Below, in pieces: positions 1-64,000 of a DNA stretch of 64,000 nt. The notes beneath the pieces are model-generated. The model was given only the letters and a program-made list of their open reading frames with translations. It had not been told where the DNA came from and searched no databases. This stretch comes from Nocardia sputorum (GTDB taxonomy: Bacteria; Actinomycetota; Actinomycetes; Mycobacteriales; Mycobacteriaceae): assembly GCF_027924405.1 (NCBI RefSeq), contig NZ_AP026978.1, positions 3,162,001 to 3,226,000 on the forward strand. Reading direction: 5' to 3'. Within the stretch, counting starts at the first letter, position 1. Each line of letters begins with the position of its first letter. The position numbers and the translations under genes are program-made.

Positions 1-878
1 TGTTCCCGATCTCCAGCCTCGGCCACTCCGTGCTGGTCGCGGCGTGGCTGGGCGGCGATTGGGAGAAGCTGACCGGCGAGGGCGAATCCGGCACACCGTA
101 TCTGGCGTTCGTGGTGGCGCTGCACGTGGCGACCGCGGTGGCGCTGCTCGGCTACTACTGGCGCGACTGGTGCGCGATCGTCGCGGGTCTGTTCACCACG
201 CTGCGCACCGGGCGGCTCGACACCATTCCGCAGCGGCTGGCGTGGCTGATCGTCATCGCCACCGTTCCCGTCGGCGTCCTCGGCTTTCTGCTGGAGCATC
301 CGCTGCACGCCTTGTTCGGGACGCCCGTCTACGCCGCCTTCTTCCTGGCGCTCAACGGTGTCGTGCTGATCATCGGCGAGGGATTGCGCCGTCGGAACGA
401 GCCGTCCCTGGCCGAATACGGCCGACGGTTCGCCCGGCAGGAAGCCCGGCGCGGCACGCTCACCGCCGAGGCGGAGACCCGTCGCCAATCCGACCGGCCG
501 CTGGCCGCCCTCGGGGCACGGGATGCCCTGGGGATCGGTTTCGCCCAAGTCGGCGCGCTGCTGACCGGTTTCAGCCGTGCTGGCCTGACCATGGTCGGCG
601 GCTTGTGGCGTGGTCTCGCGCACGAGCACGCGGCCAAGTTCGCCTTCCTGCTGGCCACCCCGGCGATTCTGGGCGCGGGTCTGCTCGAGATTCCCGAACT
701 GGTGGGTCCGAGGACCGAGGGCATCCGCGGGCCGGTGCTGGTCGGCGCCATCGTCTCCGGAGTGTCGTCCTGGCTGGCAGTACGGTTCCTGGAGCGGTAC
801 TTCCAGACCCGCACCCTCCTGCCGTTCGCGGTGTATTGCATCGCCGCCGGGGCTGTCTCACTCGTCCACTTCGGCTGA
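1..878 (+). CDS. uppP: Undecaprenyl-diphosphatase (UppP/BacA family), 5' end outside window
   Basis: Integral membrane enzyme that dephosphorylates undecaprenyl diphosphate to recycle the lipid carrier for cell-wall synthesis, and can give bacitracin resistance. The reading frame is open from the first base and begins FPISSLGHS, which matches the first conserved UppP motif (normally (E)FLPISSxGHL), so the true start lies upstream. A second family motif is seen as GFSRAGLTMVGGLWRG about 180 residues later (family PGxSRSGxT). Several hydrophobic segments follow each other to the C-terminus. About 291 residues are in the window, against roughly 270 for a whole typical protein, so little is missing. 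Both motifs are slightly atypical (SSLGH, GFSRAG), which suggests a paralogue rather than the housekeeping copy. The stop is TGA at 876-878, followed by a hairpin. Confidence 0.85.
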   Translation, partial: FPISSLGHSVLVAAWLGGDWEKLTGEGESGTPYLAFVVALHVATAVALLGYYWRDWCAIVAGLFTTLRTGRLDTIPQRLAWLIVIATVPVGVLGFLLEHPLHALFGTPVYAAFFLALNGVVLIIGEGLRRRNEPSLAEYGRRFARQEARRGTLTAEAETRRQSDRPLAALGARDALGIGFAQVGALLTGFSRAGLTMVGGLWRGLAHEHAAKFAFLLATPAILGAGLLEIPELVGPRTEGIRGPVLVGAIVSGVSSWLAVRFLERYFQTRTLLPFAVYCIAAGAVSLVHFG

Positions 879-899
879 GGTCGCCTGGACGGAGGTCTA

Positions 900-925
900 C
901 GGCCCGGCTCCGGCGAGCCGGGCCG
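900..925. terminator. Bidirectional hairpin terminator between uppP and the NRPS gene
   Basis: An 11-bp perfect GC-rich stem (900-910 with 915-925) has a CGGC loop. It lies in the short gap between two converging genes, 22 nt after the uppP stop and 10 nt before the NRPS stop. There is no long T-run, so it would be an actinobacterial-type terminator working in both directions. Confidence 0.6.
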
Positions 926-934
926 ATCAACCGG

Positions 935-3900
935 TTACGCGCATTCGTCGGTCGGCACCTCACTGTCGTCATCCAGGACGACCGATGCGCCGACGCTGCC
1001 GGCGGCGACCAGTTCGATCAGAGCGGCGGACGATCCCGGTTCCTCGCGCTGCACTATTTCGGACTCGTAGGTGAGTTCGGCACCGTCGCGCAATTGCGCG
1101 GCCGCGGCCGCCAAATCGTCATAGCTCAGGGTCTGCTCCCCGACGAAAGCCGCGTCGCTGCCGCGCAGGGCGCGGGTGCGGTGGGCGTAGGTGACCGGGC
1201 GGGGGGATTCGGCGGCGATCTCGGCGACGAGGGTGGGGTCGTCGAGGGCGAGCCAGTCCAGCGCGCCGGTCGAGCCGGAGCCGCCGGTCGTGAGACCGAT
1301 CTTGATCTCCGGTTCGTGCGGCAGCGGTGCGTCGAGTGCGTCGACCGGGACGACCGCGGCGCCGGTCTTGAGGACGGCCCAGGTGGCGATGACCGCCTCG
1401 ATGCCGCGGTCCAGCCGCAGCGCGACGCCCGCGCCCGGTCCGCAGCCGCGCGCGATGAGAACCCGCGCCAACCGCGACGAACGCGTCTCCAAACCGTGGT
1501 AGGACAGCTCCTCGTCGCCGGACGCGACGGCGGGGGCGTCGGGGTCGTCCTCCACCGCGGCCACGAGTGCTTGGGTGAGCGTGGTGCCCGCGGTCGTGGC
1601 CGAACTCTGCGGTGGAGCGGCATCCCTCTTGGCCGTGCCGAATTCCCGTTCGGCGTCGTCGAGGATGTCGATGTCGCCGATGAGGGTGTGCGGGTCGGTG
1701 GCGATGGTGGTGAGGATGCGTTCGAGTCGGCGGCCGAGGGTTTGGACGGTGGTTTCGTCGAACAGGTCGGTGGCGTAGGTGAACACGGTGTCGAGTTCGC
1801 CGGGGGTGCCGTCGTCGCGGTGGTGGGGGTTGACGTTGACCTGCAGGTCGAATTTCGCTGCGACGCTGCCGGTGTCGAGCGCGGCGACGGTCAGGCCGGG
1901 CAGCCGCAGGGTGGGTTGTTCGTTGTTCTGGAACGACAGCACGACGCCGAACAGGGGGTTGTGGGTGGTCGCGCGGCCGGGGGCGACGACTTCCACGACG
2001 CGTTCGAAGGGGATGTCGGCGTTGGCGAAGGCGGCCAGGTCGGTTTCGCGGGCTTGGTCGACCAGTTCGGTGAAGCTCATGCCCGCCTCGACGCGGGTGC
2101 GCAGGGCGAGGGTGTTGACGAACATGCCGACCAGGTCGTCGAGCACGCGTTCGCCGCGTCCGGCGATGGGTGTGCCGATGGCGACGTCCGGGTCGCCGGA
2201 CAACCGCGCCAGCAGCACCGCCAAGGCGGCGTGCACGACCATGAACAAGGTGCAATTGTGCTCGCGCGCCAGGGCCGTGAGGGCCTGATGGATTTCCGGA
2301 GACAGGGCGAAGCCGGTATGGGCGCCGCGCATCGAAGCCACCGCCGGGCGGGGCCGGTCCAGCGGCAGGTCGGATTCCCCGGTCAGTCCGTCGAGTTGAC
2401 TGCGCCAGTAGGCCAGTTGGTGGGCGGCGACGGAGGTGGGGTCGTCGTCGGTGCCGATCACACTGCGTTGCCAGATGGCATAGTCGGCGTACTGCAGTTC
2501 CAGCGGCGACCAGCGGGGGGATTCGCCGCTGCTGCGGGCCAGGTAGGCGGTCACCAGATCGCGCGCCAGCGGCGCCATGGACGCGCCGTCGGCGGCGATG
2601 TGGTGGGCGACCACCGCCAGCAGATGCTCATCGGCGCCGGCCCGCGCGAGCAGTGCCCGCACCGGCACCTGCTCGGTGACATCGAACCCGGTCAGCATCA
2701 ACTCCGTCACCTGGGTGAGCGGGTCGTCGGTGGCGGTGATCTCCAGCCCGCCGGGCAGGGCTTGCTCCACGGGGAGGATCTGTTGGTACGGCAATCCGCC
2801 CGGCCCGGCCGGATACCGGGTGCGCAGCGATTCGTGGCGTTCGAGCACGTCCGCCATGGCGGACCGCAATGCGGCGACATCCAATTCCCCGGTCAACCGG
2901 ATCGCCATCGGAATGTTGTAAGCAGGGGAGGCTGGGTCGAACTGGTTGAGCACCCACATCCGTTGCTGCGCCAGCGACAACGGGATCGGTTCCACCCGCT
3001 CGGCGCGCGAAAGGTGGGGGCGGGCGCCGCCCCCGGCGCCGGGCACCACCCGCGCGGCCAGCGCTGCCACCGTCGGCGCTTCGAACAGCTCGCGCACCGC
3101 CACATTCGCGTCCAGCGCCTCGTTGATCCGCGCCACCGCCCGCGTGGCGACCAACGAGTTACCGCCCAACGCGAAGAAGTCGTCGTCCAAGCCGACCTCT
3201 GGCGCACCCAGCAACGCGGCGAACACTTCCGCCACCGCCTGCTCCACCGGCGAACTCGGCGCGCGGTAGGCGACCGCGCTGCTGATCTCCGGTGCGGGTA
3301 GCGCGCGGCGGTCGAGTTTGCCGTTGGGGGTCAGCGGCAGCGTTTCCAGTGTGACGACCGCGTCGGGGACCATGTAGCCGGTGAGGAACTGCGCGAGTTG
3401 CGCGCGGATCGCGGCCGGATCGATGGTGGCGCCGGTGTCGGCCACTACATAGCCGATGAGGCGTTGACCGGTGTGCTCGTCGTCGCGGACCAGCGCGACC
3501 GCCTGACTCACTCCCGGGCAGCGCAGCAGCGCCGCTTCGATCTCGCCGAGTTCGATACGAAAACCACGCAATTGGACCTGCTGGTCGCCACGCCCGGCGT
3601 ACTCGAGGACGGCGTCGTCGCCGCGTGTACGCCAGCGGCCGACATCACCCGAGCGATACATTCGCGACCCCGGCGCACCGAACGGATCGGCCACGAACCG
3701 GGTCGCGGTCAGTCCGGGACGGCCCAGATACCCGCGGGAGAGCTGCGCACCCACGACATGGATCTCACCGGCCACCGCCACCGGCGCCGGGTGCAGCCGC
3801 CAGTCCAGCACGTACGCCGCCAAACCGGGCAGGGCGCGGCCGATCACACTGGCCGACTCCCGCGCATCCTCTGCGGCCAAGGGCAGGAACGACACATGCA

Positions 3901-6900
3901 CCGTGGTCTCGGTGATGCCGTACATGTTCACCAACCGGGTGCGTTCACCGTGGCGGTCATACCAGCGGCCCAGCTTCCGCAGATCCAGCGCCTCCCCACC
4001 GAAGATGACGTACCGCAACGCCAGCTCACCCGCGCTCGCCGCCCGATCGGCCTCCACCAACTGGTAGAACGCCGAGGGCGTCTGGTTGAGCACGGTCACC
4101 CCTTCCCGGATCAGCAATTCACGGAACTGCTCGGGGGAGCGGGAGGTCAGATAGTCGACCACGATCACGCTGCCGCCGTGCGCCAACCCGGCCCACAACT
4201 CCCACACCGAGAAGTCGAAGGCGAAGGAGTGGAACAACGTCCACACATCGGTTTCGTCGAACTCGAACAACGGCTGGGTATTGGCCAGCAACTCCAGCAC
4301 ATTGCGGTGCGCGACGCCGACGCCCTTGGGCACGCCGGTGGAGCCGGAGGTGTAGATGACGTAGGCCAAATTGTCCGGGCGCAGCGGCCGTACCCGCTCG
4401 CCATCTTCGACCGGCGCATCCGAGTAACGTGCCGCGTCGGACAACGACACCACCGGCAACGCACCCGACGGCACCGCCTCCTGCCCGGTGGTGGTCAGGA
4501 CGCACACCGGCGCGGCGTCTTCGAGCATGAATTCCAGCCGCTGTACCGGGTAGCTGGTGTCGATCGGCAGGTAGGCCGCGCCGGAGATGAGCACACCGAG
4601 CAGCGCGACCGGTAGCTCCTCGGTACGCGGCACGGCGACCGCGACCACCGTTTCCGGGCCCGCGCCGTGGGCGATCAACGCGCGCGCGACCTGGTTGGCG
4701 CGGCGATGCAGTTGCTCGAAGGTGAGTGCGGTCTCGCCGTAGCGGACCGCGACCGCCTCGGGCCGGTTGCGGGCTTGGGTGGTGATGACATCGACCAACG
4801 TCACCTCCGGCACGATCGCCCCGGGAGTGGACCATTCGTGCAGCACCAACTCCCGCTCCCCGGGGGCCAGCACATCGATATCACCCACCACCACCGACGC
4901 GTCCGCGGCGACCGCGGCCAGGATCCGGGTGAACCGGTCGGCGAAATCACGCACCGTCGCGGTGTCGAACAGATCGGTGGCATAGGTGAACGCCGCCGAC
5001 AACCCGCCCGGGCGGCCGTGCCGGTCGAGGTTCTCCGCGACCGCCAACTGCAGATCGAACTTCGCCAGCCCCACCGCCAGATCCAGCCCCGACACCGACA
5101 AACCCGGCAACGCCAACTCCGGCACCGTCAGATTCTGGAAGGTCAACATCACCTGGAACAACGGATGCCGCGCCGGGGAGCGCGGCGGGTCCAGCACCTC
5201 CACCAACCGCTCGAACGGCACATCCGCATGCCCGAACGCCGCCACATCCACCGACCGCACCCCCGCCAGCAACCCCGCGAACGACACCCCGGGATCGATG
5301 TCGGTGCGCAACACCAGCGTGTTGACGAACATGCCGATCAGATCATCCAGCGCCGCTTCCCCGCGCCCGGCCACCGGCGTGCCGACCGCGATGTCCCGCG
5401 AATTCGACAACCGCGCCAGCAACACCGCCAACGCCGCATGCACCACCATGAACACCGTCGCGTTGTGTTCGTGCGCGACCCGGCTCAACCCCGCATGCAC
5501 CTGGGCATCGATATCGAACCCGAGGGTGGCACCCCGATACGACGCCACCGCAGGCCGCGCCCGATCCGCGGGCAACTCCACCTGCTCGGGCAACCCCGCC
5601 AACGCCTGCCGCCAGAACCCCACCTGCTGCGCCAGAACCGAATCCGGGTCCTGCTCCGCACCCAGGATCTCCCGCTGCCACAACGCGTAATCCGCGTACT
5701 GCACCTCCAACGCCGGCCACTGCGGCGCCCCGCCGCGCATCCGGTCCACATAAGCGCTCATCAGATCGCGAGTCAACGGCCCCATGGAAAACCCGTCACC
5801 CGCGATGTGATGCACCACGCACACCAGCACGTGCTCGGACTCGCTCAACACGATCAACCGCACCCGCACCGGCGGCGCAACCGTGACATCGAAACCCTCG
5901 GTTACCGCGGCTGCCACGAGCTCGGGCACCTCGGGCTCCTCGGCCTGCTCGACCACGAGTTCCGGCACGGCACGCGGATCGGACGTGGGTAGCACCACCT
6001 GGTAGCCCTCGCCGTCCACATCCGGATACACCGTGCGCAACGCCTCGTGCCGCGCCACCACATCCGCTACCGCAGCCCGCAACGCCGCCATATCCAACGC
6101 GCCGCTCAACCGCACCGCGACCGGAATATTGTTCACCCCACTCGCGGGATCGAACCGGTTCAAAAACCACATCCGCTGCTGGGCATACGACAACGGCACC
6201 CGCTCCGGGCGCGGCCACGCCCGCAACGCCTGCCCCGCCGCGGACCCCGCATGTTGCTCCACCCGCGCCGCCAACCCAGCGACCGTCGTCGCCTCGAACA
6301 GCAACTGCACCGGCACCCGCACATCCAACGCCGCACCGATCCGCGCCGCCGCCTGCGCCGCCAGCAGCGAGTTCCCGCCCAATTCGAAGAAGTCGTCATC
6401 CGCGCCGACGCGGCCGTCCTCCTCCGGCACCAGCAACGCCGCGAACACCTCCGCGACGATCTCCTCCACCGGCGTCGACGGCGCCCGGAACGCCCGCGCC
6501 GCGAACACCGGCTCCGGCAACGCCGCCCGATCCAACTTCCCCACCGGCGTCAACGGAATCTCGTCCAGCACGATGATCGACGCGGGAATCATGTACGCGG
6601 GCAACGACTCGGCGATGAAGTCGACCAACGCGGCGGTGTCGATGCCTGCCATGTCGTCCTTCGGCAGCACGTAGGAGACCAACATGGTCAAACCGTTCGG
6701 TTGCCGCTTGCCCAGCGTCGCCGCGAACTCGACATCCGGATGGCGGCTCAGCGCGTCATCGATCTCGCCCAGTTCCACGCGGAAACCGCGGACCTTCACC
6801 TGGAAGTCCGAGCGACCCAGGACCTCGATGCCGCCCGTGTTCAGGCGGCGCGCCAAGTCGCCGGTGCGGTACATGCGCGAGCCGGGATTGCCGGCCTCGC

Positions 6901-8083
6901 CGCCGAAGGGATTGGCCACGAATCGCTCGGCGGTCAGGCCCGGCCGGTTGAGGTAGCCCTGCGCCAGCGCGGGGCCGGACAGATACAGTTCGCCGACCAC
7001 GCCGGCCGGGGCCGGGCGCAGGCGGGAATCGAGTACGAACAGGCCGAATCCGGGTATCGCGTTGCCGATCGTGATCGTCTCACCCGGGACGAGCGGCGCG
7101 CTGCTGGTCGCGATGACCGTCGCCTCGGTGGGACCGTAGCCGTTGATCATTGCGCGGCCGTCACTGCTCCACCGGTTCACCAGGTGGGGTCCGAACCGGT
7201 CGCCGATGACCATGACGACGCGCAGGTCCGTAAGGCCCGCGGGATCGACCGATTCGAGTGCGCCGGGCGTGATCAGCATGTGGGTGACGCGTTCGCGCTG
7301 AAGGAGTTCGGTGAGTTCGAACCCGCCGAACACCGTCGGCGGCGCGATCACCAGCGTCGATCCGGTGGCGAAAGCGAGCAGCAGTTCCAGCACCGATACG
7401 TCGAAGTTCGGCGAGCAGATGTGCATCACCCGCGAGCCCTCCGTGACGTCGTAGCGCTCCCGTTCGGAGGCCACCATCGCGCCCAATCCGGAGTGGGTGA
7501 CCACGACGCCCTTGGGCCGGCCGGTGGAGCCGGAGGTGAAGATCACGTAAGCGGGATGATGTTCGGTGAGCAGCCGCACCCGATCGGTGTACGACACCGG
7601 GTGTGCGGTCCGCCCCGCGATCCGCTCCTTGTCTCGCGGATCGTCGAGTTCGATCCACGGGATGGAAGTACCCAGTGCCGCACGGTATACGGACGTGGTC
7701 AGACCCAACGCGGCTCCCGAATCGGACACCATGTAGCTGATCCGCTCGGGCGGGTAGGTGGGATCGATCGGCACGTAGGCGGCGCCCGTCTTGGCCACGG
7801 CCCACACCGACAGCACCGACTCGAGGGAGCGCCGAATGCCGATGGCCACCACGTCGCCGGGGCCGATTCCCCGGTCGATCAGCTCGCGCGCCAACCGTGA
7901 CGACGATTCGTCGAGCTGCCGGTAGGTCAGCTCGACGGTATCGGCGGAATCACCCGTCGGGCTGAATCGGATCGCGACCGTGTCTGCGGCGGATTCGACC
8001 GCGGCGGTGAGCAGCTGCCCGAAGAGCAGACCGCCGGAACGGCGACGGCGGTTTCCACGCGCGGAACGGCGGTCCATCTTCAT
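935..8083 (-). CDS. Nonribosomal peptide synthetase, A-T-C-A-T-C plus truncated A
   Basis: Cytosolic assembly-line enzyme of 2382 residues. Visible domains in order: adenylation 1 (TSGSTG at 183-188), carrier 1 (phosphopantetheine Ser572 in GGNSLL), condensation 1 (HHIAGDG from His758), adenylation 2 (TSGSTG from 1245), carrier 2 (Ser1643), condensation 2 (HHIAADG from His1827), then about 210 residues (about 2170-2382) that resemble only the N-terminal part of an A domain. That last part lacks the ATP-binding TSGSTGxPKG core, all later A motifs, a carrier and a thioesterase. The binding-pocket residues of A2 read DFWNIGMVHK, the established threonine code; A1 reads roughly DVLLMIGVIK, which I cannot assign. 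The ATG at 8083 is preceded by GAGAAAG-like sequence on the minus strand; an in-frame ATG at 8077 is the alternative. No MbtH-like protein or partner NRPS is in the window, so the product is unknown; an X-Thr dipeptidyl intermediate is my inference. Confidence 0.93.
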   Translation of the reverse strand: MKMDRRSARGNRRRRSGGLLFGQLLTAAVESAADTVAIRFSPTGDSADTVELTYRQLDESSSRLARELIDRGIGPGDVVAIGIRRSLESVLSVWAVAKTGAAYVPIDPTYPPERISYMVSDSGAALGLTTSVYRAALGTSIPWIELDDPRDKERIAGRTAHPVSYTDRVRLLTEHHPAYVIFTSGSTGRPKGVVVTHSGLGAMVASERERYDVTEGSRVMHICSPNFDVSVLELLLAFATGSTLVIAPPTVFGGFELTELLQRERVTHMLITPGALESVDPAGLTDLRVVMVIGDRFGPHLVNRWSSDGRAMINGYGPTEATVIATSSAPLVPGETITIGNAIPGFGLFVLDSRLRPAPAGVVGELYLSGPALAQGYLNRPGLTAERFVANPFGGEAGNPGSRMYRTGDLARRLNTGGIEVLGRSDFQVKVRGFRVELGEIDDALSRHPDVEFAATLGKRQPNGLTMLVSYVLPKDDMAGIDTAALVDFIAESLPAYMIPASIIVLDEIPLTPVGKLDRAALPEPVFAARAFRAPSTPVEEIVAEVFAALLVPEEDGRVGADDDFFELGGNSLLAAQAAARIGAALDVRVPVQLLFEATTVAGLAARVEQHAGSAAGQALRAWPRPERVPLSYAQQRMWFLNRFDPASGVNNIPVAVRLSGALDMAALRAAVADVVARHEALRTVYPDVDGEGYQVVLPTSDPRAVPELVVEQAEEPEVPELVAAAVTEGFDVTVAPPVRVRLIVLSESEHVLVCVVHHIAGDGFSMGPLTRDLMSAYVDRMRGGAPQWPALEVQYADYALWQREILGAEQDPDSVLAQQVGFWRQALAGLPEQVELPADRARPAVASYRGATLGFDIDAQVHAGLSRVAHEHNATVFMVVHAALAVLLARLSNSRDIAVGTPVAGRGEAALDDLIGMFVNTLVLRTDIDPGVSFAGLLAGVRSVDVAAFGHADVPFERLVEVLDPPRSPARHPLFQVMLTFQNLTVPELALPGLSVSGLDLAVGLAKFDLQLAVAENLDRHGRPGGLSAAFTYATDLFDTATVRDFADRFTRILAAVAADASVVVGDIDVLAPGERELVLHEWSTPGAIVPEVTLVDVITTQARNRPEAVAVRYGETALTFEQLHRRANQVARALIAHGAGPETVVAVAVPRTEELPVALLGVLISGAAYLPIDTSYPVQRLEFMLEDAAPVCVLTTTGQEAVPSGALPVVSLSDAARYSDAPVEDGERVRPLRPDNLAYVIYTSGSTGVPKGVGVAHRNVLELLANTQPLFEFDETDVWTLFHSFAFDFSVWELWAGLAHGGSVIVVDYLTSRSPEQFRELLIREGVTVLNQTPSAFYQLVEADRAASAGELALRYVIFGGEALDLRKLGRWYDRHGERTRLVNMYGITETTVHVSFLPLAAEDARESASVIGRALPGLAAYVLDWRLHPAPVAVAGEIHVVGAQLSRGYLGRPGLTATRFVADPFGAPGSRMYRSGDVGRWRTRGDDAVLEYAGRGDQQVQLRGFRIELGEIEAALLRCPGVSQAVALVRDDEHTGQRLIGYVVADTGATIDPAAIRAQLAQFLTGYMVPDAVVTLETLPLTPNGKLDRRALPAPEISSAVAYRAPSSPVEQAVAEVFAALLGAPEVGLDDDFFALGGNSLVATRAVARINEALDANVAVRELFEAPTVAALAARVVPGAGGGARPHLSRAERVEPIPLSLAQQRMWVLNQFDPASPAYNIPMAIRLTGELDVAALRSAMADVLERHESLRTRYPAGPGGLPYQQILPVEQALPGGLEITATDDPLTQVTELMLTGFDVTEQVPVRALLARAGADEHLLAVVAHHIAADGASMAPLARDLVTAYLARSSGESPRWSPLELQYADYAIWQRSVIGTDDDPTSVAAHQLAYWRSQLDGLTGESDLPLDRPRPAVASMRGAHTGFALSPEIHQALTALAREHNCTLFMVVHAALAVLLARLSGDPDVAIGTPIAGRGERVLDDLVGMFVNTLALRTRVEAGMSFTELVDQARETDLAAFANADIPFERVVEVVAPGRATTHNPLFGVVLSFQNNEQPTLRLPGLTVAALDTGSVAAKFDLQVNVNPHHRDDGTPGELDTVFTYATDLFDETTVQTLGRRLERILTTIATDPHTLIGDIDILDDAEREFGTAKRDAAPPQSSATTAGTTLTQALVAAVEDDPDAPAVASGDEELSYHGLETRSSRLARVLIARGCGPGAGVALRLDRGIEAVIATWAVLKTGAAVVPVDALDAPLPHEPEIKIGLTTGGSGSTGALDWLALDDPTLVAEIAAESPRPVTYAHRTRALRGSDAAFVGEQTLSYDDLAAAAAQLRDGAELTYESEIVQREEPGSSAALIELVAAGSVGASVVLDDDSEVPTDECA

Positions 8084-8545
8084 TTCCCGTGCTTTCTCAC
8101 TCAGGTGGCGCCGGCTCCTCTGGCCGAACACCATCGATCCAACCCACAACCTCGCTACTTGCTCGCAATGGTGTCGCAGACAGACCGGTGCTCCTCGCAC
8201 GAGAAGCACCAGACCCTCTGCCCCCGTCGGGGGACAGTACACAGCCGGTCACCTGCCCACGCCACGGCATACTGCAGCGCCTGGCGAATTATGCTGTGTT
8301 TCACACCTTTCGCCGACCAAGTGCTGAAATGCAGCGCAAACCCCATGATGCGCCTCGATCGGCCTGCTCGTCCGGCGTACGCGACCCCTCCGCTCCGGGG
8401 CGGGGGACGAGGTGCGGCGTGTGTACGAGATGTCCGCCGCACGAAACGATCGCGGCGGCATCCCGGCCGTATCAGAAGGTTCGTGCTCGTGTCTCGGCCA
8501 CCGCGAACCTCCAGGCTGCGCCCGGACCGGTCGCCGCCCGCGGCA
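8084..8545. other. Gene-free region upstream of the NRPS gene
   Basis: About 460 nt without a convincing gene on either strand; the open frames here lack family resemblance and codon bias. It should hold the NRPS promoter. I see a small palindrome GTGT-TTC-ACAC at 8296-8306, about 215 nt upstream of the NRPS start, with CATAAT next to it on the minus strand. This could be an operator over a -10 element, but the support is weak. Confidence 0.35.
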
Positions 8546-8767
8546 TCAGGGGAAGGTGCAGACGGGACCGCCTCCGGAGCTGTCGACGTATCCGGCGCGC
8601 AACATGCGCAGCAGCAGGCACAGCGCTTGGGTGGCCGGTCCGGTCGAGGCCGACCCGGTATCCGCGATGGTCGCCTGCTGCTCGAACGGCGCGGCGGACG
8701 CGGTCGATAGCGGTGCGAGGAGTGTGGCCGTCACGAGGAGGCTCGCGGTGATCGCCTTCATGGGCAT
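8546..8767 (-). CDS. Small secreted protein of unknown function
   Basis: Short protein of about 73 residues with a clear Sec signal peptide: Met-Pro-Met-Lys, then a hydrophobic stretch ending in the cleavage-like STASA/APFEQQ. The mature part is about 50 residues and has two cysteines (ALCLLL and PVCTFP), which could form one disulfide outside the cell. I chose the ATG at 8767; an ATG at 8761 and a more distant one at 8809 are alternatives, and none has a strong ribosome binding site. I do not recognise a family. It is transcribed in the same direction as the cache-domain and GntR genes upstream, but about 210 nt away. The signal peptide is what supports it as a real gene. Confidence 0.5.
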   Translation of the reverse strand: MPMKAITASLLVTATLLAPLSTASAAPFEQQATIADTGSASTGPATQALCLLLRMLRAGYVDSSGGGPVCTFP

Positions 8768-8978
8768 GAGTATTCGGCGAATGCCACCGCGCCGCACGAC
8801 CCCATTCATCGGGGCGCACCGGCACGACGCCGCCCTGCGGGTCGTTGCTCACCGATGGCCCGGACTGACGCACCCAGTTCTCCGGCAGGTCACGGCCGTT
8901 GTGGACGGAGCCTATGCCCCTGAATCCGTCGCGGTGTGTCCGAGCGGCGAGAGCACCGACGTGTGTGCGCATGGGGGA

Positions 8979-9704
8979 TCACAGCGGTTGCAACGACCAC
9001 GGCATCGCTTCGATGGGCACCGCGGCGGCAGGCGGGTTCATCCGGCTCGTCCTGGATCCCGTGGTGAATTCGGGATCGGTTCCCATGATGACGCGGCCCT
9101 CGTTGTTGACCAGCAGCACCCGGTCCTCGAATGCCCGGAATCGTGGAAGGAGGCACTCCTCGATCGACGCGACCGGAACGTCGGCCCCGGCGATTCCGAG
9201 AAAGGCGCCCGATCCGACCGTCACCGGTAGAGCGAAGGTGCAGACGTACTGATCGGTGCAGGCGTAATCGAGGCACGGCCCGTGCACCCAGCGCCGTGCC
9301 TGGTCGCGCGGGATCTCGAACCATTCCATAACCGTGTAGTCGTAGAAGTACTCGTTCTGCGGATTCAATTCCAGGACGAGGCGTTGCGGTCCGCGTTCCG
9401 CGTCGATCGACCACCACTCCAGATATCGGGGGCGATCGGCGAGAACGGCGTCGGCCATCACCAAGCCCGCGCCTGCGAACAGTTTTCCGCGCCGCTCGAG
9501 TTCCGCGACGATAGTGTCGCGCAGCGGTGCCAGATCGGTCGATCGGGGCGTGTGCCGCGGCCTCTCGGCCAAGCCTTCCCACAGCGCCGCCAGCCCGGCC
9601 CCGATCGTCCCGAGCGATTGATAGACCTCGTCGGCGAGTTCGGTGACGGCCTCGGCGAGCGACTCGACGGTCACCGGGGTGGAAAAGCTATCGGTATCCC
9701 GCAT
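8979..9704 (-). CDS. Cache-domain protein
   Basis: A 241-residue soluble protein with no signal peptide or membrane segment visible. The central part (about 65-225) resembles a PAS-like cache sensor domain: YLEWWSID, then NPQNEYFYDYTVMEWFEIPR and the cysteine-containing segment DYACTDQYVCTF, ending in VLLVNNEGRVIMGTDPEF. Such proteins usually bind a small ligand. An extracellular cache domain is normally membrane-anchored, so a free one next to a regulator suggests a cytosolic ligand-binding partner. It starts 3 nt after the stop of the GntR gene (9708), so the two are almost certainly co-transcribed and probably serve the same signal or catabolic function. No substrate can be read from the sequence. 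Confidence 0.75.
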   Translation of the reverse strand: MRDTDSFSTPVTVESLAEAVTELADEVYQSLGTIGAGLAALWEGLAERPRHTPRSTDLAPLRDTIVAELERRGKLFAGAGLVMADAVLADRPRYLEWWSIDAERGPQRLVLELNPQNEYFYDYTVMEWFEIPRDQARRWVHGPCLDYACTDQYVCTFALPVTVGSGAFLGIAGADVPVASIEECLLPRFRAFEDRVLLVNNEGRVIMGTDPEFTTGSRTSRMNPPAAAVPIEAMPWSLQPL

Positions 9705-9707
9705 CGA

Positions 9708-10454
9708 TCAACTGAGTTCCAAGCGTAGGGCGACGAGGCGGCGGATTCGTGATTCGGTTTGTGATTCTGCCAGTTCTCTCGCCCGGATGTCGTCTTCTTG
9801 TTCGATGGCGTCTACCAGATCGCGATGGGCGACGGCTTCGGCCGCCGGATCCAGATTCAGCCGGGGCAGCCAGAGCAGGGCGGAGAGTTCGGCCTGCAGA
9901 GCGACCTGCGCGCGCGTCAGCCGGGTGGATTGCGCGCACACCGCCATCTCGATATGAAAGCGGCTGTCGGCCCGGCGCGCCGAAATGGGTTCACTGCTGT
10001 CTTTCAGCCGATCGGCCAGGGACCGGAGGCGAGCGATATCGGCCCGCACCCCGCGGCGCGCGGCGAACACGGCAGCCGCTCCGGTGACGGCGAAGTGTTC
10101 GTCGCCCAGGTCGCGCAGCTCCTGGATGCTCATCTGCTGCAACCGCGCCACCGAGGCGCCCTCCAGGACGTCCGCCGCACCACGGATGAAACTCCCGCCG
10201 CCGCGTCCGCGCTTGGTGTGCACGATGCCGCGCTGCCGGAGCACGGCCAGCGCCTCGCGCAGGGTCATGGTCGACACGCCGAGCTGGTTGGCCAGATCGG
10301 TCTCGCTCGGCAACTGCTGGCCGTCTGCCATCAGGCCCAGGCTGATGGCAGCGCACAGACGCTGCACCACGGCCTCGGTTTTCGGGCCGCCGCCCTCGAG
10401 CGGTGACAGCACGGCGCCGAGAGCGGTCAGACCGGCGCTCTCCTGCTTGGACAA
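9708..10454 (-). CDS. GntR/FadR-family transcriptional regulator
   Basis: DNA-binding repressor or activator of 248 residues. The N-terminal winged helix-turn-helix is at about 25-95 (PSETDLANQLGVSTMTLREAL, then RGIVHTKRGRGGGSFI). The C-terminal half is all-helical like the FCD ligand-binding domain of FadR-type regulators, which typically bind organic acids through a metal site. It is the first gene of a two-gene unit with the cache-domain protein 3 nt downstream. The upstream region carries a perfect GACAT-N3-ATGTC palindrome (10608-10620) that could be its operator. The start at 10454 gives a normal family length; the ligand is unknown. Confidence 0.85.
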   Translation of the reverse strand: MSKQESAGLTALGAVLSPLEGGGPKTEAVVQRLCAAISLGLMADGQQLPSETDLANQLGVSTMTLREALAVLRQRGIVHTKRGRGGGSFIRGAADVLEGASVARLQQMSIQELRDLGDEHFAVTGAAAVFAARRGVRADIARLRSLADRLKDSSEPISARRADSRFHIEMAVCAQSTRLTRAQVALQAELSALLWLPRLNLDPAAEAVAHRDLVDAIEQEDDIRARELAESQTESRIRRLVALRLELS

Positions 10455-10607
10455 CGCGACTCCTCGATGGGTTTACCTCCCGAGCCTAGTCCCGAACACT
10501 TGAAATATGAACTCTGAAATTAGAGGTACACCAGCGGTGATGCCGCGATCGGCGGCCGCCGAGGCGGCGAACGCGACGAAATCGTTGCCCGCCGCCCATT
10601 GAGCTAT

Positions 10608-10620
10608 GACATCTAATGTC
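10608..10620. promoter_or_regulatory. Palindrome GACAT-CTA-ATGTC, candidate GntR operator
   Basis: A perfect 5-bp inverted repeat with a 3-nt spacer sits inside an unusually AT-rich patch (TATGACATCTAATGTCTTAT). It lies in the 325-nt gap 10455-10779 between the leftward GntR gene and the rightward small gene at 10780. The size fits operators of FadR-type regulators. It is 154 nt from the GntR start, so it may instead control the rightward gene. Nothing else clear is seen in the gap. Confidence 0.4.
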
Positions 10621-10779
10621 TTATGTTATAGGTCGTGAGCTGCCCACCAGGGCACCCGGACGCGTTGATGTCACGATCGAAGCAGGATTTCTCCATGTGT
10701 GAGAGCCAGAGCAGTCATAGCGAACATCCACGACGGCGTCTCCGCGACCGTCGCGAGTCGTCGGCCCGGGGTGTCGAAC

Positions 10780-11037
10780 ATGCCTGATACGCACCACACG
10801 GAAGTCGACGGCGTGCGCGTGACGTGGCGTTTCGTCCAGCACCACCTGATCGCGATCGTCGCCGTGGACAAAACGTGCGATGCCTCGCCGGTCGCCTCCT
10901 TCGGCCCGGGGAACTACCCGGATCTCGCGCAGGCGCGCGAACTACTTCCGGAATTGACGAGGCTGTGGGACGCGGTGCGCCGCGAATTCTGGGCGAAACT
11001 CATCCCGCCCCTGTGCGGGCAGCCCGCATGGGCGTGA
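10780..11037 (+). CDS. Conserved-looking hypothetical protein, 85 aa
   Basis: Small soluble protein starting MPDTHHTEVDGVRVTWRFVQ. I do not recognise the family. Third codon positions are almost all G or C, which supports it as coding. The sequence has an alternating beta-like N-terminal half (VDGVRVTW, LIAIVAVD) and a helical C-terminal half (QARELLPELTRLWDAVRREFW). The ATG at 10780 was chosen over an upstream in-frame GTG at 10699 because the added residues look non-coding. It faces away from the GntR gene, and a strong hairpin follows its stop. Confidence 0.6.
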   Translation: MPDTHHTEVDGVRVTWRFVQHHLIAIVAVDKTCDASPVASFGPGNYPDLAQARELLPELTRLWDAVRREFWAKLIPPLCGQPAWA

Positions 11038-11102
11038 ACTCGACCGAACCCCGCTCCGCGCGATAGGCGTCGTGTTGGACTCGGCCGGCGACCCAGACGA
11101 CT

Positions 11103-11130
11103 GCGCGCCCGGCCGCAGAGCCGGGCGCGC
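11103..11130. terminator. Bidirectional hairpin terminator
   Basis: An 11-bp perfect GC stem (11103-11113 with 11120-11130) and a 6-nt loop lie between the converging hypothetical gene (stop at 11037) and the aldehyde dehydrogenase gene (stop at 11157). Confidence 0.65.
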
Positions 11131-11156
11131 GGCTTCGTACCCGCGCGGACTGGATC

Positions 11157-12758
11157 TCAGTCCCGCGTGACCGCCCCGTCCACGCGCCGCCAGATGCCGA
11201 GCGGGTTGTCCGCGCGGATCTCGTCGGCGAGAAGGTCGTCGGGGACGTTCTGGTAGGCGACCGGACGCAGGAAGCGCTCGATGGCGCGGCTGCCCACGGA
11301 GGTGGTCGAGGGTGCGCTGGTCGCGGGGAACGGGCCTCCGTGGACCACCGCGTGGCCCACCTCGACGCCGGTCGGCCAGCCGTCGAAGAGCACCCGGCCC
11401 GCGATCAGTTCGAGCTTGCCGAGCAATGTCCGGGCCAGCTCGCGGTCCGCCGGCGTGGTGTGCACCGTGGCGGTGAGCTGGCCCTCGAGTTCGTCGACGA
11501 GAGTGGCGAACTGCTCCGCAGCGCTCACCCGCACGATGACCGAGGCGGGTCCGAAGACTTCTTCCTGAAGCTGCCGGTCGGCCAGGAACCGCTCGCCGGT
11601 GGTGACGAACAACTGCGGAACGCCGGTGCAGGCGGCCCCGGCGTCGCCGCCCGTCGCGACTGTCCGCACGGCCTCGGTGGCGGCCAAGCGGCGCACCCCG
11701 GCGGCGAACGCTGCGGCGATGCCGGGGTTGAGCATCGGTGCACCGGACGCCGCTGCGACCGCCGCGCTCGCCGCGTCGACGAAGTCGTCGGCGCCGGGGC
11801 CGTCGGCCAGGAAGACCAAGCCCGGGCTCGTGCACAGCTGGCCGACACCGGTGGTCAGCGAGGCGACGAAGTCGGCGCCGAGTTGTGCGCCGCGCTCAGC
11901 GAGGGCGCCCGGCAGGACGAAGACCGGGTTGACACTCGACATCTCGGCGAAGACCGGGATGGGCACCGGCCGGGCCGCGGCTGCCGCGACGAGCGCGAGT
12001 CCGCCGCGCCGGGAGCCGGTGAAGCCGACCGCCCGGATCCGCGGGTCGCGTACCAGCGCCGAGCCGGTGTCCACGCCGCCGTGGATCAGCGAGAACGTGC
12101 CTTCGGGCAGGTCGTGCTCGCGTACGGCCGCGCGCACCGCCCGGCCCACCAGCTCGGAGGTACCCGGGTGAGCGGGGTGGGCCTTGACCACGACGGGTGC
12201 GCCCGCCGCGAGGGCCGAGGCGGTGTCGCCGCCGGCTACCGAGAAGGCGAGGGGGAAGTTGCTCGCCGCGAACACCGCGACCGGCCCGAGCGGGATCCGG
12301 CGTTGCCGCAGGTCGGGTTTTGGCAGCGGGCTGCGCATCGGGTCCGGCCGATCCACTCGGGCACCGGTCCAGCTGCCCTCGCGCACCACCTCGGCGAACA
12401 GCCGCAGCTGTCCGGTGGTGCGAGCGATCTCCGAGCGCCCCCGCGCCTCGGGCAGACCGGTCTCGGCGATCACGCGGTCGACCAGAACATCGCCCAGGCC
12501 CTCGATCTCCCGGGCGATGCTCTCCAAGAAGGCCGCGCGCGGACCGAAACCGGTGTGCCGGTACGCCTCGAAGGCGGCCGCGGCGAGCTCGGCGGCGCGG
12601 GCGACGGTCGCGGCGTCGGCCTCGCCATACACGGGGTCGAGGGCATCGCCGTTCGCCGGGTTCGTCGCGTGGAACGACCCCGCCGCGCCGCGGACGTCGA
12701 CCGCGCCCACCAAGTTGTCGCCGGTCAGTCGCGCGGTGTCGATGCGTGCGGTGGTCAT
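11157..12758 (-). CDS. 2,5-dioxovalerate (alpha-ketoglutarate semialdehyde) dehydrogenase
   Basis: NAD(P)-dependent aldehyde dehydrogenase of 533 residues that oxidises 2,5-dioxopentanoate to 2-oxoglutarate, the last step of D-glucarate breakdown. Visible signatures are the cofactor-site GFTGS (245-249), general-base Glu272 in FAEMSS and catalytic Cys309 in GVGQLCTSPG. The divergent sequence around both catalytic residues is typical of this subfamily rather than of betaine-type aldehyde dehydrogenases. The ATG at 12758 overlaps the stop of the upstream dehydratase gene as TGATG, so the two are translationally coupled. The substrate assignment rests mainly on this partner and on the glucarate dehydratase across the divergent promoter. 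Confidence 0.9.
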   Translation of the reverse strand: MTTARIDTARLTGDNLVGAVDVRGAAGSFHATNPANGDALDPVYGEADAATVARAAELAAAAFEAYRHTGFGPRAAFLESIAREIEGLGDVLVDRVIAETGLPEARGRSEIARTTGQLRLFAEVVREGSWTGARVDRPDPMRSPLPKPDLRQRRIPLGPVAVFAASNFPLAFSVAGGDTASALAAGAPVVVKAHPAHPGTSELVGRAVRAAVREHDLPEGTFSLIHGGVDTGSALVRDPRIRAVGFTGSRRGGLALVAAAAARPVPIPVFAEMSSVNPVFVLPGALAERGAQLGADFVASLTTGVGQLCTSPGLVFLADGPGADDFVDAASAAVAAASGAPMLNPGIAAAFAAGVRRLAATEAVRTVATGGDAGAACTGVPQLFVTTGERFLADRQLQEEVFGPASVIVRVSAAEQFATLVDELEGQLTATVHTTPADRELARTLLGKLELIAGRVLFDGWPTGVEVGHAVVHGGPFPATSAPSTTSVGSRAIERFLRPVAYQNVPDDLLADEIRADNPLGIWRRVDGAVTRD

Positions 12759-13672
12759 CAGCTCACCTTCTTCACGAGGTCGGCCAGCTCGGCGAGTTCC
12801 ACCTCGTCGAGATCGGTCAACGGGCTGCGGACCGGCCCTGCCGGGCGTCCGATCACTTTCATGCCCGCTTTGATGATGCTCACCGCGTAGCCCGGCTTCC
12901 GGTTGCGCAGGTCGCAGTAGGGGATCACGAACTCGTTCAGCGCGGTGCGTACGAATTCGGTGTCGCCGCGGCGCAGCGCCCGGTAGAAGGCGAGCGCGAA
13001 CTCCGGGACGAAGTTGTAGATCGCCGAGGAGTAGGTGGTGACGCCGAGCGCCAGATACGGCAGCGCGAACATCTCCGCGGTCGGCAGGCCGCCCACGTAG
13101 GTGAGCCGGTCGCCGAGGGCGGCGTAGATGCGGGTCATCTGCTCGATGTTCCCGATGCCGTCCTTGAATCCGATGAGGTTCGGGCACCGGTCGGCGAGTT
13201 CGGCGACGGCGGCCTCGGTGTAGGCGGCATTGGCCCGCGAGTAGATGATCACGCCGAGATCGGTGGCGGCGCACACCTGCCGGACATGCGCGACCAGCCC
13301 CTCTTGGCTCGCCTCGGTCAGATACGGCGGCAACAAGAGGATCCCGTGCGCGCCCGCCCGTTCCGCTGCCCGCGCCATCTCGACCGCGGTGGCGGTGCCG
13401 TAACCGGCGGGCGCGATCACCGGCAGTCCTTCGGGCGCTTCCGCGACCGCGGCGGTGACGACCTGCTCCACCTCGGCGGGGGTGAGCGAGAAGAACTCGC
13501 CGGTGCCGCCCGCGGCGAACAGACCGGACGCGTCGTAGCCGCCGAGCCAGGCGATGTTCTCCCGGTAGGCGGCCTCGTCGAACGACCCGTCGGCGCGCAG
13601 ATGGGTGACCGGGAAGGACAACAGTCCGGAGCCGAGCTTCCGGGCGATCTCCTGCGGTGCGGCAGTGGTCAT
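12758..13672 (-). CDS. 5-dehydro-4-deoxyglucarate dehydratase
   Basis: DapA-superfamily class I lyase of 304 residues. It decarboxylates and dehydrates 5-dehydro-4-deoxy-D-glucarate to 2,5-dioxopentanoate. The Schiff-base lysine is Lys170 in [11 protein letters not shown], and the carboxylate-binding loop GGTGE is at 56-60. The family is distinguished from dihydrodipicolinate synthase by the GFKDG context. The ATG at 13672 has a good ribosome binding site (AGGAG 7-8 nt upstream on the minus strand); a longer frame to 13759 would run through the promoter region. It is the first gene of the leftward glucarate unit, divergent from the LysR gene. Confidence 0.92.
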
Positions 13673-13744
13673 GGGGGCTTCTCCTGTTCGATGGGCCGGC
13701 TGAGCCCACCCTAGGAACGACTTATGATTCACGTCCAACACTGT

Positions 13745-13764
13745 TTGCATATCCATCAATACAA
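13745..13764. promoter_or_regulatory. Candidate LysR-type operator in the divergent glucarate promoter region
   Basis: An imperfect inverted repeat, TTGCATA at 13745-13751 and AATACAA at 13758-13764 (arms match at 5 of 7 positions), spans 20 nt in the AT-rich gap between the dehydratase start (13672) and the LysR start (13777). LysR regulators bind T-N11-A dyads between divergent promoters, and this is the only good candidate in the gap. It lies 12 nt upstream of the LysR start codon, which fits autoregulation. Confidence 0.45.
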
Positions 13765-13776
13765 GGTCGGTATCGA

Positions 13777-14700
13777 ATGTTCACCTTCGTGCAGCTCACC
13801 CACTTCGTGGCCGTCGCCGAGGAACTGCATTTCGGGCGTGCGGCGGAGCGTCTGCGGATGACGCAACCGCCGCTGAGCAGGCAGATCCAGCTGCTGGAGA
13901 AAGAAGTGGGCGCGGAGCTGTTCGATCGCGCCAACCGCACCGTCCGGCTCACCCGGGCGGGTCAGGCCTTCCTGGTGGACGCTCGCCGCCTGCTCCAGCA
14001 GGCCGAGCGCGCGACGCTGGCGGTGCGCCGGGTGTCGGCGGGCACCGGCGGGGTGCTGCGGGTGGGCTTCACCGGCGCCAGCGTGCACTCCGGCCTGCCC
14101 CTGGTGCTGGCGACCGCGCGCTCACTGCTGCCGGACGTCGACGTGGAGCTGCGCGAACTGGTGACGATGGACCAGGTGGAGGCGCTCTCGGACGGATCAC
14201 TGGATCTGGGCATGGTGCGCCCACCGATCACCCGCCCCGATCTGACCACGCGGACCTTCGTGCGGGAAGGATTGATCGCCGCGTTGCCCGGCGGTCATCC
14301 GCTCGCCGCTTCGGCCGAGCCGCTTCCGGTCACGGCGCTGCACGGCGCGGATATGGTGATGCACGCCCCGGTCGAGGCCCGCTACTTCCACGAATTGGTG
14401 ACCAGCGTGCTGCACGCCGCTTCGGTGGTGCCGGTGGTCGCCCAGTACATGACCCAGGTGCACAGCATCCTGGCTCTGGTCAACCTGGGCTGGGGCGCGG
14501 CGCTGGTGCCCGAATCGGCGGCGGGCATGCGGTTCGACAACGTCCGGTACCGGCCGCTGGCCGAAGTCGACAAGGTAGTGGAGCTCGATCTCGTCTGGCG
14601 GCAGGACAACGAGAACCCCGCGCTGGCCCGCTTGTTCTCGGGGCTGGGCCAACGGACGGGCACAGCGTCCGATACCTTTCCTGTATCGATTCATCCGTAA
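13777..14700 (+). CDS. LysR-family transcriptional regulator of the glucarate locus
   Basis: A 307-residue regulator with an N-terminal winged helix-turn-helix (about 1-60: [20 protein letters not shown]) and a C-terminal periplasmic-binding-like effector domain (about 90-295). The start codon ATG at 13777 gives the canonical [20 protein letters not shown] beginning; an upstream extension to 13657 would overlap the divergent gene. Its place between the two arms of the glucarate locus predicts control of both, with glucarate or a pathway intermediate as inducer. The effector is inferred only from position. Confidence 0.9.
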
Positions 14701-14825
14701 TTGGTGTTGGACGGGAATCGTCACTGTTCTCTAAGTTCGGTGCTGTGAGGCGAGTCACTCGCCACGACGATCTTTTCCCACGGCACCGCGGCGCGCGGTG
14801 GTGGTTCGACCGAAAGGAGTGGACG

Positions 14826-16220
14826 ATGTCGTTCACTCGGCAGCCGACGGCAGAACTGGATGCGGCCGTATCGAAATTCTTTCGACGCGTCGTTCCGCTG
14901 TTCATCGTCATGTTGATCTGCAACCAAATCAACCGAGCGAATATCGGTTACGCCCGCGAATATCTCGAGGCGGACGTCGGCATCGGCGCTGCCGCGTACG
15001 GGTTCGGCGCGGGGGTGTTCTTCATCGCCTACGCGCTGTTCGAATTGCCGAGCAACGTGATGATGGAGAAATTCGGCGCCCGCATCTGGCTGACCCGGAT
15101 CATGGTGAGCTGGGGTCTGATCTCCGCGGCGATGATGTTCGTGCAGAACGCGACGATGTTCTACGTCCTGCGCTTCCTGCTCGGCGCCGCCGAGGCGGGC
15201 TTCTTCCCCGCCGTGATCTTCTATCTGGCCAAGTGGCTGCCCAACAGCCACCGCGGCCGCGCCACCGCGCTTTTCGTCGCCGGGTCGTCGATCGCGGCGG
15301 CGATCTCCGGGCCGCTGTCCGGACCGTTGCTTTCGCTCGACGGTGGCGCCGGCCTGCACGGCTGGCAGTGGATGTTCGGCATCGAGGGGATGGTGTCGGT
15401 AATCGTCGGCTGTATCGCCTTTCTCTTCCTGGATTCCCGGATCGAGGACGCGAAATGGCTGACGGCGGGGGAGCGGAAAGCATTGAGCGAAACCATTGCC
15501 GACGAGGAGATCGACAAGGCAGTCAATTCGGGTGTGGCGCACAAAGTGTCGCGCTGGCGGATGCTGGCCGATCCGAAGCTCCTCTTGTTCTGCTGGATCT
15601 ATTTCGCGATCCAGCTGTCGATCTACGCCAACACCTTCTGGCTGCCCTCGATCATCCGCCGCATCGACGGCGTGAACGACATCACCGTCGGCCTGCTCGC
15701 CTCCTTGCCGTGGATCTGTGCCGTGGTCGCCATGTATCTGTCGGCCCGGATCGGTGACCGCACCGGAAACCGGAAGCCGCTGCTGATCATCGCGCTGCTG
15801 ACCGCGGCGGTCGGCACCTATCTGGCCGCGATCGCCTCGCCGTGGCTCGCGTTGGTGTTCCTGTGCATCGCCGCCATGGGCTTCAAGAGCGCCAGCCCGC
15901 TGTTCTGGTCCATCCCGCAGTCGGGTCTGCACCCGTTGGTCCTCGCGCCCGCCATCGCCATCATCAACTCCATCGGCAACCTCGGCGGCTTCGTCGCACC
16001 GTACGGCTTCGGGCTGGTCAAGTCGGCCACCGGCGAGGTGACCTGGGGTCTGTACGCGCTGGCCGCCGCCTCGGTGCTCGCCGCCGCCTCGGTGCTGCTG
16101 GTGCGCCGTACGCGCACCGCCGAGGGCACCGGTTCCCGCATCGTTTCCGAGGTCGCCGACGATTCCGCGCCGGTCGCCTCCCCGAACGCCCTCGCTACCC
16201 CTCTGGAGACTCGGTCATGA
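14826..16220 (+). CDS. MFS transporter, probable D-glucarate/galactarate:proton symporter
   Basis: Twelve-helix major facilitator of 464 residues in the inner membrane, of the anion:cation symporter type (GudP/phthalate-permease-like). The family signature is visible as [15 protein letters not shown] near residue 30, followed by [15 protein letters not shown] and [16 protein letters not shown]. An AAAGGAG ribosome binding site lies 7 nt before the ATG at 14826, which decides the start. The stop overlaps the glucarate dehydratase start by 4 nt (ATGA), so transporter and first enzyme are translationally coupled. Glucarate specificity is inferred from that coupling. Confidence 0.88.
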
Positions 16221-17563
16221 CATCCTCGCCTCGCACTCCTCGCGTCATCGACATGCGCGTCGTGCCGATCGCGGGCCACGACAGCATGCTGCTCAACCTC
16301 AGCGGCGCGCACGCTCCGTACTTCACCCGCAACTTGGTGATCCTCACCGATTCCGAAGGCCGGACCGGGGTGGGGGAGGTGCCCGGCGGCGAACGCATCC
16401 GCGCCACGCTCACCGACGCCAGGGAACTGGTGCTCGGCCGGTCCGTCGGCGAGTACCACGCTGTGCTCGGCGACATCCGCCGCACCTTCGCCGCCCGCGA
16501 TGCGGGCGGGCGCGGCAACCAGACGTTCGATCTGCGAGTCACGGTGCACGCCGTCACCGCGGTGGAATCCGCACTGCTGGACCTGCTCGGGCAGCACCTG
16601 GAGGTGCCGGTGGCCGCGCTGCTCGGCGAAGGCGTGCAGCGCACGGAGGTGCCGGTGCTCGGTTACCTGTTCTTCGTCGGCGACCGCACGCGCACGGACC
16701 TGCCGTATCGCTCCGGCGCCGACGAGCCCGCCGACGCGGACACCTGGCAGCGGTTGCGGCACGAGGCGGCGCTGACCCCGGACGCGGTGGTCGCGCTGGC
16801 CCGTGCCGCGCGGGAGCGCTACGGCTTCCGGGACTTCAAGCTCAAGGGAGGCGTGCTCGCCGGGCGGGAGGAGGCCGCCGCGGTCCGCGCGCTCGCCGAG
16901 GAGTTCCCGGACGCCCGCATCACCTTGGACCCCAACGGCGGATGGCTGCTGAGCGAGGCCGTGGAACTGTGCCGCGAACTGACCGGCGTGCTCGCCTATG
17001 CCGAAGACCCGGTCGGCCCGGAGGGGGCCTACTCCGGTCGCGAGGTGATGGCCGAGTTCAAACGGGCCACCGGTCTGCCCACCGCCACCAACATGATCGC
17101 CACCGACTGGCGCGAACTCGGCCACACCGTCCGCGCGGGCGCGGTCGACATCCCTCTCGCCGATCCCCACTTCTGGACGATGGCAGGCTCGGTCCGGGTG
17201 GCCCAGCTCTGCGATGCGTGGGGGTTGACCTGGGGGTCGCATTCGAACAACCACTTCGACGTCTCCTTGGCGATGTTCACTCACGTCGCCGCGGCCGCCC
17301 CAGGAACCATCACCGCGATCGACACCCACTGGATCTGGCAGGACGGCCAGCGGATCACCCGCGAGCCCTACCGCATCGCCGACGGCCTGCTCACCTTGCC
17401 GTCGCGACCCGGTCTCGGCGTCGACCTCGACGAGGAGCAGGTGGCCGCCGCGAACGAGCTCTATCACCGGGAGGGCTTGGGCGATCGCGACGACGCGGCC
17501 ACCATGCAGTACCTGGTGCCGGGCTGGCGCTTCGACAGCAAACGCCCGGCGCTGGTGCGCTGA
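16217..17563 (+). CDS. gudD: Glucarate dehydratase
   Basis: Enolase-superfamily enzyme of 448 residues that converts D-glucarate to 5-dehydro-4-deoxy-D-glucarate with Mg2+. The catalytic residues are all in place relative to the E. coli enzyme with a constant offset of about 3: the KxK motif Lys208/Lys210 (FKLKGG), metal ligands Asp238 (DPNGG), Glu263 (EDP) and Asn292 (TNM), Asp316 and the base His342 (SHSNNHFD). The length is normal. It starts inside the transporter stop codon (ATGA). With the two leftward genes it gives a complete three-step route from glucarate to 2-oxoglutarate. Confidence 0.95.
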
Positions 17564-17714
17564 CCTCGCTCGACCCATCCGACAGGCCGGCTGGATTCGC
17601 TTCGCAGCGTGCCGGCCGGCCCGTCGGCGTTCGTCGAACCCCTTGCTGGACATGTGTTTGGAATCACCGTGGGGAGGCATTACCCGAGCGAAGAAGCTCG
17701 ACAAGGAGGTTCAG

Positions 17715-18275
17715 ATGTCGACTGGAGCATGGGTGATCATCGTCGTCATCGCCATAGTCGTCCTCGCGGCCCTTGTCGCGTTCCTGGTGGTACCGATGCT
17801 GCGCAGGCAGCGACTACGCCGCAGGTTCGGACCCGAGTACGACCGGACGGTCCAGGAACGTGATGACCGCAAGACCGCCGAGCGGGAACTCGCCGAACGC
17901 GAACGCAGGCATGCGCAGTTGCGCTTACGCGAACTGTCGGAGGACGAGAAGCGGGTCTATTCCACCCGTTGGGTAGAGGTGCAGGAACGATTCATCGATG
18001 ACCCCGCCGGGGCATTGACCGAAGCCGACCGCCTCGTCACCACGATCATGGCCGAGCGCGGCTATCCCACGGAGAACTACGAGCAGCAACTGGCGGATCT
18101 TTCCGTCGAGCATGCCGAGCCGTTGGGCCACTATCGCGCGGCGCACGACATCGCCACCCGCCCGGCGGGCAGCGCGGTGTCCACCGAGGACCGTCGCTCG
18201 GCGATCGTGCACTACCGGGAACTGTTTCAGGACTTGGTCGGCGTGTCCGGCCAAGAGAACAAGGACGTGAAGTAA
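17715..18275 (+). CDS. Membrane-anchored protein with a C-terminal helical domain, unknown function
   Basis: A 186-residue protein with one N-terminal transmembrane helix (about 5-28, WVIIVVIAIVVLAALVAFLV), a basic stop-transfer (RRQRLRRRF), a charged region rich in Glu/Arg that is likely coiled coil (45-75), and a C-terminal helical domain (about 80-180). That domain (RWVEVQERFIDDPAGALTEAD, ending HYRELFQDLVG) is clearly related to the C-terminus of the next gene. A strong AAGGAGG site precedes the ATG at 17715. The stop and the next start share one base (TAATG). I know this kind of protein only as conserved hypothetical in actinobacteria; the orientation puts the domain in the cytoplasm. 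Confidence 0.85.
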   Translation: MSTGAWVIIVVIAIVVLAALVAFLVVPMLRRQRLRRRFGPEYDRTVQERDDRKTAERELAERERRHAQLRLRELSEDEKRVYSTRWVEVQERFIDDPAGALTEADRLVTTIMAERGYPTENYEQQLADLSVEHAEPLGHYRAAHDIATRPAGSAVSTEDRRSAIVHYRELFQDLVGVSGQENKDVK

Positions 18276-18955
18276 TGAGCACCGAGTCCGAGCGGCGGAC
18301 CTACACCACTGACGCACAACGTGATTCGGCGAAGGCGGGCGAGACCCGCGCCGAGTCCGGATACGACCGGGCCGCCGAAACCGGCCGTGGTCCCGAAGTC
18401 GAGCCCGGCGCGGCCCGGCACGACGCCGAGCGTACGGCGAACCCGGAGTCGGTCGATCCGGCCGGGCGCGCACCGGCCACTGAGGAGACGCCCGTTCACG
18501 AGGTCGGCGAATCCGAACCCCTCGGCGAGCACGCTTCGGCAGGGCCGCGCGCGACAGGCGCCGAACGCCCCGACCACGTCGGCGACTCCGGGCACAGCGG
18601 CGTCGCGACGTCGGAGCAAGCGGTTCCCGCCGGCCCGGCGACCGGCTCCGGTGTCACCCCGTCCGCCGCCGCGGCGGAAGAGCAGCCTGTGCCGCTGTTC
18701 GCCGAAACCGATCGCGATCGCCTGCGCACGCAGTGGCGGGAGGTTCAGGTCACCTTCGTCGACAGCCCGCGCGACGCCGTCCACCGGGCGGACGAACTGC
18801 TCGACGACATCATCCACCAGCTGACCACCACCTACGAGCAGCGCAAACGCGAACTCGACGAGCGGCGCGGCGACACGTCCGACACCGAAGGTCTCCGGCA
18901 GGCGCTGCGCGGGTACCGGTCGTTCTTCGACCAGCTGCTCTCGATCGGCGGCTAG
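18275..18955 (+). CDS. Soluble partner with the same C-terminal domain, unknown function
   Basis: A 226-residue protein. Residues 1 to about 140 are low-complexity, rich in Ala, Glu, Pro, Gly and Thr, and probably disordered. From about 140 on (PLFAETDRDRLRTQWREVQV to the end GYRSFFDQLLSIGG) it carries the same helical domain as the preceding membrane-anchored protein, with the shared pattern W-x-EVQ-x-x-F-[IV]-D-x-P and a final YR-x-[FL]FxxL. Start and stop of the two genes overlap by one base, so they are made together and may pair through this domain. No catalytic motif is visible. Confidence 0.85.
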   Translation: MSTESERRTYTTDAQRDSAKAGETRAESGYDRAAETGRGPEVEPGAARHDAERTANPESVDPAGRAPATEETPVHEVGESEPLGEHASAGPRATGAERPDHVGDSGHSGVATSEQAVPAGPATGSGVTPSAAAAEEQPVPLFAETDRDRLRTQWREVQVTFVDSPRDAVHRADELLDDIIHQLTTTYEQRKRELDERRGDTSDTEGLRQALRGYRSFFDQLLSIGG

Positions 18956-18973
18956 CCGCGGAAGTTGTCGTCC

Positions 18974-19849
18974 ATGAGCGTCTTTCGAACGGCCGCCGGA
19001 ACGGTCGATCAAGCGGCGAACTGGGTCGCGCGGCAGGTGAAGGCGCGGGTTCCCACCGCCGACCCCGCCGATCGCGACCCCGGGTTCATCGCCGACACCA
19101 TGGACATCGGCTGGCTTCTGGTCCGCCTCTATTTCCGGGCGGAGGTCCGCGGCCTGGAACGAATACCCCCGGAGGGGCCGGTGTTGCTGGTCAGCAACCA
19201 CTCCGGGGGAAACGTGTCGCCGGAGGTCATGGTGACCACCCTGGCATTCGTCCGCCGTTTCGGCCCGGACCGGCCGTTCTTCCAGCTCGCCCACGACATG
19301 GTGATGGCCTACCCGGTGATCGGCTCGTTGCTGCGCCGCTTCGGCACGGTGAGCGCCGATCCGGGCAACGCCACGCAAGCGTTGCGCGCCGGCGCTGCGG
19401 TGCTGGTCTATCCCGGCGGTGACTGGGAGGTGCACCGCCCGACCTGGGAGGAGGATCGCGTCGATTTCGCCGGGCGCACCGGTTTCCTCCGCCTGGCCTG
19501 GAAGGAGCGGGTGCCGATCGTGCCGGTGGTGAACATCGGTGCGCAGCAGACCCAGCTGGTACTCACCCGTGGGGACCGGATCGCCCGCCTGCTGCGGCTG
19601 GACCGGATGCTGCGCCTGAAGGTGTTCCCGATCTCGATCGCCCTTCCCTGGGGACTGGACATCGGTGACCTCGCGGGACATCTGCCCCTGCCCAGCAAGA
19701 TCATCGTCGAGTTCCTGGACCCGATCGATCTGCGGGCCGAATTCGATGCCGAACTCGATGTCGAGGCGGCCTACGAGCACGTCACCGGAATAATGCAGGG
19801 CGCGCTGAGCAGGCTGGACGAGGAACGCGACCTGCCGATCGTCGGGTGA
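18974..19849 (+). CDS. Lysophospholipid acyltransferase (PlsC-like) family protein
   Basis: A 291-residue acyltransferase-like protein. The family's catalytic His sits in LLVSNHSGGNVSPE near residue 75; the acidic partner that is normally Asp (NHSGGxxxPD in related actinobacterial proteins) is Glu here. The second block is seen as LVYPGGDWEVHRP. There is no strong transmembrane helix; membrane association is expected through amphipathic regions. It would transfer an acyl chain to a glycerophospholipid or a related glycerolipid, but the acceptor cannot be told. It follows the two-gene unit by 18 nt on the same strand and is probably in the same operon. The ATG at 18974 was preferred over a TTG nine bases upstream. 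Confidence 0.8.
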   Translation: MSVFRTAAGTVDQAANWVARQVKARVPTADPADRDPGFIADTMDIGWLLVRLYFRAEVRGLERIPPEGPVLLVSNHSGGNVSPEVMVTTLAFVRRFGPDRPFFQLAHDMVMAYPVIGSLLRRFGTVSADPGNATQALRAGAAVLVYPGGDWEVHRPTWEEDRVDFAGRTGFLRLAWKERVPIVPVVNIGAQQTQLVLTRGDRIARLLRLDRMLRLKVFPISIALPWGLDIGDLAGHLPLPSKIIVEFLDPIDLRAEFDAELDVEAAYEHVTGIMQGALSRLDEERDLPIVG

Positions 19850-19939
19850 CCACGGGTGGCGGGGCAATTCCGGCCGCTACTCCGGATTTTCATGGTACCG
19901 TTCGTAACATATATCCCTTTCGTGTGATGGAGGTCTCCC

Positions 19940-21802
19940 ATGCGCGATGCGGCGCATGAAACGGTCGCATGGTTCGCCGCGCCGGGCGCAGAGGGCGGCG
20001 GAGCGGCGCTGGACCAAGTGGCGATCATGACCGGCGCCGCCGGGCTCGTCGCCCTCGTGTTGCTGTGGGTCGGCTATTTGCATCGCACCCGGCGGATCAC
20101 CTGGCTGCAGCGGCTCGCCGACCGCCTCGGGCGGCTGTTCAACCGCCCCGGCTGGGTGGCCCTGCCGCTCGCGATGTTCCTCGCGACAATCCTGACCGCC
20201 CTGTTGGGCTTCATCTGGGACGTCAGCCTGCACGTGGGCAACGGCCGGGACAACGGGCCGCTGGCCAATCCGGCGCACTACTTCATCCTGGCGGGCTTGT
20301 TCTTCTTGTTCACCGCGGGGATGTCGGCCATCGTGCTGCCACTGGACGAAAAGCCCGGCGCCGCGGCGGTGCGCATCACCCGCGGCTGGTACGCACCCGT
20401 CGGCGGCATCCTCATCGCGGGATCCGGCCTCTACGCTCTGATCGGCTTCCCGCTCGATGACGTCTGGCATCGGCTGTTCGGTCAGGACGTCACGCTCTGG
20501 GGGCCGACGCATCTGATGCTCATCGGCGGCGCCGGCCTGTCGCTGGTCGGTGTGCTGCTGCTCGAGTTCGAGGGCAGGCACAGCCGACCCGACCCGGACC
20601 GAGCCGACGGCAGACTGATGTGGCTGTTGCGGTCCTTCGCCTTCGGCGGCCTGCTCATCGGACTGTCGGTCTTCCAGGTGGAATACGACTTCGGAGTGCA
20701 GCAGTTCCGGCTCGTCCTGCAGCCGATGCTGATCGCCGCCGCGGCCTCCGTCTCCCTGGTCGCCGCTCGCGCCAGCCTGGGGCCGTTGAGCACCCTGGTG
20801 GTGGTGGGCTTCGCCGCCGCGGTCCGTGCGGTGGTGGCGGTGCTGGTCGGCGGCCCGATCATCGACGCGCCACGCAATGTCTTCCCGCTCTACCTGGGCT
20901 GCGCGATCGTGGTGGAACTGCTCGCGCTGCTGCCGCTCACCCGTCGACCCATCTGGTGGGGCGCGGTGTGCGGACTCGCGATCGCGACGGTCGGGCTGTG
21001 GCTCGAATCCCTCTGGGTTCGTGCGATGTTCGTCAATCCGTGGCCTGCGGCGATGTGGCCTGAACTGCTCGCGATGGCCGTCCCCACCGGTATCGCGGGC
21101 GGTGTCGTCGGCGCGCTGCTGGCCATGACGCTGCGCGGCGAACCGCTGCCGCGTCCGCCGGTGCGGCGCGGCTTGATGGTCGCCGCGGTCCTCGTCGTGG
21201 CGGCCACGACCGCCAACGGGCTGCTGATCGATGTTCCGGAGCAGGCCACCGCGACGGTCACGCTGCGCGACGCCGAGCCGGGGCCGGACGGCCGGATGGT
21301 GCTGGCGGACGTCCGCGTCACGCCCGCCGATCTCGTCGGCTCCGACCCCGAATGGATGCAGATCTTGTCCTGGCAGGGCGGAATCGGCTCCGACAGTCCG
21401 GGCCGGGGTCTGGTCGTCGACCACTTGCAGCGAGTGGGTCCCGGGCACTACGTCTCCACCGAACCCGTCCCGGCTCATGGCTCGTGGAAGACCGTCCTGC
21501 GTATGCAGGACGGGCGCGTCCTGACCGCAGCGCCGATCTTCATGGCCGCCGACCCCGGCATCGGTGTGGAAGAGGTCCCCGCACTCGCCTCGTTCACCCG
21601 CCCGTTCATCGGCGAGATCTCCGTGCTGCAGCGGGAACGCTCGTTCGATTACCCGTCCTGGCTGTTCGGCGCGGCATCGCTGGTCGTACTGGTGTGCAGC
21701 CTCGTCCTCGTCGGGGCGCTGTCCTGGGGCGCGGCGCGGATCGACGATCGGTATCCACGTGTGAGCCGTAGGACCGAGGCGGAACCGGCGGTTTCGCGAT
21801 GA
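19940..21802 (+). CDS. Large multi-pass membrane protein of unknown function
   Basis: A 620-residue polytopic protein. Roughly a dozen hydrophobic helices occupy residues 25-430, with conserved-looking polar loops containing DVSLHVGNGRDNGP, NPAHYFILAG and WGPTHLMLIGG, where buried His residues could bind a metal or haem. A beta-rich extracytoplasmic domain (about 440-570; VTLRDAEPG, WQGGIGSDSPGRG, GSWKTVLRMQDG) follows, and the chain ends with one more helix. It begins a four-gene unit in which every stop overlaps the next start. The partners are a 62-residue membrane peptide, a cupredoxin-like lipoprotein and another polytopic protein, which suggests one envelope complex dealing with metal or redox chemistry. 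I do not recognise a characterised homologue. Confidence 0.85.
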   Translation: MRDAAHETVAWFAAPGAEGGGAALDQVAIMTGAAGLVALVLLWVGYLHRTRRITWLQRLADRLGRLFNRPGWVALPLAMFLATILTALLGFIWDVSLHVGNGRDNGPLANPAHYFILAGLFFLFTAGMSAIVLPLDEKPGAAAVRITRGWYAPVGGILIAGSGLYALIGFPLDDVWHRLFGQDVTLWGPTHLMLIGGAGLSLVGVLLLEFEGRHSRPDPDRADGRLMWLLRSFAFGGLLIGLSVFQVEYDFGVQQFRLVLQPMLIAAAASVSLVAARASLGPLSTLVVVGFAAAVRAVVAVLVGGPIIDAPRNVFPLYLGCAIVVELLALLPLTRRPIWWGAVCGLAIATVGLWLESLWVRAMFVNPWPAAMWPELLAMAVPTGIAGGVVGALLAMTLRGEPLPRPPVRRGLMVAAVLVVAATTANGLLIDVPEQATATVTLRDAEPGPDGRMVLADVRVTPADLVGSDPEWMQILSWQGGIGSDSPGRGLVVDHLQRVGPGHYVSTEPVPAHGSWKTVLRMQDGRVLTAAPIFMAADPGIGVEEVPALASFTRPFIGEISVLQRERSFDYPSWLFGAASLVVLVCSLVLVGALSWGAARIDDRYPRVSRRTEAEPAVSR

Positions 21803-21987
21803 CCCGAGGCGCCGACGGCGTGGACGTGCTGGCCGATCATTCGATCCTGCTCGCTATACCGGCATTCCTGCCCGCCCTGGTCGTGGTCGCTGTCGTCGTT
21901 GTCGTCGCTCTGCGTGATCGTCGCGCCGAGGAGCGCGATCGGGCACCCGGTTCGCCGTCCGAGCACGGCGCGGAGAAGGAGGAATGA
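21799..21987 (+). CDS. Single-pass small membrane protein, 62 aa
   Basis: One transmembrane helix (about residues 15-40: LLAIPAFLPALVVVAVVVVV) and a short charged cytoplasmic tail (RDRRAEERDRAPG). It starts inside the stop codon of the 620-residue membrane protein (ATGA) and its stop overlaps the start of the lipoprotein gene. The size and position suggest a small structural subunit of the complex encoded by this operon. No family is recognised; the tight overlap at both ends is what supports it as real. Confidence 0.75.
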   Translation: MTRGADGVDVLADHSILLAIPAFLPALVVVAVVVVVALRDRRAEERDRAPGSPSEHGAEKEE

Positions 21988-22373
21988 TGGCGTCCGTGCG
22001 CCGCTGGGGCGCGCTCGTGCTGTTGAGTGGTCTGCTCGTGACCGGCTGCGCTGCCTCCGATCCCGCTACCGCCCCGTCGACGAGCGTGACGGCCGGAGAC
22101 TCGGACGCGCTCGTCGTCACCGTGCGGATCGCCGCAGGCTCGGTGACCCCGGCCGACGCCCGTCTGGAGACACGGGTGGGACGACCGATCGAGGTCGTTG
22201 TCGACAGCGACACCGATGACGAACTGCATGTCCATGCCGCGCCCGAGCACACCTTCGCGATCACCCCGGGCGCCGGCCAGCGGTTCCGTTTCGCCGTGGA
22301 CGTGCCAGGGCGGGTGGAGATCGAACTGCACCACGCCCGGCGCACGGTGGCGACGCTGCTCGTGCGCGGATGA
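21984..22373 (+). CDS. Cupredoxin-like lipoprotein
   Basis: A 129-residue exported lipoprotein. The signal peptide ends in the lipobox LLVTGC, with Cys at about position 22. The mature part is a single all-beta domain (about 45-129) with a cupredoxin-like pattern: VVVDSDTDDELHVHAAPEH, then a Gly-rich turn, FAVDVPGRVEIELHHA and a final VATLLVRG. The usual blue-copper Cys is absent; three or four His residues (HVHAAPEH, HH) could bind a metal instead. An AAGGAGG site precedes the ATG. Genes on both sides overlap it by 4 nt. A copper- or metal-binding role on the outer face of the membrane is inferred. Confidence 0.8.
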   Translation: MMASVRRWGALVLLSGLLVTGCAASDPATAPSTSVTAGDSDALVVTVRIAAGSVTPADARLETRVGRPIEVVVDSDTDDELHVHAAPEHTFAITPGAGQRFRFAVDVPGRVEIELHHARRTVATLLVRG

Positions 22374-23707
22374 CGGTTCTCGCCCACGGCATCGGCGGCG
22401 CCACCGACCTGCCGATTCCTCTGTCGTTCGCGCTCGTCGGCGCAGCCTGGGCCTTGACGTTCTCGTTCGCGGTGCTGGTGCTGGCCTGGCGTGAACCGCG
22501 GCTGGAGCCACGATCACCGGGATACGCGCTCCCGGCGCCGGTGCGGGCCGTCGTGGACGCCAGGGTGGTCCGGGCCGCGATTTCGGCGATCAGCGTGGCC
22601 GTCACCATCGCCGTCGTCGTGATCGGCCTCTTCGGTCCTTCCGACCCGGCGCGCAATCCCGTTCCCGGCGTCGTCTACATCTTCCTGTGGGTCGGAGTCA
22701 TGGTCGCCTCACTGGTCGCCGGACCCGTCTGGCGGGTGTTGTCCCCGGTGCGGGCGGTGCATCGCGCCGTCTGTCTGGTGTGGCGGCGTCAGCCCAGCCA
22801 CGGTTGGATCCGTTATCGCAGTTCTTGGGGGCAGTGGCCCGCGGTGCTGGGCCTGTTCTCGTTCGTATGGCTCGAACTCGCCTATCCGGAACCGGGTTCG
22901 GTCGCCGCGGTGACCACCTGGTTCGTGGCATACCTCGTCGTGAACACGACCGGACTGCTCGTGTGCGGCAGCATATGGGCCGAGCGCGCCGACCCGCTCG
23001 AGGTGTACAGCAGTCTGCTGGGCAGGCTGAGCCCGTTCGGACGTCGCGATACCGGCGAACTCGTGCTGCGATCGCCGTTGAACAACCTGGCGGGCACTCC
23101 CGCCCGGATCGGCGGGGTGGCCGTGGCCGCCACTCTGCTCGGCTCGACCGCGTTCGACAGCTTCACCACGTTTCCTTCATGGCGCGGGCTGCTGGCCGAC
23201 GCCGGGAGCAGCGGATCCGACGTCCTTCCCGCCCTGCTGAACACGGTGGGATTGCTGGGCTTCATCGTCGTCGTCGGGGGCGTCTTCCGCACCGCCGCCC
23301 GGGCGACCGGCGGCCTGCCCGAAGCCGAGCGCAGACGTCTTCCGGCTCGCCTCGCGCACAGCCTGACTCCGATCGTCGCTGGTTATCTGATCGCCCACTA
23401 CCTCACGTTCTTGGTCGAGAAAGGCCAGGCCACGGCGCTCCTGCTCGCCGATCCGCTCGGGCGGGGATGGAATCTCGCCGGTCTCGCCGACCGCGATGTC
23501 GCCTACATTCTGTCCACCCACCCCGCGGCACTGGGGACGATCAAGGTGCTGGCCGTGGTGATCGGGCACATCCTCGGCGTCGCCGCCGCGCACGACCGCT
23601 GCCTGCGACTGCTGCCGCCGGCACATCGGGTCACCGGCCAACTGGCTTTGATGCTGACCATGGTCGGTTTCACCTTCACCGGCCTCTACCTGCTGTTCGA
23701 GTCCTGA
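22370..23707 (+). CDS. Multi-pass membrane protein, last gene of the cupredoxin operon
   Basis: A 445-residue polytopic protein with about ten to twelve transmembrane helices. It starts MTVLAHGIGGATDLPIP and carries conserved-looking polar residues between helices, including GPVWRVLSPVRAV, SPLNNLAGTPARIGG and AHYLTFLVEKGQ. I recall similar actinobacterial proteins carrying the database name fenitrothion hydrolase, but nothing in the sequence looks like a hydrolase, so I leave the function open. It overlaps the lipoprotein gene by 4 nt. Its last codons (LYLLFES and stop) form part of a 26-bp sequence repeated 7.5 kb downstream, so its 3' end may be an insertion target. Confidence 0.82.
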   Translation: MTVLAHGIGGATDLPIPLSFALVGAAWALTFSFAVLVLAWREPRLEPRSPGYALPAPVRAVVDARVVRAAISAISVAVTIAVVVIGLFGPSDPARNPVPGVVYIFLWVGVMVASLVAGPVWRVLSPVRAVHRAVCLVWRRQPSHGWIRYRSSWGQWPAVLGLFSFVWLELAYPEPGSVAAVTTWFVAYLVVNTTGLLVCGSIWAERADPLEVYSSLLGRLSPFGRRDTGELVLRSPLNNLAGTPARIGGVAVAATLLGSTAFDSFTTFPSWRGLLADAGSSGSDVLPALLNTVGLLGFIVVVGGVFRTAARATGGLPEAERRRLPARLAHSLTPIVAGYLIAHYLTFLVEKGQATALLLADPLGRGWNLAGLADRDVAYILSTHPAALGTIKVLAVVIGHILGVAAAHDRCLRLLPPAHRVTGQLALMLTMVGFTFTGLYLLFES

Positions 23708-23710
23708 GGG
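23685..23710 (+). repeat. 26-bp direct repeat, left copy (gene 3' end)
   Basis: Perfect 26-nt sequence beginning TCTACCTGCTG and ending GTCCTGAGGG, identical to 31197-31222 and in the same orientation. It covers the last seven codons and stop of the membrane protein gene plus three bases. The similarity ends abruptly on both sides. A chance 26-nt match in 64 kb is very unlikely. Duplication of a gene 3' end at both borders of a block is the usual scar of site-specific integration. Confidence 0.85.
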
Positions 23711-23872
23711 GCCTGGCCAGTCAAGGCGACCAGTGCCTCGATGACGTCGAGCAAGCGCCAACGCCGCGTTCGCGCTGTGCAGATTGCGGGCACAGTGGAT
23801 GCCGCCGCTCGGCTCTGCGGATCGGCGGCGGATACAGTCCAGATCGATAGGGATCGCAGGAGGGTACCGCTG

Positions 23873-24172
23873 ATGTCCGTGAACATTCATCTCTCGCTGT
23901 ACGTCGAAAAGCTCTCCTCTCCAGCGGAGGCCGACGCCATCGAGGTGGCGGTGGAAAAGGTGTTGAAGGAGCACGGGATCGACCCGTGGACGGTGGTCAG
24001 CGTCTTTCACAACCCGCCCTGGGTGAAGGCAACCAGCGAGAACGGCCCGATCATCGTCCGCGGGTTCGGCGAGTGGAGCAAGATCTTCGAACGCGACGTC
24101 ACAAATGTCATTCGCGATATTGCGCCTGAAGCGGACATCGATCTCGAATGGGGTTATCCGGACGGGGACTGA
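23873..24172 (+). CDS. Hypothetical protein, 99 aa
   Basis: Small soluble protein starting MSVNIHLSLYVEKLSSPAEAD. A GCAGGAGG site precedes the ATG at 23873, which decides the start; the frame extends upstream but without coding character. The pattern is beta-alpha-beta (HLSLYVE, then helix AIEVAVEKVLKEHGI, then TVVSVFHNPP and GPIIVRGFGEW) with an acidic C-terminus. This resembles small ferredoxin-fold or stress-type proteins but matches no family I can name. It is the first gene inside the direct-repeat-bounded block. Confidence 0.7.
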   Translation: MSVNIHLSLYVEKLSSPAEADAIEVAVEKVLKEHGIDPWTVVSVFHNPPWVKATSENGPIIVRGFGEWSKIFERDVTNVIRDIAPEADIDLEWGYPDGD

Positions 24173-24174
24173 CC

Positions 24175-24640
24175 TGCTGGTTGAGCTTGCTGCGCCAACT
24201 CGGCTTCGAATTCGGATCGACTTGTGATCTCTTCCAAGATGGCGATGGGTTATCTCGGTGACTCCGGCGGGGCGGCCGCGCAGCCGATATCGGCACCACG
24301 CCGTTGTTGTTCAGAGCCTGCATGAGGGCGGTGATCGAACCGGGGTCCAGTTTCGACGGAGGTGGCGGGTTCGGCGTAATGGCGTCAGCGTTGCCCTGGG
24401 GTGGCGGTAGCGAGTCTCCGTCGGCTGGACAAGGGTCGCCGGGATCGCCACCATCCAGCAGACGACGTCCAGCAGCGAGAAGGACGGGACGCCGAAATCG
24501 TTGAGAATGTTGGTGATCGGCGCCGCCGTGTGTAGGAACCAACGCGGAATGCTCGCCGAGTTCGCGATCAACCATTTGCCTGTAGTCACCACCGCTGGCG
24601 CTTCGCGCGAAAACGCCGAGGTGCTTATCCGGCCACATCC
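24175..24640 (-). pseudogene. Decayed coding sequence, several frameshifts
   Basis: The minus strand holds protein-like segments in three successive frames. About 24590-24440 reads KWLIANSASIPRWF through FGVPSFSLLDVVCWMVAIPA. About 24440-24290, in another frame, reads SLPPPQGNADAITPNPPPP and SITALMQALNNNGVVPIS. A third frame at about 24245-24160 reads IAILEEITSRSEFEAELAQQ to a stop. Each looks like real protein (hydrophobic helix, Pro-rich linker, charged tail) and the order fits one gene read leftward. No intact start or frame remains. The segment boundaries are approximate and the parent family is not recognised. Confidence 0.4.
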
Positions 24641-25082
24641 GCACGGTGCCCCCGTGCTTCGATCCGCGGGCAATCGATGGAGTTCGACGAGCGCAACGTC
24701 GAGGTCGGCTACTGCGACGAGTCCGAAGGCGATCGTCGCCGAGCGTCTCCTCGGGACAGGTGGAGAACCGTAGTTGCGGCCATACGTAGTGCAGGCACTC
24801 CGGCTACCGATGTGTCTTTTCTACCTATCCCGGAATCCTCGGTTTGTCGGTGGTCGGCGGCTACGCCCAGCGGGATCGAGGGGTTCTCGCCGGGTGTGAT
24901 CGCCAACTGCGCCGCGGAACGCGCGGTGATGCCGGCGAAAAGACCCGGTCGGCACTCCATCGCCGGGTTCGGACGTTCGAAGGCCGGCCTTCGCGCTCGA
25001 GGGAGACCGGTGGAAAGGGTTGCCGTCGGTCGAGGCAGACGCTTGTCTGAGCCGGCCGACATGAACAGAAACGGTGTCTGCG
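24641..25082. other. Gene-poor stretch inside the island
   Basis: About 440 nt where no frame on either strand looks like a real protein by composition or motif, and codon bias is not consistent in any frame. It follows the decayed sequence to its left and fits degraded DNA. A faint protein-like run on the minus strand (FAGITARSAAQLAITPGENPS) near 24900 is too short to call. Confidence 0.4.
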
Positions 25083-25397
25083 ATGACCGACGTACTGCCC
25101 CTTGCCTACGGGTACCTGCGCGACGATTTGCTCGGCGAACGCGACGCGGCAGAAGACACATTACGCGCTGCCGCGAACGCGCTCGGCTACGAGCTGGGAA
25201 CGGTGTTCCACGAGCCACGGTGCGGGAGCGAGGGGCTGCCGCCGGCGTTCGTCGATCTGCTCGCCGAATGTCGGCGGGCAGCCGCGGAGGCGGTGATCAC
25301 ACCGCAGGGCCATCTGTCGGAGACAGTATTCCGAACCGTCTTGCAGTCGGCCCTGACAGCGCGTGGCGAGTTGGTCGTACACGAGGTCGGCTCCTGA
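25083..25397 (+). CDS. Small protein resembling the start of a serine recombinase, 104 aa
   Basis: A protein beginning MTDVLPLAYGYLRDDLLGERD. The AYGYLR start and the helical AEDTLRAAANALGYELGTVF that follows recall the N-terminal strand and helix of serine recombinases (family YxRVSxxxQ). The catalytic Ser-containing motif is absent and the chain ends after about 100 residues, so it is not an active recombinase. ATG at 25083 was taken; GTG at 25074 is also possible. Its stop overlaps the next start as TGATG, so it is coupled to a second small gene. The function is unknown. Confidence 0.6.
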   Translation: MTDVLPLAYGYLRDDLLGERDAAEDTLRAAANALGYELGTVFHEPRCGSEGLPPAFVDLLAECRRAAAEAVITPQGHLSETVFRTVLQSALTARGELVVHEVGS

Positions 25398-25651
25398 TGT
25401 CGAACGGACCCGACAGGATCTGCCGCCCCGCTTCGGCGGGGTCCACCTGCCCGTCGCCCGCCGCGCCCGCAGCGGCGAAGCCCACCCCCGCCGCAGGTTC
25501 GAAAGCCACGCTGCGCTCATACCCCGAATTCACATCGTCGGATTCCGGTCCGGACCCGGGTCGGTGCCTGACTCCCGCCGATTGGAGAGCGGTGGCCGGT
25601 TGGCTCGATCCGGGCCGCACTCCGCTCGAGGGTTGGATGGGGGCGGAGTGA
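25397..25651 (+). CDS. Hypothetical protein, 84 aa, coupled to the preceding gene
   Basis: It starts in the TGATG overlap with the preceding stop. The first half is low-complexity and rich in Pro, Ala and Ser (SPAAPAAAKPTPAAG). The second half (RCLTPADWRAVAGWLDPGRTPLEGWMGAE) is Trp-rich and more protein-like. The coupling is the main reason to list it. No family is recognised. Confidence 0.4.
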   Translation: MSNGPDRICRPASAGSTCPSPAAPAAAKPTPAAGSKATLRSYPEFTSSDSGPDPGRCLTPADWRAVAGWLDPGRTPLEGWMGAE

Positions 25652-25807
25652 CCGGTTCCGCGTGCTTCCGTATCACCGCTCGACGGTATTGAAGATCGAA
25701 ATACGAAGGTGAGCGAGTCGCAGATATGCGAGTAGAGGAAGCGAGGGACGTCCGCGTATTCAGCTGGAGTGCTATTGGCGCCACTCGTCGCCGGTTGGGC
25801 GCCCGCA

Positions 25808-27199
25808 ATGGCTGAGTCAGGGATCCCACCGGCGTCGGGTTCGGTCTGGCCGGTCGGTCATGCTGTGGCGTTGCTGCGAGATCCGCTGGCGTTTTTGTCG
25901 TCTCTGGCCGATGCCGGCGATGAACTCGTGAAGATACGAATCGGTCCTGGGGCCGCGGTCGTGGTCTGTGACCCGGACATTGCCGATCGAGTCCTTCGTG
26001 ACGATCGTACTTTCGACAAGGGTGGCCCATTATTCGACATAGCGCGAAAAGTGGTGGGTGACAACGTGATAACCTGCCCGCACAGTATGCATCGTCGGCA
26101 GCGACATTTGATCCAGCCGACGTTCAGTCGCTCCCGGCTCGAAAACTACGGCCGAGCGATGACGGCCGAGGCCGATGCCATGACCGCTGCTTGGAGCGAC
26201 GGTCAGGTCGTGGATATGTTGGCCGAGGCATTGCGCCTGGCTACTCAAACGGTGATGGCGACTATGTTCTCCGGTGCGCTCGCGCCGCACGTCCGCGATC
26301 GGGCATTGGACGATGTCGCGGTTATCGTCAACGGGCTGTACCGACAGATGCTGTCGCCGCCACTGCTGAATCGGCTACCGACTCCCGGGAATCGCCGGTA
26401 TGGGCGAGCGCACGCAAGTCTCCGCGAGTTGATGACGGCAATCGTCGCCGAACGGCGGATCGATGACACCGACCACGGGGACCTGATTTCGGCCATGCTC
26501 GCGGCCCGAGTCCCCACCGAGACGACCACAACCACCCGCATCAGCGTCGGCATGACCGACAGCCAGATCTGCGATCAGCTCATGTCCTTCTTCATCGCCG
26601 GATCAGAGACCACCGCCAGCGCGCTGGCCTGGGCATTACATCTGCTCGTGGCTCATCCCGACATCGAGGAACGTCTGCACAAGGAAACGGACCGGGTGCT
26701 CCACGGGGCTCCGGCTCGCTACCGGGACCTGCCCGACCTGCCGCTGACGGGGCACATCATCGCCGAAGCATTACGGCTCTATCCCCCCGGCTGGTTGTTC
26801 ACCAGAACAGTCACGGCCGATACGCGACTGGGCAGCTACGACCTTCCCGCCGGAACCTCTCTGGTGTACAGCCCTTACCTCCTGCACCGGCGCAACGATC
26901 TCTATCAGCACCCGAATCGCTTCGATCCCGACCGATGGGACACCACGCAGCCGCCGGTCCCGCGGAAGGCGTTCATGGCATTCGGCGCCGGACCGCGGCG
27001 ATGCGTCGGCGAGGCCTTCGCTCTCACCGAACTGTCCCTGGCACTGGCCACGATCGCCAGTCGGTGGCGGATACGCCATCGCGTCGGCAAACGGGTCCGT
27101 CCTGCGGTGGCGATGGCCCTGCATCCTCGCGAACTGCGGATACGTATCCAGTCAGCCAGTCGGGGCGTTGCTCGGCCGTCAGCAGAAGGTGACCGATGA
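25808..27199 (+). CDS. Cytochrome P450, terpene-cluster type
   Basis: A 463-residue haem monooxygenase. The oxygen-activation helix reads FIAGSETTASALAW, the ExxR motif is EALRLYPP, the haem loop is FMAFGAGPRRCVG with Cys399 as iron ligand, and the PERF-like region is RFDPDRW. The overall pattern (SETT, LRLYPPGWLFTR, DLPAGTSLVYSPYLLHR) is like bacterial P450s that oxidise sesquiterpenes, such as the CYP170 and CYP183 groups. Its stop overlaps the terpene synthase start by 4 nt, so it very likely oxidises that enzyme's product. No ferredoxin or reductase is nearby. ATG at 25808 was chosen by family length; GTG at 25769 is possible. Codons such as ATA and CGA are more common than in neighbouring genes. 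Confidence 0.93.
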   Translation: MAESGIPPASGSVWPVGHAVALLRDPLAFLSSLADAGDELVKIRIGPGAAVVVCDPDIADRVLRDDRTFDKGGPLFDIARKVVGDNVITCPHSMHRRQRHLIQPTFSRSRLENYGRAMTAEADAMTAAWSDGQVVDMLAEALRLATQTVMATMFSGALAPHVRDRALDDVAVIVNGLYRQMLSPPLLNRLPTPGNRRYGRAHASLRELMTAIVAERRIDDTDHGDLISAMLAARVPTETTTTTRISVGMTDSQICDQLMSFFIAGSETTASALAWALHLLVAHPDIEERLHKETDRVLHGAPARYRDLPDLPLTGHIIAEALRLYPPGWLFTRTVTADTRLGSYDLPAGTSLVYSPYLLHRRNDLYQHPNRFDPDRWDTTQPPVPRKAFMAFGAGPRRCVGEAFALTELSLALATIASRWRIRHRVGKRVRPAVAMALHPRELRIRIQSASRGVARPSAEGDR

Positions 27200-28236
27200 A
27201 AGTTCCCGAACAGCCTGCTCTGCCCGGGATCTTCTGCCCGATCGAATCGAACATCCATCCCGCAGTCGGCACGATGGAAAACCGGTCGATCGGTTGGTTG
27301 AGGGCCGGCGGGTTCCTCGATGATCCCCACCAGGGACGCGCACTGGTCGCGACCAGATCGGCCGAGTTCATGGCGAGGATGGCACCCCACGGCTGCGTCG
27401 ATCGACTGCAGATCGCTTCGGACTGGGCCTACTGGGGGTTCGCGTTCGACGATCGCTTCGACCGTGGTCCGCTGTCGAAGGATCTCGGTGGGTTCGTGTC
27501 CTATGCCAACAAGCTCGTGCGCGTGCTGGAGGCGCCCGGCTCGGAATTGGCGCAGGCAGACCCGCTCGTGCGAGGGCTCATCGATATCTCGACACGGTTC
27601 GCCGGCCGTGTGACACCGGTTCAGCATCGTCGATGGATCCAGGCCCACCGTGCCTGGCTGTTCGGAGTCTGCGCCGAGATGAGTACGACCACGACGCCGA
27701 GCGTCGACGAGTATCTCGCCATCCGGATCAACAACGCGGCAGGCGAGGTCGTCACCGTCATCACAGAACTGGTGAACGAGTACGAACCTCCCGCGGCAGA
27801 GTTGGAGCTGCCTCGGGTCCGGGCACTGACCGAGATGACACGTGTGCTCGCGGCACTGGACAACGACCTACACTCCCACCCCAAGACAGTGGCTTTGAAC
27901 GAAAGCAACCAATACAACCTGCTGACGGTGATCGCAGCGCGCCATGCCTGCGGGCCGGACGAGACCATCGCCCGAGCCGTGCGGTTGCGCGACCGGATCA
28001 TGTGCCGGTTCCTCCTCGCCGGAGCACAGACCCGCGGGCTGAGCAGAGACACCCGTCACTATCTCCACGGTCTACGGCACGTGATCCGCGGAAACCTCGA
28101 TTGGGCGCTCGACGTGGAACGGTACAAAGTAGACGGTCGAACCGTGGCGGACCGTTTCACCATCAACGATTCACCTACCGATTCATCAGCCGAAGCCCCA
28201 GGAATGTCATCGATCAACTGGTGGTGGCAGGTATGA
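27196..28236 (+). CDS. Class I terpene synthase (terpene cyclase)
   Basis: A 346-residue cyclase that ionises a prenyl diphosphate, most likely farnesyl diphosphate, and cyclises the carbocation. The first metal-binding motif is complete: DDRFD at 85-89 in GFAFDDRFDRG. The second (NSE) motif reads Asn223-Asp224-Leu-His-Ser227-His-Pro-Lys230, followed by Thr where Glu is usual. The late Arg-Tyr pair that senses diphosphate is visible as VERYK. The C-terminal arm ends INWWWQV. It is coupled to the P450 by a 4-nt overlap. The product skeleton cannot be predicted from sequence by eye; the sequence does not carry the two-domain signature of geosmin synthase. Confidence 0.93.
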   Translation: MKVPEQPALPGIFCPIESNIHPAVGTMENRSIGWLRAGGFLDDPHQGRALVATRSAEFMARMAPHGCVDRLQIASDWAYWGFAFDDRFDRGPLSKDLGGFVSYANKLVRVLEAPGSELAQADPLVRGLIDISTRFAGRVTPVQHRRWIQAHRAWLFGVCAEMSTTTTPSVDEYLAIRINNAAGEVVTVITELVNEYEPPAAELELPRVRALTEMTRVLAALDNDLHSHPKTVALNESNQYNLLTVIAARHACGPDETIARAVRLRDRIMCRFLLAGAQTRGLSRDTRHYLHGLRHVIRGNLDWALDVERYKVDGRTVADRFTINDSPTDSSAEAPGMSSINWWWQV

Positions 28237-28265
28237 CGCGAGGCGATTCGTGCAGGGCGTCCATG

Positions 28266-28355
28266 CGGCAGCGCGTCCGCGCGAGCTGACCGGATGTGCA
28301 GAAAGTAGATGTTCTCGCCATCGATCTCAGTGGTGAACTGCGGGTAGGCGTTCAA
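28266..28355 (-). pseudogene. Remnant of an epoxide hydrolase N-terminal domain
   Basis: Thirty codons on the minus strand read LNAYPQFTTEIDGENIYFLH and then IRSARADALP. This matches residues 68-97 of the intact epoxide hydrolase at 38934-40070 (LNSFPQFRTEIDGHDVHFIH, VRSAEPDALP) at about 20 of 30 positions. The alpha/beta-hydrolase core that should follow is missing, and the frame continues as unrelated sequence. It lies in the gap between the terpene synthase and the convergent LuxR-type gene, and fits debris left by deletion or insertion. Nothing else is seen in 28237-28423. Confidence 0.75.
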
Positions 28356-28423
28356 GCGATGGCCGGATCCGGCGGTGGCCAGATGGCTTCGCCACCGAGC
28401 GTGACGCGGACTTTCGCCGGGGA

Positions 28424-30988
28424 TCAGAGACGAGGATTCGAACGGCCGCGCTGTGGCCTGCGCGCGGCTTCGGCGCTCACGTGGGCTTGTCGATCGGCCG
28501 GTACGAAAGAGCGGATAGCTGCTCGGGAGCTGATCATCAATTTGTGAAGTACAGCGGCCATTTGCGCGTCGACAGTCTTGTAGGAACTGCCGCGTCGGGC
28601 AGCGATGGCCGTGTTGGTCCACCCCGCCGCGGCGAGTACGGCGACCTCCTGCTCGGCCTCCGACAGCTGGGGCCACGGTGAGGGGCGGCTACGCCGGACC
28701 GGATGCTCGACGGGCAGCTTGTCCATGGACAGGCTCCCCAGTGCCAGTTGCGCCACTTCGTCCAACTCCGGCCGCAACAGGGCACCCTCTCGTTCGGCCT
28801 CCGCGAAGGCGTCGTCCCCCAATATCTTCCGGGCGGTGTCTGCGGCGAGTTCGGTCTCGGTGGCGAACGGGCCGAGGTGGGCGATATCCACGCCTAGCCC
28901 TGCACGAAGCGTGGCCCCGCCGCCGAGCAGGCGTGCGATATCACGCGCCTGTGCCGTCACGGCTGCGGACGGTTCATCGCCGACGGCGCCGACCATGCGA
29001 GCCAGGGTCCATGCCAGCATGTGCACGGCCCATACCGCGCCCCACCGGTCGCGCATCGCGAGCTGTTCCGATAATGTCGCGCGTCCCAGGGCAAGCGCCT
29101 CGTCCATGTCGCCGTGCTTACTCGCCGCGATCACCCATGCCAGCTTCGCCCAGCAGATCGCCCATTGGGCCCCCGAACGCTCGGCATTGCCGAGGTGGAC
29201 GCGGCAAGTTTCCAACGCTTGTTCGGCTGTGCCGAAGAACGCGGCGGCCAGCGCTTCGAACAATTCGCTCATCGCGGCACCGCCCCCGTCACTCTCGGCG
29301 GCGAAACGCGCCCGCGCCCGGGCCAGGACGTCGATCGCCCGCGTATCGCAGCGAATCAGCATCAATTCCGCACCTCGGGCGAATTCGACCGCAGCGGGGA
29401 GCCCGAGGTCCACGTCGGGTTCCTCGCGCCAGCGCAATCGGTCTGCGCCGCCGGGCACGCAGCGGGCGACGCATTCGTCGAGCAGGTGTTCGGCATCATG
29501 GTGCACCCCCTGGCACATACTGATCCAGGCAATCAGTGACATCGCCACGACCTGCAGCGGTACCGGCTCGGGATCGAGGTCCCGGGTTGCCGCGAGCGCG
29601 CGCTCAGCCCACCGGCGCGGTTCCCGCAGTGAGCCGGTAAAGAACGGTATGCGCAAGGCGATCAGCCCGGCGGCGATCTCGAGTCCGACCGCCGCCTCGC
29701 CCGGCGTGGCGATACTGCTCTCCATGGCCGACAGCAGGTTGTCCCAAGCGGCCCGCGCCCAATCGAGCAGCGCCTGCTCGTCGGGCCCGAACCAACCGGC
29801 ACGGGCCGCAGCCACCTTGTCGCGGTAGTAGCGGCGGTGCCTGCGCGCCAGCCGCTCGGCTTCCGCACCGTGGTCCCGGAGGCGTTGCTGGGCGAAGAGG
29901 CGAATGGTTTCGGCCATCGAATAACGCACCGTGGTCTCGGTCAAGTGGATCGAGACCAAGGACTGATCCACCAACCGGACCAGCAGGCCTTCGATCTCGG
30001 CCCGGGCCAATCCGTCCGCACGGCCGGGTTCGTCGTCGGCGCAGACCGCTTCGATGGCTTCCAACTCGGCGCCGACATCCTGTCCGGCCGCGTCGGGGCT
30101 GTCGCTGCCGATGTCGTACCCGGCCGCGAACACCGACAGGCGGTCGAACAGCAGCCGTTCCTTGTCCCGGCAGAGGTCATAGGACCAAGCGATGACATCG
30201 CGGATGCCACGATGCCGGACGTCCGCTCCGACTCTGGGTCCGTTCTGCCACTGCAAGCGCCGGTCGCCCGCCGCACCGCTGAGGTCACGCAGAATCAGGG
30301 GCAGCGGCTGACGGGACAGTCGGGCGGCCGCCAGCCGGATATAGAGCGGGTGATTGTGTACATGCCGGCAGATCGCTGAGGCCAGGTCCTTTTCCTCGTC
30401 GGCGAGGGTATGCCCGACAAGGTCGGCGCGGGAGCGGAATAAAGCAAGCGCCTGTTCATGCGATAGCGCGGGCACCGGCACCAGTTGCTCGTCGACCCAC
30501 CCGATCGCCTCGCGGCTGGTGGCCAGCACGGTGAGCCCGGGTACCGCGTCGAGTAGGCCGGCTATCACAGCGCCCGCGCCGTCGAGCACATGTTCGCAGT
30601 TGTCCATGACCAGGATCGTCTGCACATTCCGCCCGGCTGCGTCGCGGCGGCGCAGCGTGTCCAGTACGGCGTCCCATGCCGACCTTCCGGAGAAATCGGC
30701 CTCGATCACCGAGCCCGCGATCTGTTCCTCCACTGCTGTCGCCTCCGCGCCCCGAGGCAGTACTGCCAGCCGTACCCAGTGCACCGGGACGCGCCGCGCC
30801 CGTTGGAAGCGCTGCACAGCCTCGGTCGCCAATCGGGTCTTTCCGATGCCACCCGCACCGATCAACGTCACCAGGCGAGTACCGCCCAGCAACGCCAGCC
30901 CGATTCTCTCCAGCTCCCGATCGCGGCCCACGAAATCGTTGGCCGCCGCCGGCGGCAATCCGCTGACAGAAGTTCGTCCTGCCGACAC
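28424..30988 (-). CDS. LuxR-family regulator with N-terminal NB-ARC-type ATPase (LAL-like)
   Basis: An 854-residue regulator. An N-terminal ATPase domain (about 15-300) has Walker A GAGGIGKT at 44-51 and Walker B ILVMDNCEH with Asp129. The long middle is helical and TPR-like (about 330-750). The LuxR-type helix-turn-helix is at the C-terminus (about 770-825: LSEAEQEVAVLAAAGWTNTAIAA). The HTH is degenerate compared with the usual LTxRExEVLxLIAxGxSNxEIA. It converges on the terpene synthase gene and is the last gene before the right 26-bp repeat, so it may be the island's own regulator. The inducer is unknown. Confidence 0.88.
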   Translation of the reverse strand: MSAGRTSVSGLPPAAANDFVGRDRELERIGLALLGGTRLVTLIGAGGIGKTRLATEAVQRFQRARRVPVHWVRLAVLPRGAEATAVEEQIAGSVIEADFSGRSAWDAVLDTLRRRDAAGRNVQTILVMDNCEHVLDGAGAVIAGLLDAVPGLTVLATSREAIGWVDEQLVPVPALSHEQALALFRSRADLVGHTLADEEKDLASAICRHVHNHPLYIRLAAARLSRQPLPLILRDLSGAAGDRRLQWQNGPRVGADVRHRGIRDVIAWSYDLCRDKERLLFDRLSVFAAGYDIGSDSPDAAGQDVGAELEAIEAVCADDEPGRADGLARAEIEGLLVRLVDQSLVSIHLTETTVRYSMAETIRLFAQQRLRDHGAEAERLARRHRRYYRDKVAAARAGWFGPDEQALLDWARAAWDNLLSAMESSIATPGEAAVGLEIAAGLIALRIPFFTGSLREPRRWAERALAATRDLDPEPVPLQVVAMSLIAWISMCQGVHHDAEHLLDECVARCVPGGADRLRWREEPDVDLGLPAAVEFARGAELMLIRCDTRAIDVLARARARFAAESDGGGAAMSELFEALAAAFFGTAEQALETCRVHLGNAERSGAQWAICWAKLAWVIAASKHGDMDEALALGRATLSEQLAMRDRWGAVWAVHMLAWTLARMVGAVGDEPSAAVTAQARDIARLLGGGATLRAGLGVDIAHLGPFATETELAADTARKILGDDAFAEAEREGALLRPELDEVAQLALGSLSMDKLPVEHPVRRSRPSPWPQLSEAEQEVAVLAAAGWTNTAIAARRGSSYKTVDAQMAAVLHKLMISSRAAIRSFVPADRQAHVSAEAARRPQRGRSNPRL

Positions 30989-31196
30989 ACAGGCAGCCTA
31001 GCGGAACCAGGAATCGACGGTCCCGGGTGAGAATACGATTCCGGTACGGACGCTGGGTGTAGCGCGATCGTCGTCCCTTGTCCTGGGGAACCGGCGCTTT
31101 GGTGGCCGCCGTGCGGCCGGGCAGCAGCCCCTGGCGTGAGGTGTCAGAACGGTGGTAGAGCGCCTGGCGGGTTGCGAGTTCGCTACGGAAAGGTGT

Positions 31197-31222
31197 TCTA
31201 CCTGCTGTTCGAGTCCTGAGGG
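31197..31222 (+). repeat. 26-bp direct repeat, right copy
   Basis: Identical, in the same orientation, to 23685-23710, which is the 3' end of the 445-residue membrane protein gene. Here it stands in the gene-free stretch 30989-31322, where I see no other feature. No other part of the membrane protein gene is present upstream of it. Together the two copies bound a 7.5-kb block holding the P450-terpene synthase pair, decayed fragments and the LuxR regulator. Confidence 0.85.
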
Positions 31223-31322
31223 TTCTGCGGGATCCGCTGCGGCGCAGCGCAATCCGTGCCGAAATCTGCTGGACGGAATGACAGCGGCCGGAACAATACG
31301 GCGCTCGGAGGTGGTGTCGGTT

Positions 31323-32351
31323 CTATGGGTGATCGGATCGGCGCCAGGGGCGTAACTCGATGAGCGAGCGCGAGCGAGCCGGTACGACGGAGCTGATCTG
31401 CAAGGAGGCCGACTCGGCCAGTTCGCGCAGCTGGTCGAGGGTGCGTTCCCGGCCACGGACGTAGCAGAGCATTCGCAGGTCTCCCTCGGTGTCGAGTGCG
31501 TTTCCGTCGACAGCGCCGATGTGGTCGAGGACCAGTACCCTTCCGGTCTCCGCGGCCGCCTCGGCGCAGCATCGCAAGATCCGGGCGGCAGCGTCGTCGT
31601 CCCAGTCGTGCAGGATGCCCGAGAGCAGATAGCCACCCGCTCCCGCGGGAAGGGGATCGAAAAAGCTGCCGACCTGCGCGCGGGCTCGATGGGCCAGCCC
31701 GGCGGAGGCGATGGCCTGTTCGGCGCGTGCCACCGGGCCGGGCAGATCGAGGACTGTCCCACGCAGTTCGCCATGGGCGCGCAGGATGGCGATCAGCAAG
31801 TCGGCGGCGCCGCCACCCACGTCGACGAGGTGACCGAGCGCGCCCCATGGGTAGGCCGCGGCCACCACGGGCGCGTCCTCCACCAGGCGGGCCCCCATCA
31901 GCGCGTCGAACGACGCGCCCCGCACGGAGTCCGCCGACAGATCGTCCCAGAACGTCCGGCCGAACTGGCGCGGGAAAGCGGGCTCACCGGTGCGAACGGT
32001 GTGCAACAGCTGGACGAAGCATAGATCGGCGCGGCCGATGGCGCCGTCGAGATCGATCCAGCGTCGCACTCCTTCCGGATCATCGTCGCGCAGGCGCTCA
32101 CCCAACGCCGTCAAGCCGTACTTGCCGGTGCTCGCACGAAACAGCACTCCGGCGGTCACCAGATGGTCGAGGAGGCGGCCCAGCGCGTCCCGGTCCGCAT
32201 CCACCGCCGCGGCCAGCGCACCCGTGGTCTGTCTCCCCGCGGCGATGTGGTCGGCGAGCCGCAACGTCGCCGCCACCCGGATCGCCATCGGGGTCACGAG
32301 GTCGGCTGCAGCCCACAGCGCCCCACCCCATTCGACCGACTCCTCCGCCAT
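31323..32351 (-). CDS. SAM-dependent O-methyltransferase (plant-type family 2)
   Basis: A 342-residue methyltransferase. The N-terminal dimerisation/winged-helix region (about 15-110) reads like other actinobacterial O-methyltransferases (ATLRLADHIAAGRQT, LDHLVTAGVLFRA). The SAM-binding motif is LVDVGGGAADLL near residue 180, and the catalytic-type HDWDD (GILHDWDDDAAARIL) follows about 75 residues later. Such enzymes methylate hydroxyls of secondary metabolites. A GAGGAG site precedes the ATG at 32351. It follows devS by 46 nt on the same strand and may be read through from it. It lies just outside the terpene island's right repeat, so a role in tailoring the terpene is possible but not shown. 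Confidence 0.85.
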   Translation of the reverse strand: MAEESVEWGGALWAAADLVTPMAIRVAATLRLADHIAAGRQTTGALAAAVDADRDALGRLLDHLVTAGVLFRASTGKYGLTALGERLRDDDPEGVRRWIDLDGAIGRADLCFVQLLHTVRTGEPAFPRQFGRTFWDDLSADSVRGASFDALMGARLVEDAPVVAAAYPWGALGHLVDVGGGAADLLIAILRAHGELRGTVLDLPGPVARAEQAIASAGLAHRARAQVGSFFDPLPAGAGGYLLSGILHDWDDDAAARILRCCAEAAAETGRVLVLDHIGAVDGNALDTEGDLRMLCYVRGRERTLDQLRELAESASLQISSVVPARSRSLIELRPWRRSDHP

Positions 32352-32397
32352 GGCGTCTCCTCGCTCGACGACAGCTGGTCCTGACTGGGCTTCGCGG

Positions 32398-34972
<2,575 letters not shown>

Positions 34973-35035
34973 CGAGTGTCCAATCCGGGAGCAGGTGTGG
35001 AGTCGACACTACGTACCGGGCGGGTCGCCCGGTAC

Positions 35036-35047
35036 GGACCAAAGTCC
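35036..35047 (-). promoter_or_regulatory. DosR-box-like palindrome upstream of devR
   Basis: GGACC-AA-AGTCC-type sequence (GGACCAAAGTCC), matching the core of the established DosR consensus GGGACTWWAGTCCC at about 12 of 14 positions when flanks are included. It lies 64 nt upstream of the devR start, between devR and the DUF2267 gene. Confidence 0.6.
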
Positions 35048-35164
35048 TTTCCCGCGCCCGCCGCGGGTTCGCGCGGGCGTGGTCACCTTACCGGCGCGAA
35101 GCCGCGGAGAGCTGGACGTGCGGCGCGCCGGGGACGCCGTCGGACCGAGACCGGCAGCGATCGG

Positions 35165-35821
35165 TCAGGGCGTCGTCGCGTCGGAGCGGGTGAGTCCTTC
35201 TCCGATGAGGATCCGGTGGACTTGCTGGGCGGCCGATACCTGCGCGGAGTCGGGTGGCGCGCCACCGGAAAGTCCTTCGAGGCTGTGCGCCAGGACCGCC
35301 ACCGCGTCGGTGAGTGCCTGGAGCCGGGCGTCGACCTCGTCGAGACGAGAAGATTCCGGTTGCGTGACCGGCGCCGCGTCCTGCAACGTCCCCGCGAGGT
35401 CGCTTCCGCGCAGCACCGCGCGCAGATCCTCCGGCAGCAGCGCGAACACGTGATCGAGTTGCCCGGGCGAGAACAGATCGGCCAGCGCATCGGTCACCGC
35501 GCCGGCCAGGGCGTAGGCCTCGTCCCGGGACACGCCCGCTTCCCGCGCGAACTGATCGAGGAACGAGGGCACGTCGTGCGCGACGGGCACGTGCGCGGGC
35601 ACCCAGCCCTCGTAGAAGATCCCGCGCAGCAGTTCGGGCAGCTGGGCGCTCAGGTGCGCGGCCGCGTTGACGCCGATGCGGTCACGCACGGTGTGCAGCC
35701 ACGCCCGTAGGGCACGGTGCGCGAACGCCCGGTCTTCGGTGGCGAGTCCGTCGCTCAAAGTGCGCAGCCACTCGTGCGCGGTGTGCACCGCGGGTGCGAG
35801 AGGGTCGCGGTGGTAGCTCAT
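35165..35821 (-). CDS. DUF2267-family protein
   Basis: A 218-residue soluble helical protein. Two repeats of the DUF2267 pattern are visible: residues 10-75 (ALRAWLHTVRDRIGVNAAAHLSAQLPELLRGIFYEGW) and 85-145 (EAYALAGAVTDALADLFSPG and LDHVFALLPEDLRAVL). A Gln/Ser/Ala-rich helical tail follows. The biochemical role of the family is not known to me; in actinobacteria it is often found among stress and DosR-regulon-like genes, which fits its place between devR and the nitroreductases. A DosR-box-like site lies 93 nt upstream. Confidence 0.85.
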   Translation of the reverse strand: MSYHRDPLAPAVHTAHEWLRTLSDGLATEDRAFAHRALRAWLHTVRDRIGVNAAAHLSAQLPELLRGIFYEGWVPAHVPVAHDVPSFLDQFAREAGVSRDEAYALAGAVTDALADLFSPGQLDHVFALLPEDLRAVLRGSDLAGTLQDAAPVTQPESSRLDEVDARLQALTDAVAVLAHSLEGLSGGAPPDSAQVSAAQQVHRILIGEGLTRSDATTP

Positions 35822-35913
35822 GACGTGTGCCTTTCACGGATGGATCGCGGTTGATATCGACGAGACTTCTCGTCCGGCCCCGGACCGGTGAGAGGCGTCG
35901 TACCCGCACCGAC

Positions 35914-35927
35914 GGGACCATGGTCAC
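35914..35927 (-). promoter_or_regulatory. DosR-box-like site upstream of the DUF2267 gene
   Basis: GGGACCATGGTCAC at 35914-35927 matches about 11 of 14 core positions of the DosR consensus, allowing C for T at the sixth position. It is 93 nt upstream of the DUF2267 start and outside any coding sequence, which makes chance less likely than for sites inside genes. Confidence 0.5.
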
Positions 35928-35985
35928 ACCGAGGCCGATCACGTCGGCGCGGGCCTTGCCGGGTACCGCCGCAGTGGCAGCGGGT

Positions 35986-36993
35986 TCAGTGGGAGCCCGT
36001 GACCGTGAAGATTTCCGTCACCGGTCGGCGGGGGGTCGGCGGGATCGTGTCCGTGTCGTCGGGTGCGGAGCCGACCCGGAGGAGTACCTGCGAGATCGCC
36101 GGCCGGGGAACGAGGCTGCTGAGCAACCCACGGGTGGTGGGCAGTTCGGTGACGTGGGTCAGCGCGCAGGTCGCCAGCCCCGCGGCGGTGCATTCCAGCA
36201 GCACGGCCGACAATGCTTCGCCGGTGCGCAGCCACTGCGTCACAGAGTCCGCTTCGGTGGCGAGCACCACCAGCCGCGCGTGATCGTCGAGTCGGGCGCG
36301 TCGCATCGCATGCGGGGCCGGGGGAAACGCGCGTGCGACTCCGACTCGGGCGAGTTCCGCGTCCGACACCAGCGCGGAGGCGGGGACGCCGTCGGGTGCC
36401 TCCGAATGCCCTGCCCACCATTCCAATTCGGTTTGATAGAGCAGGTCGTGACGGCGTAGTGCGCCGACTTGCTGGGAGGCGGCGGCGAGCCGGGGCCGGG
36501 CGCTGTCGTCCAGCACGCTGAGTTCCACCTCGTGCGGGGAGGTCAGCATCCGCAGCCGGGGGAGAAGGTCGGCGAAGCCTTCCGGTTCGGTCATCGGCAG
36601 CCGATCGGTGCGGCGCCGGTTGATGACGAGTGCCCGGGTGTGGATGGCCTCGGGTGGGTCGGGCCAGTGCCGGAATTCGATCACCGCGAGATGATCGGGT
36701 CGCTGCCGGTCGGGTACGCGCGTCGTGTCGGTGTGCCAACCCTGGTCCGCGAAGGCGGTGCGCGCGTGATGCAGCACGGCTCCGCAGCTGATCACCAATT
36801 GGCGGCCGTGCGGGTCGGTGGAGGGCAGCAGGCGATCCGCGTCGGTGTAGAGATGCAGGCGCCTGCCGTCGAACACCCAGCGCCACGGCTGGGTGTTGTG
36901 GACCGAAGGCGCCCGGCAGGCGAGACGCAGCGCAGCCAGGAGGTCTCGGTGCCCGGGGACCGAGACAGCGGGTGCTTCATCGTTCGCGGTCAT
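35986..36993 (-). CDS. Acg-family putative NAD(P)H nitroreductase (copy 1)
   Basis: A 335-residue flavoprotein-like enzyme. The signature APSVHNTQPWRWVF at about 28-41 is typical of the Acg/Rv3131 group, and the C-terminal half has the second nitroreductase-like repeat (TGEALSAVLLECTAAGLATCALTHVTELP). In M. tuberculosis these are strongly DosR-induced and lack demonstrated classical nitroreductase activity; Acg binds FMN as a fused homodimer-like fold. The ATG at 36993 overlaps the stop of a small membrane protein gene by 4 nt, so the two are coupled. It shares architecture with copy 2 at 37489-38484, a local duplication. Confidence 0.85.
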   Translation of the reverse strand: MTANDEAPAVSVPGHRDLLAALRLACRAPSVHNTQPWRWVFDGRRLHLYTDADRLLPSTDPHGRQLVISCGAVLHHARTAFADQGWHTDTTRVPDRQRPDHLAVIEFRHWPDPPEAIHTRALVINRRRTDRLPMTEPEGFADLLPRLRMLTSPHEVELSVLDDSARPRLAAASQQVGALRRHDLLYQTELEWWAGHSEAPDGVPASALVSDAELARVGVARAFPPAPHAMRRARLDDHARLVVLATEADSVTQWLRTGEALSAVLLECTAAGLATCALTHVTELPTTRGLLSSLVPRPAISQVLLRVGSAPDDTDTIPPTPRRPVTEIFTVTGSH

Positions 36994-37400
36994 GCTCCCA
37001 GCCTTCGCGGGCCGGCGCCGCGAGAATACGGGCGTTCCGCCCGGGATACGAGGTCCTTGGTCCCTCTCGCGTCCGTCATGGCTTCGCCGGGCCGGGCCGG
37101 TGCGGTCGCCGCCGTGGTGTTCTTCATGGCGCCCTCCTCGTCGGTCTCCGGCACACGGGCACGCAGCATCGCCAACCCCCACCACAACAGCCGGACCGCG
37201 AGAGCGGAGTAGATCACGACAGCGAAGTACACCAGGCCCGCGCCGTAGTCGCGGGCCCAGTCGGGAAGCATCACGACCAGCGCCACGAGCATCCCGAGCA
37301 ACATGATCGAAGCGAGCACCACCGCGGGAACCGCCAGGGGCACGGCCTCCGGGTCCGTTGCTCCGTCCGGCGGCCATCGGGGAATGAGACGCGGTGGCAT
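36990..37400 (-). CDS. Small membrane protein coupled to nitroreductase copy 1
   Basis: A 136-residue protein with two transmembrane helices (about 20-45, VPAVVLASIMLLGMLVALVV, and about 55-78, LVYFAVVIYSALAVRLLWWG) and a charged C-terminal cytoplasmic tail (RARVPETDEEGAMKN). The ATG at 37400 was chosen where the membrane-protein character begins. Its stop overlaps the start of the nitroreductase as ATGA. A DosR-box-like site ends about 83 nt upstream. No family is recognised. Confidence 0.7.
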   Translation of the reverse strand: MPPRLIPRWPPDGATDPEAVPLAVPAVVLASIMLLGMLVALVVMLPDWARDYGAGLVYFAVVIYSALAVRLLWWGLAMLRARVPETDEEGAMKNTTAATAPARPGEAMTDARGTKDLVSRAERPYSRGAGPRRLGA

Positions 37401-37482
37401 AGAGCACAGCTTGCTCGAGCAGCGTGGCCGACGGGAGGGTACTGCTGCCCGGAAAGCGTGTGCCGAACGTCCCGATGCCGGT

Positions 37483-37496
37483 GGGACCTCAGTCCG
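37483..37496 (-). promoter_or_regulatory. DosR-box-like site between the two nitroreductase units
   Basis: GGGACCTCAGTCCG matches the DosR core GGGACTWWAGTCCC at about 11 of 14 positions. It overlaps the stop codon of nitroreductase copy 2 and lies 83 nt before the start of the 136-residue membrane protein gene, so it could drive the downstream pair separately. Confidence 0.55.
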
Positions 37497-38484
37497 CGCG
37501 CTCCGCGGACTCGGGCATGTCCAGGATCTCATCGAGCGCGCGGCGCGGCGTCTGAGGAGCGTGTTCCGCGGTCGCGGGTGTCGAGCCGACACGAACCAAT
37601 ACTTGGGGGACCTCGGAGCCCGCGAGCAGCGTGCGGACGGCGGCGCGGCTCTGCGGGACTTCGGTGAGGTGGGTGAGCGGGCAGGTCGCGTATCCCGCGA
37701 GGGTGCATTCCAAGAGCACCGTGGAGAGCACCTCGCCGCAGCGCACCAGGTCGTCGGCGGTGTCGTCGCCGGTGGACAGGACGAGGACGACCGAATGGTC
37801 GTCGGCGACCTCCGCACGCCGGTCGCCGGTGACGGTGGGGAACTTGCGGCCCACGCTCACGCGCTGCCGTTCCTGCTCGGAGATCAGAGCTTCCTCGGGG
37901 ATCCCTGCGTCGGCGATGACGTGCCCTGTCCACCATTGCAGTTCGGCGTGGTAGCCAGGGTCGTAGCGGCGCAGGGACGCGCTCATCTCGGATGCCCGGG
38001 CCAGCGTGGGGCGGCTGTCGTCGTGCAGCACGGTCAAGGTGGCGTCGGCGGGGTCGAAGGTGCTGCGCAACACGGTTTCGAAATCAGACCATCCGGTGGG
38101 CGCCGCGAACGGCAACCGGTCGGTGTGCCTGCGCAGGATGGCATCGGCGCGGGCACGGTCCCCCTCGGTCACGAAGCCGGCCGGTTGGAACGTGATGGTG
38201 GCCAGATGAGTGCGACGGTTCGGATCCGGGAAGCGGGCGACGACGATCCGCCAGCCTGCGGCGGCCATGGCCGCGCGGAGATGGCCCAGTGCGATGCCGC
38301 AGCTGATCAGCATCTGGCGCCCGGCGGTGTCGGTCGCCGGGAGCCTGCGTTCGGGCACGGCGAACAGCCGTAGCGCGTGGCCGTCGAAGGTCCAGTGCCA
38401 GGGCTGGCTGTTGTGCAGCGACGGCGCCCGGCCGGCGAGGAGGACGGCCTTCTCGATGGTGTCTCCGGTGGGTAGCTCGTTCAT
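37489..38484 (-). CDS. Acg-family putative NAD(P)H nitroreductase (copy 2)
   Basis: A 331-residue protein with the same signature as copy 1 (APSLHNSQPWHWTFDG at about 17-32) and the same C-terminal repeat (CGEVLSTVLLECTLAGYATCPLTHLTEVP). The two are clearly paralogues arranged in tandem. It follows a small hydrophobic protein gene by 10 nt. A flavin-dependent reductive role in low-oxygen or redox stress is inferred from the DosR-regulon family and the neighbouring devRS. Confidence 0.85.
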   Translation of the reverse strand: MNELPTGDTIEKAVLLAGRAPSLHNSQPWHWTFDGHALRLFAVPERRLPATDTAGRQMLISCGIALGHLRAAMAAAGWRIVVARFPDPNRRTHLATITFQPAGFVTEGDRARADAILRRHTDRLPFAAPTGWSDFETVLRSTFDPADATLTVLHDDSRPTLARASEMSASLRRYDPGYHAELQWWTGHVIADAGIPEEALISEQERQRVSVGRKFPTVTGDRRAEVADDHSVVLVLSTGDDTADDLVRCGEVLSTVLLECTLAGYATCPLTHLTEVPQSRAAVRTLLAGSEVPQVLVRVGSTPATAEHAPQTPRRALDEILDMPESAERAD

Positions 38485-38494
38485 ATGGCCGACG

Positions 38495-38851
38495 TTAGGT
38501 GTCCGGCGCCGCGAGGAAAGGAGTCGTTGGTCCCCGATTCGTGTGGTCGAGACGACCGAAATAGTAGGAGAGCCCGAACGCCATCAGCGCGCCACCGGCC
38601 CCTGTCGCGACCTTCTCACCCGTCGTCCGCAGTCCGCCGCGCAACAGTGCGCTGCCGATCACGAGATTGATCGCACCCCACGCGACGTTAGCGGTCGGGG
38701 AGGACAGGCCGACCCCGGGCGGATTCGCGAACGGGGTGGGAAACCGTTCTCCGGCCAGGCCCTTGACGGCGTGCGGGACGGTGTTGACGAGCAGTCCTCC
38801 CGCCGCGAACCGTGCGAGCGTGCGTGTCGTGGAGCGAATTCCCGTGGGCAT
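38495..38851 (-). CDS. Small membrane-associated hypothetical protein, 118 aa
   Basis: Begins MPTGIRSTTRTLARFAAGGLLVNTVPHAVKG. It has three weakly hydrophobic, Gly/Ala-rich stretches (RFAAGGLLVNTVPH, VAWGAINLVIGSALLRGG, VATGAGGALMAFGLSYYFG), which suggests a small membrane protein with short helices. The ATG at 38851 is where coding character begins. It lies 10 nt before nitroreductase copy 2 and is likely its operon partner. Similar proteins are annotated only as hypothetical. Confidence 0.7.
   Translation of the reverse strand: MPTGIRSTTRTLARFAAGGLLVNTVPHAVKGLAGERFPTPFANPPGVGLSSPTANVAWGAINLVIGSALLRGGLRTTGEKVATGAGGALMAFGLSYYFGRLDHTNRGPTTPFLAAPDT
38520..38537 (-). promoter_or_regulatory. Possible DosR-like half-site upstream of nitroreductase copy 2
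   Basis: On the minus strand TCGGGGACCAACGACTCC contains a good GGGACCAAC half-site but a weaker second half. It lies about 36 nt before the start of copy 2, within the last codons of the 118-residue protein gene, so coding constraint alone could explain it. Confidence 0.3.
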
Positions 38852-38860
38852 GTATCTCCT

Positions 38861-38907
38861 GGATGACGGCAGTAGCTCGGAGAATATCGGAGCTACTGCC
38901 GCCATCC
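38861..38907 (-). terminator. Long hairpin terminator behind the epoxide hydrolase gene
   Basis: An 18-bp stem (38861-38878 with 38890-38907) with one A-C mismatch and an 11-nt loop. It lies 27 nt beyond the stop of the epoxide hydrolase and just before the start of the 118-residue protein gene on the same strand, so it should insulate the nitroreductase unit from the hydrolase transcript. It is unusually long for this window. Confidence 0.7.
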
Positions 38908-38933
38908 TCGGGAAGAGCGCGCCGCCCGGCTTC

Positions 38934-40070
38934 CTACTTGCGGTATGCGCTGAACGTGGCGCGCAGATCGCCGATGATGAGGTCGGGTTCTTCCATGGCG
39001 GCGAAGTGGCCGCCCCGGTCGAATTCGGTCCAGCGCACGATGTTGTTGTTCTGTTCGGCGATGCGGCGCACGGGTGCGCCGATGTTGTGCGGCAGAACTG
39101 CTACGGCGACCGGAACGTCGGTGTAGGGCTCGGGCATGCCCCAGGTGGCGGCGCCCTCGTAGTAGTAGCGTGCCGAGGAGCCCGCGGTGCCGTTGAGCCA
39201 GTAGATCATGACGTTGGTCAGCATCGCGTCGCGGTCGACGGCGTCCTCGGGCGCGTTCGTGGAGTCGGTCCAGTCCTTGAATCGTTCGACGATCCAGGCC
39301 AATTGCGCGACCGGTGAATCGGTGAGCGCGTAGGACAGCGTCTGCGGGCGGGTGGCTTGCAGCATCGCGTACGCGCCGAGTTCGTACTCGTAGCGGCGGG
39401 CCAGCTCGACGGCACGCTGTTCGGCCGGATCGTCGGGGTCGGCGGTCTCGACGGTGGCCGAGGCCATATCCGTCAGGTGTACGGCGACGACGTGCTCGGC
39501 GTCGATCACCGCCAGTTCACGGGAAATGGCTGCGCCGGTGTCTTCACCGTGCGCGGCGTATCGGTCGTAGCCGAGGCGATCCATCAGCACCGCCCAGGCC
39601 CGGGCGGCCCGCGTGGTCGACCAGCCCACCGCGGGGCCGGACAACCCGTACCCGGGGATGGTCGGCACCACGACGTGAAAGGCGTCCTCGGCGTTGCCGC
39701 CGTGCGCCACCGGGTCGGTCAACGGCCCGATCACGTCGAGGAACTCCACGATCGAACCGGGCCATCCGTGCGTGAGCACCAGCGGCAACGCGTCGGGTTC
39801 AGCCGAACGGACGTGGATGAAATGCACGTCGTGACCGTCGATCTCGGTACGGAACTGCGGGAAGGAATTCAGCCGGGCCTCTTGGGCGCGCCAGTCGTAG
39901 GTGTTGCGCCAATAGTCGGCCAGCTCCCTGGTGTAGTCGAGCGGGATGCCCTGGGCCCAGCCCACTCCGGGAGCCGAATCGGGCCAGCGGGTGGCATCGA
40001 GCCGTCGATTCAAATCGTCGAGCTGCTCTTGGGGGACGTCGATCCGGAAGGGAGTGATCTCTGTGCTCAT
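38934..40070 (-). CDS. Epoxide hydrolase (alpha/beta hydrolase with EHN domain)
   Basis: A 378-residue microsomal-type epoxide hydrolase. The N-terminal EHN domain (about 1-95, with WRNTYDWRAQEARLNSFPQF) is followed by an alpha/beta-hydrolase core with oxyanion motif HGWPG at 101-105. The nucleophile is Asp177 in AAHGEDTGAA (GGDWG in most relatives, so the neighbour Trp is Thr), and the catalytic His is in GGHFAAME near 355. It opens epoxides to diols through an ester intermediate in the cytosol. ATG at 40070 with an AGGGTGA site was chosen over GTG at 40079. It is divergent from a WYL regulator that probably controls it. A 30-residue fragment of a paralogue survives at 28266-28355. Confidence 0.93.
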   Translation of the reverse strand: MSTEITPFRIDVPQEQLDDLNRRLDATRWPDSAPGVGWAQGIPLDYTRELADYWRNTYDWRAQEARLNSFPQFRTEIDGHDVHFIHVRSAEPDALPLVLTHGWPGSIVEFLDVIGPLTDPVAHGGNAEDAFHVVVPTIPGYGLSGPAVGWSTTRAARAWAVLMDRLGYDRYAAHGEDTGAAISRELAVIDAEHVVAVHLTDMASATVETADPDDPAEQRAVELARRYEYELGAYAMLQATRPQTLSYALTDSPVAQLAWIVERFKDWTDSTNAPEDAVDRDAMLTNVMIYWLNGTAGSSARYYYEGAATWGMPEPYTDVPVAVAVLPHNIGAPVRRIAEQNNNIVRWTEFDRGGHFAAMEEPDLIIGDLRATFSAYRK

Positions 40071-40132
40071 GGAAATCACCCTAGAATCCAGTTAGGACAA
40101 CTTCCGCCCTAGCTTTCGGGCAGAATTTCAGT

Positions 40133-41104
40133 GTGTTGGAAACCTCGGCCCGACTGCTCGAACTGCTGTCCCTATTGCAGACACCCCGCGACTGGACCGG
40201 CGCGGAACTCGCCGAACGCCTGCGGGTCGATGTGCGGACGGTCCGCCGCGACATCGGGAAGCTGCGCACCCTCGGCTATCCCGTGCACGCGGTCGCGGGC
40301 GCAGCCGGATATCGGTTGGGCGCGGGAGCGCAGCTGCCGCCACTGCTGTTGACCGATGACGAGGCCGTCGCAGTCGTCCTCGGGCTGCGGACCGCGGCGG
40401 GCGGGACCATCGCGGGCATAGAGGAGAGTTCGCTGCGGGCGCTGGCCAAACTGGAGCGGATCCTTCCGACGAGGCTGCGCCACCGCGTCTCGGCGCTGCA
40501 GGCGGCCACGGTCAGCATGCCGGCCGGAACCCCGGCGGTGGACCCGGACGTGCTGACCGCTATCGCCGCCGCGATCCGCGACCACGAACAGCTCCGCTTC
40601 GACTACCGCACGCACAGCGGCACCGAGATCCGCCGGGCGGCGGAACCGCATCGGCTCGTGCACACCGGACGGCACTGGTACCTGGTCGGCTGGGATGTCG
40701 ACCGGGCCGATTGGCGCACTTACCGGGTGGACCGCCTGCGTCCGCGCATCCCGAACGGCCCGCGGTTCGCTCCGCGCGAGGCGCCGGAGCCGGGCCTGTC
40801 CGATTTCGTCTCCCACGGCGTCAGCACCGCTCCCTACCGGTACCGGGCACGCGTCACCCTCGACGTACCCGCAACCGTGGCGGCCGCGCGCATCGCACCC
40901 ACCGTCGGCCTCGTCGAGGCGATCGACGACGGGCACTGTCTGCTGCACACCGGCTCGAACTCGCTCGACGAATTGGCCGTTTATATAGGTCTTTTCGGCT
41001 TCGGATTCCGAGTCCACGAACCACCCGAACTCATCGACCACCTGCGCGCCCTGGCGGACCGCGTCGCCGAGGCCGTCTCTTCCGAAGATCGGCGATCGCA
41101 CTAG
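40133..41104 (+). CDS. WYL-domain transcriptional regulator (DeoR-like HTH)
   Basis: A 323-residue regulator with an N-terminal helix-turn-helix (about 5-60: DWTGAELAERLRVDVRTVRRDIGKLR) and a WYL domain (about 140-210: LRFDYRTHSGTEIRRAAEPHRLVHTGRHWYLVGWD) plus the C-terminal WCX-like part. WYL domains sense small ligands or nucleic acids. It starts with GTG 62 nt from the divergent epoxide hydrolase start, and the gap contains TAGGACAACTTCC and a CCGCCC/GGGC imperfect dyad where it may bind. Control of the hydrolase is inferred from the arrangement. Confidence 0.9.
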   Translation: MLETSARLLELLSLLQTPRDWTGAELAERLRVDVRTVRRDIGKLRTLGYPVHAVAGAAGYRLGAGAQLPPLLLTDDEAVAVVLGLRTAAGGTIAGIEESSLRALAKLERILPTRLRHRVSALQAATVSMPAGTPAVDPDVLTAIAAAIRDHEQLRFDYRTHSGTEIRRAAEPHRLVHTGRHWYLVGWDVDRADWRTYRVDRLRPRIPNGPRFAPREAPEPGLSDFVSHGVSTAPYRYRARVTLDVPATVAAARIAPTVGLVEAIDDGHCLLHTGSNSLDELAVYIGLFGFGFRVHEPPELIDHLRALADRVAEAVSSEDRRSH

Positions 41105-41118
41105 GCAGTGCCTCGCCT

Positions 41119-41489
41119 TCAGGGAACGGCGGTGAACAGCTCGTAGCTGTGGCCGTCGGGGTCGCGAACGTAGATCCCGCGCCCGCCTGCCAGGTGGTTG
41201 ATTCGACGGTCCCATCCGCGTTCCGGGCCGGAGCCGTACTCGACGGCGGGCCACTTCGTCAGCCGCCCCAGCACGGCGTCGAAGGTGTCGTCGTCGACGA
41301 GGAAGGCGTAATGACCGGGCTCGACCTGTCCACGGTCGTCGAAGTCGAACGTGAGATCGTCGTTGACTCGCACGGGCACGAACGGTCCGCTCGGAGCGGA
41401 TACCGCCAGCCCCATCAGCTCGGCGAAAGAGTTGCCGAGGAGTGCTTGTCGGTCGCCGGGACGATCGTGTGATTGAGAACGATGGACAT
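41119..41489 (-). pseudogene. VOC-family (glyoxalase-like) gene with a single-base frameshift
   Basis: An AGGAGG site precedes the ATG at 41489. The first 20 codons (MSIVLNHTIVPATDKHSSAT) are the typical start of a VOC protein, then the frame runs into a stop at AGCTGA. Shifting by one base at about 41427-41432 restores the rest: FAELMGLAVSAPSGPFVPVR to the end DPDGHSYELFTAVP at 41119, a complete domain of about 123 residues. A one-base deletion near AAAGAG explains everything. Metal-site residues are visible (His7, and Glu in HSYELF). It may be a true pseudogene or a sequencing error; there is no other damage. Confidence 0.8.
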
Positions 41490-41948
41490 CGCCGCCTCCT
41501 GTGTAGCGCGCCGGGAAGGGCCACTTGTATCCCCCGGGCCACGGCCGGTTCCGCAGTGGCGGGCTCCGGCGATGTGGTCGACGGTGGCCCGGCGCTCTTC
41601 CGGCTGGTCCGTTTCTGGTCGCGCCGCTGGAGCAGCCAGGCATGCACGGGAGCTTCCCGGGCATCGGACGGAGAATCGCGGCGCGTGCAGCACATCCAGG
41701 TCGTGGAAGCCGTCGCCGCCGGGCTGCGGTCGAGCGCTGAGGCCACCGTCACCCGGGCGCGATCTTTCGGCAGCTGACCTACTCCGAGAACGCTCTCGCC
41801 CTCGGATCAGTCGCCGCACCGGCACTTGCGGTGCGCGCGGATGTTCGAAACGCTGCCGTAGGCCGGGCCGTCGGGCGTTTCGCCATACCTCGAGCACCAG
41901 GTGCGGTACCTCTGAAACCTTCGCCGAATTCGCGGGCCCCGCCGGATT
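41490..41948. other. Gene-free region
   Basis: About 460 nt between the frameshifted VOC gene and the MBL-fold hydrolase. The open frames are Arg/Pro/Ser-rich, typical of non-coding frames in GC-rich DNA, and none shows a family motif. It should hold the VOC promoter near 41500; nothing else is seen. Confidence 0.4.
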
Positions 41949-42827
41949 TCAGCGTGGCGCCCATCTCTTCGCCGCAGCGTGGTCGTGTGTGGGAACGACC
42001 TCGATCCCCGGGGGCAGACGGTGCAGGCGGTGGATGGCGGCGAAGGCGGCGGATCGATCGTGATCGACGAGAAGCCCTGGCAGCGGCGGCTTCTGACGGA
42101 GCAGCGCGATCTGCTCCCGGCGCCAGACCGCGTCGCCTGCCAGCAGCACGTAGCCGCCGTCCTGCACGGCGAGCACGAGCCCGATGCTGCCCGGGGTGTG
42201 TCCGGCGAGGTCCACCGCCAGGACCGAGCCGTCACCGAACAGATCGTGGCTCCGGGCGAAACTCAGCACGGGGGGACCGTCGAGGTCGAAGCAGGGCATC
42301 GGCCGTGCGCCGATCGACTCGGCGACTCCCATGGGGGCCGTCGCGGGGTTCGTTGCCCATTCCAGTTCGGCCGTGGCGACCCGCAGCGCGAGTGATTCCG
42401 GTAGATCGAGCAGGCCGGCCACGTGGTCCCAGTGGATGTGCGTCGCGATCGCGAAGTCGATGCCCTCGACGGCGACGGCCGACATCGCCAGGGAATCCGC
42501 CAGGCCGACAAGCGCGTCCGGAGGAGCGACGAGCCCGCGATACGGGCGGCGCAGCTGCGGCAGGACCCGGGCGTGCACGTCGGTGCACATCGATGGATCG
42601 ACCACGAAGCGAGCCTGTGGATGTTCGACCAGGAAACTGGTCATCGCGATCGCCACCGTGGACGGCCGCAGCGCTCCTTCGATCACTCCGTAGGCCGGGA
42701 CCGGGCGCACGCCGTGGACCAGCGCGGTCAACCGGACCCTGGCCCGCGCCGGGGGCAGGTCCGCGTCTGTGATCGAATCGAGCAACTGTGTGTCGTGGCG
42801 GCGTGGGCGCAACGTACGCCACGGCAT
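41949..42827 (-). CDS. MBL-fold metallo-hydrolase
   Basis: A protein of about 292 residues of the metallo-beta-lactamase superfamily. The Zn-binding motif is ATHIHWDHVAGL (HxHxDH), later ligands are His in DLAGHTPGSIG and Asp in VLLAGDAVWRREQ, and a final His is in VVPTHDHAA. The order and spacing resemble N-acyl-homoserine lactone lactonase-like and other hydrolases of this fold, but the substrate is not determined. ATG at 42827 was chosen; upstream sequence is Arg/Ser-rich and looks non-coding. It is divergent from the phoU-like gene. Confidence 0.85.
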   Translation of the reverse strand: MPWRTLRPRRHDTQLLDSITDADLPPARARVRLTALVHGVRPVPAYGVIEGALRPSTVAIAMTSFLVEHPQARFVVDPSMCTDVHARVLPQLRRPYRGLVAPPDALVGLADSLAMSAVAVEGIDFAIATHIHWDHVAGLLDLPESLALRVATAELEWATNPATAPMGVAESIGARPMPCFDLDGPPVLSFARSHDLFGDGSVLAVDLAGHTPGSIGLVLAVQDGGYVLLAGDAVWRREQIALLRQKPPLPGLLVDHDRSAAFAAIHRLHRLPPGIEVVPTHDHAAAKRWAPR

Positions 42828-43056
42828 CGACACCCCGGCAGCGCAACACGACCACCATGTCTCGGCGGCCCCGGTCCGCGCCGTCAATGGTCCGGCAGAT
42901 GGCAATCCCACATTCGCCCCTTCCGGCCCGACAGCGACACGGTCGACGAACAGCTTACTGAGGCAACGTGCTATCGACGGCGCGGCGGCCGGCCGCGCTG
43001 CTGTCGGCCCCCGCGAGCCTGCAGCGCGCTGCCCCGATGCGCGCGATGATGGAAGG

Positions 43057-43722
43057 GTGCGCACCCGCTATCACGATCACCTCGAGCAGCTGGCCGATCA
43101 ACTGCGGGTGATGTGCGCACGCAATCGCGAAGCCATCGCGATGGCCACCGACGCTCTTCTCGGCGCGGACCTGGAACTGGCCGAGCGCACCATCGACTAC
43201 TGCGCCGAAACCGTCGCGATGCGCGAGGACACCGAGCATGCCGCGATGACGCTCCTGGCGCTCGAAGCCCCTGTCGCGGGAGAACTCCGGCGGGTGGTGA
43301 CCGCGCTGCAAATGGTCGACGATCTCACCCGCATGAGCGCACTGACCGAGCACATCGCCCGCGCCGCGCGGCGCAGGCATCCCGCCGACGCGGTCCCCGA
43401 ACCGGTCCGAGATCTGGTGACCCACATGGGGGAGACCGCGGTCGACCTGGCGGATGCCGCGGTCGGCGTGCTGACCACCGCCGACCCCGGCGACGCCGCG
43501 GATCTCGACGCGCGCGACGACACCATGGACGACCTGCACCGCGACCTGCTCGCGGCGATCCTCGCCGACGAATGGGACAACGGCACCGCCGCGGCCGTGG
43601 ACGTCACCCTGCTGGGTCGCTACTACGAACGTTTCGCCGACCATGCCGTAGAGGTCGGCCGCCGCACTCTCTATATGACCACCGGTCACCGCCCCGGCGA
43701 CACACCCGCGCACTCCGGTTAG
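43057..43722 (+). CDS. phoU: PhoU-family phosphate signalling protein
   Basis: A 221-residue all-helical cytoplasmic protein with two PhoU three-helix repeats (about 10-100 and 110-205). The metal-cluster motif appears as ERTIDYCAETVAMRED in the first and RYYERFADHAVEVGRR in the second (family E-R-x-x-D-H). It dampens PhoR/PhoB-type signalling by contact with the Pst transporter. The GTG at 43057, with GGAAGG just before, gives the normal N-terminus; the frame continues upstream through non-coding sequence. No pst or two-component genes are nearby, so it is a stand-alone copy like mycobacterial phoY genes. Confidence 0.9.
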   Translation: MRTRYHDHLEQLADQLRVMCARNREAIAMATDALLGADLELAERTIDYCAETVAMREDTEHAAMTLLALEAPVAGELRRVVTALQMVDDLTRMSALTEHIARAARRRHPADAVPEPVRDLVTHMGETAVDLADAAVGVLTTADPGDAADLDARDDTMDDLHRDLLAAILADEWDNGTAAAVDVTLLGRYYERFADHAVEVGRRTLYMTTGHRPGDTPAHSG

Positions 43723-43869
43723 GTCGGGTCCCAGCTCTCTCGGCAACCGTGACCGCCCGCCCCGCAAGCCCGCGGCCCGGTACACGCTGATCACCCGCTA
43801 CGGGGCAGATCACACGCCGGACCCGATGTGCCTGCCCACAGCCACCCGCCGATCGGCTGCGCATAAAGA

Positions 43870-43903
43870 AGTCCAGGCCGGCCCTTCAGGGCCGGCCTGG
43901 ACT
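43870..43903 (-). terminator. Rho-independent terminator of katG
   Basis: A 15-bp perfect stem (43870-43884 with 43889-43903) with a TTCA loop, followed on the minus strand by TTCTTTAT. It is 14 nt beyond the katG stop. It is one of the best terminators in the window. Confidence 0.85.
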
Positions 43904-43917
43904 CCCATCGATGCCGA

Positions 43918-46185
<2,268 letters not shown>

Positions 46186-46629
46186 TCACGGATGTGATCG
46201 GGAAGCTTGTCTTTCCACACAGTCGGGGCACAGGCCCCAATAGATGACCTCGGCCTCGTCGATCGAGAACCCGCTGTCGTCGGACGCGGTCAAACAGGGG
46301 GCGTCGCCGATGGCGCAGTCGACATCGGCGATCACCCCGCACGCCCGGCATACGACGTGGTGGTGATTGTCGCCGACCCGCGATTCGTAGCGGGCGACCG
46401 ATCCGGACGGCTGGATACGCCGGACGAGGCCGGTGGCGGTGAGCGCGTTCAACGAGTCGTACACCGTTTGATGGGACACCTCGGGCAGCTCGGAGCGCAC
46501 GGCGCGGATGATCGACTCCGTGTCGGCGTGCGGATGATCGTGCACCGCGCTCAGCACCGCGACCCGGGGGCGGGTCACTCGCAGGGCAACTCCTCGCAGC
46601 ATCTGCTGGAAGTCCGAGGCCGTTGGCAT
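46186..46629 (-). CDS. furA: Ferric-uptake-type regulator FurA
   Basis: A 147-residue Fur-family repressor. The winged helix is at about 10-80 (LRVTRPRVAVLSAVHDHPHA, SHQTVYDSLNALTATGL), the dimerisation domain has the His-rich metal site NHHHVVC, and there are two CxxC pairs (CRAC and CPDC) for structural Zn. It represses itself and katG, and releases on oxidation or metal loss. The ATG at 46629 lies just after the predicted operator; the longer frame would run through it. The gene order furA-katG is the standard mycobacterial and nocardial arrangement. Confidence 0.95.
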   Translation of the reverse strand: MPTASDFQQMLRGVALRVTRPRVAVLSAVHDHPHADTESIIRAVRSELPEVSHQTVYDSLNALTATGLVRRIQPSGSVARYESRVGDNHHHVVCRACGVIADVDCAIGDAPCLTASDDSGFSIDEAEVIYWGLCPDCVERQASRSHP

Positions 46630-46644
46630 GCACGGAAGTCTCGT

Positions 46645-46667
46645 CCGTTTTCTGGAACGAGTCAAGA
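46645..46667 (-). promoter_or_regulatory. furA promoter/operator
   Basis: On the minus strand this reads TCTTGACTCGTTCCAGAAAA and CGG, closely matching the AT-rich furA promoter region of mycobacteria that FurA binds (TTGACT then TTCCAGAAAA). It lies 16-38 nt upstream of the furA ATG and would govern the furA-katG operon. Confidence 0.7.
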
Positions 46668-47077
46668 GTTTGTTTCGAAGTCGCGATACCCGTTGTGCGG
46701 CGCCGGGCGACTGCCGCGCAGCGTACCCAGGGACGCCTTACGCCCGGGCGCGTTTGCGGAGATTCGATCTTGCCGCCGCTGCACGTAGTTGCCGGACCGG
46801 ACGGGCGCCAAGAACTGCTCCCCGGGAGGAGCGCTGCGGTGCGGCGTCGGTCAAGGACGGGGGTCGCTGCGGGTCCACCGCCGGCTTTCCCGCCCCCCGG
46901 CAGCGGCACAGCGGCGACAGGTCACGATCACGTGGCCGGACGTGTCGGCCAACCACAGCGCCTCGCTCCACGGGACGTGCGGGAAGCGGGCCAGCCGAGC
47001 CCGGGAAAGGGGCACACCGCACAATCCGTCCCGCCATGTACGGTTGGTGCCCCGCTCTTCCCGCCCGGAACCCGGCA
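46668..47077. other. Gene-free region upstream of furA
   Basis: About 410 nt between the furA promoter and the stop of the alcohol dehydrogenase gene. All frames are Arg/Pro/Gly-rich and show no motif or consistent codon bias. I see no hairpin strong enough to call a terminator for the dehydrogenase and no RNA gene. Confidence 0.4.
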
Positions 47078-48247
47078 TCAGGGCCGGAACACCGAACGGA
47101 TGCACCCTTCTTTTTTGTGCTTGAAGATGTCGTAGCCATATACCGCATCGGTGAGCGGCATGTCGTGGGTGATCAGATAGGAGGGGTCGAGGTCGCCCTG
47201 CTGAATGTAATCGAACATCCGGGGCACGAACCGCTGGCCGGATTGCTGCGCGGTGCGAATGGTAAGGCCTTTGTTGGTCACCACGCCCATGGGGAATTTG
47301 TCGGTCAAACCGTAGATGCCGAGCACCGATACGACGCCGCCTTTCCGGCACGCGAGAATCGCTTCGCGCAGTGGGGTCGCGCGGTCGGATTCGAGCCGGA
47401 GCAGCTGTTTGGCTCGATCGTAGAGCTGCTGGATTCCGGTGCCGTGTCCTTCCATCCCGACGGCATCGATGCAGGCGTCAGGACCGCGGCCGCCGGTGCT
47501 CTCGCGCAGGGTCTCCTGGACGCTGTCGACCGCGGTGTAGTTGATCGTTTCCGCACCGAACTGCTCACTCGCCATGCTCAGCCGCTCGGGGAAACGGTCG
47601 ATGACGAAAACGCGGTCGGCGCCGAGCAGGCGGGCGGTGTGTCCGGCCATCAGGCCGACGCCGCCGCTGCCCCAGACCGCGACGGTGTCACCCGGGTGGA
47701 TGTCACAGAATTCGGCGCCCATCAAGCCCGTCGGCACCGCATCGGACAAGAACAATGCCTGTTCGTCGGTAACGCCTTCCGGAATCTGGAAACAGTTCAC
47801 GTCACCGAACGGGACACGGACATATTGCGCGTGGGACCCCTGATAGCCGCCGAAGGGGTGGGTGTAACCGTAGATGCCGCCGGTCGGGTAACCGAAGAGC
47901 GGTTGTTGCAGGGCGCTGTTGGGATTGGTCGTGTCGCAGAGCGAATACAGTTCGTGGTCGCAGTACCAGCACGAGGCGCATCCGATGAACGACGGGACGA
48001 CGACGCGGTCGCCCACCTTTGTCGAAGTGACTTCGGCGCCGATTTCGACGACCTCGCCCATGAACTCGTGTCCGAAGACATCACCTTCCCGCATTCCCGG
48101 CAGATAGCCGTCGATGAAATGCAGGTCGGAACCGCAGGTGGTGGTCAGACGGACCTGCACGATGACATCGTGCGGATTGACCAGACCCGGGTCGGGGACG
48201 GTTTCCACGGCGAGGTCGTTGACGCCGTTCCAGCAGAGCGCATGCAT
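47078..48247 (-). CDS. Zinc-dependent alcohol dehydrogenase, formaldehyde-dehydrogenase-like
   Basis: A 389-residue medium-chain dehydrogenase. The catalytic zinc site reads TTCGSDLHFIDG and GHEFMGEVVE, the structural site is compact (CASCWYCDHELYSLC), and the cofactor motif is WGSGGVGLMAGHTARLLGA. The sequence around the zinc sites and GYTHPFGGYQGSHAQYVRVP resembles glutathione-independent formaldehyde dehydrogenase relatives. NAD is expected, but the substrate is uncertain. Its start lies 12 nt after the stop of the SRPBCC gene, so both are in one operon. It is of normal length with all ligands present. Confidence 0.92.
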   Translation of the reverse strand: MHALCWNGVNDLAVETVPDPGLVNPHDVIVQVRLTTTCGSDLHFIDGYLPGMREGDVFGHEFMGEVVEIGAEVTSTKVGDRVVVPSFIGCASCWYCDHELYSLCDTTNPNSALQQPLFGYPTGGIYGYTHPFGGYQGSHAQYVRVPFGDVNCFQIPEGVTDEQALFLSDAVPTGLMGAEFCDIHPGDTVAVWGSGGVGLMAGHTARLLGADRVFVIDRFPERLSMASEQFGAETINYTAVDSVQETLRESTGGRGPDACIDAVGMEGHGTGIQQLYDRAKQLLRLESDRATPLREAILACRKGGVVSVLGIYGLTDKFPMGVVTNKGLTIRTAQQSGQRFVPRMFDYIQQGDLDPSYLITHDMPLTDAVYGYDIFKHKKEGCIRSVFRP

Positions 48248-48259
48248 GTCGCCTCCTGT

Positions 48260-48781
48260 TCACCGAGCGGAAGAACGCGCGCTCGGATTGTGGGCCAGGG
48301 TGGGGATCTCGCCGGTCTGCAGGCGGGCTCGGGCCCGGTAGAGAGCGGTGAACATCGCCGCACCGGTCAGCAGATCGGGCAGCGGGGTGCGCGCCCGCAT
48401 CGTCACCTCCGTCCCGAGGTCCTGCGGCGCGTCCCGGAAGCACAGCTCGATCTCGAGGCCTTCGGCGGACGGTGCGTCTTCCCCGGCCGAGCCGACGAAC
48501 CGGAGGTGCCCCTCCTCCTCGCGCAGCGTGGTCTTCCAGGTTGTGCGGCCGTCGGTGCCCGACTGCAACGTCCACTCGTAGGTCGAGGGTTCCGTCGCCC
48601 GCACCTCGGCGACGTCGCCCAGCACCTCGGACAGCTTCGCCGGGTCGCGCCAGAATTGCTCGACTTCGGCCCGCGGACGGGCGATGGTCACCGTTTGACT
48701 GCTCGAGTAGCTGCTCGCCGACTCGATCACCCGTCCCACCAGATCGCTCAGCAGGTGTTTGGTGTCATCGATGTAGTGCAT
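48260..48781 (-). CDS. SRPBCC (START-like) family protein
   Basis: A 173-residue protein with a lipid- or ligand-binding START-like fold: SQTVTIARPRAEVEQFWRDP and LSEVLGDVAEVRA at the start of the domain, a central beta-sheet (YEWTLQSG, TTWKTTLREEEGHLRFVG), then the long C-terminal helix (LTGAAMFTALYRARARLQTG). A GAGGAGG site precedes the ATG at 48781. It is the first gene of the unit with the zinc alcohol dehydrogenase 12 nt downstream. This pairing is often seen in actinobacteria, but its purpose is unknown to me. Confidence 0.85.
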   Translation of the reverse strand: MHYIDDTKHLLSDLVGRVIESASSYSSSQTVTIARPRAEVEQFWRDPAKLSEVLGDVAEVRATEPSTYEWTLQSGTDGRTTWKTTLREEEGHLRFVGSAGEDAPSAEGLEIELCFRDAPQDLGTEVTMRARTPLPDLLTGAAMFTALYRARARLQTGEIPTLAHNPSARSSAR

Positions 48782-49211
48782 GAGCCCTCCTCTCGCTCTC
48801 CGTCGTCGCAGGGCCTCGCGCGCTCGAAAAGCGCCGTGCCCTGCGCTTGCGCGGACACGGAGTATCGGTCGCAGAGGAAACGCCGCTGCGCAAGTCCTAT
48901 GCGGTCTCGGAGCGGCTACCCCCGGCTGCCGACGCCAAACCGCATTCGCGGCAAGCGTCGAATCCGGGAGCATGCGACGCCACTACACCGCGTCGAGACC
49001 GATGAGGCTTCGAGCCGACCGATAGCGGCAGGACCTGCCGCTCCGGCGAACACGTCAGGAGCCTGATCGTGGCACCACTCCGGGCGTCGGCCGACCTCGC
49101 GGGCTGCGCGGCGTGCAGGGGCAAGCGCCGGTCGCCGTATGGGTGCTTCGCACCGTTGCGTTCGGGGCGCCGATCGCGGGTGTGCGCGCGATCAGACGAT
49201 TCGGTTGCCGA
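48782..49211. other. Gene-free region
   Basis: About 430 nt between the SRPBCC start and the enoyl-CoA hydratase stop. No frame shows coding character. It should contain the promoter of the SRPBCC-dehydrogenase unit near 48800; no clear operator is seen. Confidence 0.4.
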
Positions 49212-49973
49212 TCACCGAGGACGGCCGATTTGGGCCTTCTTCGCCGCCAGCCGCGCGGTGAACTCGGGAGATTCGAGGGACGCGACCTGTGGCACGATCT
49301 CGGCGTCGACGGCGGCGGCGTGGGCGTCCAGGTTCGCGGTGTGACGCATGGTGCGCTTGGTGGTGATGAGCAGGTCGCGCGGCGCCTCGGCGGCGCCCGC
49401 GGCGAAATCGAGCGCTCCGGCGAGCAGCGCATCGTGATCGCCGTCGATCACCCGGTGCGCCAATCCGGCGTCGAGCGCGGCCTCGGCGTCGAGGATCTCC
49501 CCGAACAGCGTCATCGCGGCGGCCCGTTGCGGCCCTACGGCGCGTTGCAGCATCCACGTCATTCCGCCGCCGGGATGGAGGCCGAGCCGCAGGAACCGCG
49601 CGTCGAACCGGGCGCGGGGCCCGGCGATCCGGACGTCGGCGGCCAGCGCCAGATTGAGTCCCGCGCCGACCGCGGCACCGCCGACCGCGGCGATGGTGGG
49701 CAGTGCACAGCGCGCGACCGCCAGGAATCCGTCGTAGATCACCCGCAGACCCTCCTCGCGGGCCGCGCCGAGCGCGCTCAGATCGGCGCCCGCGCAGAAC
49801 GCGGGCGGGGTTCCGGTGACGACTACGGCGTGCACGCCGGTATCGCGCTCGGCCTCGGCCACCGCGGCGGCGAGTTGCCGGGACAGCGCCGGTGTCAACG
49901 CGTTGCGCCGATCCGGATCGTGCACGGTGATGACCGCGACCTTGTCCCGCCGCTCACTCCTGATCTCCGCCAT
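49212..49973 (-). CDS. Enoyl-CoA hydratase/isomerase family protein
   Basis: A 253-residue crotonase-fold enzyme acting on acyl-CoA thioesters. The first oxyanion-hole motif is [12 protein letters not shown] (about 58-69) and the second is [19 protein letters not shown] (about 100-118). The position of the usual first catalytic Glu is occupied by [10 protein letters not shown], with His/Pro, so hydratase activity may be altered and another crotonase reaction is possible. A small hypothetical gene on the same strand ends 36 nt upstream. The start ATG at 49973 gives the canonical [20 protein letters not shown]. Confidence 0.85.
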
Positions 49974-50009
49974 GACCGGATGGTAACCGTCTCAGCTCGG
50001 CCGATCGGT

Positions 50010-50339
50010 TCACGGCGGCACGGTTGTCGAGCCAGGAGCGGTAGCGGCGTAGCGCGTGCGCCGGGCCGGCGCCGAGGCGGCGAAGCTGTTGCCGCGCGCC
50101 ACCTGTTCGGCATGGGGTTCGCTGACCACCTCCGCGCAGCGCGAGACGGTCACCGCGCACGTGGCCGACACTGTCGCCAAGGATGCGACCGCGCTCGCAT
50201 CGACGCTCCCATGGGCGGCATGGGCGACTCCGGACGCGGTCGCAGGCACGGCGCCGACAGGCTGCTGAAGTACACCGAGCCCCGGAGCGTCGCGCAGCAG
50301 CGCCTGCAAGGTTTCAGCCCACCGCGCGGTGTCACTCAT
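50010..50339 (-). CDS. Hypothetical protein, 109 aa
   Basis: Starts MSDTARWAETLQALLRDAPG and is Ala/Val/Ser-rich in the middle (SVDASAVASLATVSATCAVTVSRCAEVVSEPHAEQVA) with a Thr/Pro tail. The helical first half with evenly spaced Ala and the absence of a signal peptide recall small WXG/PE-like or mycofactocin-era hypotheticals, but no family can be named. It is on the same strand as the enoyl-CoA hydratase, 36 nt upstream. GC bias at third positions supports coding. Confidence 0.5.
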   Translation of the reverse strand: MSDTARWAETLQALLRDAPGLGVLQQPVGAVPATASGVAHAAHGSVDASAVASLATVSATCAVTVSRCAEVVSEPHAEQVARGNSFAASAPARRTRYAATAPGSTTVPP

Positions 50340-50475
50340 GACCGGTGGTCCCGGATCCGCACCGTCGCACTCCAGACCCTGCGACGAGTGGGCGCACACT
50401 GAATCGACCGAGTGCGCACCGGCGATGAGACCACGTGAAGAAGTAGAACCAACGACGCACGAAGGAAGATCACGC

Positions 50476-51159
50476 ATGACCAAGCGCATCTTGAACGTCG
50501 TCACCAACGTCGGCCATTACGACGACCCGTCCCACCCGACCGGACTGTGGTTGTCCGAGCTCACCCATGCCTGGCATGTCTTCGAAGAGCACGGATTCGA
50601 GCAGACCATCGTCAGTCCGGCGGGCGGCCGCTGTCCCTTGGAACCACGGTCGCTGAAGTTCCCCAGCTACGACAAGACCGCGAAGGCGTGGCGGGCCGAT
50701 CCGGCGCGGATGGCGCTGCTGGAGAACACCGCGAGCCCCGACCGGATCGACTCCGCCGACTACGACGCCATCTACTTCACCGGCGGGCATGCGGTGATGT
50801 ACGACTTCCCCGACAGCGAGGGCCTGCAGCGCATCACCCGAGAGATCTACGAACGCGGCGGCATCGTCGCCTCGGTCTGCCACGGCTACTGCGGCTTGCT
50901 CAATACGAAGCTCTCCGACGGCACCTACCTCGTCGCCGGACGCAAGCTCACCGGGTTCGCCTGGCAGGAGGAAGTCCTCGCGCGAGTGGACAAGCTGGTG
51001 CCCTACAACGTCGAGGACGAGGTGCAGAAGCGCGGCGCGCTCTACGAGAAGGCCAAGCTGCCGTTCGTCCCCTACGCCGTGGTCGACGCGAATCTCGTGA
51101 CCGGGCAGAACCCCGGATCAGCCAAAAAGACCGCGAAGAAAGTCGCCTCTCTCCTGTGA
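50476..51159 (+). CDS. DJ-1/PfpI-family protein (type 1 glutamine amidotransferase domain)
   Basis: A 227-residue protein of the Hsp31-like branch. The nucleophile elbow is IVASVCHGYCGLLN with Cys near residue 138 followed by His; the upstream acidic motif is DYDAIYFTGGHAVMYDFPDS, and the chain ends with FVPYAVVDANLVTGQNPGSA. Relatives act as glyoxalase III or protein chaperones and deglycases in stress; which applies here cannot be told. The ATG at 50476 follows GAAGGAAGATC, a good ribosome binding site, and the longer frame upstream is not coding. It stands alone, with no obvious operon partner. Confidence 0.88.
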   Translation: MTKRILNVVTNVGHYDDPSHPTGLWLSELTHAWHVFEEHGFEQTIVSPAGGRCPLEPRSLKFPSYDKTAKAWRADPARMALLENTASPDRIDSADYDAIYFTGGHAVMYDFPDSEGLQRITREIYERGGIVASVCHGYCGLLNTKLSDGTYLVAGRKLTGFAWQEEVLARVDKLVPYNVEDEVQKRGALYEKAKLPFVPYAVVDANLVTGQNPGSAKKTAKKVASLL

Positions 51160-51441
51160 CTCCGCATAGCCGCCCGGCCCACCTGTGGCCCATGCGGACG
51201 GTGCCGGCAACGGACCGCCCGGCGGATTCTGTCGCGGAGCCGGACCAACCGCCGGTAGGCGGGCAGTCACTTCATAGGACCTCTTCGATTCGCACCGAGT
51301 CGAACGGTTGCTGCCTATAGGGCAGAAAGGTGCCGGCGAGCCTTTCGGATCGTGCCGAGGACAACCCTCGACACGAAATTGCGCATGCTCAACGATCGCT
51401 GGACTGCGACGCGCCGGTGCGTTGCTGATCTATGAGGGAGA

Positions 51442-52461
51442 GTGAGCGTGAAAGCGCGCAGCAGATTTCTAGTAGGCGCGATAGTCGCGACCACCGTGGC
51501 GATGCTCCTGAGCGCATGCGGCGGAGGGGAGGTCCGGAAGTCCGGCGGCGTGCCGGTTCTGCGATATCAGGGCTGGGCCTCGCAAGTCGTCATTCCGGAA
51601 CTCGCGGAGGAGCTCGGCTTCTTCGACGGCAAAATCAAGCTGGAATGGCAGGGCAACACCATCAGCGGCCCGCAGGACATCCAGTCGGCGGCCACCGGGC
51701 AGGTCGACTTCGGCGGCGCGTTCGGGGGAGCGGTGGCCAAGCTGGCACAGGGTGGTGCGCCGATCACGGCGGTGGTGAACTACTACGGATCCGACGAGAA
51801 GACCTTCACCGGGTTCTACGTTCCCGAGAACAGCCCGATCAGAACTCCGAAGGATCTGCTGGACAAGAAGATCGGGGTGAACACACTGGGTGGTCAGTCC
51901 GAGGCGGATATCCACACCGCGCTGAAGAAGGTCGGTTTCACCGACCAGCAGATCAAATCGGTTCAGCTGGTGGTGTTGCCCCCGCCGAATACCGAGGACG
52001 CCGTCCGGCGCGGGCAGGTCGACGTCGCGGCGTTGAGCGGGCAGTTCCAGCAGCGTGCGATCGCTAATGGCGGACTGCGCCCGGTGTTCACCGATTACGA
52101 GGAGTTCGGCCCGTTCAACGGCGGGCAGTACGTTTTCCGCAACGACTTCATCGCCAAGAATCCCGACAGCGTCCGGGCGTTCGTCGACGGGGTCGCCAAG
52201 GCCATCGAATGGCAGAAGACGACTCCCCGTGACCAGGTCATCGCGAAGTTCACCGAGATCATCGAGAAGCGCAAGCGTTCGGGCGAGGACGCTTCGTCGG
52301 TGAAGTACTGGCTGTCGGTCGGCGTCCCCGCCACCAACGGCGTGATCGTCGATGCCGACTTCCTGCGCTGGGAGGACTGGCTGCGGGATACCGGTGCGAT
52401 CAACGGCGCGTTCGAGCCGTCGAAGTTCTACACGAACAAGTACAACCCCTACGCGAAGTAG
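51442..52461 (+). CDS. ABC transporter substrate-binding lipoprotein, SsuA/TauA-like
   Basis: A 339-residue exported lipoprotein. The signal peptide (about 1-25) ends in the lipobox LLSACGG. The rest is a two-lobe periplasmic-binding fold of the nitrate/sulfonate/taurine type: LRYQGWASQVVIPELAEELG, then SGPQDIQSAATGQVDFGGAFGG, PKDLLDKKIGVNTLGGQSEADIHTALKKVG and RRGQVDVAALSGQFQQRA. The ligand is unknown but is likely a small organosulfur or nitrogen compound. Permease and ATPase genes are not adjacent: the next gene is on the other strand. A GTG start at 51442 with GGGAG upstream was used; a second GTG two codons later is possible. The 280-nt gap upstream shows no clear riboswitch. Confidence 0.88.
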   Translation: MSVKARSRFLVGAIVATTVAMLLSACGGGEVRKSGGVPVLRYQGWASQVVIPELAEELGFFDGKIKLEWQGNTISGPQDIQSAATGQVDFGGAFGGAVAKLAQGGAPITAVVNYYGSDEKTFTGFYVPENSPIRTPKDLLDKKIGVNTLGGQSEADIHTALKKVGFTDQQIKSVQLVVLPPPNTEDAVRRGQVDVAALSGQFQQRAIANGGLRPVFTDYEEFGPFNGGQYVFRNDFIAKNPDSVRAFVDGVAKAIEWQKTTPRDQVIAKFTEIIEKRKRSGEDASSVKYWLSVGVPATNGVIVDADFLRWEDWLRDTGAINGAFEPSKFYTNKYNPYAK

Positions 52462-52469
52462 TGCGTGAG

Positions 52470-52506
52470 ACAGATCAGGCTCCGCTGCCGCGAGAGCCTG
52501 ATCTGT
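52470..52506. terminator. Bidirectional hairpin terminator
   Basis: A 13-bp perfect stem (52470-52482 with 52494-52506) with an 11-nt loop. It starts 8 nt beyond the stop of the binding-protein gene, and the stop codon of the converging MFS gene (52475-52477) lies inside its left arm. It should terminate both transcripts. Confidence 0.75.
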
Positions 52507-53713
52507 GTCCAGGCCATGGGATATATATCGGGATGTATCGAGCCATAACCCCGGCCCCGAGCGCAGATACGCCGCCGATGGTCAGGACCGCTACGGCCAG
52601 TGGACTGATCGCTGTCAGTCCACTGATCGCCAACGGCCCGACGAAATAGCCGCCGTCATGGGTGAGCCGCCACGCCGCGAGGAACTCGGCACGGCCGACG
52701 GCCGGCGCGATGTCGGCGCCGATGGTCATGATGACCCCGTTGCCTATTCCGTTGCCGATCCCCATGACAATGGCCGCGATGCTGAGCGTCAGCGCCGAAT
52801 GCGTCAGCGGCACAGCGATATACCCGAGTGCCAGAATAACCAGCGAAGGCACCGCGACGAATCGCCTGCCGAAGCGGTCCATCAAATGGCCGGCCGGATA
52901 GGCGCACACCACATCGAGCCCCGCCCCGATACCGAAGATCAGACTCGCGGTGGCGGCGTCGATTCCGAGGTGATCGGCCCACAGGGGCAGCACCGCCTCC
53001 CGCGACGAACGCGCCGCACCCATCAACAACGAACCGCTGCCCAATGTCAGCAACAGTCGATGATGGGAGCGGACGATTCCGGCAAGAGACAGCGGAGGGA
53101 GCGGATTCACTCCGGCTGCCGAACTCTCCGGGTCCGGCAGCCGGGCCATCAGCCATCCGGCGACCACGATCGCGATCACCTGGACCACGAAGCCGCCGCG
53201 TGTGCCGAAGCCGATGATCGCGGCCGCCCCGAGAAACGGTCCAGCGAAGAAGCCCAGGCGCATGGCTCCGCCGAACAGCGACATCGCGCGCGCTCTTCGC
53301 TCGAAGGGAACGACCTCGGACAAATAACTCATCCGGGCGAGTCCCCACACCGCGTTGGACAATCCGGCAATTGCCAGACCGATGCACAAGACCGGCACGG
53401 TCGGCGCGAACAAGCACAACAGCACCCCGATCGCACCCGCGGCGCTGGCGGCGATGATCGATATCCGCTCGCCGAGCCGGGCAACGATCTGTCCGGCGGG
53501 AATATCGCCCAGGATCTGGCCGAGGCCGACCAGCGCGACGGTCAGGCCTGCGACGGCCGACGACGCGCCCAGGTCGAGGGCGGTGAGCGCCATGACCGGC
53601 GCCGCGGCTCCCATGCCGATCCCGTACGCCGCCGCGGGTACGTAGACGGTGAACAACAATGGTCGAAGCGAAGCAATTTCGACCGAAGTCTCATCCTGCC
53701 GCGATGCGGTCAT
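52475..53713 (-). CDS. MFS transporter, probable drug/metabolite exporter
   Basis: Twelve-helix major facilitator of about 412 residues. The cytoplasmic loop motif between helices 2 and 3 is GQIVARLGERISII, and the equivalent in the second half is GHLMDRFGRRFVAVP. The antiporter-like motif is weaker (GLARMSYLSEVVPFERRARAMSLFGG). It would export a small molecule by proton exchange; the substrate is not predictable. ATG at 53713 was chosen; an in-frame start at 53752 adds a polar extension. It converges on the binding-protein gene and shares its terminator. Confidence 0.85.
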   Translation of the reverse strand: MTASRQDETSVEIASLRPLLFTVYVPAAAYGIGMGAAAPVMALTALDLGASSAVAGLTVALVGLGQILGDIPAGQIVARLGERISIIAASAAGAIGVLLCLFAPTVPVLCIGLAIAGLSNAVWGLARMSYLSEVVPFERRARAMSLFGGAMRLGFFAGPFLGAAAIIGFGTRGGFVVQVIAIVVAGWLMARLPDPESSAAGVNPLPPLSLAGIVRSHHRLLLTLGSGSLLMGAARSSREAVLPLWADHLGIDAATASLIFGIGAGLDVVCAYPAGHLMDRFGRRFVAVPSLVILALGYIAVPLTHSALTLSIAAIVMGIGNGIGNGVIMTIGADIAPAVGRAEFLAAWRLTHDGGYFVGPLAISGLTAISPLAVAVLTIGGVSALGAGVMARYIPIYIPWPGHRSGSRGSGA

Positions 53714-53914
53714 ATGCGAACTCGGATATTCGCGGCCAGAACTGTGCCGCATTTCGGGTCATGCCGAGGACTCATCGAGACCCGAAAGTATTGGGCGTCA
53801 AAGCTTCACAACCTTCAGAGATAGGATGATGGGACCACATGGTCCGCAACTGTACGGATATCCTTATCGCTGCCACATTGTGAAAATCGGCGTGATTCCA
53901 ACCGGAGACCGCCG

Positions 53915-53936
53915 GAACAGCTCGGGAGAGCTGTTC
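53915..53936 (-). terminator. Short hairpin, possible terminator of the YiiX-like gene
   Basis: A 9-bp perfect stem (53915-53923 with 53928-53936) and a 4-nt GGGA loop lie 34 nt beyond the stop of the gene at 53971. There is no T-run on the minus strand. The rest of the 257-nt gap 53714-53970 shows nothing else. Confidence 0.45.
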
Positions 53937-53970
53937 TCCGGTCCCTTTCCTCGCCGTGCGAACCCCGGTA

Positions 53971-54627
53971 TCAGGAATCCGTCCGAGGCGGCGTCCGGAC
54001 GGCGATTTCGCCACTCAGTGTGTAGTCGCCGGACAGCCGCAGCCCGTCTCCGCTCCAGAATCGGCCTGGGTCGTACCAATCCGGGCTGCGGTGCTGGGGC
54101 AGCAGTCCCATGGCTTGATAGGTGGCGGCGACGATTTCGGCGCAGTACGCGTTCTCCAGTTCCCGTGCGGCCGATCGGTCCCTCGTGCGGCGGGGGAGAC
54201 GTGCGCGGCCGCGTAGCCAGCGTCCCGCCATGCCCGCGGTGGAGGGGAACGGGGTGCCGTCGAACCGGGCGATGGCGCGCAGCACGCTGTCCTCCATCTC
54301 TCGCCCGGCAGGAGGGTTCAGCTGCCGCAACCATGCCTGCTGACCGTAGCGGTGGGCCCACACCAGCACGGCGTCGCGCAGGTTGTGCAACTGGGCGCCG
54401 CGGTGCGCGGTTCCCGACCACATGTCGGGTAAGGATCGTCCGAGTTCCGCGTGCCAGATCAGCGCGGGCAGATCGTCGATCACGACGGACATCCCCACAT
54501 GGTTCACCGGACTGTTGGTCGTCATGCGGATCACCCGGTCGGCCGTGGAATGTCCACGGAACAGCCAGATGTCGCCCGTTCTGGTGACCTCGACCGCACG
54601 GTCGAGACTGATGCCCGTCCCCGTCAT
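53971..54627 (-). CDS. YiiX-like permuted NlpC/P60 papain-fold protein
   Basis: A 218-residue protein. The order of the likely catalytic residues is permuted: His comes first in NSPVNHVGMSVVIDD (about 38-52) and Cys later in ENAYCAEIVAATYQAMGLLP (about 160-178). This is the arrangement of the YiiX/YebB group of the NlpC/P60 superfamily rather than classical cell-wall endopeptidases. The N-terminal TGDIWLFRGHSTADRVIR is also typical of that group. Such proteins may act as amidases, acyltransferases or lipid hydrolases. No signal peptide is seen, so it is probably cytoplasmic. It diverges from a small membrane protein gene only 18 nt away. Confidence 0.75.
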   Translation of the reverse strand: MTGTGISLDRAVEVTRTGDIWLFRGHSTADRVIRMTTNSPVNHVGMSVVIDDLPALIWHAELGRSLPDMWSGTAHRGAQLHNLRDAVLVWAHRYGQQAWLRQLNPPAGREMEDSVLRAIARFDGTPFPSTAGMAGRWLRGRARLPRRTRDRSAARELENAYCAEIVAATYQAMGLLPQHRSPDWYDPGRFWSGDGLRLSGDYTLSGEIAVRTPPRTDS

Positions 54628-54645
54628 GGTCGTAGCCTATGCGGT

Positions 54646-54894
54646 ATGAGGTGGTGGAAGGCAGTGGGATTGGCGGGTGTGGCCGGTGTGGTTGCCACCG
54701 GTGTCGTGGTGGTGCGCGCGGAGCGCCGCCGCCGTGCCTACACCCCGGACCAAGTGCGCGAACAACTGCACGCGCGGTTCGCCCAGGTGACTCCGGAGAC
54801 CGTCGAATCCGCCGCTGCGCAACCGCGGGGCGCGTTCGCTGTCCGTGGGCTGGTCGGCCGCTTGTTCCGTCGCCGGGCACGGCAGCGGAAGTAG
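54646..54894 (+). CDS. Small basic single-pass membrane protein, 82 aa
   Basis: Starts MRWWKAVGLAGVAGVVATGVVVV, one N-terminal transmembrane helix, followed by a basic linker (RAERRRRAY), a helical middle (TPDQVREQLHARFAQVTPE) and an Arg-rich C-terminus (GRLFRRRARQRK). The helix-then-basic order puts the tail in the cytoplasm. The ATG at 54646 is 18 nt from the divergent start of the YiiX-like gene. Similar small proteins occur in actinobacteria without known function. The frame extends upstream, but without coding character. Confidence 0.7.
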   Translation: MRWWKAVGLAGVAGVVATGVVVVRAERRRRAYTPDQVREQLHARFAQVTPETVESAAAQPRGAFAVRGLVGRLFRRRARQRK

Positions 54895-54915
54895 CTGCGC
54901 CGCTGCGTCGAGGCC

Positions 54916-57714
54916 CTACAAGGCGATGCGAGCCATCGGGGCGAAGCCGAGATCGGCGAGCGCGGCCGCGCCGCGGTCGGCATGGTCGCCGCCGGCCAGC
55001 ACCCTGGTCCGCGCCGCCTGGTAGGGGCAACCGGCTGCCTCGAACGCATCCGCCGTGGCGAGCAGCCGTTCGTGGTCCGCGGAGAGCAGTGCTTCGGCTC
55101 GCTCCACGATGGCGCCTGCGATGGGGTTTCCGGCGACGACGGTCCGGGCCTCGGCCAAGCGCTCGACGGCATCGGAGGCCCCCGCGAGCACACCGGCTTC
55201 GGCCCGCAGCGCCACATACCAGTGCAGCCAGATCCAGGTGACCCATCGCCACACCTCCCGCGGCTCGGTCGCCATCCGTTCGAGCGCCTCGTGCACCTGC
55301 CCACGGTGGAGCAGGGCGAGCGCGTCGAAGACGGCGCCGTACCCGTGCGTGCGCGCTGGTGACGTACCGAGCCCACGAACGAGCGCGTCCCATTCGCCGC
55401 GAGCTTCGTGGTCGCCACGGAGGTCGTGAATCATCGCCACACCTGCCACCGCCGGACCGAGGCCGGACTTGGCGGGGTCGCCGATCCGTTGCCACGCCTC
55501 GAGGAAACGGACGCTCTGGGTGCGAACGTCATCGACGTTGCCCGCCAGCGCGTCGGTCACCAGCAGCCAGCTCGTCGCACGATGTCCGACCTCGGCCAGC
55601 AAGGGATGATCCGCGAGCTGTTGTGCCCATCGGCGGGCGCCCCGCAGGTCCCCGGCGCCGAGTTCGGCCTCGGCGGCCTCGCCGAGCGCGTCGATCAGCT
55701 CAGGGGTGCCGACCGGAGTATTCGGGGTGGACTCCAGCAGCGCCATTCGCCGCCGTGCGATGGCCGCGGCGGTGAAGGTGTCGCCGGCCAGGCTGTGGGC
55801 GCCCGCGAGTGTGTCGAGTGCGGCGGACTCGGCAAGCGGATCGCGTGTGCGGTGCGCGAGTTCGACCGCACGCTCGGCACATGCCACGGTCGCCGGCACG
55901 CGGTCGCCGGACGAGTGCTGGTCGGTGAGCGCATCGGTGAGCGCCCGCCCGGCATCGGCCAGGGCCACAGCGGCTATAGCCGCCGGGTGGTCACCGGCGA
56001 GTTGCCGCGCCTCGGTGATGAGTGCGACCGCTTCCTCCGGTGGCAGGGGACGGACGAACTTGCCGGCGAACCGGTATGCGTTGGCGGCGGCGGTCGCCAG
56101 GTCGCGGGCCGCGCCGGCGGAATCACCGGACCGGAGGGCGGCCTCCGCGGCCGCGCGGTGGAGGCGATGCATGTCGTCGCCCCGCATCTGGCATCCGGCC
56201 GCGGCCGCGGCGTGCCGGAACAGCACGGCGGCGATGGCCGGGTCCTCCGCGAGCGCGGCCGCCTGCTCGTAGCGCATCTGGGACTCGCCGATCAGATTCC
56301 GGGTGAAGCACAGTTGCGCCATGTGCTGGGCCAGGCGGGACGCATCCGCGCGCCGCTCCGGCCGGTCGGCCGCCCACGCCATCGCGGCGCGGAAATCGTC
56401 GGCCACCGCGTCGAATCGCGGCCGCCACTCCGCGCGTACCACCGTCAGATCAGCGGCCACGGCCAGGCACCAGCTCAGGTGACGGGACCGGATATCGGCG
56501 AGCTCACCGGCTTCGGTGAGCTGCTCCGTTCCGTACTGACGAATGGTTTCCAGCGCCCGGTATTCGGTACCGTCCGGGCCCGCCGTCACCGCCAGCAGGC
56601 TCTGCTCGGCGAGCCGGGCCAGTCCGTCGGCGACAACGCCTTTCCCGGTCGCGGCCACCTGCGCGGCGGCCGCGACGGTGAACGACGTCTTGAACACCGA
56701 CACCCGCCGCAGCAGCGCGCGATCGTCCGGCTCCAGCAGAGCGTGGCTCCAGTCCAAGGCCGCTCGCACCGAGCGGTGCCGCTCCTCGGTGCGCGAGCCC
56801 CCGGCCAGCATCCGAAGTTGATCGGAGAGCCCGGCTTCGAGGCCGTCCAGCCCGAGTGTGGTCCAGCGGGCGGCGGCCAGTTCGATCGCCAGCGCGACGC
56901 CGTCCAGCCGCGCGCAGAACGCGGCCACCTGGTCGCGCAGCGCGTTGTTCGGCGGCCAGCCGCCCGCCTCCGCGCGCTGCATGAACAACTCGACCGCATC
57001 CGACGCACCCTCGCCGGCCAGCGACATCGGTGGGACCGTGTACGCCCGTTCGAACGGCACCATCAGCCGCGCCCGGCTGGTCGCGAGCACCGTCACGCCG
57101 GGGCACGTCGCGAGCAACCGTTCGAGGAACGGCGCCACTCCGTCTCGCACATGCTCGCAGTTGTCCAGCACGAGCAAGACCTGCCGGTCGGCCAGCGCGG
57201 CAGGCACCGATTCGTCCATCGCGCGGCCGGGCTGCTCCCCGAGTCCGAGGGCGAGGGCGACCGTGCCTGCGACCGCGCAGGTGTCGGGGCTGGTGACGGG
57301 GACCAGGTCGACGAACCACACGCCGTCGGAATACTCGCCGGCCAGCTCCGCGGCGACCGTCAGCGCGAGCCGGGTCTTGCCGACTCCGCCGGGACCCACC
57401 GCGGTCACCTGCCGGTGTTTCCTGATCATTTCGGTGAGCTCGGCTCGCTCCCGGCCGCGGCCGACGAACGTGGTCAGCGGGGTCGGCAGCACCGGCGCCG
57501 GCTGTGACCGGTCGGGGCGAGCCGGAGCGGCCGCGCGCTGGGCCAGCGCCCGCCGATCCGGAACCTCCAGCTTGCGCAGCAGCGAGGAGACATGACTTTC
57601 GACGGTGCGCACGGAGATGAACAGACGCGCACCGATCTCCGCGTTGCTGAGATGTTCCCCCACCAGCGTCAGCACCTCGGCTTCCCGAGCCGAGATCTCC
57701 ACCGTCGCCGCCAT
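54916..57714 (-). CDS. LuxR-type regulator with N-terminal HTH and NB-ARC ATPase
   Basis: A 932-residue regulator. The LuxR-type helix-turn-helix is at the N-terminus (about 5-60: ISAREAEVLTLVGEHLSNAEIG, RTVESHVSSLLRKLEV), followed by an ATPase with Walker A GPGGVGKT at 107-114 and Walker B LLVLDNCEH with Asp184, and a long helical TPR-like C-terminal part (about 430-930). This is the reverse order of the other large regulator at 28424-30988, where the HTH is at the C-terminus, though the ATPase modules are alike. Its target is unknown; the small gene at 54646 converges on it. Confidence 0.9.
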   Translation of the reverse strand: MAATVEISAREAEVLTLVGEHLSNAEIGARLFISVRTVESHVSSLLRKLEVPDRRALAQRAAAPARPDRSQPAPVLPTPLTTFVGRGRERAELTEMIRKHRQVTAVGPGGVGKTRLALTVAAELAGEYSDGVWFVDLVPVTSPDTCAVAGTVALALGLGEQPGRAMDESVPAALADRQVLLVLDNCEHVRDGVAPFLERLLATCPGVTVLATSRARLMVPFERAYTVPPMSLAGEGASDAVELFMQRAEAGGWPPNNALRDQVAAFCARLDGVALAIELAAARWTTLGLDGLEAGLSDQLRMLAGGSRTEERHRSVRAALDWSHALLEPDDRALLRRVSVFKTSFTVAAAAQVAATGKGVVADGLARLAEQSLLAVTAGPDGTEYRALETIRQYGTEQLTEAGELADIRSRHLSWCLAVAADLTVVRAEWRPRFDAVADDFRAAMAWAADRPERRADASRLAQHMAQLCFTRNLIGESQMRYEQAAALAEDPAIAAVLFRHAAAAAGCQMRGDDMHRLHRAAAEAALRSGDSAGAARDLATAAANAYRFAGKFVRPLPPEEAVALITEARQLAGDHPAAIAAVALADAGRALTDALTDQHSSGDRVPATVACAERAVELAHRTRDPLAESAALDTLAGAHSLAGDTFTAAAIARRRMALLESTPNTPVGTPELIDALGEAAEAELGAGDLRGARRWAQQLADHPLLAEVGHRATSWLLVTDALAGNVDDVRTQSVRFLEAWQRIGDPAKSGLGPAVAGVAMIHDLRGDHEARGEWDALVRGLGTSPARTHGYGAVFDALALLHRGQVHEALERMATEPREVWRWVTWIWLHWYVALRAEAGVLAGASDAVERLAEARTVVAGNPIAGAIVERAEALLSADHERLLATADAFEAAGCPYQAARTRVLAGGDHADRGAAALADLGFAPMARIAL

Positions 57715-57930
57715 GGCACCGATTCTGCCGTATTCCCGTCGCGCTCAGACTGTGCGGTCGGTTCTGCCCTGGGGATATTGCCGTGGACGATCCGTGCGTC
57801 GATCCGTGGCCGGTTCCGTGGTCGCCACGGATGTGGATCGGTGGCGCCGGAGGAGATGCTGTGAGCACGTCCGGTTCACCTCGGCAGACGAGGACGGGGA
57901 CCACCTGACCGACGACTCGAAGGAGTGATC

Positions 57931-58287
57931 GTGCCCAACTCTCCCACGCAGGGAATCAAGACCGTGCTGCATCCCGTGTCGGACCTGGCGGCGGCCAAGA
58001 CGCTGTTCACCGCCCTGCTCGGCGTGGCGCCGCAGACCGACACGTCCTACTACGTCGGCTTCGACGCCGAAGGCCAGCACATCGGGCTGGTACCGGACGG
58101 CGGGCCGCAAGGGATGACGGCGCCGGTGGCCTACTGGCACGTGCCGGACATCGAGGCGAAGCTCGCGGAGGTGACCGCGGCGGGCGCCACCGTGACCGAG
58201 CCCGCGCACGACGTCGGCGGCGGCCGCCTGGTGGCCACTGTCACCGACACCGACGGCAACGTCCTCGGGCTCATCCAGGACCGCTGA
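57931..58287 (+). CDS. VOC-family (glyoxalase/bleomycin-resistance-like) protein
   Basis: A 118-residue single VOC domain: IKTVLHPVSDLAAAKTLFTALLGVAP, then YYVGFDAEGQHIGLVPDG, AYWHVPDIEAKLAEVTAAGA and a final TDTDGNVLGLIQDR. Metal-ligand positions are His near 16, and His in YWHV; the last Glu is Gln-like, so metal binding is uncertain. An AAGGAG site at 57919-57924 favours the GTG at 57931 over the GTG at 57925. It is followed by a DUF1801 gene 48 nt downstream, a pairing often seen in actinobacteria. The function is unknown. Confidence 0.85.
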   Translation: MPNSPTQGIKTVLHPVSDLAAAKTLFTALLGVAPQTDTSYYVGFDAEGQHIGLVPDGGPQGMTAPVAYWHVPDIEAKLAEVTAAGATVTEPAHDVGGGRLVATVTDTDGNVLGLIQDR

Positions 58288-58335
58288 GCGCCGAACTCCA
58301 CCCCCTCATCCGAACGCCACGAAGGAAACCAGCTC

Positions 58336-58809
58336 ATGACCGCGCAGAAGACCACCGTACGCACCAGCGCCAAGACCAAGGCCTCCGTCGGATTCACCGA
58401 CGAGGAACGAGCCGCGATGAAAGAGCACGCCGCAGAGCTGAAGACGGCCGCGCGCCGGGGCTCGCGGGCGGCGAAGGCGGACGGGGAGAACGACGTGCTC
58501 GCGAAGATCGCCGGGATGTCGGAATCCGACCGTGTCATGGCGGAGCGGCTGCACGCCGTCGTCAAAGCCAGCGCTCCGGACCTGTCCCCGAAACTCTGGT
58601 ACGGCATGCCCGCGTACGCCAAGGACGGCAAGGTCGTCTGCTTCTTCCAGAGTGCGGCGAAGTTCAAATCGCGCTACGCCACCTTCGGTTTCAACGACAT
58701 CGCCAACCTCGACGACGGCACCATGTGGCCGACGACTTTCGCCCTGACGAAGCTGACCGCGGCCGACGAGGCGAGGATCGGCGATCTGGTGAAGAAGGCG
58801 GTGAGCTGA
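58336..58809 (+). CDS. DUF1801 (YdhG-like) protein
   Basis: A 157-residue protein. The DUF1801 domain is recognisable from LSPKLWYGMPAYAKDGKVVCFFQSAAKFKSRY-type sequence in the second half (about 80-150), starting with LWYGMPAYAKDGKVVCFFQ. The N-terminal third is Lys/Ala-rich and helical (TDEERAAMKEHAAELKTAARRGSR). A GAAGGAAA site precedes the ATG at 58336. It is probably co-transcribed with the VOC gene upstream. The family has a beta-sheet fold related to iron-chaperone frataxin-like proteins, without an established reaction. Confidence 0.85.
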   Translation: MTAQKTTVRTSAKTKASVGFTDEERAAMKEHAAELKTAARRGSRAAKADGENDVLAKIAGMSESDRVMAERLHAVVKASAPDLSPKLWYGMPAYAKDGKVVCFFQSAAKFKSRYATFGFNDIANLDDGTMWPTTFALTKLTAADEARIGDLVKKAVS

Positions 58810-58837
58810 CCACCGCGCCCGCCACTGCCGCAGCGCT

Positions 58838-58875
58838 GTTCGGTTCCACACTCTCACGCCTGGATGGAACCGAAC
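58838..58875. terminator. Inverted repeat, probable bidirectional terminator
   Basis: An 11-bp perfect stem (58838-58848 with 58865-58875) and a 16-nt loop lie between the converging DUF1801 gene (stop 58809) and the E2 gene (stop 58972). Confidence 0.55.
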
Positions 58876-58971
58876 TTGCGTGCCGCGCGTCCTACTGAGT
58901 AGCTATGGAAGAGGGCGATCGCTGCGGTGCGGCGTTCGCTGGAACCGCGGCGGGCGAACGGTCGGCCGACG

Positions 58972-60240
58972 TCAGGTCACGATGCGGAGGGGATGTTCGA
59001 GCAGCTCTTTCAGCTGCTGCAGGAACTGCGCGGCCACGGCACCGTCGATGACGCGGTGGTCGGCGGACATGGTGACGCGCAGGATCTTCCGGGTCACCAC
59101 ATGGCCGTCGTCCAGGCGCAGTTCGTCGGTGGCGGCCCCGACGGCCAGGATGGCGGCCTCCGGCGGGTTGATCACGGCGGTGAAGTGCTCGATACCGAAC
59201 ATTCCCAGGTTGGAGATGGTGAAGGTGCCGCCGCTCATTTCGTCGGCGCGCAACTTGCGCTCGCGGGCGCGTTCGGCTTTCTCACGACTTTCGGCGGCGA
59301 TCTGCGACACGCTCTTTCGATCCGCGTCGCGCAACACCGGGACGAGGAGCCCTGCGGGCGTCGCGACCGCCATGCCGAGGTGAACGCCATGGTGCCGCAA
59401 GAGCTTCTCACCCGCGAACGAGACATTGACCGAAGGATTGCTCCGCAGCGTCACGGCGACGGCTTTGATCAGCAGATCGTTCACGCTGACCTTCGTGCCG
59501 GTCGGTGCCAGGGTGTCGTTCACCTGGGCACGGAACCCGAACAGCTCGGTCACATCGATCGCGGCGGTTAGATAGATGTGCGGAGCCTGCTGTTTGCTCT
59601 CGGTGAGTCGCGTGGCCGACACCCGTTGGATGCCGGTCAGCGGAACTTCCTCGTAGTCGCCCTGGGCCGAAGCCGAGAATTTCGCCGTGGGAGCGGGGGC
59701 GGCTGGGGTCGGTAGGTCGACTTGGGCTGCGCGGTGGGCGGACTCGACGTCCTGGCGAATGACACGTCCGCCCGGACCGGTGCCCACCACGCGCGAGATG
59801 TCGACACCGAGTTCGTCGGCGATCTTGCGCGCCAGCGGCGACGACTTCTTCCGGTCCGCCGTTCCGCGGGAGTCGGCGACGGATTCGCGGACGGGGGCAG
59901 CCGCAACCGCACGAGTATCCGGCACGGCCCCGTTATCGCGGGCAGCCTGCGCGATGACGGCCGGGGCGGGTGCGCTAACGCTCGAGCCGTTCGCGGCGGC
60001 TCCACTGCCGTCGCCGATGAGCCCGATGGGCGTCCCGATCGGCACCCGCGCACCCTCTGCGGCGAGGATCTGCTCGAGCACGCCGTCGTCGTAGGCCTCC
60101 AGTTCCATGAGGGCCTTGTCGGTTTCGATCTCCGCGAGGACTTCGCCTCGCTCGACCGGCTCGCCCACCTGCTTGAGCCAGGAGACGATGACGCCTTCCT
60201 CCATGGTGTCGGAGAGGCGGGGCATGGTGATTTCGGGCAT
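58972..60240 (-). CDS. Dihydrolipoamide acyltransferase (E2) of a 2-oxoacid dehydrogenase complex
   Basis: A 422-residue E2 core protein. There is one lipoyl domain (1-80) with lipoate Lys42 in ETDKALMELE, an Ala/Pro-rich linker, a peripheral-subunit-binding domain (about 130-165: SPLARKIADELGVDISRVVGTG), and the catalytic acyltransferase domain (about 195-422) with His395 and Asp399 in DHRVIDG. It moves the acyl group from the E1-formed lipoyl thioester to CoA. It is the last gene of the E3-E1alpha-E1beta-E2 unit, 19 nt after E1beta. A pyruvate or acetoin complex fits better than a branched-chain one by the E1 sequences. Confidence 0.93.
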   Translation of the reverse strand: MPEITMPRLSDTMEEGVIVSWLKQVGEPVERGEVLAEIETDKALMELEAYDDGVLEQILAAEGARVPIGTPIGLIGDGSGAAANGSSVSAPAPAVIAQAARDNGAVPDTRAVAAAPVRESVADSRGTADRKKSSPLARKIADELGVDISRVVGTGPGGRVIRQDVESAHRAAQVDLPTPAAPAPTAKFSASAQGDYEEVPLTGIQRVSATRLTESKQQAPHIYLTAAIDVTELFGFRAQVNDTLAPTGTKVSVNDLLIKAVAVTLRSNPSVNVSFAGEKLLRHHGVHLGMAVATPAGLLVPVLRDADRKSVSQIAAESREKAERARERKLRADEMSGGTFTISNLGMFGIEHFTAVINPPEAAILAVGAATDELRLDDGHVVTRKILRVTMSADHRVIDGAVAAQFLQQLKELLEHPLRIVT

Positions 60241-60259
60241 GTATGCGTCCTCTGGTGTC

Positions 60260-61252
60260 TCAGCGCCGCTTGCCGACGGCCGTGAGGGTTTCCACGGCGG
60301 CGGTGTACAGCGAATCGGCCGACGGCAGGGCGAGCCGTTCGAGCGGCTTGGCGTAGGGGAGCGGCACTTCGGCCATGGCCACCCGGCGCACCGGGGCGTC
60401 CAGATAGTCGAAGGCGCCGTCGGAGATGGAGGCGGCGACCTCTGCGCCGATACCGTAGGTGAGCCAGTCGTCCTCGCCGATCACGGCGCAGCCGGTCTTG
60501 CGGACGGACTCGACGAGGGTGGCGCGGTCCAGCGGACGAAGGCTGCGCAGGTCGACGACCTCGGCCGAGAAACCGTCGGCGGCGAGGCGTTCGGCGACCT
60601 CCGAGCACACCGTGGCCATACGGGAGTAGCCGATCAGCGTGATGTCGGAGCCGGTCCGCGTAACCGCGGCCTTGCCGATCTGCGCGGCCGGAAGATCCTC
60701 CGGCACTTCGCCTTTGGTGTTGTAGAGCGAGAGGTTTTCCAGGAACAGCACCGGATCGTCGTCTTCGATGGCGGCCTTGAGCAGCGCTCGCGCGTCGGCC
60801 GGGGTGCTCGGCGCGACCACTTTCAAGCCTGGCACGAACGCGTAGTACAGCTCCACGTTCTGCGAATGCGTCGCGCCGAGCTGTTGGCCGCCGCCGCCCG
60901 GGGTGCGGATGACCATCGGCACGCTGGTCTGGCCGCCGAACATGCCGTAGATCTTCGCGGCGTGGTTGACGATCTGATCCAGCGCCAGCAGCGAGAAGTT
61001 GATCGTCATGATCTCGACGACCGGACGCAGGCCGAGCATGGCGGCACCGATGGCGGCGCCGACGAAGCCCTCTTCGGCGATGGGAGTGTCGCGTACCCGC
61101 TTCTCGCCGAATTCGGCCAGCAGTCCGGCGGTGATCTTGTAGGAGCCTTCGAAGACGCCGATCTCCTCCCCGATGAGGAAGACATCGTCGTCGCGCCGCA
61201 TCTCCTCGCGGAGGGTTTCGCGCAGCGCTTCACGATAGGTCATGACAGCCAC
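60260..61252 (-). CDS. 2-oxoacid dehydrogenase E1 component, beta subunit (PdhB-like)
   Basis: A protein of about 330 residues. The N-terminal pyrimidine-binding domain has DVFLIGEEIGVFEGSYKITA with the conserved Glu, followed by RVRDTPIAEEGFVGAAIGAA and the TPGGGGQQLGATHSQ loop; the C-terminal transketolase-type domain has EVVDLRSLRPLD. It forms the alpha2beta2 E1 with the upstream gene product. GTG at 61252, with AAGGA 8 nt before it, was chosen; ATG at 61243 is the alternative. It starts 10 nt after the E1alpha stop, so expression is tightly linked. Confidence 0.93.
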   Translation of the reverse strand: MAVMTYREALRETLREEMRRDDDVFLIGEEIGVFEGSYKITAGLLAEFGEKRVRDTPIAEEGFVGAAIGAAMLGLRPVVEIMTINFSLLALDQIVNHAAKIYGMFGGQTSVPMVIRTPGGGGQQLGATHSQNVELYYAFVPGLKVVAPSTPADARALLKAAIEDDDPVLFLENLSLYNTKGEVPEDLPAAQIGKAAVTRTGSDITLIGYSRMATVCSEVAERLAADGFSAEVVDLRSLRPLDRATLVESVRKTGCAVIGEDDWLTYGIGAEVAASISDGAFDYLDAPVRRVAMAEVPLPYAKPLERLALPSADSLYTAAVETLTAVGKRR

Positions 61253-61262
61253 GGTGAGGTCC

Positions 61263-62408
61263 TTAAGCGGTGAAGAGCGGGTCGGCGGGCAGGCGGCGCG
61301 AGTCGCCGGCCACGGGCGTCGCGTAGGTGAAGTCGAACAGGCTCGACGGCTCGGGATGCGGGCTGGCGTCGGCGAATTCCACCGCCGCGGCGACCCCGGC
61401 GGCCACCTCGGCGTCGAGCGCGGCCACGGACTGATCGTCCAGCACACCGGCGGCCAGCAGTGCGTCACGCCAGCGGTCGACGGGATCGTTGCTCCGGGCG
61501 GTCGCCACCGCTTCCTCGGTGCGATATTTCGCCGGGTCGACCACGGAATGACCCTTGAGACGGTGACTGACCGCCTCGAGCAGCGCGGGTTTGCGCTCCC
61601 GCCGCGCGGTTTCGATCAGCTCACCGGCCATCTCGCGGACGGCGAGGACATCGGTGCCGTCCACGCGCTCGCCACGCATGCGGTAGGAGGCGGCGCGCTT
61701 CCACAGATCCGGTTCCGCGGAGGAGCGTTCGACCGTGGTGCCCATCCCGGTCTGGTTGTTGATCACCAGGAACACCACCGGCAGGTTCCACAGGGCCGCG
61801 ATGTTCAGCGACTCGTGGAAGGCACCGATGTTCGTCGTGCCCTCGCCCATCTGGCACACCACCACGTCGTCGCCGCCGCGGTAGTCGATGGCCAGCGCCG
61901 CGCCGACGGCCAGCGGAACCTGGCCGCCCACGATGGCATAACCGCCGAGCATGCGGGTCGCGGTGTCGTACATGTGCATGGAACCGCCCCAGCCCTTCGA
62001 GGTGCCGGTGGAACGGCCGTACAGTTCCGCCATGACCCGGCCGGGCTCGATGCCTTTGGCCAGCGCGTAGCCGTGCTCGCGGTAGTTGGTGAACAGATAG
62101 TCGGTGGGGCGCATGGCCGCGCCGAGCCCGACCACGGTGGCCTCTTCACCCAGGTTGAGATGGCAGTATCCGCCGATCTTGGCTTGCTGGTAGCTCTGCG
62201 CGGTGCGCTCCTCGAAGCGGCGCACGAACAGCATGTCGCGGTAGAGCCCGCGTAGCGTATCGGGATCCTCGGCAGCGAGGCGTGCGTCGGCCTGATCCAT
62301 CGAGGTTTGCGCGGGGCCGCCGTTCGTCCGGCTCGGTGCGGGGGACTGTATGGCCTCGGGCCGCGTCGTCTTGCGGCTCGTTTTGCGAGAGGTGGTGCTG
62401 GTGGTCAC
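61263..62408 (-). CDS. 2-oxoacid dehydrogenase E1 component, alpha subunit (PdhA-like)
   Basis: A 381-residue protein. The thiamine diphosphate motif is MGEGTTNIGAFHESLNIAAL through VFLVINN (the usual GDG is GEG here). The phosphorylation-loop region RMRGERVDGTDVLAVRE and the regulatory-site-like HRLKGHSVVDP are present, with YREHGYALAKG earlier for substrate binding. It decarboxylates a 2-oxoacid, most likely pyruvate or acetoin-type substrate. The first 40 residues are a Ser/Thr/Arg-rich extension before DQADARLAAEDPD. The GTG at 62408, preceded by GAGGAGA, was chosen over a TTG at 62423 that overlaps the E3 stop. Confidence 0.92.
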   Translation of the reverse strand: MTTSTTSRKTSRKTTRPEAIQSPAPSRTNGGPAQTSMDQADARLAAEDPDTLRGLYRDMLFVRRFEERTAQSYQQAKIGGYCHLNLGEEATVVGLGAAMRPTDYLFTNYREHGYALAKGIEPGRVMAELYGRSTGTSKGWGGSMHMYDTATRMLGGYAIVGGQVPLAVGAALAIDYRGGDDVVVCQMGEGTTNIGAFHESLNIAALWNLPVVFLVINNQTGMGTTVERSSAEPDLWKRAASYRMRGERVDGTDVLAVREMAGELIETARRERKPALLEAVSHRLKGHSVVDPAKYRTEEAVATARSNDPVDRWRDALLAAGVLDDQSVAALDAEVAAGVAAAVEFADASPHPEPSSLFDFTYATPVAGDSRRLPADPLFTA

Positions 62409-62419
62409 GGCGGGTCTCC

Positions 62420-63871
62420 TCAACGCTTCCTGGGCGCGATGTGCACGGGCAGTCCGAGTCCGGCCAGGGCCGCCTCCATGCCGATCTCGCCGAGGGTCGG
62501 GTGGGCGTGGATGGTGTCGGCGAGTTCGTCGAGGGTCGCCTCCAGCGAGATGGCCAGTGCGCCTTCGGCGATCAGGTCACTGGCCGACGGGCCGATGATG
62601 TGCACGCCGAGCACTTCGCGATGCCGCCGTCCGGCAACGATCTTGACGAAGCCCTCGGTGTCGCCGAAGGTCTGGGCCCGGCCGAGTGCCGCGAAGGGGA
62701 AACGCGCGGTGACGACGTCGTGCCCGGCGGCGCGGGCCTTCGCCTCGGTGAGCCCGACGCCGGCGATCTCGGGGTGGGTGAAGGTGGCGGCGGGGATCGC
62801 GGTGTAGTCGATGCGCGCCGGCTGACCGGCGATCGCATCGGCGGCTGTGAGCCCCTGATGCGAGGCGACGTGCGCGAGCAGGGCGCGTCCGGTGACGTCT
62901 CCGATGGCGTAGACGTGCTCGACTCCGGTACGCAGTTGCTCGTCGACGGGGATGAAACCGCGAGTGTCGGTGCTGATTCCGGCGATGTCCAAGCCGAGGT
63001 CGGCGGTGTTGGGACGGCGTCCGACGCCGACCAGCACCACGTCCGCGTCGAGTTCCCGAGCGTGCTCGCCTGCCACGGTCACCCGCAACGCGTCGGTCTG
63101 CGCGATCGACTCGACCGTGGAACCGGTGAGCACGGTGATGCCCCGCTTGGTGAACGACCGCCCCAGGGCGGCGCCCACCTCGGCGTCCTCCAGCGGGACC
63201 AGGGTGTCCTGCATCTCGACGATGGTGACCTGGGAGCCGAAACCGGCGAACAGGCTGGCCCATTCCGCGCCGACCGCGCTGCCGCCGATGACGACCAGTC
63301 GTGCGGGCACCTCGGTCAGCCCGAAGGCGCCGTCGGAGGTGATGACGCCCGGCAGGTCCGCGCCCGGAATCGGCAACCGCGCCGGCACCGATCCCGTCGC
63401 GATGATCACATCCTTCGCGCTGATCGTGCGGGTGGCGGTCGCGGTCGGTGCGGCGGCATAGCGGGGGCCGCCGGGGAAGATCGGTGATCGACCCGTCTCG
63501 AACACTTCGACACCGGTCGGGCCGGTGAAGCGGGCGTGCCCCTCGATCACCGTGACACCGTTCGCGGCGAGCAGGCTCGCCACACCGTCGGTGAGTTGCT
63601 TGACGATGCCGTCTTTGCGCTGGCGCACCGCGGCGAAGTCATAGCGCACGTTGTCGGCGTAGACGCCGAAATCCGCTGCGCTGGTGAGGGTCTGGAAGAT
63701 CTCCGCCGAGCGCAGCATCGCTTTGGTCGGGATGCAGCCCCAGTTCAGGCAGACTCCGCCCGGACGCTCCTTCTCCACCAAGCCGACGCGCAGGCCGCGT
63801 TGGGCCGCGCGGATGGCCGCGACATATCCGCCCGGCCCGCCGCCGACCACCAGTAGATCGAAATCCGGCAC
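62420..63871 (-). CDS. lpdA: Dihydrolipoyl dehydrogenase (E3)
   Basis: A 483-residue FAD- and NAD-dependent disulfide reductase that reoxidises the E2 lipoyl group. FAD is held by LLVVGGGPGGYVAAIRAA, the redox-active disulfide is in GGVCLNWGCIPTKA (Cys-x4-Cys), the NAD site is LVVIGGSAVGAEWASLF, a second FAD contact is HVYAIGDVTG, and the catalytic His-Glu pair is in IHAHPTLGE near the C-terminus. GTG at 63871, with GAGGAG 8 nt upstream, gives the canonical start; the frame to 63961 is longer but not coding. It is the first gene of the operon, 12 nt before E1alpha. Confidence 0.95.
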   Translation of the reverse strand: MPDFDLLVVGGGPGGYVAAIRAAQRGLRVGLVEKERPGGVCLNWGCIPTKAMLRSAEIFQTLTSAADFGVYADNVRYDFAAVRQRKDGIVKQLTDGVASLLAANGVTVIEGHARFTGPTGVEVFETGRSPIFPGGPRYAAAPTATATRTISAKDVIIATGSVPARLPIPGADLPGVITSDGAFGLTEVPARLVVIGGSAVGAEWASLFAGFGSQVTIVEMQDTLVPLEDAEVGAALGRSFTKRGITVLTGSTVESIAQTDALRVTVAGEHARELDADVVLVGVGRRPNTADLGLDIAGISTDTRGFIPVDEQLRTGVEHVYAIGDVTGRALLAHVASHQGLTAADAIAGQPARIDYTAIPAATFTHPEIAGVGLTEAKARAAGHDVVTARFPFAALGRAQTFGDTEGFVKIVAGRRHREVLGVHIIGPSASDLIAEGALAISLEATLDELADTIHAHPTLGEIGMEAALAGLGLPVHIAPRKR

Positions 63872-64000
63872 TCGTGGTGCTCCTCGTCCTCGATGATTGG
63901 ATCCTCCGCCGGTTGTGGGGTGGATCATCGCTATCGAGTGTTGCCGCAGCGGAGTGCACAAACAATCGCCACGAAGCCCAGCAGTGCGGTTTCCGAATTG

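Follow-up and report, generated by a model that had tools for sequence, protein, structure and literature searches.

Remains of a putative integrative element at the 3′ end of a membrane-protein gene in Nocardia sputorum

The stretch of Nocardia sputorum DNA analysed here (64,000 nt, hereafter the window) carries a block of about 7.5 kb, with a cytochrome P450 and a terpene synthase gene, that is bounded by two copies of a 26 bp sequence. The left copy covers the 3′ end of a membrane-protein gene, and the question is how the block came to lie behind this gene. A first-pass annotation had proposed site-specific integration into the gene end, by an element that may be degraded or mobilised in trans. 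The repeat on which this rested is confirmed: TCTACCTGCTGTTCGAGTCCTGAGGG occurs at 23685–23710 and 31197–31222, both on the forward strand, with 26 of 26 positions identical and the two copies starting 7512 bp apart. The genome has these two copies, and no third was found at up to three mismatches in the 7,431,165 bases searched; 100 shuffles of the window yielded no such 26 bp repeat. A comparison of the membrane gene with the DNA downstream found nothing alike beyond these 26 bp, so that the absence of other similarity around the copies is also borne out.

The block had been described as unlike its surroundings, and this holds for its composition as well as for the decayed pieces it contains. 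Its GC content (0.654) is lower than that of both flanks (0.688 and 0.685), and a value at or below this is reached by 0.6% of the window's 7.5 kb stretches. The GC3 values of the P450, terpene synthase and LuxR genes are 0.72–0.78, against 0.83–0.88 in the five neighbouring genes measured. The positions of genes and borders are collected in Table 1.

Table 1. Features of the block and its borders (positions in the window)
Feature	Position	Strand	Remarks
Membrane-protein gene, 445 aa	22370..23707	+	ORF; 3′ end is the proposed attB
Left 26 bp copy	23685..23710	+	exact match
Tyrosine-integrase 3′ end remnant	23709..23756	-	41/48 bases, abuts left copy
99 aa gene	23873..24172	+	without Pfam or NCBIfam family
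Decayed reversed fragments of 1182 aa gene	24306..24516	-	98% over 85 and 87% over 94 bases
Terpene cassette	24779..31027	.	matches N. niwae (G082 C15), other locus
107 aa ORF	25074..25397	+	without Pfam or NCBIfam family
Cytochrome P450	25769..27199	+	PF00067, E 1.7e-74
Terpene synthase	27196..28236	+	PF19086, E 6.5e-28
Epoxide hydrolase scrap	28209..28394	-	45% over 66 residues, E 5e-12
AAA-LuxR type regulator, 854 aa	28424..30988	-	PF13191 and PF00196
Right half of integrase-family end site	31172..31198	+	element arm GTGTTCTA at 31193–31200
Right 26 bp copy, proposed attR	31197..31222	+	exact match
O-methyltransferase gene	31323..32351	-	PF00891; right neighbour in empty sites

Pfam matches uphold the P450, the terpene synthase and the AAA-LuxR regulator named by the first-pass annotation. 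The partial epoxide hydrolase is present too, but its placement needed correction, as the scrap lies antisense between the synthase and the regulator; it resembles a protein with an EHN domain from genome G122. No Pfam or NCBIfam family was matched by the membrane-protein gene. The 1182 aa ORF from which the reversed fragments near the left border derive is open elsewhere in the same genome. Since the best NCBIfam models for the P450 (pentalenene oxygenase) and for the synthase both fall below their cut-offs, no product is claimed. By sequence comparison, the solved chains nearest to the synthase are SVS variants, a label that we take to mean spiroviolene synthase. No replication or transfer genes were found among the five island ORFs scanned, the smaller ORFs being only partly covered, and no PF00589 match that would indicate an intact integrase gene lies nearby at E 1e-6.

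The membrane gene was matched in 76 of 150 Nocardia genomes. The annotation had proposed looking for strains in which this gene is followed by the methyltransferase gene with one repeat copy, and such an arrangement occurs in N. niwae (G082), the nearest relative found, whose membrane protein is 92% identical. Window positions 18000–23710 (90.9% identity) and 31199–35954 (89.2%) are contiguous in that genome, joined through a single repeat copy in which 4 of 26 positions differ; about 110 bp separate the two genes, and the flank beyond the right copy runs on as in N. niwae. The same two genes are about 180 bp apart in N. gamkensis (G059) and N. exalbida (G052).

Elsewhere, the spot behind the membrane gene varies between species. 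Between the two genes, N. araoensis (G015) and N. beijingensis (G026) have about 1.7 kb with a long ORF, read as a carboxylesterase, and N. arthritidis (G017) has 6.9 kb. An ORF at the spot in N. arthritidis (L103, reverse strand 8113–10125) reads as an NAD-dependent DNA ligase. N. asiatica (G019) carries other DNA there, including an ABC-transporter-like ORF, and lacks a methyltransferase orthologue at this spot. The Pfam scan of these loci names families, not the ORFs bearing them; it covers 55 of the 154 ORFs near the gene end at 15 loci and, out of 59 families, the 25 most frequent, so that an integrase could have escaped it. A PF00589 search of 12 genomes gave no match within 20 kb of the membrane gene on its contig at E 1e-6.

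No repeat of at least 14 bp covering the gene end was found at 49 named loci, some of which have little downstream DNA, and among 13 relatives only G122 showed a flanking repeat, of 20 bp. The G122 repeat was considered as a second integration and rejected, since its second copy trails a 131 bp piece of the gene (94% identity) and so belongs to a longer duplication. That piece and the 20 bp copy of the gene's 3′ end (L104, reverse strand 7153–7298) are found 2.8 kb past the intact gene, following an ORF that has TetR and epoxide-hydrolase domains. That indels leave repeats as a general habit was considered and rejected. Nine large clean indels relative to N. niwae were tested, including the island (the comparison set aside indels shorter than about 300 bp and three breaks that were larger or not clean), and all eight others lack a border match longer than 10 bp, against 26 bp at the island. 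One 6.5 kb segment of the window that is missing from N. niwae (11037–17516) has no border repeat.

The 48 bp directly following the left copy match the antisense 3′ end of an N. araoensis integrase gene at 41 of 48 bases (E 1e-11 against a 3 kb stretch). Of 15 residues 13 agree, and the alignment scores 34, where 2000 shuffles reached no more than 17. This was one of many weak matches and was singled out by the adjoining PF00589 match; tblastn with ten members of the family did not detect it at E 0.01. The earlier statement that no integrase remains is not quite right: the island has no integrase gene, but this 3′ remnant abuts the left copy. In the left copy the native site is intact, and truncated integrase codons come straight after it. 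Relative to N. abscessus G002, about 140 bp are absent here, comprising the integrase tail and the family's end site (described below). The ten best relatives of the integrase retain the tail (HPL...), and none of the best 120 ends as if reading through the left repeat. Because the tail and end site are lacking and the gene has kept its own end intact, the left border is not a clean attL; a second event or an unusual attP would be needed to account for it.

The N. araoensis integrase belongs to the PF00589 family, and 90 of 148 Nocardia genomes have a match to its own integrase family at E 1e-8. The best 120 of at least 2548 proteins, drawn from at most 8000 candidates, include relatives from Saccharopolyspora, Amycolatopsis, Crossiella, Actinoplanes and Nocardia. 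In the phage and plasmid collections, tblastn gave no match to the family at 1e-5. At 15 of 30 family loci, a stretch of about 45–50 bp behind the stop codon, recognised by eye, ends in GTGT plus 1–2 bases (the end site); the other 15 have no such stretch. Alignments of family loci end near the end-site terminus. A weight matrix was built from 11 end sites, leaving out four more diverged ones, and scores these members at 46–61; its background reaches 19.3 in real DNA, against at most 8.6 and 11.7 in random sequence. At one family locus, the arms flank an 8 bp spacer (GTGTCCTA-ACCGTCGA-TAGGACAC). No flanking repeat longer than 13 bp was found at 14 family loci within the sequence examined. A candidate second end was seen at only one of 13 loci (G002), 7.65 kb off, with 2 mismatches in 16 positions and no equal in 794,092 control bases. 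That the end site has a conserved base-paired fold was not supported, none of the three predicted pairs being changed on both sides, and therefore no integron-like reading is claimed. At three family loci (L269, L270 and L283) a small gene of 182–187 aa overlaps the start of the integrase gene; in L269, where N. araoensis has an intact family integrase at 11268–12362, and in L270 its product shows similarity to MazE/AbrB, below the cut-off.

In members of the abscessus group, this end site lies at the 3′ end of the membrane gene itself. It is complete in G125 (score 52.5) and in N. abscessus G001 (52.1) and G002 (48.3). A decayed integrase remnant follows it in G125 (residues 256–356, E 2e-6) and in G002 (residues 320–356, 73%, E 4e-10), while none was found in G001 by tblastn (50 targets, including one positive control). 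The junction in G125 reads GGTCTCTA-CCTGTTGT-TAGAACAC, with diverged forms in G001, G002 and G019. All four relatives thus have an element arm attached at this gene end, the junction of G019 being decayed. A search for the junction pattern at one mismatch was uninformative: it hit 127 of 150 genomes, and many of the hits look like coding sequence for VFDxxLES, an effect that a control with the reversed pattern leaves uncorrected.

At the right border of the island, TTGCGAGTTCGCTACGGAAAGGTGTTC directly precedes the repeat copy. Its score against the right half of the matrix (16.4) is the best in the window on either strand, and none of 792,896 control positions in Nocardia DNA is as high; with the GTGTT columns removed, one of 793,126 control positions equals it. 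Two unrelated positions in 46 named loci reach about 16, and the strength of this match therefore lies in its immediate contact with the repeat copy. No left half of the end site can be recognised here. Read as arm, overlap and arm, the right junction is GTGTTCTA-CCTGCTGT-TCGAGTCC, the counterpart of the junction that the abscessus group has at the same native site. This native site would then be GGCCTCTA-CCTGCTGT-TCGAGTCC at 23681–23704 (within the left copy and the four bases before it), probably divided 8-8-8. In their make-up of host arm and element arm, the right border fits this scheme and the left border does not.

A different attachment had been suggested by the resemblance of part of the repeat to a tRNA T-arm, which might have been used by a tRNA-type integrase. 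This was not borne out: ARAGORN predicts no tRNA anywhere in the 64,000 nt, a third copy of the repeat is lacking, and the T-arm-like letters (GTTCGAGTCC) are codons of the conserved C-terminus LFES. N. bovistercoris and N. transvalensis, too, have CTCTTCGAGTCC at the end of the membrane gene, with no repeat flanking it.

The reading we favour, with a probability of roughly three in four, is that a tyrosine integrase inserted a small integrative element at the membrane gene's 3′ end and that the block is what is left of it. As far as sequence comparison can tell, site-specific integration at the gene end is well supported, because integrase marks occur at both borders and relatives share the same joining point; the earlier proposal gains from these as well as from the empty site in N. 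niwae. In the event envisaged, a tyrosine integrase would have recombined the site of the element with the gene end, consisting of host arm GGCCTCTA, overlap CCTGCTGT and host arm TCGAGTCC, to give the right junction. On this reading, the repeat begins at TCTA because the element arm and the host arm share those four bases. On the left, either the integrase tail and end site would have been lost and the native gene end restored, in a second exchange that could have used the GGG at the junction, or the incoming element would already have had a variant site. Deletion of the integrase body would then have left the terpene cassette, native to the clade, and decayed scraps. Several observations weigh against this model: the left copy is an intact native site and not host arm, overlap and element arm; flanking repeats and second ends are scarce at the family loci; none of the 49 named loci has a repeat of at least 14 bp over the gene end; the right-half score lies near two background positions; and the left remnant was missed by tblastn. 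A bare direct repeat becomes a testable attachment site, with arms, a short overlap and an integrase family that has intact members in related genomes.

Other histories would account for parts of this picture. The integration may predate the split from N. niwae, which would then have shed the block, either in a precise excision or when the repeats recombined, the cassette having moved; N. niwae does carry the cassette at another locus, diverged to the same degree as the core, and has one copy left at its gene end. We regard this as unlikely, as N. gamkensis and N. exalbida likewise have the membrane gene next to the methyltransferase gene, and the right copy, though unconstrained by coding, equals the left, which suggests a younger event. 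Still less probable is repair of a double-strand break in which long single-stranded ends were filled in and joined to loose chromosomal pieces, duplicating 26 bp with no integrase at all. Such repair would suit an insert made up of pieces that lie apart in N. niwae, but it leaves unexplained the integrase-family sequence at both borders, and the eight other large clean indels have no such repeat. That the gap between the convergent genes merely tolerates insertions, the repeat being incidental, seems very improbable: different ORFs do occupy the spot in other species, yet an exact 26 bp match 7.5 kb apart is not due to chance, and it coincides with the integrase-family borders.

With integration by a tyrosine integrase as the favoured reading, the kind of element is already known. 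SGI1 at trmE is a reported example of the genomic islands that tyrosine integrases insert at gene 3′ ends (PMC8409611), and such islands likewise leave the target gene intact, have direct repeats at their borders and have empty sites in relatives. They differ from the present case, in which 48 bp remain of the integrase, the target gene encodes a membrane protein of no known family and a clean attL is lacking on the left. GInt islands are outlined as carrying a ginABCD operon with three integrases (PMC5385486). They share with this island a tyrosine recombinase, flanking repeats, cargo mostly from related bacteria and the capture of biosynthesis clusters; unlike them, the island has no integrase gene, and the integrase family described here shows one integrase, with a small overlapping gene in L269, L270 and L283. 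Actinobacterial integrative conjugative elements, as sketched in PMC3218068, also insert into the chromosome at specific sites by means of an integrase, whereas the island ORFs scanned include no replication or transfer genes. The literature searched, mostly listings and abstract openings, gave no recognisable description of this site, integrase family or end site. The family, without a match in the phage and plasmid collections searched, merits its own description.

The cargo is native to the clade. Positions 24779–28250 and 28386–31027 lie together at another locus of N. niwae, with 89.7% and 92.5% identity, which resembles that of the core (90.9% and 89.2% in the flanks); a recent import of foreign DNA is not supported, and the island is a patchwork of clade-native DNA. 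The cassette has other addresses again in G058, G095, G019 and G133. In G058 and G095 the regulator is inverted relative to the P450-synthase pair (28424–31011; L111, L112), with breakpoints at gene borders; in G019 the regulator is shortened, and in G133 none adjoins. That close species carry an ordinarily diverged terpene cassette at differing addresses is relevant to the movement of biosynthetic clusters within the genus. It is conceivable, though doubtful, that the chromosomal multi-copy integrase family serves many loci as a common engine, carrying individual genes and small cassettes such as the terpene cassette from one gene end to another, and so causes the gene-by-gene shuffling of accessory DNA seen among Nocardia species. 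A unit of about 360–377 bp with the 99 aa gene (23818–24193; L204, L205, L206, L207) recurs in other surroundings in G082 and G019, at 90–93% identity, and also in G106 and G125; only the last two are alike around it. The neighbours of the N. niwae copy of this unit are scattered across the N. sputorum genome.
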